Virus record (IMG/VR): IMGVR_UViG_3300025098_000152
Coordinates: 1-34,064 of that record
Length of the DNA stretch: 34,064 nucleotides
Reading direction: 5' to 3' (one strand)
Source of the DNA: a virus
A program made the translations under genes and the position numbers. This document shows positions 1 through 34,064 of this stretch, piece after piece. Every line of letters begins with the position of its first letter. The first letter of the stretch is position 1. Below the pieces are notes generated by a model. The model worked only from the letters and a program-made list of their open reading frames with translations, did no database searches and was not told the DNA's origin.

Positions 1-1336
1 TGTAACTATGGTTCAAGTAATGTTTCAAATCAGAGTTGTCTGGATCTTTCAAGTACTCCTCAAGCATTTTTTGAGTGTTACTCAAGGTATATGTTGGGGT
101 GTTGTTTTGAATGGTTGTTTCTTTTAACCATTCAGCAAATTCTTCCAGCTCCTCTGGAACTTTCTTGCTACTGTATCCCTTCATATCACTTTCTTCTTCT
201 TGGAGCTTGTCATTCATTTCTTCTATGAGATCATCGTACTCCTGTTTTAAGTCTACTGATGCGGGGTCAAACCAGCTGTTTGGTGTCACCTTTTGAACAG
301 CATAACCCACTTGATTCACTGCACTTATTGTTTCCTTAGTTATTCTTTCCCCAGAAGCGACGATACTCTTAATTGCGCTCATGACGGTTCTCAAAGAGTT
401 AATAATACAATCAATGAAAGGATTTACAATTTTAGGAACAGACTCTACCGCTTGTACTAAATAGTTTAATACGGCCTTGATCATACTTCCAAACATCGAC
501 GTCCAATCAAACCTAACCTTAGCTAAATCCATTGAATACTTTGCAAAAAGTGTTGGCAAGACTAGGTTTATGCCTATCAGGTTTGCTGGGCAGCTAAAGT
601 TAGCTCCAAAGTTACCTAAGAAAGCACAAAGAGAGCCATACAACTGTGAAGGGTCCATTGCTTTCTTCATGAGCTTGAGGGTGCTCGCTACTTGCTTTAA
701 CAGTTTATCTAAGTTAAACACAAATTCAAGTGAAGGTAGTGTCAGCTTGAAGTCGATGTCAATCATGCAGTTTAAGCATTCTTCTACGCTAAGCTTATAA
801 GTTTTCCCACCTATATCTACGGTTGGCGCGTTTTTATCTATGTAATCTGTTACTTTAGCTCCGAAACTTTGATTATACTCGTTCGTGAATTTCTTTCTAT
901 ACTCATACCCTACATTTCCATCTTTCTCATTAAGCAGGTCCAAGTTCTTCTTTACAACAGCGTCTTGCGGATCCCACCACTCTTCAGTAGGCTCCCCTTT
1001 GCTGTCTGTAAAAGAGCATCTCGAATAAAAATGATCCACTTTTTCTTTCGCATTTAAGCTTGAAACTTTTGTTGTTACTGCTTCTCGTGGGTCGCTTCTC
1101 TGCTCATCTAAAACTACCGCGTTGACTATGTCTCCCATAGAGCTTTCTGCGGATAGTAATGAGAGTTCTATAGTTGATTGCATCCCAGTTAAGGGGTGCT
1201 GGTAAGCCGTCAATATAACTTCTTCTGAAGGGTCCCCCTTTCCAACCTCTTTAAACATGCCTTCTTCATACGCTTGTATCAATGCTATTGCATCGAAAAG
1301 CAATAAGTCGTCATCGTTTAAAATTTTACCTTCCAT
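1..1336 (-). CDS. Large virion-type protein of unknown function, cut by the left edge
   Basis: The minus strand is open from an ATG at 1336 to the window edge, giving 445 visible residues with no stop, so the C-terminus is missing. I do not recognise the family. The first 200 residues are mixed and acidic. A CLNCM Cys pair follows, then a long hydrophobic and amphipathic stretch (roughly residues 200-320) rich in Leu, Val, Ile and Ala. After that comes a Glu/Lys-rich segment that looks coiled-coil. The start overlaps the upstream gene by 11 bases, so it is translated as part of the leftward operon. Position downstream of the terminase and structural genes suggests a virion or tail-associated protein, but this is inference from context only. 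Confidence 0.75.
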   Translation of the reverse strand, partial: MEGKILNDDDLLLFDAIALIQAYEEGMFKEVGKGDPSEEVILTAYQHPLTGMQSTIELSLLSAESSMGDIVNAVVLDEQRSDPREAVTTKVSSLNAKEKVDHFYSRCSFTDSKGEPTEEWWDPQDAVVKKNLDLLNEKDGNVGYEYRKKFTNEYNQSFGAKVTDYIDKNAPTVDIGGKTYKLSVEECLNCMIDIDFKLTLPSLEFVFNLDKLLKQVASTLKLMKKAMDPSQLYGSLCAFLGNFGANFSCPANLIGINLVLPTLFAKYSMDLAKVRFDWTSMFGSMIKAVLNYLVQAVESVPKIVNPFIDCIINSLRTVMSAIKSIVASGERITKETISAVNQVGYAVQKVTPNSWFDPASVDLKQEYDDLIEEMNDKLQEEESDMKGYSSKKVPEELEEFAEWLKETTIQNNTPTYTLSNTQKMLEEYLKDPDNSDLKHYLNHSY

Positions 1337-1649
1337 CAGAAACATCCTTGTATTTCGATCGTTTAGAGCGCGGTTTTTCTAAATTACTTTTGTATTCCAT
1401 AGCTTTTAAAACCGCAGTTTCTCTTTCTGAAATTATGTCACCTTCAAGATCATCTAAGATTTCTGGATTTAATCTTTTAATCACAGTCATCAAAAGATTC
1501 AGTCGAGAAACAAGATTGTCAAGATCTTCTATTGTAGCAAAATCTCTTGCTATTTTTTTAAACATCTTTTGATATTGCTCTTCAAGCTCATTTTCCCCAC
1601 TGTCGAAATCGTTATCATAGCCTTTTTGCATGTTTTTAAATACTCCCAT
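1326..1649 (-). CDS. Small helical protein, unknown function
   Basis: This 107-residue protein starts with MGVFKNMQKGYDND. It is highly charged and helical throughout, with regularly spaced Leu (for example FATIEDLDNLVSRLNLL), which suggests a coiled coil or helical bundle. No catalytic motif is visible. It overlaps both neighbours: its start lies inside the end of the 161-residue gene and its stop lies inside the start of the next gene, so the three are probably translationally coupled. A small helical protein here could be a chaperone, connector or tail-assembly factor, but nothing in the sequence decides that. Confidence 0.7.
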   Translation of the reverse strand: MGVFKNMQKGYDNDFDSGENELEEQYQKMFKKIARDFATIEDLDNLVSRLNLLMTVIKRLNPEILDDLEGDIISERETAVLKAMEYKSNLEKPRSKRSKYKDVSDGR

Positions 1650-2121
1650 TTTCTGCTATCCCTTCTACTATTTCTAACGTTTCTGAAAGTTCGATAACGC
1701 GCTTCAATTCCACTAATGTCATGTAATCGTTATAGGTTATTTCGTTTTTAATCCCACCAAAAGTATTTGTTGCGCAGGTTTTTAACCTTGTATTTCTCGA
1801 AATGTCTAACGTGAAACTGTTACTTGACTCCCTGACAGATCTGTCTATTTCGCTTTTTCTATCTTTTATGTTCTTTATGAGCATTCGTGATTTTTGTTTG
1901 AGCTGGGTTAACTTTTCTTTTAATACTCTCGATTCTTTTTCAGTAAAAGCTCTTTCAGGATTTTCTCTAAGGCTCTTCATCATTGTTTCTAAAGCTGGAT
2001 CTGACATGTCTTCTTTAGAGAGTTTTTGCTCTTCGTTCAGCTTACTACTAAAACCTTTTAGCAGCTCTTCTTTTTCGAAAAGTATCTTGTTATCAAACAC
2101 GTCATCAAAAAAATCAGACAT
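1636..2121 (-). CDS. Charged coiled-coil protein, unknown function
   Basis: This 161-residue protein begins MSDFFDDVFDNKILFEKEE and is strongly charged. A Lys/Glu-rich helical segment around residues 60-95 (LKEKLTQLKQKSRMLIKNIK) has heptad-like spacing. The C-terminal half contains a Thr/Asn-rich stretch and a final amphipathic helix. It has no membrane segment and no enzyme motif that I can recognise. Its start shares a base with the stop of the 145-residue gene upstream, a classic overlap for coupled translation. It is probably a minor structural or assembly protein of the leftward operon. Confidence 0.7.
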   Translation of the reverse strand: MSDFFDDVFDNKILFEKEELLKGFSSKLNEEQKLSKEDMSDPALETMMKSLRENPERAFTEKESRVLKEKLTQLKQKSRMLIKNIKDRKSEIDRSVRESSNSFTLDISRNTRLKTCATNTFGGIKNEITYNDYMTLVELKRVIELSETLEIVEGIAENGSI

Positions 2122-2558
2122 TAAATTACCCCATCGACCAACTTTTTGAAGTATTTTAAACTTAAGTTTATGTCCGTCTTGTATTGCGGATCTGTATGTC
2201 CAGGGCAGAAAACTCTAACCCATACAGGGAATAAAGATTCTGTATTGGCAACTTCGGAAGAGCCTATGTTGGCGGGTAATGTAATCTCATTATTTACTAT
2301 TACATCGCCCCACTCTTTTTCTGTTGGTTGCTCAGATCCAAATTTTAATTTAACAGACCACCCAGAAGCGCTAAATATACCACCCAACTCAAGATCTGCC
2401 ATTTCTATTTTTAATCTTATGTTTTCGTAATAAAACTCAGGAAATTGATTTTTAAAGTAAAAAACAAATTCTTGTTGCCCACCTGTGAAACCATTGTGCT
2501 CTGTTACAAAAGGGCCGGTTATAGGCTGTAACTCAGAATCCAATATAATTAAACTCAT
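2121..2558 (-). CDS. Beta-rich small virion-type protein
   Basis: This 145-residue protein begins MSLIILDSELQPITGPFV. It is rich in alternating hydrophobic/polar segments with many Gly, Asn, Thr and aromatic residues (GFTGGQQEFVFYFKN, FPVWVRVFCPG), as expected of a beta-sandwich. Such proteins are common as decoration, fibre-base or tail-completion proteins in tailed phages, but I cannot assign a specific family. Its start overlaps the stop of the 579-residue gene by 4 bases (ATGA type). Confidence is high that it is a gene and low on role. Confidence 0.7.
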   Translation of the reverse strand: MSLIILDSELQPITGPFVTEHNGFTGGQQEFVFYFKNQFPEFYYENIRLKIEMADLELGGIFSASGWSVKLKFGSEQPTEKEWGDVIVNNEITLPANIGSSEVANTESLFPVWVRVFCPGHTDPQYKTDINLSLKYFKKLVDGVI

Positions 2559-4294
2559 ATTCTGTTTCCTCTGTGTGCATTGAAGCCACGACGATAATCA
2601 CGTCTATCTGCATTGCCAGTAAAAGCTACTCCTGATAACATACCACCACCAAGAACTAAAGCTCTATTGTTCATTGCAACATTCTTTTCTTTATTAGGGT
2701 TCAACATGTCTCTCATCTTCTTTTTGCCAAACCCTTTTAAACGTTCATCATCGTCACTCATCTTTTGAATCGCAGTTAAGTTTTGGCGTCTAGCTTGACC
2801 CCCTGTTAATGGGTCTGTCTCTATGGCGGTTCTTGTTTTTAAATCGCCAGCGTTGTTTGAACCAGTATATAGATCATCAACAGTTTGTCCTGCGCTCTTT
2901 TTATTTGGCAATCCCAAATCTGAAACTTTTAAATCCCCTCTTCCACTATTAGCTAATTCTTTTATTGTTGTTCCTTTTGCAGCAATTGTTCTTCTTGCAC
3001 CTTCTTCTGCCATATCATCTCCAAGTATGTTTTTCATCATAGCACCTTCTATATCGCCCATAGAGCCAGCAACACCCTTAGCTATACCCTTTACACTTAA
3101 TGCACCAAGACCGCCCACTGCTGCGCCTTCTGTGAAGTCACCGCCCATAGCAACGTTAGCACCACCAGCTAAACCTGCTACTGCAGCAATACCCATTACG
3201 CTTTCCATCCCAGTGCCTTCACCAGCCATACCTCTTAGAAGAGCATTGGGGCTAGCTGTAGCTCCTGCACGACTAAAACCACCGTACATGTTGCCAATCT
3301 CACTCTGGTTCTTAAGCATGGACTGCATGCCTTCTTCGCTGAGTTGCCCACCTTCATCACCAACTCTTTTTACTTCACCTCTAAAGGCTTCAAGTCCTTT
3401 AACCCCTTCCTCATCCAATCCGCCTTTTTTTAACACCCCTGCGAATTCATCACCACTTTTACCGAAAGCATCTTTTAGTACACTTGACTCAACGCCAAAT
3501 GCTTCTGCCGTTGCTTCCGAAGAAAATACGTTCTTGTAACTTTGTTCAAAGTTTTGTCCAGCTTCTGCCGCAGCTCTCCCTGAGGTATCTCCTGCAAGGC
3601 CTCTTGTTACAGGGTTGTTGCTTACTGCATCCATTGTCGCTCCTGCTGCTTTTCTTACAGCGTCTGGCCCTTCAGTCACAAGTCGGCCAACCAACCCTTG
3701 AACACCCGTATTTGGGTTTCCCAGCCTCTCAGCAACACTTTCGATAGAATCAATGCCACTTTTAGCAACATCACCAAGGCTATCAAGTCCGCTTTTAGCG
3801 GCTCCACCTACTCTTTCACCAACATGAGTAGCAAAACCTGCCACACTTTCAGCACCAGATTTTAAATCACTTTTAACTGCATCAAATATTATGCCGCCAC
3901 CTTCATTTAACGCCCCACCTATATCAGAAACACCCTGCTTTGCAGCCCTTGCAGCGTTTACTGTAGTATCTACTGCGCCTCCAACCCTATCTCCAAGCAA
4001 TAGTCTTGGTATTGTTGTCGGCTTTATATCTCTTCGATAGCTGGTAACAGCTTCGTCAGCTCGAATCTTTCTTGCAGCGTGTGTGTTTGAACTACTTATA
4101 AACTCCCTTTGTTGCGCTGCATTCATCTGTTCGAAGCCAGCATCACCACCAACATCACTTCTTTTAGCGCTATTTGCAAAGTTTTGAACTTGCCTAGCAG
4201 TTTTTTTTCTACCACTTCCTAAAAAAGTTCTTACTGCAGCTAAATCTACAGCCTCCGTAGCCTCGCCTGCTAAAAGTCTTGGGATTATACTCAT
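2555..4294 (-). CDS. Ala/Gly-rich amphipathic virion-type protein (possible ejection or tail protein)
   Basis: This 579-residue protein is dominated by Ala, Gly, Ser, Asp and Lys. Repeated amphipathic segments occur around residues 100-240 (AKSGLDSLGDVAKSGIDSI), with hydrophobic glycine-rich stretches around 365-410 (VMGIAAVAGLAGGANVAMGG) and again near the end (ALVLGGGMLSGVAF). The tail is basic (RRDYRRGFNAHRGNRI). This composition resembles internal virion, ejection or tape-measure-like proteins that insert into or cross membranes, but no family signature is visible. It lies 3 bases after the terminase stop, in the same operon. It shares the start segment style PRLLxG twice (near residues 6 and 96), a hint of an internal repeat. 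Confidence 0.7.
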   Translation of the reverse strand: MSIIPRLLAGEATEAVDLAAVRTFLGSGRKKTARQVQNFANSAKRSDVGGDAGFEQMNAAQQREFISSSNTHAARKIRADEAVTSYRRDIKPTTIPRLLLGDRVGGAVDTTVNAARAAKQGVSDIGGALNEGGGIIFDAVKSDLKSGAESVAGFATHVGERVGGAAKSGLDSLGDVAKSGIDSIESVAERLGNPNTGVQGLVGRLVTEGPDAVRKAAGATMDAVSNNPVTRGLAGDTSGRAAAEAGQNFEQSYKNVFSSEATAEAFGVESSVLKDAFGKSGDEFAGVLKKGGLDEEGVKGLEAFRGEVKRVGDEGGQLSEEGMQSMLKNQSEIGNMYGGFSRAGATASPNALLRGMAGEGTGMESVMGIAAVAGLAGGANVAMGGDFTEGAAVGGLGALSVKGIAKGVAGSMGDIEGAMMKNILGDDMAEEGARRTIAAKGTTIKELANSGRGDLKVSDLGLPNKKSAGQTVDDLYTGSNNAGDLKTRTAIETDPLTGGQARRQNLTAIQKMSDDDERLKGFGKKKMRDMLNPNKEKNVAMNNRALVLGGGMLSGVAFTGNADRRDYRRGFNAHRGNRI

Positions 4295-4297
4295 GTT

Positions 4298-6505
4298 TTA
4301 TCTCCAGCTTCTTTTTTTACGACCAAAGCGGCCACGTTTCGGAGCGCGATGCAATTCGCTTATCGGTGTCATACCTTGCTCAGTACCTCTATAAGAGTTA
4401 ATACCTTCTAGTATGGAAATAGGTTTTTCTTCTTTTATACTACGAGAACGGCTACTTTTTCCATCTTCTGGCCACAAACCTTGCGATTTGTATTTTTCTT
4501 TTATCATTCTATCTTCTTCGTCTGAACCACCACCTCTCATAATATTTAAAACATTTAAATCGCCCGAAGAGCCTTGTTTCTTTTTCGCCTCGTATAAGTC
4601 TCTAACTTGTTCACTCGGAGATCTGTAAATATTTCTTATTGTTTCCGCTTTATGAAAGCTGGGAGCGCTTATTTGCATTTGGCTACCCGAGTAGATAGAC
4701 TCTTCTAACACCAAGCCGCCAAGAGCAAGCATGAAAGCGTCAAGCCTGTGGTCTCCCACTTTTTCATTTTGCTTCCCGTATACAGGCTTATTGTTTTGCT
4801 TGTTCCGTTTTTCAATAATAAAATTGAAGAACTGGTTTTTTAAAACTTCTTCTTCTACTGGAAATTTGAACAAACCATCTTGAAGTATTCTTACTGCGTT
4901 CTCCACAAGAAAATGCTTGCCGGATTTTTTTATATCAGCATTTGTTATAGGGTCTTTTAACTTTATGTTACTGCTGAAATTAAAAGCTACCAACCTGTCA
5001 GCTATGAGTACTGTTTCTTGCTCTTTGGCAGTTTTGTTCTTTTTAGCTCGAAGTGTATATGATTGGTATTTTATGTCTTCAATTATTGTATGCCCATATC
5101 CTTCATCTGCGTAAATGTGATCTGGTTTCCACTTGTAGTTTAGATCTACCAGCTCTCTAATCCATCTTTTAGCGCTAAACTCTGAGTGCGGCACATTAAC
5201 AGCATCTAAAGCCAGCCAAATTTTACTGCCAGGAAAATACCCAATTACATAAAATTCCGTTCCTGCATTTTTATTCCAGTCGATACCAATAGCTATTGTT
5301 CTTTCACTTGCATTTCTTAACCCTAGTTTTCTCTCTAGTACTTGGGGCGAGTAAGCCTCGTCATAGGTATAATCTATACGTGCGTTATAAACCCAATCCT
5401 TTTTAAATACACCTTGTTGGTCTTCTATGAAAACAGCCATATATTCTGCCATAAAGGACTCTTGAGTAGAATCTCTTAGGATCTCTTCTTTAATCTGCTC
5501 CCAATGAGGAATAACTGAAGAGGGTAAAAAGTCTTCCCTAAAATCATCTCTAGACAAGCACCATTCATGAAACTTGCCCTTCTTGCCAATCGGAGTGGAA
5601 GTAGCTATAAGAATCGTATCAGGCGTTGTAGCTAAAATTGGATTGATGACTTTGTCCAACACCTCTTCTGGAATCATGTCCATCTCATCCAAGTAAACAA
5701 TAGAAGCGGACTGACCACGCATAGTGCCACCACCACTACCATCAGATCTCATGCCTATACCCGATACAAAACCTTGCACCACTGCACCATTTTTGAATTC
5801 CATCTTATACGTTGGGGTTTTTATGTACAGGCTATCTCCAGTGCCAGAAGAAACTTCGTTCATTAACTCTAAATTTCTTTTTAAAAGTTTTTCCATCTCT
5901 TCAAACAAGTTTGTTAATTGTGCCTGATAAGGAGTAACAATCATTATCGCAGGCCCCATATAAACTATGTTACCTTGTGAGTCTCTACCTCTATCTAGTT
6001 TTAAATTGTACGCGTAATATAAAAGTTTCAACGCTATCGCAAATGATTTTCCTGAGCGACGACCCTCTCTTACTGCCATCCTTTTGGAAGTGCATCGAAT
6101 CTGCTCTTTCTGATAAGATCTCAAAAACCATTTATCATCTTTGTCCGAAAAACCAAACATTAGCTCCACCCAAGCAGCAGGGTCTATTGATGCTTTTAGT
6201 ATTTTTCGCGCTTGATCTTCAGGGATTTCAGCCTCTTTAGAAATCTCTTTTATTCTTGACGCTGCACCATCAGGTAATTTTCTTGGTATATAAGTGCATT
6301 TTATCCTGTTCGAGCCGTATTTATTTATTTGTCTTATCTGGCAGGTTACGCAGGTTTTGTGGACATCTGTTTTTAAAGAAAATTCTCTCTTGAAATAAGT
6401 CAGCAATTCTTCTGGAATTGTTGCGTCTGGATCTTGATGACTTACACCATACTCGTTTGTAACATAAAGCTCACTCTCTATTAGCTTTTTAAGTTTAGGA
6501 TGCAT
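4298..6505 (-). CDS. terL: Terminase large subunit (DNA-packaging ATPase/nuclease)
   Basis: This 735-residue protein drives DNA packaging into the prohead and cuts the concatemer. The ATPase motifs are clear: Walker A around residues 146-154 (REGRRSGKS), Walker B SIVYLDEMD with D273/E274, and the coupling motif ATSTPIG at 301-307. The C-terminal RNase H-like nuclease shows AIGIDW with D409, YADEGY with D467, and a late VGDHRLDAF aspartate. The length is at the long end for TerL. The excess is an N-terminal extension of about 130 residues carrying H49, C52, C55 and C70, possibly a zinc-binding module, and a basic Ser/Arg-rich tail (GRFGRKKRSWR). It sits 1 base downstream of the 366-residue gene. 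The family call is firm. Confidence 0.95.
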   Translation of the reverse strand: MHPKLKKLIESELYVTNEYGVSHQDPDATIPEELLTYFKREFSLKTDVHKTCVTCQIRQINKYGSNRIKCTYIPRKLPDGAASRIKEISKEAEIPEDQARKILKASIDPAAWVELMFGFSDKDDKWFLRSYQKEQIRCTSKRMAVREGRRSGKSFAIALKLLYYAYNLKLDRGRDSQGNIVYMGPAIMIVTPYQAQLTNLFEEMEKLLKRNLELMNEVSSGTGDSLYIKTPTYKMEFKNGAVVQGFVSGIGMRSDGSGGGTMRGQSASIVYLDEMDMIPEEVLDKVINPILATTPDTILIATSTPIGKKGKFHEWCLSRDDFREDFLPSSVIPHWEQIKEEILRDSTQESFMAEYMAVFIEDQQGVFKKDWVYNARIDYTYDEAYSPQVLERKLGLRNASERTIAIGIDWNKNAGTEFYVIGYFPGSKIWLALDAVNVPHSEFSAKRWIRELVDLNYKWKPDHIYADEGYGHTIIEDIKYQSYTLRAKKNKTAKEQETVLIADRLVAFNFSSNIKLKDPITNADIKKSGKHFLVENAVRILQDGLFKFPVEEEVLKNQFFNFIIEKRNKQNNKPVYGKQNEKVGDHRLDAFMLALGGLVLEESIYSGSQMQISAPSFHKAETIRNIYRSPSEQVRDLYEAKKKQGSSGDLNVLNIMRGGGSDEEDRMIKEKYKSQGLWPEDGKSSRSRSIKEEKPISILEGINSYRGTEQGMTPISELHRAPKRGRFGRKKRSWR

Positions 6506-6506
6506 A

Positions 6507-7607
6507 TTACCTCCTGTGGTGAGAGAACATGTCTCTATTCATGTGTACTATTGAAGCTTCCTGACCGAAAGCAGACCTAGCGTTTGTATGCGACTTATGC
6601 ATTGATTGTATAGCTCTTTGTCTCATAGTGACAGCATTTTGTGTAAAGTGTGCAGAAACATCTGAAGCAAAATTCAAACCCCTTCCTTTTTCTTCATGCT
6701 TGAAGCCTGCTTCCAAAGCCGAATAGGTTGACTTAAATAGCATTGTCCCGGCCATTATACCTATCCCAGCAACGCCCGCTTTTAAAGGCGTGCCAAACAT
6801 ATAAGATCCAAGCTTTGCACCTCCAGCAGCGCCGAATATACTACCCACCATCCCTGTTACGCCTTCATTTATGTTTAGGTTATATGCCGTATTGACGAAT
6901 CCGGTAGCAGTTTCCGCTGCAGCTCTACCTGCAGCCATACCGGCCATAGCACCAACGTAACCTCCCATAATTGGCATCATCCTACCAACCATTGGAGATC
7001 CCAGCACGCTTCTTTGTGTTGACGCGCTCTTTACGTCTTTCAGAGCGTTTTCCTTTGTGTTGAAAAACGTTTCCGCTTTTTTCGAATCTGTTATGTCGTA
7101 AAGTATGTTACTTTCTCTCATGCCATGGTAGTTTGCGAAAACATCTTGAATCATGTAATCTCTTAGCCCTACTGCACCTTCTGTTGAAGCTGCATGAACA
7201 GCTCCGAAAGCTGTCATGGCTATAGGTAAACCAATTGATTTTTTCGTTAACTTTTGCAAACCTCCAGCTTTTATAGTTCCATCATTAGCTCTCGTAAATA
7301 CATCCCCAACATCATCCGTAAAGTTTACCATTGCTTCTTTATTAAAAAGCCCGCCTCCAGTGGTGAAACGTGCGTTGCTCTGCCCGCCCCTAACCGTGGT
7401 TGCAAAACCAGCCTCACCGCCTGTCTTTTTTGAAAAAACGGGTCCAAAATGATTTTCAGCTGCAAACGTTTCTGCACCAGCTGAATAAAACATACCTTGC
7501 ATAGCTTTAGGTCCAAGCAAGAAAGCGGCGGTTAGCGCTGGAGCAACATTGCCAAAAGTTGTTAAACTCGATTGTCTAAAAGTTTCTAAATCTCCAGTAT
7601 CAAACAT
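6507..7607 (-). CDS. Gly/Ala-rich hydrophobic virion-type protein
   Basis: This 366-residue protein has several glycine/alanine-rich hydrophobic segments, including ALTAAFLLGPKAMQGMF near the N-terminus, a long Gly-Met-Ala stretch around residues 215-240 (PIMGGYVGAMAGMAAGRAA) and AGIGIMAGTMLFKSTYSAL around 290. Basic and polar regions lie between them. The C-terminus ends MNRDMFSHHRR, resembling the end of the neighbouring 1361-residue protein (HNMFNSPISHHRM). It lies 2 bases from both neighbours, between the nuclease fusion and terL. Glycine-zipper segments suggest a membrane-active or pore-type virion component, but this is inference; no family is recognised. Confidence 0.7.
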   Translation of the reverse strand: MFDTGDLETFRQSSLTTFGNVAPALTAAFLLGPKAMQGMFYSAGAETFAAENHFGPVFSKKTGGEAGFATTVRGGQSNARFTTGGGLFNKEAMVNFTDDVGDVFTRANDGTIKAGGLQKLTKKSIGLPIAMTAFGAVHAASTEGAVGLRDYMIQDVFANYHGMRESNILYDITDSKKAETFFNTKENALKDVKSASTQRSVLGSPMVGRMMPIMGGYVGAMAGMAAGRAAAETATGFVNTAYNLNINEGVTGMVGSIFGAAGGAKLGSYMFGTPLKAGVAGIGIMAGTMLFKSTYSALEAGFKHEEKGRGLNFASDVSAHFTQNAVTMRQRAIQSMHKSHTNARSAFGQEASIVHMNRDMFSHHRR

Positions 7608-7609
7608 GA

Positions 7610-10600
7610 TTACATCCTATGGTGTGAGATTGGCGAATTAAACATATTGTGATTTGCTGCTACCTGCAAACTTTCCATCGCCACTTGCCGTTTATATTTT
7701 TGAATCTTTTTCATTTCATTAGACTCTTGGTTTTGAATCTTGTTTGCTTCATGAACCTTTTTAGCAGAAAGAGTGTCTTTGACTAAATGGTAATTATTTT
7801 CCCTTAAAGATCTACTGTTGAGTTTAGCACCAGACCCTTTAGAACCTCTATTCTTCACCATTCCGCCTAAATCACTTTTCATTTCGTCCATATGTGAAAG
7901 TATAGAATTAGTATTATAGCCAAAGCTTTGGAGATCTAAATCGTGCGGTAACGAATATTTCCTGTCTGGTTTAAAAACACTTACGCTATTTTTACTTTGA
8001 CCTGCTTTAAGTTTTTCTGACACCCCTTTAATGTCGTCCATTATCTGATCAGTTACCCCACCTGAAGATTGAGCTTGATTCATTAAGGATCTAATAGACA
8101 TTAAGTTTGCATTTTTTGCAACTTTTCTAACATTTGCTAAAGTGTTAAAAGTTGTAGTTTCACCACTGGCTCTGACTATCTCTTTGTAAGCTTGGAAAAA
8201 ACCTGTCTTCCACATTCCTCTTTTTGAATCTTGCGCATACTCTTGTGCGCTTTCAAAAGCTTGCTGGTTATATATCGGGGGTTTACCCTTAGATTTGTAG
8301 GGTAAGTATGCTGCCGCGCCTCTTCTTACTAACTCTAAGTTTAGATTTTTTCCATCGACGTAAATCATACCAACTTGGCGACCATATGTCGTGTCATCCG
8401 GACTCGTTACTAATCTTACATCTTTAGCTTTGTTGATCAAATCTCTTGCTATAGCTTTTGCTTTTTCCGCATACGGCTGTGCCTTTCTATCTGCATGCGC
8501 AGTCTCAGGAGCATCAATACCAGCCAAACGTATTGACATTGACTCTTGCTTTCCAGTACCCATAAAATCAGACAAAGGTGAATTTACATTTCCTTTCCTT
8601 TGAATAGATATTGTGTCTGCATCCTGTACGTTTAAATTAAAACGTTTCTTATCAAATTTATACTCTATTAGATTCTTACCTCTCAAAGACCCGCCATATG
8701 CATCTTCTGAAAGTCTTTCAGCTCCGCTGAAAATAATGTTTTTACTTTCTTTTGAAATACCCATTTGGCGTCTAAAAGCAGTAGAAATAAATTTTTTAAA
8801 GAAAAATCCTATATCACCTTTTTCGCTAAAGTGCCTCTGTCCAAATTTCTGCTGAATATATCTGTGGCGCTCCCTTCTCATTTGGTGGTCTTCAAGCACT
8901 CCTTGAGTATAAGCAGGGCCTTGATATGGAGATCCAAAATCAGTCAAGGCTTTTCTCATTAACGAGCCAAGCCCCGATTCTTGCATACCTTCTATACGAC
9001 CGTACTTTGCTTTTATGCTTTTGACATAAGACTCCTGGTTCCCTCCGTAAAATTGACTTTGCGCTTCAAGAAACTTGCTTAAATCAGGGGCTATTAACTG
9101 TCCTGACTTTTCGTCTTCGTAGCTCGTCTTCGTTGACAGTGCAGCTAACCCTCCAGCAATTGCTGCGTACTTGCCTAAGTGCATTTTTGCAATTTCTCTA
9201 ATGCTCTTATTTAAGTATAATGAACTCTTTCTTTTTGCTGACCGACTCACGCTTTCCGCAGCGCTGCTAACTGGAGGGAGCTTCTTGGAGCCACTACCCC
9301 CTTCCAAAGCTTTCGGCACAACCTCTGAAAGATTGCTTTGAGGTTTTGGTTTACTCAAGCCATCAGATATTGTTTCTTTATTTATATGACTTCCTAAAGC
9401 TTTTGTTGGAACTTCAATTTGCTTTTGCCTAGGCGCCTCTGACCCCATAAAACGCTGTATGTTCCTTAAAAAATCTTCGCTAAACTGCCCTCCAGACAAG
9501 CGCTCTTTAAACATCCGATGCACTTCAGGCGCAGCTTCTGATTGCTGCAAAGCAGCTTTTCTCATTCCAGGGCTATCAGCGATATCGCCTTCAGAATCTA
9601 AAAAGCGCCCGTAAGTTTTTTTTGCCTCTTCTAGTATTTCAGCTTTATCAACATTCTTATAGGTGTCTAAACCATTTAGATGGTCAAAAATTTCATCAAA
9701 ACTCGTTATTCGAACCTGCTTGCTTTGCGGACCTACAGTTATCTTTTCTTTAGATGTGATATCACCAATCTTTTTAGCTTGCTCCACTACTCTAAAACCA
9801 GGTTTGGACTCTCTAATGGTTACTGCACCTCTATCTATTCTCTCCAGCATGCTTTTTCCTACACGCTGCCTAAAGCCTATCTCGTCCAAACCTTTAGAAA
9901 CTGTTCCGTCTACTAACCTTGCTTCTTGATTGTAATAGTTGCTTAAATGACCATAAGTCATGAATCTGAAATAAGCCCCTTTGCCAGCTTTAGCTTGAGC
10001 AAGGAGTTCTTGTCCCTCACGTCCTCCTATGTCGACTAGACGTTTTGCCTCCAGTTGATCTAAACTTTCTTTGAGTACTTTGTCCTCTGTTATGGCTACG
10101 TCACCTAAAGCCATATGTGATTCAGCTTCACGCATAGCTTTAACTGCATCGTCAATCGATGCAATCTCTCCAGAGTCTTCAGCTAATCTTAATTGCTCTG
10201 TAAATCCAAAAAGACGGCCCTGAACTTCCATTGATAATGAGGTCGGCCCTTTTTGATCTATTATGCCTTCGTTTATCAATTGCGATTGTTGAGCCTTTAC
10301 CATATCTATAATATCTCTGACATCGCCCTCTTGAGTGTGTTCTAGTAAGGCTTTATACATTCCTGAAAAATCGCCACTCTTTAAAGCTAAGGATCTTTGC
10401 TTATTGTATTCAACTCCAGTCGTGTAAAAGGGATCTCCTGAAGTAGAAGATACTCCCTCAATAACACCATAGAATGGGTTTTGCGTCAGTAAATTTTTAT
10501 TTTCTGCTAGATTTAAAGCAGATAGTTCACTTTGGTATCTTCCATACTGAAAGCCTTCAAAGAATTGCTTCCTGTCTAAGGGTACCAGACCTTGAGACGC

Positions 10601-11695
10601 CCTATGATCTTTTAATGCTTCGAAAGATCTTTCTGCGCCAGCATCTATTTGTGCACCGAACTGCTTGGCTTCAAAAGATGCATTTGCAATCCATGTTATT
10701 TTGCCTTTTATTGCATTCGCTAAATCCTTAGTCATCAAGTCTTCAATAGAGTCAGTGCTTTTGAAAACTAAACCACCCTTGAACTTTTCAGAAAGTTCAC
10801 CCCTAGAACGACCTGTGGTTTCATGTATGAAATCTATCAGATCGTCGCTCGTAGCTTTGCCCGTTGATATCGCGTCAAACATCTTCCTTTTAGTTACAGT
10901 TTCTGGACTTAACGCTTTTCCTGCTTCATCTACCCCTATGCCGGCTTTAATTAATTTGTCTTCATCAGCTAATAAGAGCGCTTGAAACCTATCCGTCTCT
11001 ATTAAATAATCTTGAATCGAAGATTTTAAAGCGACGTCTGTCTCGACTAAAGGCTTTACTTCTTCAGCTAGCTGAAAAACGCTAATTTCATTTTTGGCAA
11101 ATTTATCTCTAATTTCAGCTAGCTCCGTGCTCAAGCTACCAGGCTCTTCTCCAATCTTCAACATGTCGACTAGAGTAGATATAAACTTACCTTCTCTGTG
11201 ACTTCTTACGTCTTGCTTTTTTCCTACTAATCTTCTTGGACCTCTTCTCGAAAGCGCTTCCTCCCCACCTGCTTTGTCTTGTGTTATCAACTCAGGCTTA
11301 GGGCTAAACATATACCCCTTTTGCTCTGCAGGGTTGTATACAGCGACCTGGTGGATTATGTCACCACCTTTAAGACCTGTAGTTTCGATGTCCATTAAAA
11401 TTGATTTTTTTAATATTTCATCTTTAGAAAGTTTTGTAGCAGGGCCTATTTTTTTTACATCATATTTTACTTCTCCAGAGCTCGTAACTCCAGTCGCTTC
11501 AGTAGCAGCAACAGAAATTATTTTGGCGTTTTTACCATAAGCAGCTTTCACTTTTTGAAGTATGTCGGCTTCTACTTGTTTCGGTTTTAAAGGAAACCCA
11601 TATTCTTGTTTTACGCCGTCTACTTCTAACTCAACAAATATTATTTGGGTTGCATCTGTCGTATTAATATAGCTGTAATACTTATTCTTAATCAT
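7610..11695 (-). CDS. Dual nuclease: DEDDh 3'-5' exonuclease plus staphylococcal-nuclease domain
   Basis: This 1361-residue protein has two recognisable nuclease domains. The N-terminal one (about residues 95-450) is DnaQ-like. It has Exo I ILMDIETTGL (D102, E104), Exo II WIANASFEAKQF with Glu where Asp is usual, and Exo III HTQEGDVRD of H-x4-D type. The second (about 1025-1165) is SNase/thermonuclease-like, with DADT, IRLAGIDAPET and YGRQVG carrying the usual Asp, Arg, Asp, Glu and Arg residues, ending in RGMWK. The middle and tail are long, charged and helical, and the C-terminus is HNMFNSPISHHRM. The start overlaps the 254-residue gene by 8 bases. Its length and its place in the virion operon suggest a packaged or injected protein, perhaps degrading host DNA or acting during infection. 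Both domain calls are strong; the role is inference. Confidence 0.85.
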   Translation of the reverse strand: MIKNKYYSYINTTDATQIIFVELEVDGVKQEYGFPLKPKQVEADILQKVKAAYGKNAKIISVAATEATGVTSSGEVKYDVKKIGPATKLSKDEILKKSILMDIETTGLKGGDIIHQVAVYNPAEQKGYMFSPKPELITQDKAGGEEALSRRGPRRLVGKKQDVRSHREGKFISTLVDMLKIGEEPGSLSTELAEIRDKFAKNEISVFQLAEEVKPLVETDVALKSSIQDYLIETDRFQALLLADEDKLIKAGIGVDEAGKALSPETVTKRKMFDAISTGKATSDDLIDFIHETTGRSRGELSEKFKGGLVFKSTDSIEDLMTKDLANAIKGKITWIANASFEAKQFGAQIDAGAERSFEALKDHRASQGLVPLDRKQFFEGFQYGRYQSELSALNLAENKNLLTQNPFYGVIEGVSSTSGDPFYTTGVEYNKQRSLALKSGDFSGMYKALLEHTQEGDVRDIIDMVKAQQSQLINEGIIDQKGPTSLSMEVQGRLFGFTEQLRLAEDSGEIASIDDAVKAMREAESHMALGDVAITEDKVLKESLDQLEAKRLVDIGGREGQELLAQAKAGKGAYFRFMTYGHLSNYYNQEARLVDGTVSKGLDEIGFRQRVGKSMLERIDRGAVTIRESKPGFRVVEQAKKIGDITSKEKITVGPQSKQVRITSFDEIFDHLNGLDTYKNVDKAEILEEAKKTYGRFLDSEGDIADSPGMRKAALQQSEAAPEVHRMFKERLSGGQFSEDFLRNIQRFMGSEAPRQKQIEVPTKALGSHINKETISDGLSKPKPQSNLSEVVPKALEGGSGSKKLPPVSSAAESVSRSAKRKSSLYLNKSIREIAKMHLGKYAAIAGGLAALSTKTSYEDEKSGQLIAPDLSKFLEAQSQFYGGNQESYVKSIKAKYGRIEGMQESGLGSLMRKALTDFGSPYQGPAYTQGVLEDHQMRRERHRYIQQKFGQRHFSEKGDIGFFFKKFISTAFRRQMGISKESKNIIFSGAERLSEDAYGGSLRGKNLIEYKFDKKRFNLNVQDADTISIQRKGNVNSPLSDFMGTGKQESMSIRLAGIDAPETAHADRKAQPYAEKAKAIARDLINKAKDVRLVTSPDDTTYGRQVGMIYVDGKNLNLELVRRGAAAYLPYKSKGKPPIYNQQAFESAQEYAQDSKRGMWKTGFFQAYKEIVRASGETTTFNTLANVRKVAKNANLMSIRSLMNQAQSSGGVTDQIMDDIKGVSEKLKAGQSKNSVSVFKPDRKYSLPHDLDLQSFGYNTNSILSHMDEMKSDLGGMVKNRGSKGSGAKLNSRSLRENNYHLVKDTLSAKKVHEANKIQNQESNEMKKIQKYKRQVAMESLQVAANHNMFNSPISHHRM

Positions 11696-12452
11696 CTAAA
11701 AGTATCTCTTCTGCGCCTTCTGGCGCTTCTATAGAATACAGAGCCTCTCTCAAACGAGATATCTCTTCTAGTACTCTCGAGTTATTATTAGACTCGCCCA
11801 TCTTAATCATGAACTCTGCTTTGGTCTTTCTAGTTTGAACCAACTTGTCCAACCACTTCTCACGTCGCTTCTCCAATCTATCAATCATTTCTATGATTGG
11901 GTGTAGCTTAGTTGTTTCAGCTCTATCTCCATTCTCATTAAAACCAGTAATATCTGTCATCATAAAATCACGTCCATCACCTTTTTTATCGCCTTGAGAT
12001 AAAACCATTAAGCTGCGGTTTTTATACAAGTCTATTAAAGCTAACTCATTCACTATAGACATTTCTACAGGATCATTAGGATCAACATCTAAGTGCTGCA
12101 AGTAGTCTATAATTTTTTGTTCTACAAAAAACTTTTCCATGACGCATTCGCGTCCAACAGGATAATTAGATATCGGCCCAAAGTCCAGATTCCCTTCCAC
12201 GTCCATATCCGGTATAGGGCAACGTTTAACGAACGGACATTTTTCAGGGCCTAGGCAGACTAAAGGCGCAGAAGCATGCACACCACTTTTTATTGCGCTA
12301 ACAGACTGTTTGACGCGCGTTAATTTTTTACTGTCTAATCTTGCTAGATAACTGGAATACTCATCACTAGATTTTGTTATAGTTTCGAAAAATTTGCCTT
12401 GGCGCAATTCTTTTGAATCATCTTTTTCAATTTTTACAAGTGAGTCTTTCAT
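11688..12452 (-). CDS. Cys-cluster protein, candidate terminase small subunit
   Basis: This 254-residue protein is the first gene of the leftward operon. A cysteine cluster (C66, C72, C78, C103; CLGPEKCPFVKRCP then GRECVMEK) could bind zinc or another metal. The C-terminal half is helical and ends in a charged segment (LEKRREKWLDKLVQTRKTKAEF) like that seen in small terminases of the P27-like kind. Position upstream of terL, in the same operon, supports a packaging role, but no family match is certain. The start ATG overlaps, on the opposite strand, the start of the rightward membrane gene at 12451. Alternative: a virion assembly factor with a metal site. Confidence 0.6.
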   Translation of the reverse strand: MKDSLVKIEKDDSKELRQGKFFETITKSSDEYSSYLARLDSKKLTRVKQSVSAIKSGVHASAPLVCLGPEKCPFVKRCPIPDMDVEGNLDFGPISNYPVGRECVMEKFFVEQKIIDYLQHLDVDPNDPVEMSIVNELALIDLYKNRSLMVLSQGDKKGDGRDFMMTDITGFNENGDRAETTKLHPIIEMIDRLEKRREKWLDKLVQTRKTKAEFMIKMGESNNNSRVLEEISRLREALYSIEAPEGAEEILLDD

Positions 12453-12774
12453 GCAATCTTTTCCTTATATTTTATGTTTAATAATAGCATATTCCATTTT
12501 CTGGTTTAAAGGCAACGCCAGAATAGTATTTGATATGCATTTGACACCATTCAGGTGGTGGCTTTACACCAGCTTGATAACCAACTACCTCATGCTTTGG
12601 TCCTGGTGGCATTTAGTAGCAAGGTATAAAATATGGGGAGCTATGGCAATAACTTATTGTTTGCATGCTATCATTGAGTTAAGTTTGAATTCTTACTTTT
12701 ACAGCCCGCCCGCCATGAAACAGATTGCAGGTATCTTTTTACTGCTATCTGGCACTTATTTAATAATGAGGTGA
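12451..12774 (+). CDS. Small multi-pass membrane protein
   Basis: This 107-residue protein begins MQSFPYILCLIIAYSIFWF. Three to four hydrophobic segments are visible: residues 4-18, a Trp-rich stretch (WWLYTSLITNYLMLWSWWHL), AMAITYCLHAIIEL and a final IAGIFLLLSGTYLIM. An upstream in-frame ATG at 12394 would add 19 residues inside the opposite gene, so I prefer 12451. The ribosome site is weak either way. The start codon overlaps the start of the leftward operon on the other strand. The stop lies in the ribosome site of the next gene. Function unknown. Confidence 0.6.
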   Translation: MQSFPYILCLIIAYSIFWFKGNARIVFDMHLTPFRWWLYTSLITNYLMLWSWWHLVARYKIWGAMAITYCLHAIIELSLNSYFYSPPAMKQIAGIFLLLSGTYLIMR

Positions 12775-12777
12775 TAC

Positions 12778-13146
12778 ATGAATTCTACAGTAACCCTACC
12801 CAAAACCAAAAATTATCAACATGTCAGACACTGGGACTTGGTTGACATTTGGAAAGACTCAGCTTCGCTTCAACCAATAGAAGTTAAGGTAGATACGCTT
12901 TGGAAGGAATATGAAGGGATTTATTGTTGGCTGGAAGTTGGTGACAAAGTTACTCATGCTCATTTTTTGCACCATCTAGACAGGATAATGAGCGCTGACC
13001 TAAGTTACCCTATAATACTCTCTGAAGAAAACTACATTATGGATGGCGTGCATAGGCTTATGAAATGTAAGTACCTAGGTATAACGTCTATTCATTGTTT
13101 AAAATTTAAAAAAGACCCTGTGTCAAAAGGAAAAATTAATGCTTAA
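12778..13146 (+). CDS. Small ParB/Srx-like domain protein
   Basis: This 122-residue protein carries, in its last third, NYIMDGVHRLMKCKYLGI followed by a short beta segment (IHCLKF). This is the G-x-H-R helix pattern of the ParB N-terminal nuclease/CTPase-like fold, in which the HR pair contacts phosphate. The upstream strand PIILSEE also fits. The protein is far shorter than a partitioning ParB and lacks its helix-turn-helix, so it is probably a stand-alone phage ParB-like domain (nuclease, nucleotide-binding or regulatory) rather than a segregation protein. An AGGTG ribosome site lies before the ATG, and its end overlaps the next start by 8 bases. Confidence 0.6.
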   Translation: MNSTVTLPKTKNYQHVRHWDLVDIWKDSASLQPIEVKVDTLWKEYEGIYCWLEVGDKVTHAHFLHHLDRIMSADLSYPIILSEENYIMDGVHRLMKCKYLGITSIHCLKFKKDPVSKGKINA

Positions 13147-13348
13147 AAGGCAGAAAATATCTAAACTACCAATACAAGAGATAAACCAACATATCTCAGC
13201 ATACGAAAGGATGCTTGATTTTTATCAAGATTATTTAAATACTAAAGGTGATTACATTTACGTCAATGAGAGAGTCCAGTATTTAAATGGTAAATTAGCA
13301 GAATGTCTAATTGCGCGAGAAATCCATATAGAAGAAAACACCCAATAG
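13139..13348 (+). CDS. Small helical protein, unknown function
   Basis: This 69-residue, charged, helical protein (MLKRQKISKLPIQEINQHIS) has a plausible AAAGGA ribosome site 7 bases before the ATG, inside the end of the ParB-like gene. It is the last gene before a 339-base gap. No motif recognised. Confidence 0.55.
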   Translation: MLKRQKISKLPIQEINQHISAYERMLDFYQDYLNTKGDYIYVNERVQYLNGKLAECLIAREIHIEENTQ

Positions 13349-13631
13349 GGCCAGCCTTAGTTTAAAATTAAAAAATTTAAATTTGAGCTTTTTAATATTA
13401 GCCGAAATAAAACAGGCACCTTTTCTATAAAAGCAAAAGATTGATTGATGAATCGGGGGAGAGTAGTTGGGTGATGTGTACGAATGATATAAATTATATT
13501 TAGAAAAGGCCCTATGGTTGGATCGAAATATATAAATTATATTTGGGGGTATTTATATTAATGGTGTTTTTGCACTCTTAGAGTTGCGAGCCCACCCCCG
13601 TTTGAGCATGGGTTAAGCTTCCCCCCTACAC
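13349..13631. other. Intergenic region, AT-rich, no gene seen
   Basis: No credible gene is present. The stretch holds A/T-rich runs, two copies of a 15-base direct repeat and, near 13600, a C-rich segment. It separates the early rightward mini-operon from the GC-richer module and probably contains promoters, but no clean -35/-10 pair stands out. Confidence 0.5.
13487..13544 (+). repeat. Direct repeat pair, ATATAAATTATATTT
   Basis: The 15-base sequence ATATAAATTATATTT occurs at 13487-13501 and again at 13530-13544, start to start 43 bases apart. Each is A/T-only and near-palindromic. Four helical turns of spacing would place both copies on roughly the same DNA face, so they could be operators or paired promoter boxes. 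Confidence 0.55.
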
Positions 13632-13668
13632 ATCAGTGATAAATCACACACCTACATCACTGATTTTT
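13632..13668 (+). terminator. Possible intrinsic terminator
   Basis: A perfect 9-base stem ATCAGTGAT/ATCACTGAT (13632-13640 with 13656-13664) has a 15-base loop and is followed by a five-T run. It ends the preceding transcript or forms a leader hairpin 20 bases before the next start. The loop is longer than usual for a terminator. Confidence 0.5.
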
Positions 13669-13687
13669 GCCCCAGAAGGACATTATT

Positions 13688-14158
13688 ATGGATACTTGGC
13701 AAATCATCGCCATCATCTTCACAACCCTTCACCTTGCTTTCTTTTCACAATACTTTATCTTGGGATGCTCTATCTTAGAGCATATTGAGAATAAGAAAAT
13801 TGAAGCAGGTAACCGAGCATACGCTGCTTGGAAGCTTGGGTTTATCGCCCCTCGCAACCTTGCTTATATAAATGCAATCGCCTCTCAGCCTTTCTACCTC
13901 TTTGAGGTGGCAAAGTGGGAGAACCTTCAGGTCTATCATCATGTTGATGGAACCTGGTATGACATTGATTCTGGTAACTTAAGGGGTTACGTCAAGATCA
14001 ATAGGGAAGGCCAGATTGGTTTCAGTAAAAATCGGCATCTCGTAGAGAGTAAGTGTCGTATCATGCTCAGAGTTAGTGAGGGTGGGCTTTGCTATATCTT
14101 GGATCCTTCACTCAGAAAGAGTGAGAGAAACAGGTGGCATGAGCGCTGGTCCATCTAA
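13688..14158 (+). CDS. Membrane-anchored small protein, unknown function
   Basis: This 156-residue protein begins MDTWQIIAIIFTTLHLAF. A single N-terminal hydrophobic segment (about 5-30) is followed by a soluble domain rich in aromatic residues (EVAKWENLQVYHHVDGTWYD) that looks beta-rich. I chose the ATG at 13688 because AGAAGGA lies 7 bases upstream; an earlier TTG is in frame but falls in the hairpin. The gene ends in front of a strong terminator and the first repeated hairpin element. It is the first gene of the GC-richer module. Function unknown; topology suggests a short inside face and a larger soluble C-terminal domain. Confidence 0.65.
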   Translation: MDTWQIIAIIFTTLHLAFFSQYFILGCSILEHIENKKIEAGNRAYAAWKLGFIAPRNLAYINAIASQPFYLFEVAKWENLQVYHHVDGTWYDIDSGNLRGYVKINREGQIGFSKNRHLVESKCRIMLRVSEGGLCYILDPSLRKSERNRWHERWSI

Positions 14159-14189
14159 ATTTTATCCTAGAAAAGTGCTATGTTTTCGG

Positions 14190-14212
14190 AAGCCCCCTTC
14201 GGGGCTTTTTTT
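14190..14212 (+). terminator. Intrinsic terminator (element series, copy 1)
   Basis: A six-base GC stem AGCCCC/GGGGCT is followed by a T7 run. It ends the 156-residue gene's transcript. It runs directly into the AT box TTTTTTAATTTAC shared with the other copies. Confidence 0.85.
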
Positions 14213-14250
14213 AATTTACCCTACTTCAATGGATGCTTAAGCACATCCAT
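14213..14250 (+). promoter_or_regulatory. AT box plus hairpin, repeated element copy 1
   Basis: After the terminator T-run comes AATTTACCC, then a CAATGG core and a hairpin with stem ATGGATG/CATCCAT (14229-14235 with 14244-14250). The hairpin ends 73 bases before the next start codon, as in copy 3. Stem bases differ between copies while the pairing is kept, which points to a structure under selection. Confidence 0.5.
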
Positions 14251-14322
14251 CTCTCATGTTGAGGGTAAAGCGCACCAGTGCAATGCTTCTACGCAATTCT
14301 TCGTTGTCGGAAGGACATCATC

Positions 14323-15612
14323 ATGCGTAACTTATCTATCCTTGCCTTTATTGGCTTCCTATTCTTATTCACTGGCTGCGGCGTTGTGCGCAATGTGGCC
14401 TCAACCCTCAACCACGAGATCTGCGAAAAGAGCTACAACAAGTTTGTATGCCCAACCGTATCTGAACCAGCACATACACCCCTCTGCTATGGGGTAAGTG
14501 TACGCACCACTGCCGGAGTCGATAACTTTGCCCATACCGATCAGGGGCCATTTTGCAAGAAACTCCAAAATGAGGCTACGCGTAAAGCCTTCCAATCAAA
14601 GCCAGGGACAACCTGCGCCATCAAAGGCAAGGGTAAATTTCAGAAGGTTGTATGTGCCGGCTTCCATCACGCTGGCGGCATCTTACTCATCCTCTTGACG
14701 CTTCTTTGGGGGCGTGGTTTACGCGATCTTATGGTCGCTAGTGTAGAGAATGAAGATACCCGTCGCCCCTTTGATGGAATGTGGGAGGGGTGCAGAGTGA
14801 TGATTATCGCCTGCATTGGGGCTGTGGTTTTACTAGCGTTAACCACAAACGCTTATAGCCAGCCTTGTGTCAACAAGGCTTATACAATAAGTCAACCGTC
14901 TGACATCTTGGAGTGCGAGATGACCCTCTCCACTCCAGAGAGCAACATGAGGTATACTTTAGCGGCCCTAAATTTGGCTCAAGATAAAGTCTGCAATATA
15001 CACCATCCGAACATGGGCATTGTAGCTTGCTACGACCTCTATGACGAGGCCCGCGCCCTCTTTAAGGCGAGGGCAGCCTTGTTGATGCTGAAAGAAGCGA
15101 CACGAATCGTTGATATCAATGAAAGCGTCACGACCCCCACGCCATGTGGGGCAAATAAGCACTTGTGTGCTTCAGTGGGATGGGATAAGGCAAGTGGAAT
15201 CGGCCTATTCTTTTCCTTCATCATTTCTTTACTCCTCTCTCGTCGCAAGACGAGAGAGGAGTGGTTCGGTTTTGAAACACTCCTGTACAGGGAGACGAGG
15301 AACGCCGTTTGGGCAATCGAGGACGAGCTATACAAAGCTCGTTGGATCGAGCGTGTGATTGAGGCTGCAATCACTCTCGCAGCCTTCTCTTTTGGGGGGC
15401 TCGTATTAGGGATTACATCCACCTTCTTGGCCCAGAAGAGATACGGGTGGGCGAGCATCTTCTGTGTGTTCGTATCAGTTCTCCTCTGGGGCTCTGCCCT
15501 GGAATGGATCCTTTTTGTACTCAAAGCATTAACGTGCTTCCTCTCAAACACTGAGGAGGGGTTCCGTTTCGTTAGGTGGGCGCTCCATCAGCGATGGAAA
15601 CGTCAACTGTAA
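14323..15612 (+). CDS. Multi-pass membrane protein with lipobox-like N-terminus
   Basis: This 429-residue protein begins MRNLSILAFIGFLFLFTGCG. The hydrophobic leader ends in FTGC, a near-lipobox with Cys19, so it may be a lipoprotein or use this as a first membrane helix. Further hydrophobic segments lie near residues 117-130, 157-178, 304-322, 346-370 and 376-410. The extramembrane loops contain many cysteines (EICEKSYNKFVCP, PTPCGANKHLC), suggesting disulfides outside the cytoplasm. I chose the ATG at 14323 because CGGAAGGA lies just upstream; a GTG 45 bases earlier is weaker. It is flanked by terminator-hairpin elements and so is its own transcription unit. It resembles no family I can name; a phage envelope-modifying, export or exclusion protein is possible. 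Confidence 0.7.
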   Translation: MRNLSILAFIGFLFLFTGCGVVRNVASTLNHEICEKSYNKFVCPTVSEPAHTPLCYGVSVRTTAGVDNFAHTDQGPFCKKLQNEATRKAFQSKPGTTCAIKGKGKFQKVVCAGFHHAGGILLILLTLLWGRGLRDLMVASVENEDTRRPFDGMWEGCRVMIIACIGAVVLLALTTNAYSQPCVNKAYTISQPSDILECEMTLSTPESNMRYTLAALNLAQDKVCNIHHPNMGIVACYDLYDEARALFKARAALLMLKEATRIVDINESVTTPTPCGANKHLCASVGWDKASGIGLFFSFIISLLLSRRKTREEWFGFETLLYRETRNAVWAIEDELYKARWIERVIEAAITLAAFSFGGLVLGITSTFLAQKRYGWASIFCVFVSVLLWGSALEWILFVLKALTCFLSNTEEGFRFVRWALHQRWKRQL

Positions 15613-15646
15613 GTAAAACAATCAAAAAAGTATTTATGTTTTTTGG

Positions 15647-15670
15647 AGCTCCCTTTTGGGAGCTTTTTTT
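15647..15670 (+). terminator. Intrinsic terminator (element series, copy 2)
   Basis: A seven-base stem AGCTCCC/GGGAGCT with a TTTT loop is followed by a T-run that merges into the same AT box as copy 1. Confidence 0.85.
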
Positions 15671-15705
15671 AATTTACTCCTTTTAATGGGGGTTTAACAT
15701 CCTCC
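15671..15705 (+). promoter_or_regulatory. AT box plus hairpin, repeated element copy 2
   Basis: AATTTACTCC is followed by TTTTAATGG and a hairpin GGGGG/CCTCC (15688-15692 with 15701-15705, one G-T pair). It ends 61 bases before the next start codon. Confidence 0.5.
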
Positions 15706-15765
15706 TTTGTAATTCTGCATAAAAAAAAGTGTAACCTAAATGTAGCCAAATACAGGAGTATTACT

Positions 15766-16404
15766 ATGGCTTATAAAATCTTTAACAACACAGGGCGAGC
15801 CCTGTGCAGCGAAAGAGAGAATGGTTTTATTGTTCTCTTCTCAGAAAAAAGAGATTTCAAAGACTACCAATTCAACGACCTCGACGGAAAAGCGATAGTA
15901 GAGGCGATCTGGAGTCCAAGCGGTTTTGTTGACGCTCACTATTTCTTCTTCAGCAAAGTCTGGTTTTCTGCAGACAAGGTGAGATCATTCAACGATCTGT
16001 GCATCGTAAAGCGTGATCCAGCGTACCCAGAGCGCTTCATCGAAACACCTGTCAAGGAACTTAAAGAGAGCGTATTCCAGGCAATTCTTTCATGTTCATT
16101 TGACGGTGTTTCTGATGACGAGCTTCAAGACCTTGCTAATCTTCGATCCACATTTGAAGATGATCTTCGTCGCGCAAGAGACGAGGTAGAGAGATTCGCG
16201 CATTCGTGGAGATGCAGGGATGGGAGCGTTCTCCCAGCACACGATCAAAAGGTCATTATCCAGCTCCGTGAAGAAGAAAAGAAGAGGGTCGACCCATCAC
16301 TGTTGCTCCATTCCTATCACCACCTTATGATGGAGTTCAGAAGAGAGCTCCATCGCAGAGGACTAATTCTGAGAATGGGGAACATCGTTCCTTTTCAATA
16401 TTGA
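15766..16404 (+). CDS. 212-residue cytoplasmic protein, unknown function
   Basis: The protein begins MAYKIFNNTGRALCSERENG after a good AGGAG ribosome site. The N-terminal half looks beta-rich with many aromatic residues (DAHYFFFSKVWFS). The C-terminal half is helical and strongly charged (LRRARDEVERFAHSWRCRD, REEEKKRVDP). There is no signal peptide or membrane segment. Arg/Glu content suggests a nucleic-acid- or protein-binding helical tail. It sits between repeated elements 2 and 3, directly upstream of the giant polymerase-like gene, so it could be a cofactor of that protein, but this is only context. Confidence 0.65.
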   Translation: MAYKIFNNTGRALCSERENGFIVLFSEKRDFKDYQFNDLDGKAIVEAIWSPSGFVDAHYFFFSKVWFSADKVRSFNDLCIVKRDPAYPERFIETPVKELKESVFQAILSCSFDGVSDDELQDLANLRSTFEDDLRRARDEVERFAHSWRCRDGSVLPAHDQKVIIQLREEEKKRVDPSLLLHSYHHLMMEFRRELHRRGLILRMGNIVPFQY

Positions 16405-16443
16405 TCGCTAAAAGAGCCAACTGAAGATTAAGAAACACCTAAA

Positions 16444-16481
16444 GCCCTGGAGTGCACCACCGCACTTCGGGGCAGTTTTTT
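16444..16481 (+). terminator. Intrinsic terminator (element series, copy 3)
   Basis: An imperfect stem GCCC..GTGC/GCAC..GGGC is followed by T6 and the shared AT box. It ends the 212-residue gene. Confidence 0.7.
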
Positions 16482-16520
16482 AATTTGTTTCCTTTAATGG
16501 AGAGATTATAGCAACTCTCC
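16482..16520 (+). promoter_or_regulatory. AT box plus hairpin, repeated element copy 3
   Basis: AATTTGTTTCC is followed by TTTAATGG and a hairpin GGAGAG/CTCTCC (16499-16504 with 16515-16520). It ends 73 bases before the ATG of the giant gene, the same distance as copy 1. Confidence 0.5.
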
Positions 16521-16592
16521 AGCCTTCAGAATAGAAGGTGCCATTAGGCTTCGTGGTATACACACAACCCCCTACAGAAAGGGACTGAGACA

Positions 16593-19500
16593 ATGCGTAA
16601 AGCAATTTTCTCACTTTTCCTTGGCCTGCTGTGGGCAGCTAGCTGTTATTCAGTCTATGTTGCTCCTCTAGCATTGCCTGCGTCCGCCGTGGATGCAGCG
16701 CCAATTGTTCATCCTTCAGCAGAGGTCGCAAAACCTCTTGCTACCAACCGCACTGACAACGCAACTGCTGAGATTGACCATCTTCGCAGTACTACTATTA
16801 ACAGTGGAAGCCCTACCCCTAGTCAAGGTACCTTCCCCATTAATAACCCTAACGCATTACGTCCTCGTCGTAGAGGTATTATGCGTCGCAGAAAGCTGAA
16901 GTCACGAAAGGGCAACCGCCTTGTTAGTGATGCCTTTATCAAATTTGTCTTTGGTTACCACCGTGTAACTTACATGAGTGGCAATTGGCTGTGTTACGAA
17001 GAGACGCCTTACACAGAGGCAGACTTCAAAGTGAGTAAACCAGCTAAAGCTCGTAAGAAAGCGAAGAAATCCTGGCGTCAGCTAAAGGGTGAGGCAACAC
17101 GTCTTTACCAGAAGGCTGCAAAGCTTCGTAAGCGCAATCCAGAATATCCGCCTGCAATAGCCTGTGCGGTGTTTGCCAAAGCACAAAAACTTCATCATAA
17201 AGCCAATGATATGAAGAAGGCATTAAAAGAGGCTCAACCGACAGCACGTCAACAGCGTTCATTCCGACGCTCAGTGTTGAGAGCGGAAGCCAAAACTTGC
17301 GAGCAGTTTATCAAAGCTGAGTTAGTGAGCAATGTGGACCAAGCTAAAGAGCTGATTCAAAAGGTCCTCAGTGGTGACACTAATGGAGCTGCATTGAGAC
17401 TATTACAAAAATCTCAATTAGGGCGCATTTACGTAAAATATGGTATCCTCCAGGCGCCGATGAAAGAGGAAGAAGTCGAGAGACCTACGAACCCAGTAGT
17501 CAGACACATCAAAGTAGCAGAAACCCCTGCAAGGGTATGGACCCCATTGATGCGTGCAGCGATTATAGTTATTGCACCACTCATGCTAGGTATGGATGCG
17601 GATGTAGGTACCGTCGCAGAAGTCACTTATGCTAGTGCTTCTGGTGGTATTTTAATGATGACCCTGAAGAACGTCTTGAATACTCCAGCCCGTAAGCGTG
17701 AAGCAGCGCAAGACGGGTACAATCGTTACGCAGAGCAGTCGATCAAAGCTGCAAAGGGTAGTGAATGGGATGTTTTCTCCCTCATGCGATTCAGTCGCAG
17801 TGGTAAAGGTGCGCCGATCACCAACGGCAAAGCCCACGATACTGACAAGCAGAAGGGTCGTGCTGTCCGTATTATTCAAGATAGCATCGGCGGGGCGTAC
17901 TGCCCAAAGGTAAAGTCATTCGCCAGGATGCTTGGAATTGAACTCGGCGTGGACAACTGTCTCCGTTATGAAGTTGACGACCAAATGGATGAGGTACTAA
18001 AAGCTGACGTCGTCGAGATCTTAATGGCAGCCAGCTTTGTTATTCTTTGTGACGGCTTTGCTGTTCACAAGAGCATTGCTCGCCCCTTCATTGAGTACGG
18101 GGAGACTATGTTCGGCAATGCTGTAGCTGTGCGCTCTTACTTCCGCAGTCTAATCACCACACCAGAGCTCTACACGGTCAACCAGGACTTACCTATCTTC
18201 TTGGGTGACCTCGATGAGCTTATGGGATGGGCGGAGAACGATGGTGGCGCTGTGCATACCAATCGCCTGAGCGTGAGCATGCAGTTCCGAGGGATCGCGA
18301 AAGTGCTTGAGGCGAAGTACCGCATCTTGTCCAAGGGCATCACAACTTCTGCTAAGGTTATTGCTGACATCACTGATGACGTCGACAAGCCTGTCTTCGT
18401 CAACTATGAAGGCGATGAGGAAGGCCACATCAAGGGTGAGGTTCGCCTAAGCAAAAAGGTTGACGAGTGCATCCGTGTTGCAGTAGAGGAAGAATTCAAC
18501 GCTCTGCATGCTGTTAACACGGCGACTAAAGAGCAGCTTTGCTTAGTTGCAGGAATTGGCCCTAAGACCGCTGAAAAGATCGTTGAAGCTCGTAATGCTG
18601 CAGGTGGGGCATTCGCTGACATGGATGCGTTCTACAACGTGTCAAGGCGCCTTGATCCCAGCAACCCGGACGCGCTTCGCGTCTTGCGTTGGTCTTTTGG
18701 CCACAAGGGCCGTGTTTACTCAGTGGGCCTATTCCTTGACAAGGGTTGTCTCAAGGGAGAAGACAAGAATGCTTGGGACTGGAACAAGCTCAACTTCTTC
18801 GGCGTCAACGGCCAAAATGTCGACTTCTGGTCTATCGCTATCGACCAGATTGGCGGCAAGATCAGCTTGGGCTGGCAGGTAGTCCAGTTATTAGACGCTG
18901 ACTTCATCGGCGGTTTGTTCAAGAACACTGATGGTAGTCTTGGAATCGCGGCCCAAAAGTTAGCGCGCCAGATCGACAATGCAATCGAGCAGGAACACCC
19001 TCTTTGTAAGCATCTCCTTGATGCAATTGAAGACAAGGGCGGTGACATTGAAAACTTGATGTCAGCCGTAAAAGCTATTTCCGTGCTTCAGGGCCTCGGG
19101 AAGACCGCCTCTAAGCGCATCAGCAATGGTCTCGGTGCGAAGGCAGGATCTTACTATGTTCAGATGATCGACATGGGTGGCGACTGGGTAATTATCAAAA
19201 CACCCAAGGCCAAGGATGGCAAGGGTTACAAGCGATGGGCTACTTGCTTCTTCGGTCGTACACCGAACCAGGGGCACGAGACCGTCCGCGCACCTATGGC
19301 GCTATCACCAACTTATGTCGGTGGATTCTTGAGGGATTATCTTGATAATGGCTTTGACGCTGTAGAGAAGCACGGCAAACAAGCCGTAAAATTCGTTATG
19401 GGTCTCAATGATGCTTGTGGTCATGATACCGATGTAGTACGTCTTCGCTGCCGTGCGATCTTGACGATGCTCCCAGCTGTAATTGATGGAATTGCTTTAG

Positions 19501-22500
19501 TCGACTCAACTCTACAACAAAAGGTATGCGGCGACAATGATGGCGACCGTAACATGATCAGCTTCGACAAGATGCTCGTTGCAATCGCCAAGCATATCAC
19601 CCGTAAGCATCCTACTACATTCCCTGCGCGCGAGCAGTCAAAGAAGTTCGTTCTCAATACCTTTGATGATGTGGTCTTGGAGAAGGGCGGCTGGCTTCGT
19701 AGCTTTAACAAGTACATGAAAACAGGTGACTCTTCGGAGTTGCTTCTCATTTCCAAGTTCCTTTCTGCCCCCGGTGGGACTCCAGGGCAAGGGAACGTGG
19801 GTGGTGTGACGCAATGTGCTGCTGCACCAATGCTTTTCTGTGACTGGCACTGGGTCAAGAAGGATGGCAAAGATGTCTACGAGCCAGTCAATCCAGCCGC
19901 TCGCAAGTTGGTCAATTATCTTTACTTGTGCCAGCAGATCGCCATTGACCGCCAAAAGTATTACTATTTGGCGCCTTCGCTGCTGCATTGGTTCTTTGCT
20001 GACCTTGAGGTTGGTGACGCAGTCATCAAAGAGTTGAAGGCAGGCGGCCATGCGGACACTAATTGGCTTCACAGTCACTACCCAATTCAGGGTGCTGCTG
20101 ATATGTCGTTCGAAGAATACCAAGCCGCTTGGAAAAATGGTACATTGCCTGTGATCTCAGAGATCATCCCAGGCATGGGTAAAGGCGCTATGGGCGGTCA
20201 ATCTGTCGCTCCGATGATGTACTCCAACGGCCCGCTTTACGTGTGGACCGCGTGGCAGGTTAACGGTATTAACCTCGGCTTTGATTACTTCGATAAAGAC
20301 AGGATGGTTGAGCTTTCTGGGTTCTTTGACGAAGAGATTGCTCAGACTGCTGACTGGCAGGGTATCATTGACCACCTCAATCTCAGTGTCTCAGCTGAAC
20401 AGCTCGAGGAAAGCTGGGTGTGGCCTGGCTACATCACGGGTTGGGTCAACACCAACTTCCGTGAGTCTCAAGATCTCTCTCCAGAGACCTTCCAGTCTGC
20501 TCGCATCCATGCCAACAATGTGTGGCTCGAGAAAATGGAGCAGGCAGGTATCGATGCTGACCCAGCCGTAACTCTCGTTGAGAGTGGGTTGGCTGACGTT
20601 CTCAAGGAAAAAGCTGGCGATTATGCAGTGGAAATGCCTGCATGGGGCACACGCCTGCTAGCAACTACAATCTACCGCAGCTATGTTGCAGGTAGCTCTG
20701 AGGCTGCTGAGGCTATGAGCCAAAGCGCTCGTCTGCAAACCGACCATCACGCGTCAGGCTCCGACAAACTTTCATTCCTCCGACAAGCTCTTACGTCACG
20801 CGACATGGACGTTTCTGTTGGGGATATGAAGATTATGGAGTCCATAAAGGATCTTCGTTTCGTTTGGGCTAAAGCGTTGCAGAATGACAAAATGTCGGAC
20901 GAGCGTCGACTGCAAGTCCTCTGCGCAATGATGCACTTCGGCATTACTGTCATCGCAGACTGCATCGAGGAGCTTGAGAACGATAAGACTTCTCAGATTG
21001 CTCAGAACTTCATCTGGGCACTTGAGGACCACGCAATTGCTGATATTGCCGCTCTAACTACCGCTGATAAGTGGAAAGAGTGGCGTGACGCTAATGATGC
21101 TACCTACAGCGGGCTAGAAGCAAAAAATCGCCGTGAGATGATGGATACCTGCCGAAAGCTCATGAATCGCGATGGATTTTACCACTGGATTAGCCAACAG
21201 AACCTCAACTCCCTCAAGGCAGAGGATATCGCTACCTGGTTGGTGATGGATGGTGAGGAAGCTCACAGCAAGATCATAGACTTTATCGGTTCTGACTTCT
21301 TCGGTGCAATTGGTGAGGCTTGGTCTCGTCAAGAGCTCAAGGGCTCGCGCAACAGCGTTGAGGATGAACTGATGGATATCATCACCGATCTTATGGAACT
21401 TCCAGTTGACGACAACTTCATGGGTTGTGTAGAGGGATACTCTCGTGACTTAATCCAAGAAATCAGGGACGATGAGCTGAGGCTCCAGTCTGAAGAGGTT
21501 TCGGATGAAGCACAGATGGCATGGTACTCGCTTAATGCGAGTGAGTATGAGCGGCATGTTGCCGCGATCACTCGCCCAATCACATCGTTGATCCGCTTGG
21601 TAAAACACCAGATGCGTGTGCTTGAGCACAACGTTGACAACGGTGCAAACCAGGAAGACGAGATTGATGTTTTCTGGCCAACCATCAAAGCCGCTCTCTT
21701 TGGCTCCCACAAAGAGCTCGATGATGAAACTGGTGAGTGGACTGACGTCACCCACGTCGAAAGTCGTATTGTTTACGAGCTACCCGTTCAGCACATCGCG
21801 ACCATGAACCTTGCGGCTCTCGAGCAGGGCTATGACGTCGAGATTCTCGTTGATATGATTGACAATCCAAAGTCTTTTTACGAAGACGAGGACGGTAATG
21901 TAGAGCTGCCTTCGGAGCCAGAGGGTTACTATTACACTCGCAAGGGGTACATCCACCTCAGCGCAATCATGACAAAAATGGCGCTTGAGGTCGAGTCTCG
22001 TGACGATGTATTGCAGTGGCTGATCGCTCAGTTCAAAGGCGGTGTTGGTCACGTCACAACCAGCAAGCACTTAACCATGGCGTATGGTTCAGCTGAGGGT
22101 CGTGATCACTTCTGGTTCGTTCCAGAGGAGGAAGCTTACCCTCAGTACCACAACGACCCGCAGGTGCTCCAGGTCCAAAAGACCTTCGAGTCTTGTTACG
22201 CTGAGACCGTCACAGTCAGCTACCTCCATGACGATGCTGAAGAAACCCTTGAGGCGCTAGAGTGTTTCGAGAATCCTGAAGCATTTTCGCCAGGGGATGT
22301 TCAATACTATGAGGACTATATGAAGGAGATGTTTGAGGTGCAGATGTATCTCCCACCTCTCTTCGGCGGCCGCTCTAACTGGGACGAGCTATATGATGGT
22401 AAGTATAGTAAGTTCTATGACGAGCAGCTAATTATGTCACCATACAAGTTGTTGCGCACTTACAGCTTCATGATGGAGGGCCAAGATGTTAGCCAGATGT

Positions 22501-23117
22501 CTCTTCCAGCTACGGTGCGTGACTTCCAGAATCTAGTCTATGGTTACACTGTTGGAGACAGCAAAGGCCAAAGCCAGGGTGTGCGCAGCAAAGAGGCCTA
22601 TAAGCGCTCTGGTCGCCAGCCTAGAAACACAGCGCTTAAGGATAACATGACTAAGAAGTCATGTGAGGATTGGACTTGGGCTGGTGTGCAGAAACCAATT
22701 ACCTCACAGCTCGAGGTCAAGTTCAATGGTTCTGAAGTTGTTGGTGCTGAGAACAACTTGTGCGACATCAGCATCCGTGGCTACCAAAACCACACCTTTG
22801 ATGAGTGTTGGCGCGGTGCGTACTCGTTGGTTCGTTTCACACCTAGCCTTCTCTGGAGCTTTGCCAACGTGATGGAACCTGGTGAATTCCAAGAGATTAA
22901 CGCTAAGAGCATCGCTAAGGTTGGCGCTTCTTCTATCCGTCGTCACTGTATTGGTTTCCGCAAAGCCAACTTTACAGAGATGGTTGAGGGAGTAAAAGTT
23001 ACGTCGTTAAAGATGGACCCAGCAATGGTTCCCTACCTTTTCGGCATCCTTGCGGATCAAGAGGAGATCGAGATCGGCATGGACGCTCTCAATAGTCCTG
23101 ACCGTCCTAACGACTAA
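16593..23117 (+). CDS. Giant protein with RNA-polymerase double-psi-barrel motifs (candidate phage RNAP)
   Basis: This is a 2174-residue protein. Motifs seen in order are TVRAPMALSP (R899-A-P901), VCGDNDGDRN (D981, D983, D985), GNVGGVTQ (1067-1074) and QQIAIDRQK (1114-1122). Bacterial beta' has NRAPTLH then NADFDGD. Cellular RDR/QDE-1 and YonO/crAss-like phage polymerases have D-x-D-G-D then an A-x-D-x-x-K helix. The order and spacing here fit that superfamily, in which the three Asp bind catalytic Mg. Upstream, residues 641-685 form a ComEA-like helix-hairpin-helix (VAGIGPKTAEKIVEA) for DNA binding. The N-terminus is odd: a signal-like hydrophobic segment (MRKAIFSLFLGLLWAASC), then a very basic region, and a second hydrophobic stretch near 322-336. 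The C-terminal half is acidic. Caution: DNDGD also resembles an EF-hand loop. The length is close to the crAss-like gp66 polymerase. It is probably a single-chain transcriptase for phage genes. Confidence 0.65.
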   Translation: MRKAIFSLFLGLLWAASCYSVYVAPLALPASAVDAAPIVHPSAEVAKPLATNRTDNATAEIDHLRSTTINSGSPTPSQGTFPINNPNALRPRRRGIMRRRKLKSRKGNRLVSDAFIKFVFGYHRVTYMSGNWLCYEETPYTEADFKVSKPAKARKKAKKSWRQLKGEATRLYQKAAKLRKRNPEYPPAIACAVFAKAQKLHHKANDMKKALKEAQPTARQQRSFRRSVLRAEAKTCEQFIKAELVSNVDQAKELIQKVLSGDTNGAALRLLQKSQLGRIYVKYGILQAPMKEEEVERPTNPVVRHIKVAETPARVWTPLMRAAIIVIAPLMLGMDADVGTVAEVTYASASGGILMMTLKNVLNTPARKREAAQDGYNRYAEQSIKAAKGSEWDVFSLMRFSRSGKGAPITNGKAHDTDKQKGRAVRIIQDSIGGAYCPKVKSFARMLGIELGVDNCLRYEVDDQMDEVLKADVVEILMAASFVILCDGFAVHKSIARPFIEYGETMFGNAVAVRSYFRSLITTPELYTVNQDLPIFLGDLDELMGWAENDGGAVHTNRLSVSMQFRGIAKVLEAKYRILSKGITTSAKVIADITDDVDKPVFVNYEGDEEGHIKGEVRLSKKVDECIRVAVEEEFNALHAVNTATKEQLCLVAGIGPKTAEKIVEARNAAGGAFADMDAFYNVSRRLDPSNPDALRVLRWSFGHKGRVYSVGLFLDKGCLKGEDKNAWDWNKLNFFGVNGQNVDFWSIAIDQIGGKISLGWQVVQLLDADFIGGLFKNTDGSLGIAAQKLARQIDNAIEQEHPLCKHLLDAIEDKGGDIENLMSAVKAISVLQGLGKTASKRISNGLGAKAGSYYVQMIDMGGDWVIIKTPKAKDGKGYKRWATCFFGRTPNQGHETVRAPMALSPTYVGGFLRDYLDNGFDAVEKHGKQAVKFVMGLNDACGHDTDVVRLRCRAILTMLPAVIDGIALVDSTLQQKVCGDNDGDRNMISFDKMLVAIAKHITRKHPTTFPAREQSKKFVLNTFDDVVLEKGGWLRSFNKYMKTGDSSELLLISKFLSAPGGTPGQGNVGGVTQCAAAPMLFCDWHWVKKDGKDVYEPVNPAARKLVNYLYLCQQIAIDRQKYYYLAPSLLHWFFADLEVGDAVIKELKAGGHADTNWLHSHYPIQGAADMSFEEYQAAWKNGTLPVISEIIPGMGKGAMGGQSVAPMMYSNGPLYVWTAWQVNGINLGFDYFDKDRMVELSGFFDEEIAQTADWQGIIDHLNLSVSAEQLEESWVWPGYITGWVNTNFRESQDLSPETFQSARIHANNVWLEKMEQAGIDADPAVTLVESGLADVLKEKAGDYAVEMPAWGTRLLATTIYRSYVAGSSEAAEAMSQSARLQTDHHASGSDKLSFLRQALTSRDMDVSVGDMKIMESIKDLRFVWAKALQNDKMSDERRLQVLCAMMHFGITVIADCIEELENDKTSQIAQNFIWALEDHAIADIAALTTADKWKEWRDANDATYSGLEAKNRREMMDTCRKLMNRDGFYHWISQQNLNSLKAEDIATWLVMDGEEAHSKIIDFIGSDFFGAIGEAWSRQELKGSRNSVEDELMDIITDLMELPVDDNFMGCVEGYSRDLIQEIRDDELRLQSEEVSDEAQMAWYSLNASEYERHVAAITRPITSLIRLVKHQMRVLEHNVDNGANQEDEIDVFWPTIKAALFGSHKELDDETGEWTDVTHVESRIVYELPVQHIATMNLAALEQGYDVEILVDMIDNPKSFYEDEDGNVELPSEPEGYYYTRKGYIHLSAIMTKMALEVESRDDVLQWLIAQFKGGVGHVTTSKHLTMAYGSAEGRDHFWFVPEEEAYPQYHNDPQVLQVQKTFESCYAETVTVSYLHDDAEETLEALECFENPEAFSPGDVQYYEDYMKEMFEVQMYLPPLFGGRSNWDELYDGKYSKFYDEQLIMSPYKLLRTYSFMMEGQDVSQMSLPATVRDFQNLVYGYTVGDSKGQSQGVRSKEAYKRSGRQPRNTALKDNMTKKSCEDWTWAGVQKPITSQLEVKFNGSEVVGAENNLCDISIRGYQNHTFDECWRGAYSLVRFTPSLLWSFANVMEPGEFQEINAKSIAKVGASSIRRHCIGFRKANFTEMVEGVKVTSLKMDPAMVPYLFGILADQEEIEIGMDALNSPDRPND

Positions 23118-23142
23118 TTTTGATAGGGGTTGAAATCCCCCT
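23118..23142 (+). promoter_or_regulatory. Hairpin element copy 4, without terminator
   Basis: TAATTTTGATAGGGG is followed by a loop and CCCCC (stem 23126-23129 with 23137-23140). It resembles copy 2 but starts right after the stop codon and lacks the terminator and long T-run. A second imperfect hairpin follows (ATCAG/CTGAT around 23151-23170). Confidence 0.4.
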
Positions 23143-23285
23143 TTAGCTGTATCAGGTCATATACCACTGATCTGTTAGTAAAATGCTTGGCACGAGTAAG
23201 GGGTTCACGTCCCGCTAAGCGTCTAATGCAGACTTACTCAAAAAACAACCCTACCCCCATTATCAATTGCAAGAAAGGAAAAATC

Positions 23286-23702
23286 ATGCAAGAGATGCAA
23301 GACAAAACTCTCGTCGAGATCGTAAAGGCCTATAAGGGGGCCTTTATATATGCTCCAGGCGGCACAGTCAACATTGGCTGTGTTATGTTCGATGGCCCCT
23401 CAAACGCGAAGAAGGCTGTTCCTAAAAAAGCAGGGTCAGCAGAAGCCGAGAAACCCAAGGCTGTTCGTCGTCGCAAGGCTACTACCAAAGTTGATGAGAA
23501 GGCTGAGCCACCTAAGGGTGATTCAGCTTCGCCTCCACCAGTTGACACTAATGACGGTGACGATAACGAAGGTGATGGTTCAGCGCCCGACCCAGCAGCG
23601 GCCACGAGTTGGGGCTCTCGTGGTGCGGGGCCTGCTGACTCAGCGACACCCACCTCCCCATTTTCTCGCCCTCGTCGTCGGGAACCCAACAACGGGGCTT
23701 GA
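23286..23702 (+). CDS. Small protein with short ordered head and disordered polar tail
   Basis: This 138-residue protein begins MQEMQDKTLVEIVKAYKGAF, after an AAAGGA ribosome site. An earlier in-frame ATG at 23130 lies in the hairpin region and is unlikely. The first 45 residues look folded. The rest is low-complexity Lys/Ala/Pro, then Asp/Gly, then Pro/Arg (NDGDDNEGDG, FSRPRRREP). The basic and acidic blocks suggest a flexible nucleic-acid or protein tether. It follows the polymerase-like gene in the same orientation and shares its codon use. No family recognised. Confidence 0.6.
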   Translation: MQEMQDKTLVEIVKAYKGAFIYAPGGTVNIGCVMFDGPSNAKKAVPKKAGSAEAEKPKAVRRRKATTKVDEKAEPPKGDSASPPPVDTNDGDDNEGDGSAPDPAAATSWGSRGAGPADSATPTSPFSRPRRREPNNGA

Positions 23703-24000
23703 CCCCCGTCTTGGGTTCCTGCCCTCCCCTCTAACCGTTCCACCTTCACAATTCTATAGGCTTTATAACTAGCTATTATCCTGTAGTCTTATCTTCAATA
23801 GCTCATTGCCCCGCCAGTTGACTCCTTCTACCTAGTTACTCCGCCAAGCAAGTTGACTCCGCGCGCGGAGCCAGGGGCTGCAAGCAGCCCTGCGAGCAAG
23901 CTCGCTGCCTGGTGATCAAACAAGGTGATTATTAATCTTTTTTTTAATTTGCTCATGCAATTATTAAGAAGATTCAAACTTTGTTAAAGAAGGAGCCGAC
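23703..24000 (+). other. Structured intergenic leader
   Basis: No gene is seen. A GC-rich core (23857-23912) folds on paper into a 14-base palindrome CTCCGCGCGCGGAG and then a three-way junction. In that junction, closing stem CCAGG/CCTGG holds GGCTGC-AA-GCAGCC and GCGAGC-AA-GCTCGC. Copies of GTTGACTCC lie just upstream. Downstream at 23938 is the AT box TTTTTTTTAATTTGCTC shared with the repeated elements, then an AAGGAG ribosome site for the next gene. Confidence 0.55.
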
Positions 24001-24474
24001 ATGGCTAATCAAGAACTAAAACTTCACGACGACGCTTCCGAGCTTAGTCTGCCTGAGGCACGCCTAGCGCGCCTTAAGGTTCTCCGTGATAAAGTAGACG
24101 AAAAAGCCGCTTGGAGCGGGCGAGGCGATAAAAAGCCTGCCCGTTCCCTACTTGTAGTGGACGGTGCAGATGCGAGTCAAATCGCTTCGTACCTGACCAG
24201 CAAGGGCCAATCATCTAGAGTGACCTTCGAGGTCACCGAGCATAAGTTACGCGGGATCTTTGACGATCATATCCGTGAGCTTGAGCGCGAGATCGCAGAG
24301 GCGGAGAAGGCAGCAATGCCCGATCCGATGCAGGCCGTTCGAGAGATGCAAGCAGCAATGCAAGCACAGCAAGCCCAATTCATGCAAATGATGGTGGGCA
24401 TGATGAGTGGTAACACTTCTCCCGAGGCTCCTGCTCCTGCCGAGACTGCTCCTGAGGCTCCTGCTGAGTCGTGA
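24001..24474 (+). CDS. 157-residue helical protein with Ala/Pro/Glu tail
   Basis: The protein begins MANQELKLHDDASELSLPEA after a strong GAAGGAG. Residues 85-140 form a long helix rich in Glu, Ala, Gln and Met (LEREIAEAEKAAMPDP, then MQAAMQAQQAQFMQMMVG), probably a coiled coil or oligomerisation helix. The tail is Pro/Ala/Glu-rich and disordered. There is no membrane segment or catalytic motif. It is the last long gene before the hairpin-rich non-coding region, and a TTCG-capped hairpin (CTGTTC/GAGCAG) follows the stop within 15 bases. It could be a phage scaffold-like or single-strand-binding accessory protein; function is unknown. Confidence 0.65.
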   Translation: MANQELKLHDDASELSLPEARLARLKVLRDKVDEKAAWSGRGDKKPARSLLVVDGADASQIASYLTSKGQSSRVTFEVTEHKLRGIFDDHIRELEREIAEAEKAAMPDPMQAVREMQAAMQAQQAQFMQMMVGMMSGNTSPEAPAPAETAPEAPAES

Positions 24475-24533
24475 TTTTAAGTGAAAGCTGTTCTTCGGAG
24501 CAGTTAGTAGCAAACTCGTTAACCGAAAGGTGT

Positions 24534-24547
24534 GACGAGACGAGACG
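24534..24547 (+). repeat. GACGA short tandem repeat, left copy
   Basis: GACGAGACGAGACG is followed by a GAGAC/GTCTC hairpin. A longer version occurs at 26189-26206, also followed by a short hairpin, so the two bracket most of the structured region. Confidence 0.5.
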
Positions 24548-24625
24548 TAGTGTCTCAAGCCTAATTCCCCTTGGCGTAAAAATGGGGCGAAAAACTTTTC
24601 CTGTCGGAACGAAAGGATCTTCATC

Positions 24626-24685
24626 ATGACCTACTGGGTTGATGAAAGAGGTGTTGTGCACTTCGAAAATCCACGAGCTCAATAA
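24626..24685 (+). CDS. Possible 19-residue peptide
   Basis: The ORF encodes MTYWVDERGVVHFENPRAQ. The upstream sequence (TGTCGGAAC..GGATCTTCATC) resembles the ribosome site of the 429-residue gene (TGTCGGAAGGACATCATC), which is the main reason to list it. It may be a leader peptide for the RNA region or chance. Confidence 0.35.
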   Translation: MTYWVDERGVVHFENPRAQ

Positions 24686-24862
24686 AAGCTTTATGGTCGC
24701 AGCTATGCGTAAATAGTGGGTAGCTATACCCTTGAAATAGCCGGAGCTATGATAGCTTCGTTAGTCAGAGAATGACAAACAATCTGATTTAGACTTTTAT
24801 TATAAAAAAGTCGGCAGCCTTATTAACGGACGGACGTAATGTCGCCAGTTTCAATAATAAGC

Positions 24863-24965
24863 AGTGTCGTCGGAAGCCCTTAGGGGTGGAAGACCTGATG
24901 AGTCTAGTAGTTCATTCTGCTAGCATCGCTTTAATTAGTGATGTCCTTTAGGGGAACGAAACACT
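24863..24965 (+). ncRNA. Type III hammerhead ribozyme
   Basis: All conserved core parts are present and in order. They are stem III AGTGT (24863-24867) pairing with ACACT (24961-24965), the cleavage triplet GTC with the cut expected after C24868, stem I GTC/GAC (24869-24871 with 24892-24894) with a CCC-TTA-GGG apex, the core CTGATGA (24895-24901), and GAA (24958-24960). Stem II starts as G24902-C24957 and T24903-A24956 and then opens into three abutting hairpins (24904-24923, 24924-24943, 24944-24955) with no unpaired junction bases. A self-cleaving RNA here would process the transcript. The short stem II and branched structure are unusual, so activity is not certain. Confidence 0.65.
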
Positions 24966-25903
24966 TTTCTCATCAAGACAGCTAACGCTGGGCCCAGTGA
25001 TTTTCTAAACACTTAAAAAAAAGAACATTAGAATTTTCAACGGAAGCCAGATGCGCCTTCGTAAAGAAAAGCATAGTGCTCGCTTAGACCTTCGGGTCTT
25101 ACCTGCGGAAATGAATGATAAGTTCATGTTCTAAAGGATACCAATGAGAAATGGTAAGCGGGTTACTGGCACAAGGTCGCAACTTGTGTCGCTGGAGATA
25201 AAACCAGTACCCTTAGACAAGGGGTGTGCGCGGTTTGTAGAAAAAACAAACCCATATGCGCCTCATGTCAGCAGGTCAAAATACAGTGGCTATTATCAGG
25301 CATGGTAAGTAAGTCAATAAAGAATTTCTCGGGGCTGTTCTCCCCACTTCAGTAATGTAGTACTTACTGTAATAATAGGGAACCAAGGGTCAGCCAAATA
25401 AGGCCCTGGCATGGAAGCTCCTTAGCGGGAGTGGGAAAATGCAAAACCAGCAAATCGATTAGCTAGCCTTAGCGGGCAAGTTACCGAAGAGCCGGGGATC
25501 TGTAATAGTGGTGTATTACAGACACAGTGCGAATTCCAAAAGGGGGAGCTGCCGTAGATATCTGCGGTAACGAACTTGATTAGGTGTTGCGTATTTGTGC
25601 CTTGTACGATTATATTGTGCAAGGGTTGTGAGGAATTGGAACGCCTCGCCTGATGAAGAGATCATTAAAAATCTGCGATCTCTCTTGGACATCCTTTGTA
25701 CTTCGGTACATAAAGTCGAAACCAGCAGTCGTCTATCCAGCTATGTCAAATCCACTGCGACATATTAGAGGGATATAAAATATTAAGTGGTACCTTCAGC
25801 CTACAATGCGTTTCAGGCCGGTGTAAAAATAAGAAACGAAATACGGTTAGCGTTAGAAAGTGCGTCCGTTCTTCAGTAATTTACTGGAGTGACTTTCATT
25901 TAT

Positions 25904-26030
25904 GGCTTGCTTTGGTAGAGCCGTGGGATTCTAGGAGATGTGTGAACCTGCTTGCATGGCAGGTGGTCATTGATCCATCGGGAAGCTGCAACTTCCTGCC
26001 ACGGTTTATGGTTCGATTCCGTAACAAGCT
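25904..26030 (+). ncRNA. tRNA-like fold with a large insert (element A)
   Basis: The acceptor-like stem is GCTTG/CAAGC (25905-25909 with 26025-26029) and the T-arm is TATGG-TTCGATT-CCGTA (26007-26023), one base before the acceptor 3' strand. A D-arm-like segment GCTTTGGTAGAGC follows the 5' strand. Where an anticodon arm should be, a CCGTGG/CCACGG stem (25921-25926 with 25999-26004) holds about 70 bases with two hairpins: ACCTGC/GCAGGT with a 7-base loop and GGAAG/CTTCC. At about 125 bases it is too long for a normal tRNA. It could be a tRNA with an insertion, or a tRNA mimic. Confidence 0.5.
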
Positions 26031-26188
26031 TTAGTCTCTCAGCACAGAGACAATCACAAGCCCTGTAGAAAGGAATATACAGGCCAGGGTAGACTCCCAA
26101 TAATGGTAGAGTCCCCTGAATTAAAAGCGCGATTAAAGCGCTCAAGACTACTTTTCCTAAGGGTACAACACTTATTATTTTGACAAAA

Positions 26189-26206
26189 GACGAGACGAGA
26201 CGAGAC
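26189..26206 (+). repeat. GACGA short tandem repeat, right copy
   Basis: GACGAGACGAGACGAGAC is a longer version of the repeat at 24534, followed by an AGAC/GTCT hairpin. Confidence 0.5.
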
Positions 26207-26311
26207 AGAAACGTCTGCTGGCCACAATAGTCAAATAAATATGCGTAATAAAACTAATAAATACTTAATATATATAGTGTTTTTAGAAAAAGACATAAAT
26301 AGTGAGAGTGG

Positions 26312-26354
26312 ACCTAGTATAATAATGTTAATCGGGAAGAAAAACATTAACTAG
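26312..26354 (+). repeat. Long AT-rich inverted repeat
   Basis: CCTAGT and ACTAGG enclose an internal GTTAAT/ATTAAC stem, giving an interrupted hairpin of about 12 pairs within the RNA region. Confidence 0.45.
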
Positions 26355-26382
26355 GTAAACAATAAGCCACCCTAAAACAATC

Positions 26383-26449
26383 TTGCTGTGAAGCAGATCA
26401 CGCTGCCAGGGCTCGAAAGGTCATTGTAGGTTCAAGTCCTACCCGCTGG
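26383..26449 (+). ncRNA. tRNA-like element with perfect T-arm (element C)
   Basis: A perfect T-arm GTAGG-TTCAAGT-CCTAC (26426-26442) is preceded by a TTGCT-GTGA-AGCAG hairpin with a GNRA-type loop (26383-26396). No full cloverleaf or convincing acceptor stem can be drawn; CCAG/CTGG is the best partial one. Confidence 0.4.
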
Positions 26450-26456
26450 TAAGCAA

Positions 26457-26522
26457 TCGCGTATAGTGTAAAGGTACACGCCATAGTGATATGGAAATGT
26501 AGGTTCAAGTCCTTCTACGTGG
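26457..26522 (+). ncRNA. tRNA-like cloverleaf lacking an anticodon loop (element D)
   Basis: The acceptor CGCGTA/TACGTG (26458-26463 with 26516-26521), D-like arm GTGTA-AAGG-TACAC (26466-26479) and T-arm GTAGG-TTCAAGT-CCTTC (one mismatch) are in tRNA order. The anticodon position is a CCATA-GTGA-TATGG hairpin with a four-base loop, so it cannot decode. Its T-arm shares TGTAGGTTCAAGTCCT with element C, 73 bases upstream. Confidence 0.5.
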
Positions 26523-26573
26523 GTTAGATTCGTTCCAGTAAAAAATAGATTCAAAGCATATAGGAATAAATAT

Positions 26574-26834
26574 ATGCGCCGCGAAAACAGAAAGAGAATA
26601 CTAATGATAACCAATAGGACTAAAGACGTGCAGAGAGCAGAGCGCCGCCAATGCTGGCAGGTATTCGGTTTGTTACAACCCCTACTGATGGTGTTGTGCA
26701 TCCTCCTGGGAAACAATGATCCCAACTCACTGTGGTCATGTGCTGGCTTATTGCTGGCCGTGACCTTCGGGATTAGTTTCCCTTTTCTACTCTACCAAGA
26801 ATATTTTTATCAGTTAGGGTATGGGTGGGAATGA
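26574..26834 (+). CDS. Small two-helix membrane protein
   Basis: This 86-residue protein has a very basic N-terminus (MRRENRKRILMITNRTK) and then two hydrophobic segments (VFGLLQPLLMVLCILLG and CAGLLLAVTFGISFPFLLY). An alternative start at 26604 would remove 10 residues. It ends in an ATGA overlap with the next gene, which supports a real pair. It lies between tRNA-like elements, which is an odd place for a gene. The positive-inside rule puts the N-terminus in the cytoplasm. Function unknown. Confidence 0.55.
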   Translation: MRRENRKRILMITNRTKDVQRAERRQCWQVFGLLQPLLMVLCILLGNNDPNSLWSCAGLLLAVTFGISFPFLLYQEYFYQLGYGWE

Positions 26835-27118
26835 TGGAGCTCAAACAAATCGCAGAAAGCCTAGCCAGAGAGCTAGGGACGTCGCATCAGGTACTCTCGT
26901 CCTACGTGGTAAAGCAAACACCACAGAGAACGATGCCACTACTGCAACTCATTGAGTTGTACATAAAGGTGAAAGGTGAGCAGGCCTTCATTAAGAATTA
27001 TCTTGACCAAGACTCTCTTTATAAGGAGCATGGTGGTTTTTTACAGAGATCAGCTGATTCAGCTGGCAACACTTGGATTTCATTTGTCCAAAGCGTAATA
27101 GCTTTCGGTCAAATCTAA
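26831..27118 (+). CDS. 95-residue protein, unknown function
   Basis: The protein begins MMELKQIAESLARELGTSHQ. The N-terminal 45 residues are helical with a pattern (IAESLARELGTSHQVLSSYV) reminiscent of a small helix-turn-helix or XRE-like start, but too degenerate to claim. The ATG at 26831 overlaps the TGA of the membrane-protein gene, a typical coupling. A GTG 6 bases earlier is also in frame. No other motif is visible. Confidence 0.55.
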   Translation: MMELKQIAESLARELGTSHQVLSSYVVKQTPQRTMPLLQLIELYIKVKGEQAFIKNYLDQDSLYKEHGGFLQRSADSAGNTWISFVQSVIAFGQI

Positions 27119-27158
27119 AACAGTCAATTCTTCGGTAGACTATAAAAGCCGACTTAAG

Positions 27159-27299
27159 CCACAACATGGTGTTGCTTACCCACTGTCTAATATTGGTATA
27201 CTTACGGAGATATCAGTAGAAGACGAGTCAAAGCTAGATACGACCGTAATCGTTATCTGGTGGAGATAGGTAAGTAAGAGGTTCTATTCCTCTATGTGG
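27159..27299 (+). ncRNA. tRNA-like fold with a large insert (element B)
   Basis: It has the same geometry as element A. The acceptor-like stem is CCACA/TGTGG (27159-27163 with 27295-27299). The T-arm is AGAGG-TTCTATT-CCTCT (27277-27293) with one base before the acceptor strand. A stem CTTACC/GGTAAG (27175-27180 with 27269-27274) ends two bases before the T-arm. The insert holds a further TTACGG/CCGTAA stem (27202-27207 with 27244-27249). A D-like AACA-TGG-TGTT hairpin follows the 5' acceptor strand. No usable anticodon arm is seen. Confidence 0.5.
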
Positions 27300-27482
27300 T
27301 AGCCCCTCATGAGAACTACTTCTTCGTAGTTGGGGTTCAGGCAATTTCAGTAGCCTATATGGTTGTGCGTAAAGCACCTATACTGATAGCAGAGGTTCTC
27401 AAAAAAAAGAATAATGCGCGCGATATTAAGCAACTGATTTGCTATTGCGTTCAGAAACTCTTTTTTCTCCTTTAGTAACAAT
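27300..27482 (+). other. Non-coding stretch with hairpins
   Basis: A GAACTAC..GTAGTT hairpin lies near 27311-27335, then mixed AT-rich sequence without a credible gene. It joins the tRNA-like element B to the dyad in front of the next operon. Confidence 0.4.
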
Positions 27483-27518
27483 AACTTAAAAGTTTGACAA
27501 GGCGAAACTTTTAAAGTT
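27483..27518 (+). promoter_or_regulatory. 36-base dyad before the small-gene operon
   Basis: The arms AACTTAAAAGTTT (27483-27495) and AAACTTTTAAAGTT (27505-27518) are inverted repeats with a single extra A and a 9-base centre. The centre overlaps a TTGACA box (27494-27499), with TATATA at 27521, though the spacing of 21 is long for a sigma70 promoter. An operator over a promoter, or a terminator of the upstream RNA, would both fit. Confidence 0.5.
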
Positions 27519-27568
27519 GTTATATAAAAGATTGACTTAATACACACATTCTCTAGAAAGAGCAAAAA

Positions 27569-28285
27569 ATGATGAAATTAATATCATCGATAATTCTCAC
27601 CCTTCAATCTTCCTTATCCTTCTTATTCAGTGGTGGTGAAGTAGCGATGAACTTAGCAGACAGCAATAAGCTATCAGTTGAGGCTAAAAAGTTCGTCGAC
27701 GGCGGAACTCGCAGTTTAGGAACTTGTGCATTAGCTAACCACTTAGCCAATGCTGGGTTCAGCATGTTAAACGGCTTCCTCGTAGGTTCTTACTGCGGAT
27801 GGCAATGGGGACTGTTTACGACAGTCTTCTCTCTGCTTGGATTATGGTATCTTGGTGAGCTGTTACCAAAGATGACTGCAGCCAAAGCGCCAGAAAAGTT
27901 CTTAAACACTCATGCAAAAAAACTCCTCGCTGCAAAATCTCTACTATCTCCCATAGTGGACAGGATTGTGAAAGAAGAGCCAAGATGCGAAGTAAAAGAG
28001 AATGAGAAGGAATTAGTATCTGCCGCCCGTATGGCAGATGAAAAATGGAGCATCCTCTTACTACCTTTGTACGATGAACCAAAAGGAGGTAAAGCCCCAT
28101 CTCTGATTCATAAAATTTCTTCATTGAGCTCCATAGAGGAGGTCATGTTGGCGGTGTGCTTGAAGAAAGAAGACAAAATAGTAGAATACCAAGTGATCGA
28201 TGCCTACCACTTAAATGTAGTAGGATATTTCAACCCAATCACCATCATTCGTTGGATGATGGATCATAAAGAATTGAAAAAATGA
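27569..28285 (+). CDS. Membrane-anchored 238-residue protein
   Basis: The protein begins MMKLISSIILTLQSSLSFLF, a hydrophobic leader that may be a signal or anchor. A second hydrophobic block (about 65-95, including FTTVFSLLGLWYLGELL) follows. The C-terminal 140 residues are soluble, charged and helical (IVKEEPRCEVKENEKELV). An internal ATG at 27647 is a possible later start but has a poorer ribosome site. It is first in the right-hand operon and its stop overlaps the start of a 24-residue peptide. Function unknown. Confidence 0.65.
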   Translation: MMKLISSIILTLQSSLSFLFSGGEVAMNLADSNKLSVEAKKFVDGGTRSLGTCALANHLANAGFSMLNGFLVGSYCGWQWGLFTTVFSLLGLWYLGELLPKMTAAKAPEKFLNTHAKKLLAAKSLLSPIVDRIVKEEPRCEVKENEKELVSAARMADEKWSILLLPLYDEPKGGKAPSLIHKISSLSSIEEVMLAVCLKKEDKIVEYQVIDAYHLNVVGYFNPITIIRWMMDHKELKK

Positions 28286-28356
28286 TAATTATAATTCTAT
28301 TAAGCATTACTCTAGTTCTAGGTTGGGCAGCCATAGAACTAGGAAAACTACAATGA
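28282..28356 (+). CDS. 24-residue one-helix membrane peptide
   Basis: MIIIILLSITLVLGWAAIEL followed by GKLQ. The start overlaps the previous stop (ATGA) and its own stop overlaps the next start. The tight chain on both sides is the evidence that it is translated. Confidence 0.5.
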   Translation: MIIIILLSITLVLGWAAIELGKLQ

Positions 28357-28418
28357 TCTTTCTAATTATTGTTGCAACTACAGTAGCAACGTTAATGTTT
28401 ACATCGCTTTTTTTATAA
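28353..28418 (+). CDS. 21-residue one-helix membrane peptide
   Basis: It begins MIFLIIVATTVATLMFTSLF. It is hydrophobic throughout and linked by ATGA and TAATG overlaps to the genes either side. Confidence 0.5.
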   Translation: MIFLIIVATTVATLMFTSLFL

Positions 28419-28729
28419 TGAGGTCGGGGGAGAACGCAATTATCGAATCATATGGGGCATACGTAAAAGGTATTAAATTATTCCCGCCAGCAAATATAAA
28501 AGTGATGCGAGAAGAACTAAAAGAACTCGTCGAAGACAAAACGTTAGAAGAATTCTTCGATGTTCTGCACACTGCGTGCAGGATATTTAAAATACCAAAT
28601 TTCATAACATATTTTGTAGCCTATCCAACTGCAAGAAAGCACGCAAAACGTGTGATGCAGTACGGTTGCCCACGTTCACGCCGGGCTCACAGTGAGGCAG
28701 GGAAAAGATGCGTATGCAATATGTCATAA
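28418..28729 (+). CDS. 103-residue soluble protein, unknown function
   Basis: The protein begins MRSGENAIIESYGAYVKG. It is mixed helical and basic at the C-terminus (YPTARKHAKRVMQYGCPRSR), with three late cysteines. The start overlaps the previous stop (TAATG). Its end overlaps the start of the next gene by 22 bases. No family recognised. Confidence 0.55.
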   Translation: MRSGENAIIESYGAYVKGIKLFPPANIKVMREELKELVEDKTLEEFFDVLHTACRIFKIPNFITYFVAYPTARKHAKRVMQYGCPRSRRAHSEAGKRCVCNMS

Positions 28730-29034
28730 TAAATGAAGAATACGGTTACCGGATCTGGATGTCAAAAGTCACACCAGAAAAAACCAAAGAACTATTAGCA
28801 TGGTGGAAGTCATTAGAGACTGTGACGGGTATGTTTTACGACCCAAGCAGCAAGTTTCCAGTACCACTTACAGAACTGACAGAAAACAACAGAGACGACT
28901 ACCCTGACCTAATCAAGGAAAATGTCGCTATCTACGTTGAACTTCATGAAGACCATGACTCAAGATTCAAAGTCATGGGAGACCAGGTGTATTACCACCG
29001 TGGTTATTTTAACATTAATTCACTACAAAAGTAA
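28708..29034 (+). CDS. 108-residue soluble protein, unknown function
   Basis: The protein begins MRMQYVIINEEYGYRIWMSK. It is a compact, mixed alpha/beta, acidic protein with many aromatic residues (DQVYYHRGYFNIN). A GGGAAAAG ribosome site lies just before the ATG. There is no membrane segment. Six bases separate it from the next gene. Confidence 0.6.
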   Translation: MRMQYVIINEEYGYRIWMSKVTPEKTKELLAWWKSLETVTGMFYDPSSKFPVPLTELTENNRDDYPDLIKENVAIYVELHEDHDSRFKVMGDQVYYHRGYFNINSLQK

Positions 29035-29040
29035 AAAAAC

Positions 29041-29568
29041 ATGTCAAATGTAGAATTTTTTACCAATTCACCTTTCTCAGACCGCAATGATGACAGCAAA
29101 AAAGTCACAGAAACTTTATGTCGTCACTACAACGTCGAATTACCACCAGTTGGTGCTCGACACTTTCTGTCACACCTAGATGAATTGACACCCCTTGCGA
29201 TTGAGAAAGCCTTCTCCCTATTCGACCAAGCTGGTATCAGTGCAGGAGCCCACACGTTTCAAATCGACAATCCGTTTTTAGCGGTAACTCGATTGTGCGG
29301 AGTGAAGGTTGGTGACGAGTCTCTAGAGAATGAAGTCAGAACGCAACACTACAGAGGAGAAGATCGCCCTCTTCAACCAGTAGTAATCCGTGAGAAACCC
29401 TTTAGAGAAACAAATAAAGTAACACTTATCGTCTTTCCTAACAAGGAAGGTAATTTAACCCTTTACACAATGCACTCAGGACCTGCAATGAATCCAGATT
29501 TTTCTCATGAAGACTGGAAGACCAACGCTTTAGCGTTTAAGTCTGAGGAGGTGAACCATGTCGTGTAA
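29041..29568 (+). CDS. 175-residue soluble protein, unknown function
   Basis: The protein begins MSNVEFFTNSPFSDRNDDSK. The middle contains a helical PPVGARHFLSHLDELTPLAI segment. The last third looks beta-rich (NKVTLIVFPNKEGNLTLY). No catalytic signature is visible. The end overlaps the zinc-ribbon-like gene by 11 bases, implying coupled expression. Confidence 0.6.
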   Translation: MSNVEFFTNSPFSDRNDDSKKVTETLCRHYNVELPPVGARHFLSHLDELTPLAIEKAFSLFDQAGISAGAHTFQIDNPFLAVTRLCGVKVGDESLENEVRTQHYRGEDRPLQPVVIREKPFRETNKVTLIVFPNKEGNLTLYTMHSGPAMNPDFSHEDWKTNALAFKSEEVNHVV

Positions 29569-29776
29569 TAACTGCGTAGACCAGAATAGAGAAATCTCCG
29601 AGGACATCTATATGTTTTCAAGAGACACATCAGGAATTCATGAGATCGACGATGAGATCTTCTGCCCTGACTGCTCACCCTGGAGTCGTCAGGAAAGAAA
29701 GTCTCGATGGGACGACAATGATGACTGGGGTGGAGACCCCAACGATGTAGCAGGCAAAGCATTCGCAGGCTACTAA
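29558..29776 (+). CDS. Small four-Cys zinc-ribbon-like protein
   Basis: This 72-residue protein has CNNC at residues 3-6 and CPDC about 33 residues later, a paired C-x2-C arrangement typical of zinc ribbons. The C-terminus is acidic and Trp-rich (SRWDDNDDWGGDP). A strong GAGGAGG precedes the ATG. Small ribbon proteins in phages often bind host transcription or replication proteins, but the target here cannot be read from the sequence. Confidence 0.6.
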   Translation: MSCNNCVDQNREISEDIYMFSRDTSGIHEIDDEIFCPDCSPWSRQERKSRWDDNDDWGGDPNDVAGKAFAGY

Positions 29777-30020
29777 CTTTACAATCAGACCATTACTTCA
29801 TTGTAATGCAAACCCTCTAGTAGGGGATTCTTTCAAAAGAAGAATCTTAAAAGTGTCGAAATCAAATAACAGAACTTGTGTTATTCCTTTCTGGAGTTTT
29901 GTTATAGAGCTAATGATATGCTCTCGCCTCTGTTGTGTGCGGCGTGATAGGGTGTGTACCCCTGATGACTCCATGATGGAGTGATTGTATTTTTCTAATG
30001 ACGTAACGTCAGGAGACAAC
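29777..30020 (+). promoter_or_regulatory. Hairpin-rich leader
   Basis: No gene is seen. There are three successive hairpins (CATTAC/GTAATG at 29791-29808, CCCT/AGGG at 29813-29825, GATTCTT/AAGAATC at 29826-29846), then the dyad ACTCCAT-G-ATGGAGT (29968-29982) and TGACGT-A-ACGTCA (29999-30011). The last abuts the AGGAG ribosome site of the next gene, so it could gate translation. Confidence 0.5.
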
Positions 30021-30203
30021 ATGAATAGTAAAACTATGCACTGGATCATTTACGACCTGTTGGTTCAAACAGGCCATATAAAATCAATAGGATATGGTCT
30101 TGGAGACCAGGACGGATGTTTAGTAGAGAGGAATCTAAATGTTTACAACTCTCACACTAACAAAACCCCAGCGAAAACCCCTAAAAGGAGCCGAAATGTC
30201 TAA
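30021..30203 (+). CDS. 60-residue protein, unknown function
   Basis: The protein begins MNSKTMHWIIYDLLVQTGH and ends in a basic tail (TPAKTPKRSRNV). I chose 30021 because CAGGAG sits 6 bases upstream; an ATG at 29985 lies inside the leader hairpins. It overlaps the next gene by 8 bases. Confidence 0.5.
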   Translation: MNSKTMHWIIYDLLVQTGHIKSIGYGLGDQDGCLVERNLNVYNSHTNKTPAKTPKRSRNV

Positions 30204-30606
30204 CATCCCACAAGTACATCAACAAGTCTATGAACTGTTAACAGTTCAACAAAAAAACTTCTTCTACATCCACTCCCTGTGGCAGGGTGTTTCATGCATC
30301 CGCTTGAAAAGTGGAGTAATGAAAGAATTCGCAGCCAGCGGAAACGAATGTCAAATGCAAACGTTTCTAACTTATGCACAACACATCGTCGCGCTAGCAC
30401 ATGCTAAAAATATCTGGACCTGTGTAAGGTTCAGTAACAATGGGTACCAATCAGTACTCGTTTACCTTGGGACAAGAAATATAGACGAATTCATGCGGTT
30501 GTCAAAGATTCGTCAAGCAGCTGCAGCTGAAAATGCTGAGGCAAAAGCAAACTGGCCGGATGGAATTCTGGATAAACACGGAGAACCGTACGGGAGTCGA
30601 ACATGA
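30196..30606 (+). CDS. 136-residue soluble protein, unknown function
   Basis: The protein begins MSNIPQVHQQVYELLTVQQK. It is mixed alpha/beta with a helical, Ala-rich C-terminus (IRQAAAAENAEAKANWPDG). I chose 30196 for its AAAGGAG ribosome site; an ATG at 30139 also has a GAGAGGA site and would add 19 residues within the preceding gene. The stop overlaps the next start (ATGA). No motif recognised. Confidence 0.55.
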   Translation: MSNIPQVHQQVYELLTVQQKNFFYIHSLWQGVSCIRLKSGVMKEFAASGNECQMQTFLTYAQHIVALAHAKNIWTCVRFSNNGYQSVLVYLGTRNIDEFMRLSKIRQAAAAENAEAKANWPDGILDKHGEPYGSRT

Positions 30607-30914
30607 TCAATCAAATTAAAGATGACTACAATAATTTACCATCGTGGGCTAGGATGCTCATTGGGATAGGAGTCTTATTCAGCATCATTAAGTGGTTTCC
30701 AATAGTTGAGCTGCTTGAGTTATTTTCTTATGTTGTCATCATACCCCTAGGGTTCCTAACGTTCCTAGGGCTAGTTTCAAAAGAAACTACCAATGGGGTA
30801 GTAGAAGCCTGGAATACCGTATGTAACACAATAAGAGAAAGAGCAGCAGAAGTAGCTACTGCAGAAACACCTAATGTAGAAACAGAAACCACAAACGAAG
30901 CAACGGGATCATAA
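30603..30914 (+). CDS. Small membrane protein with Glu/Thr-rich tail
   Basis: This 103-residue protein has two adjacent hydrophobic segments (MLIGIGVLFSIIKWF and LFSYVVIIPLGFLTFLGLV), then a helix and an acidic Glu/Thr/Ala tail. It overlaps the previous gene by ATGA. It is followed by a 20-residue hydrophobic ORF. Function unknown. Confidence 0.6.
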   Translation: MINQIKDDYNNLPSWARMLIGIGVLFSIIKWFPIVELLELFSYVVIIPLGFLTFLGLVSKETTNGVVEAWNTVCNTIRERAAEVATAETPNVETETTNEATGS

Positions 30915-30915
30915 T

Positions 30916-30978
30916 ATGGAAGAAGCACTCTTCTGTCGTCTCTGCATCGTGATCATATCAATGGCTGCATTCCTTTAA
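30916..30978 (+). CDS. Possible 20-residue hydrophobic peptide
   Basis: MEEALFCRLCIVIISMAAFL. It starts one base after the previous stop and ends just before the strong ribosome site of the next gene. It is only as credible as its operon position makes it. Confidence 0.35.
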   Translation: MEEALFCRLCIVIISMAAFL

Positions 30979-30991
30979 AAGGAGACTAAAA

Positions 30992-31276
30992 ATGAAATCA
31001 TTGTCACTTATATTTGTGTTTATTTTAACACTACCAACATTAGCTCAAGCCAAGCCAACATGCAAAGAACAGATTGCTTTTGTTAGAGCCACTATCAAAG
31101 TTCTAGAAAAAACAATTCAAGAATGTAAAGAGCAATGGGATGGAACATGTAACATGGCCATTTCAAGTAACCATGAAGCCGTACTAGACGGTCTTGATTA
31201 TGCATACCAAATCTGCCCAAAAGAATGGGTAGAAAAACTAAAAAAAGTAGAAAAGGCTTTTGACAATGGTAAGTAA
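30992..31276 (+). CDS. Secreted small four-Cys protein
   Basis: This 94-residue protein begins MKSLSLIFVFILTLPTLAQA. This is a textbook Sec signal peptide with the cut expected after AQA, leaving a mature protein of about 74 residues with four cysteines (PTCKEQ, QECKEQ, GTCNMA, QICPKE) that could form two disulfides. It has a strong AAAGGAG ribosome site. In a Gram-negative host it would be periplasmic. Phage periplasmic proteins of this type can inhibit lysozyme, block superinfection or aid lysis, but no such match can be claimed. Confidence 0.65.
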   Translation: MKSLSLIFVFILTLPTLAQAKPTCKEQIAFVRATIKVLEKTIQECKEQWDGTCNMAISSNHEAVLDGLDYAYQICPKEWVEKLKKVEKAFDNGK

Positions 31277-31556
31277 TGTACTAGAAGCACTTCAAGAAAT
31301 ATCAGCTCGAGAAGAACAATTGCCAAAAGCAGTAGATGCTGTAAGCGAAATAATAAAAGACTGCGTAATACCCGACCTGGTAGCACTAGCTTCTAGAGTC
31401 GACACAGCAAAGTCCACCCACTCACGAGCACTAACAGCAATAAGTATATTACTGCCAAGAACAGCAGCCAACTTAAAATCGCTTGACAAAAAAATGACAA
31501 AACTACTAGATCCAGAAAAAACCCAAAAAAAATACAGAATGAAAAAAATCAAGTAA
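31266..31556 (+). CDS. 96-residue helical protein, unknown function
   Basis: The protein begins MVSNVLEALQEISAREEQLP. It is helical, with a very basic C-terminus (DPEKTQKKYRMKKIK). It overlaps the secreted-protein gene by 11 bases. An AAAAGG lies 10 bases before the ATG. It is the last gene before the tRNAs. Confidence 0.55.
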   Translation: MVSNVLEALQEISAREEQLPKAVDAVSEIIKDCVIPDLVALASRVDTAKSTHSRALTAISILLPRTAANLKSLDKKMTKLLDPEKTQKKYRMKKIK

Positions 31557-31624
31557 CGTAAACGTTTAAAAAGTTAATTCTTCTCTATTAAACCAATGCA
31601 GAAACAATCAATGTAAAACGCTTT

Positions 31625-31698
31625 GGGCCTATAGCTCAGTTGGTTAGAGCACCCGACTCATAATCGGTAGGTCCCAGGTTCAAGTCCTGGTGGGCCCA
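31625..31698 (+). tRNA. tRNA with CAT anticodon, probably Ile2 (possibly Met)
   Basis: This is a full cloverleaf of 74 bases. It has the acceptor GGGCCTA/TGGGCCC, a D-arm with GCTC/GAGC, anticodon loop CTCATAA and T-arm CCAGG-TTCAAGT-CCTGG. The anticodon stem and the CTCATAA loop resemble bacterial Ile2 tRNAs, where C34 is changed to lysidine to read ATA. This operon uses ATA often, which fits. The CCA end is not encoded. Confidence 0.9.
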
Positions 31699-31708
31699 TA
31701 AAAATTTT

Positions 31709-31781
31709 GGACTTTTAGCTCAGTTGGTAGAGCATCGGACTTTTAATCCGCAGGTCCTGGGTTCGAACCCCAGAAGGTCCA
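31709..31781 (+). tRNA. tRNA-Lys (TTT)
   Basis: This is a full cloverleaf of 73 bases, with acceptor GGACTTT/AAGGTCC, anticodon loop CTTTTAA and T-arm CTGGG-TTCGAAC-CCCAG. The CCA end is not encoded. It reads AAA, abundant in the right-hand genes. Confidence 0.95.
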
Positions 31782-31805
31782 TTTAAAAAAGGAGAAAATA
31801 AAGAA

Positions 31806-32018
31806 ATGAAGATATCAGCAATATTATTAACCTTAACCAGCTTGGCATTGCTGACAAGTATTGCCAATAATCCCAATAGCAGCATCCATATTATATCTCC
31901 CTCAGCAGTATACATTGAAGGAGAAGCCTGCGTAATAAATGCAGGTAAAGAGAGAGAACCAGAGGAGCTTGAAAACGATTGGCAAGGTTGTCTTGCAATT
32001 CACGAGCTTGTCCGGTGA
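31806..32018 (+). CDS. Secreted or anchored 70-residue protein
   Basis: The protein begins MKISAILLTLTSLALLTSIA, a signal-like leader with no clear cut site, followed by a short acidic domain with two cysteines (GEACVIN, WQGCLAI) that could pair outside the cytoplasm. An AAGGAG ribosome site lies upstream. Its stop overlaps a GTG-started membrane peptide. Confidence 0.55.
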   Translation: MKISAILLTLTSLALLTSIANNPNSSIHIISPSAVYIEGEACVINAGKEREPEELENDWQGCLAIHELVR

Positions 32019-32104
32019 GCTACGCAATAGAGTTCATTATCTATTTCGTATGGACGTTTTATGCTCTCACGTTCTGGATGAACCTGAATTTTAAAAATTT
32101 TTAA
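32015..32104 (+). CDS. Possible 29-residue membrane peptide (GTG start)
   Basis: It begins MSYAIEFIIYFVWTFYALTF. It is a single aromatic-rich hydrophobic helix. The GTG overlaps the preceding TGA (GTGA). Support is positional only. Confidence 0.4.
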   Translation: MSYAIEFIIYFVWTFYALTFWMNLNFKNF

Positions 32105-32131
32105 CGATTATGCACTGCTAAAGGCTAAAAA

Positions 32132-32581
32132 ATGACAAAAAAAATTTCAGAAGCAGAAGCAAAAAAAATAGCAAAAGTTGCAAAAAAACGCAACTATAAA
32201 GGCAACCTAGAAGCAATGGCATTGTATCAAATTCTTACCAACATTGGTGGAGAATTCGGCATGATCATGAGGCACGTCGTAGAAGAATACAATGACATAG
32301 AACACGGAAGTGAAGAAGAATCATTCGCGTTCCTCAACTGGTTGCCAAATCACATGGTTGAATGGCTAGTAAATTCAGCTAAAAACGATTTAGTGAAAGC
32401 CTCATTTGTAACAAATATCAACTGTCAATGGCATAACCACTGGCATATAGTAGCAGACTCAGCAAAAAAAGTTGTGATCGAAACAAAGATTCGCAGATGG
32501 TGCAAAACGCCTGAAGCTAAAAAATTCATAAAGCGCAACGAACATCGTAATGACTGCATAACAACATACCACTGGCTTTGA
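32132..32581 (+). CDS. 149-residue basic soluble protein
   Basis: The N-terminus is a Lys/Ala-rich helix (MTKKISEAEAKKIAKVAKKR). The rest is helical with many His and Trp (NINCQWHNHWHIVADSA) and a Lys/Arg-rich end with two cysteines. An AAAGG ribosome site is present. A nucleic-acid-binding role is plausible from charge. No family recognised. Confidence 0.6.
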   Translation: MTKKISEAEAKKIAKVAKKRNYKGNLEAMALYQILTNIGGEFGMIMRHVVEEYNDIEHGSEEESFAFLNWLPNHMVEWLVNSAKNDLVKASFVTNINCQWHNHWHIVADSAKKVVIETKIRRWCKTPEAKKFIKRNEHRNDCITTYHWL

Positions 32582-32602
32582 ACACAAGGACAAAAAAGTA
32601 AT

Positions 32603-33025
32603 ATGCAAGAACTATCGGGCGAACAAAGAATCAAACACATAGCTATAAACCACGTCATGAGAAACATAGACATGGAAATCATTACTTCCGAAAAAAAAAC
32701 AAACTTAGCATTCCTGCTAATTGCAACAGTGATAAGAGCAGTAGGTGATACATGTCACGCGTACTTCTCTACAGAAGAAAATGTTCTAGCCCCACTACCA
32801 CTATCTTTGAATTCATACACCATGGCAAAAGCAAAAGGATATAAACTTATACAAAGCTATGAAGTAGATGAAGAAGAAGTAGTACATCTAGCCCTTAACA
32901 TCAACGAATGCAAAGCATTCATAAAAGAGATAGACCTCTTCATTGATCAAAATAAAGACTCACTCATAAAACAGCTGATACATAACAATAGAAACTGTGA
33001 ATTCACAACCGTAACATATTTTTAA
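32603..33025 (+). CDS. 140-residue soluble protein, unknown function
   Basis: The protein begins MQELSGEQRIKHIAINHVMR. It is mostly helical with an acidic patch (IQSYEVDEEEVVHLAL) and scattered cysteines (DTCHAYF, NECKAF, NRNCEF). There is no membrane segment. The ribosome site is weak (AAGGA well upstream). It is probably a host-interaction protein of the early region, from context only. Confidence 0.55.
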   Translation: MQELSGEQRIKHIAINHVMRNIDMEIITSEKKTNLAFLLIATVIRAVGDTCHAYFSTEENVLAPLPLSLNSYTMAKAKGYKLIQSYEVDEEEVVHLALNINECKAFIKEIDLFIDQNKDSLIKQLIHNNRNCEFTTVTYF

Positions 33026-33040
33026 AAAAAGGGTGGCGCA

Positions 33041-33367
33041 ATGACACACAACACAGCAGTACACAACAGCACACAAGAATTAATACTCAACAACATGTTT
33101 GACTCAAGCATGTTGGTCATGAAACCTTCTTTTGACATGATAAAAAAAGGCAATAACGAAGAATACCAAAAGATGTTCGACGATTTTTTAGAAGTAGCAA
33201 AACAAGAGTGGCTTTTAATGATGCGAGAGTACCTCTCAACAGAAGAGATCGACTACCTGGTGCAATCATTCTTCTATAGTAGTAAGATTGACGTGCAGAA
33301 GTTACTGCTCTTCAATACTGTCTTCACACAAAAAGTATCAGAACTAGCAGAGACCCACTTGAAGTAA
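33041..33367 (+). CDS. 108-residue helical protein, unknown function
   Basis: The protein begins MTHNTAVHNSTQELILNNMF. It is an all-helical, acidic protein (YQKMFDDFLEVAKQEWLLMM). AAAGGG lies before the ATG. The stop overlaps the start of the 44-residue membrane protein (TAATG). Confidence 0.6.
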   Translation: MTHNTAVHNSTQELILNNMFDSSMLVMKPSFDMIKKGNNEEYQKMFDDFLEVAKQEWLLMMREYLSTEEIDYLVQSFFYSSKIDVQKLLLFNTVFTQKVSELAETHLK

Positions 33368-33501
33368 TGATAAAACTGATCTTCCTGTTGTTGTTATTCG
33401 TGATAGTGATGAGATTATACGGAGACATAATACTAAGATCATCACTAGACTTACTATCTCTAATTACAATCCTGACGTTAATTAAAATAATTGGAGGCTA
33501 A
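33367..33501 (+). CDS. 44-residue membrane protein
   Basis: It begins MIKLIFLLLLFVIVMRLYGD and has a second hydrophobic stretch (LDLLSLITILTLIKIIGG). It is overlap-linked to the previous gene, and its last codons supply the GGAGG ribosome site of the next. Confidence 0.55.
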   Translation: MIKLIFLLLLFVIVMRLYGDIILRSSLDLLSLITILTLIKIIGG

Positions 33502-33502
33502 T

Positions 33503-33736
33503 ATGCCAGCTACAGTTACCGCAGACAACAATGTTATCACCTACTTCTTCAGTAACTACGACGAGTTCGCAAAGCAAGCAGCAGAATTCGAACAGCGACA
33601 CAAGTTATACAAATACGAATATCGCTATAGCCTATTTAATGACCCGCAAGATTTCAATGAGCTCATTCTTGTCGGCTATGATAAGAACACAGAACAAGAA
33701 ATCGAACGAATCTCAATCTACGAAAAAGGATACTAA
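33503..33736 (+). CDS. 77-residue soluble protein, unknown function
   Basis: The protein begins MPATVTADNNVITYFFSNYD. It is a Tyr- and Glu-rich small protein, probably mixed alpha/beta. I chose 33503 because GGAGG sits 6 bases before it; an ATG at 33491 would overlap that site. No motif seen. Confidence 0.6.
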   Translation: MPATVTADNNVITYFFSNYDEFAKQAAEFEQRHKLYKYEYRYSLFNDPQDFNELILVGYDKNTEQEIERISIYEKGY

Positions 33737-33737
33737 A

Positions 33738-34052
33738 ATGCAAATCATCAACCTAACCCCGCACACTATCAACATACACAGTAACGGCAGCGTCACAAAC
33801 GTAACCCCTTCAGGCAACATTGCACGTGTAAGCACAAACTATCAACATTTTAACACAGTATCAGGTATTAATATCTACAATTGTGTCTATGGAGATGTTG
33901 ATGGTCTTCCTGACTCACAAGACAACGCCATTTACGATGTAAATGGCGTTGTTAAATCAGCAGTGCCAACGCGAAAAGACGTAATGTCTCCAGGAGAGCT
34001 TATCCGTGATGATAGCGGCAAGCCAATTGGATGTAATGGACTTCGCCAGTAA
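33738..34052 (+). CDS. Conserved phage small protein of the 'INLTPH' type
   Basis: This 104-residue protein begins MQIINLTPHTINIHSNG. The opening N-L-T-P-H-T-I-N-I and the later PTRKDVMSPGELIRDDSGKP pattern recur in many uncharacterised phage proteins. An in-frame ATG at 33531 is open but would overlap the whole preceding gene, so the start after GGATACTAAA is preferred. It is probably a small beta-rich protein; function is not known. Confidence 0.65.
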   Translation: MQIINLTPHTINIHSNGSVTNVTPSGNIARVSTNYQHFNTVSGINIYNCVYGDVDGLPDSQDNAIYDVNGVVKSAVPTRKDVMSPGELIRDDSGKPIGCNGLRQ

Positions 34053-34064
34053 TAATTAGCAATC

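Follow-up and report, generated by a model that had tools for sequence, protein, structure and literature searches.

A giant, highly divergent single-chain RNA polymerase-like protein encoded by an uncultured large tailed phage

Two-barrel RNA polymerases include YonO, the RNA-silencing polymerases and, more distantly, the cellular RNA polymerase. Among the relatives of the cellular transcription enzyme, those that carry both barrels in a single chain are the simplest, and they are informative about its origin. To our knowledge, few families of single-chain two-barrel polymerases have been described, and in most of them just a few active-site residues can be aligned. In QDE-1, the first double-psi barrel (DPBB1) comprises residues 680–782, with the invariant residues Q736, K743 and K767 (PMC1750930). 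Among phages, the 218-kb Bacillus myophage 0305phi8-36 encodes an RDR-family polymerase, orf99 (gp99) (PMC2147016), and gp64 and gp96 of P23-45 were found to group together, apart from QDE-1 and gp66 (PMC10770324).

A divergent protein family and its conserved motifs

The window, i.e. the whole stretch of 34,064 nucleotides analysed in this study (IMG/VR record IMGVR_UViG_3300025098_000152), comes from an uncultured large tailed phage. The long reading frame reported in the initial annotation is indeed open for 2174 codons and encodes a protein of 2174 aa (Table 1). The sequence around its motifs had been described as unlike that of known polymerases. When the protein was searched against Pfam, PHROGs, NCBIfam and the PDB sequences, the only named family matched was the helix-hairpin-helix (HHH). 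A tblastn search of the INPHARED phages (crAss-like phages included) gave no credible match to the polymerase, and a scan of GTDB genomes with the core gave no relatives among the loci returned. A GDNDGDxN scan of the GTDB genomes likewise gave none among the matches listed; unrelated bacterial matches to this pattern were common.

Seven distinct homologues, with identity down to ~18%, were identified in IMG/VR by motif scans and by neighbour-gene scans, in which the conserved 254-aa neighbour served as bait for syntenic polymerase genes. The members are syntenic or homologous, the same genome position being kept in at least eight phages, and they range from 1106 to 2175 residues, the smallest (L237, 1106 aa) being close to YonO in size. 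The window protein founds a very divergent family that had no label before. A signal-peptide-like hydrophobic N-terminal leader, odd for a polymerase, is present in three members and missing from the other five.

Alignment of the eight members revealed 19 invariant columns among 312 gap-free core columns: (i) D550 G551, Q564 and K581 G582, (ii) R889-x-P891 and G980-D-x-D-G-D985, and (iii) E1014, L1057, G1065 and Q1115-xx-I-D-xx-K1122. All but two of these (17/19) fall in known two-barrel motifs or in segments aligning with YonO and, judged from the sequences, the invariant set reproduces, in order, the signature by which two-barrel polymerases of the single-chain kind are recognised. Independent support comes from the homologues found via one motif or the neighbouring gene, which also carry the other motifs. 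A spaced regular expression of six motifs, written from the family members, detected those members only among 546 ORFs of at least 400 aa.

Two motifs of the initial annotation, D981-N-D-G-D985 and Q-x-A-I-D-x-x-K (1115–1122), belong to this signature, as D-x-D-G-D and Q-xx-I-D-xx-K, in all eight members. The third, R899-A-P901, is present in the window protein but is not the conserved R-x-P, since the homologues read VRCP, VQLV, LNCI etc. at this site; the invariant one is R889-T-P891, ten residues earlier, whose arginine lies 46–103 residues ahead of the triad in the eight members. R899-A-P, D981-N-D-G-D985 and Q1115-I-A-I-D-R-Q-K1122 each occur once in the protein. The lysine K721 is present in seven aligned rows, the remaining member (L222) having an unaligned ELKG. 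Q564, K581 and K721 were matched to QDE-1 Q736, K743 and K767 by motif order, not by superposition. The ComEA-like HHH, which had been placed upstream of the polymerase motifs, proved to be an insertion inside barrel 1, between its motifs 2 and 3, in only three of the eight members. A multisubunit beta/beta' type, with the barrels in two separate chains, was rejected, as both motif sets lie in one chain.

Table 1. Positions of the features discussed in the text within the window
Feature	Position	Strand	Evidence or comparison
Terminase large subunit	4298..6505	-	Related to Moorella MTATph1, Acinetobacter ME3, Bacillus KLEB27-3
1361-aa protein with staphylococcal-nuclease domain, conserved neighbour	7610..11695	-	Domain match
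254-aa conserved neighbour (CxGPxKCPFxxxCP)	11688..12452	-	54-91% identical across clade
Element copy 1: hairpin 14188-14209, TTTAATTTACCCTACTTCAATGG 14210-14232	14188..14232	+	Repeat
444-aa membrane/lipoprotein-like protein, polymerase cluster	14278..15612	+	ORF
Element copy 2: hairpin 15645-15666, TTTAATTTACTCCTTTTAATGG 15668-15689	15645..15689	+	Repeat
212-aa protein, polymerase cluster	15766..16404	+	ORF
Terminator-like hairpin 16444-16473, then TTTAATTTGTTTCCTTTAATGG 16479-16500	16444..16500	+	92 nt before polymerase ATG
Giant single-chain two-barrel RNA polymerase-like protein, 2174 aa	16593..23117	+	ORF, homologues
Signal-peptide-like hydrophobic N-terminus, aa 1-32	16593..16688	+	With upstream GAAAGG ribosome-binding site in three members
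D550-G551, barrel 1 motif 1	18240..18245	+	Invariant 8/8; YonO TDGCG, L237 TDGSG
Q564 ... K581-G582, barrel 1 motif 2	18282..18338	+	Invariant 8/8; QDE-1 Q736/K743
ComEA-like helix-hairpin-helix, aa 638-685	18504..18647	+	Pfam HHH_3, E 8.8e-9
K721-G722, probable second barrel 1 lysine	18753..18758	+	QDE-1 K767; YonO SQFK
R889-T-P-N-Q893, conserved R-x-P of barrel 2	19257..19271	+	YonO RSPH, phi14:2 RIPNQG
G980-D-N-D-G-D985, predicted metal-binding aspartate triad	19530..19547	+	GDxDGD invariant 8/8
G1065-Q-x-N-V-G-G, after barrel 2	19785..19805	+	Aligns with YonO NIGEYSN
Q1114-Q-x-x-I-D-x-Q-K-Y1123	19932..19961	+	Aligns with YonO IDFAK

Relationship to YonO and predicted fold

Profile comparison (hhalign) of the family with the YonO family gave a score of 51.9 (P 3.1e-5; column shuffles: mean 14.2, maximum 23.5, n=120), in an alignment spanning DNDGD, (N)xGxxxN and QxxIDxxK together. 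With YonO alone the score was 33.1 (shuffles at most 23.8, n=150), and with barrel 2 only it was 37.4 (shuffles at most 19.1, n=100). Barrel 2 and the region of IDxxK show significant similarity; for barrel 1 alone it is weak, its score being reached by 1 of 100 shuffles. By profile, YonO is the nearest relative. The initial annotation had likened the motifs to those of beta' and of RDR, YonO and crAss-like phage polymerases; crAss gp66 is more distant by profile than YonO. The R-x-PNQ register of gp66 is right, and its score (20.2–23.3) was reached by 1–2 of 120–150 shuffles. The Pfam RdRP model PF05183 matched neither the window family (E up to 10) nor, in the same search, the phage record of YonO.

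An AlphaFold2 model of window residues 470–1260, built from six alignment rows, was unusable (pLDDT 37). In the model of L237, barrel 1 was folded (pLDDT ~70) and barrel 2 had a pLDDT below 45. The modelled barrel 1 matched ZmRDR2 494–623 (Z 7.3), designed double-psi barrels (Z 6.7), QDE-1 650–790 (Z 6.6) and p97-N. Z values below 8 can mean a common arrangement. The best Foldseek hits were p97-N domains (E 0.013), which are themselves double-psi barrels, and a BFVD search with the L237 model gave no match. With moderate confidence, barrel 1 of this one homologue is predicted to be a double-psi barrel.

Genomic setting and proposed role

In all eight phages the polymerase gene lies outside the terminase operon and on the opposite strand; the gene in the window adjoins small non-structural genes and tRNAs. 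In a related phage, G001, a 523-aa protein whose N-terminus is similar to that of the 444-aa protein occupies the same place, and the tail operon contains another large ORF with a DFDAD motif. A 22–23-nt element precedes every gene of the polymerase cluster (Table 1); together with its hairpin it may constitute a candidate terminator plus phage promoter. Sigma-70 promoters near the polymerase gene showed no excess over shuffles.

The motifs, their conservation, synteny, the relationship to YonO and the barrel 1 fold in one homologue together support the two-barrel reading of the beta'/RDR/YonO type proposed in the initial annotation. We consider it probable (roughly 0.85) that the window encodes, as one chain, a two-barrel RNA polymerase of the YonO/QDE-1/RDR clade, most likely DNA-templated, non-virion and serving middle or late genes, with its activity being predicted. 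One chain would contain two double-psi barrels: barrel 1 (~540–730) would supply Q564 and the lysines K581 and K721, and barrel 2 (~880–1000) would supply R889-x-P and the triad D981/D983/D985, predicted to bind the catalytic magnesium, while the GQxNVGG and QQxxIDxQKY segments would form the region after the active site. Judged from YonO and the dsDNA-phage context, the most likely reaction of the enzyme is the transcription of phage DNA. It would most likely act outside the virion, on middle or late genes, since its gene is carried on the other strand from the terminase/structural operon and has small non-structural genes and tRNAs as neighbours. What we infer is that the protein is catalytic, which template it copies, when it acts, whether it uses the promoter and what its C-terminal part of ~1,000 residues does.

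A possible, though less probable, role is that of a virion polymerase, packaged and ejected with the DNA to transcribe early genes, like N4 vRNAP, phi14:2 gp66 and P23-45 gp96, in which case its size, hydrophobic N-terminus and membrane-protein neighbour would help to eject it or to anchor it where the DNA enters. The window protein is as large as the 2180-aa virion protein gp66, three members carry the leader, a lipoprotein-like protein is encoded just upstream, and crAss-like and P23-45 phages fuse virion polymerases to large proteins (PMC10770324). Against this role stand the position and orientation of the gene in all eight phages, the five leaderless members, the small size of L237 and the DFDAD ORF of the G001 tail operon, which would suit a virion role better. 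We can suggest, tentatively, a large-myovirus lineage with private transcription, combining (i) the YonO/RDR-clade polymerase, (ii) a terminator-linked promoter TTTAATTT-N-TTYARTGG controlling a self-contained polymerase regulon, and (iii) a second, virion-carried two-barrel polymerase from the tail operon. If true, the phiKZ strategy of two polymerases would have a counterpart made up entirely of two-barrel enzymes with a single chain.

It is unlikely that the fold belongs to an RNA-templated or primer-making (RDR-like or primase-like) polymerase rather than a phage transcriptase. The RNA-silencing polymerases are among the closest fold matches of barrel 1, and QDE-1 is described as accepting both DNA and RNA templates (PMC2950127), but YonO, the nearest enzyme by profile, is strictly DNA-dependent (PMC5467207) and no RNA-silencing partners were seen within the window. 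The large lineage-specific additions would suit a protein that descends from a polymerase but is no longer catalytic, its present role being structural or regulatory; this is very improbable, given that the aspartate triad, the barrel 1 lysine motifs and R-x-P are kept across members down to ~18% identity and that, between the two closest members, synonymous changes dominate the core (128 synonymous versus 30 non-synonymous codons in 830–1140). Lastly, the reading as a large structural protein that binds calcium through an EF-hand or another loop, with polymerase-like motifs by coincidence, is largely refuted. DNDGD looks like a calcium loop, and unrelated bacterial matches to GDNDGDxN were common, but 8/8 members have R, M or T (never G) at loop position 6, conservation is lacking at positions 8 and 12, and the remaining motifs are found together, in order and in alignment with YonO.

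Comparison with known systems

The polymerase reading places the window protein closest to the YonO-like phage polymerases and to YonO of the Bacillus phage SPbeta/SPBc2. YonO is likewise a single chain, in which TDGCG, VKG, SQFK, RSPH, DNDGD, NIGxxSN and IDxxK follow one another as their counterparts do here. YonO and the window protein are not linked by BLAST and differ greatly in length (839 aa in YonO versus 2174 aa), the window protein having ~540 residues before barrel 1, the HHH inside it and ~1000 residues after the core. The segment from R-x-P to D comprises 92 residues, versus ~43 in YonO; in L237 it is 46, close to YonO.

The gp66 protein of phi14:2, one of the crAss-like virion polymerases, resembles the window protein in its giant size and in having both barrels in one chain, with R-x-PNQG before the triad and a similar K-to-R spacing (310 vs 308). 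It differs in its triad (DFDID), its profile similarity is not significant, and it is a virion protein encoded in a structural cluster. QDE-1 and plant RDR2 share the barrel 1 fold match and the Q/K/K and aspartate-triad motifs, but the window sequence gave no match to Pfam RdRP (which missed the phage of YonO too), and host, partners and biology are different. P23-45 gp64 and gp96, likened by description, are phage polymerases that have both barrels in one chain and a triad of the form DxDxD (PMC10770324).

As in the window phage, gp99 of 0305phi8-36 is an RDR-type polymerase of a large contractile-tailed phage with candidate phage-specific promoters adjoining (PMC2147016). The terminase of that phage is related to the ME3 terminase, and the window terminase belongs to a related lineage; a profile search of the terminase relatives ME3, MTATph1 and KLEB27-3 found no polymerase of the window family, and motif-level leads only. 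Compared by description only, gp99 can be matched to an extended Pfam RdRP model, whereas the window family gave no match to PF05183 in the search that also missed the phage of YonO.

To these systems the window family adds members ranging from near YonO's size to twice that. Its alignment identifies the residues that do not change even where identity falls below 20%, and in three members the first barrel contains an HHH module. A candidate promoter accompanies the polymerase, and therefore the enzyme and its template specificity can be tested together.

The polymerase-like family and its conserved core

The initial annotation of this uncultured virus record (34,064 bp) had proposed a giant single-chain RNA polymerase-like protein of the two-barrel type, and the three motifs named in support of it were indeed found at the residues assigned to them. 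Family libraries and the PDB recognized only a ComEA-like helix-hairpin-helix (residues 638-685), and tblastn detected no relative of the protein in any INPHARED phage. The helix-hairpin-helix had also been noted, but it constitutes an insertion between barrel-1 motifs and is confined to three family members.

IMG/VR matches to the protein were near-identical (G005) or 79% identical (G004), and the DNA pattern for GDNDGDxN revealed three divergent relatives (G001, G002 and G003); the G001 homologue, encoded in a 161.8-kb contig, shares 28% identity over 1215 aa. A second motif (QQxxIDxQKY) added G006. Scanning with the neighbouring gene of a 254-aa protein (54-91% identity across the clade) yielded 20 loci, most of which, where enough upstream sequence was available, carried the polymerase ORF in the same position and orientation; two further divergent members were thereby added, G008 (locus L222, 1858 aa) and G007 (locus L237, only 1106 aa). 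Members found via one motif or the neighbour alone carry the remaining motifs, which confirms independently that these are genuine. In the three related contigs L227, L228 and L229 the neighbour is present, and no DxDGD ORF of at least 350 aa was detected in the 7.5-10 kb of upstream sequence available; the polymerase may have been lost, moved or replaced.

The eight-row core alignment contains 312 gap-free columns, 19 of them invariant (D550, G551, Q564, K581, G582, R889, P891, G980, D981, D983, G984, D985, E1014, L1057, G1065, Q1115, I1118, D1119 and K1122). The conserved R-x-P of the family is R889-T-P891, and not R899-A-P901 as originally assigned. Codons 1-95 are under weak constraint; the signal-peptide-like N-terminus has counterparts of similar style in G004 and G001, and is absent from other members. 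The G+C content of the polymerase gene exceeds that of the remaining sequence examined by 4-13 points in 7/7 records (window, L036, L037, L038, L195, L222 and L237).

AlphaFold2 modelling of the window protein with six alignment rows failed (pLDDT 37); with L237 as target (eight rows), only barrel 1 folded (fragment residues 28-134, pLDDT about 70). VIA-align matched this model to ZmRDR2 (Z 7.3), designed double-psi barrels (Z 6.7), QDE-1 (Z 6.6, residues 650-790) and also p97-N, although Z values below 8 do not pick out one family. In QDE-1, DPBB1 spans residues 680-782, with invariant Q736, K743 and K767 (PMC1750930). The modelled fold class of barrel 1 is consistent with the two-barrel prediction.

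Candidate promoter element and gene context

Features of the window and of relative G001
Feature	Position	Strand	Details
Polymerase-like ORF	window 16593-23117	+	2174 aa
Signal-peptide-like N-terminus	window 16593-16688		AxA-type site (LPASA|VDA)
Hairpin and TTTAATTT-N-TTYARTGG element	window 14188-14232, 15645-15689, 16444-16500		
tRNA-Met and tRNA-Lys genes	window 31624-31782		
Region (~2.35 kb) without convincing gene	window 24475-26824		GACGAGACGAGAC repeats at 24534, 26189, 26194
Protein with CNNM-type transmembrane domain	window 27569-28285		238 aa; Pfam E 4.9e-8
Tail-operon ORF with helix-hairpin-helix	L196:1282-8544 (G001 contig 61281-68543)		2420 aa; RFPQ...GDFDAD
PurZ-like 2-aminoadenylosuccinate synthetase	L242:18630-19739 (G001)		phrog_1211

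The window contains three copies of the pattern TTTAATTT-N(3-8)-TTYARTGG, and shuffles contain none; this shuffle count overstates its rarity because the pattern was composed after the window copies had been seen. Each copy directly follows a terminator-like hairpin and precedes a polymerase-cluster gene. Better evidence is its recurrence in G004, G001 and G008; in G001 all copies of the contig (4/4) are confined to the polymerase cluster, within 10 kb around the polymerase gene. The exact form is absent from G002, G003, G006 and G007. The element could be a promoter for the window polymerase or for another polymerase.

The polymerase gene lies opposite the terminase operon and adjoins small genes and tRNAs; by inference, this position makes it more likely that the enzyme is non-virion and serves later genes. 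By homology, D981/D983/D985 would bind the catalytic magnesium, and K581, K721 and Q564 of barrel 1 would face this triad. Elsewhere in the window, the CNNM-type domain is, to our knowledge, unusual for a phage.

Comparison with known phages and polymerases

Relatives of the window terminase occur in Moorella MTATph1, Acinetobacter ME3 and Bacillus KLEB27-3; the ME3 terminase is annotated as a homologue of the one in 0305phi8-36. G001 is a contractile-tailed phage, as shown by its genes for portal, major head and tail-sheath proteins. Its 2420-aa tail-operon ORF is possibly a second, virion two-barrel polymerase. KLEB27-3 gp034, a "structural protein" adjoining a baseplate gene, contains RYPT...ADYDGD; no significant match was found between the two. 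An apparent adenylosuccinate lyase gene lies beside the PurZ-like gene of G001, and from this pair its genome possibly contains 2-aminoadenine.

An RDR-family polymerase (orf99) and candidate phage promoters have been reported in 0305phi8-36 (PMC2147016), so this kind of polymerase is already known. The family is new relative to the tools used here, and could correspond to one of the 23 families in PMC10770324.

YonO is a strictly DNA-dependent polymerase for SPbeta late genes, inactive as a triple D-to-N mutant (PMC5467207). Profile-profile comparison with the YonO family gave a score of 51.9 (P 3.1e-5), whereas 120 shuffles of our alignment columns averaged 14.2 and never exceeded 23.5; the aligned stretch spans the triad and the NxGxxxN and IDxxK motifs. 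The barrel-2 region alone scored 37.4 (shuffles at most 19.1), and the barrel-1 region was marginal (20.8, reached in 1/100 shuffles). The motif order of L237 (TDGSG ... QFTY ... AKGIIVP ... RFPN ... GDDDGD ... GPVGIAT ... IQYAIDSAK) can be set beside that of YonO (TDGCG ... FMVRLPWVKGLL ... RSPH ... DNDGD ... NIGEYSNN ... FTIDFAK). For the crAss-like gp66, in contrast, the best register (R-x-PNQ on RIPNQG) scored inside the shuffle range. Judged by sequence profile, the window protein is therefore nearer to YonO than to gp66.
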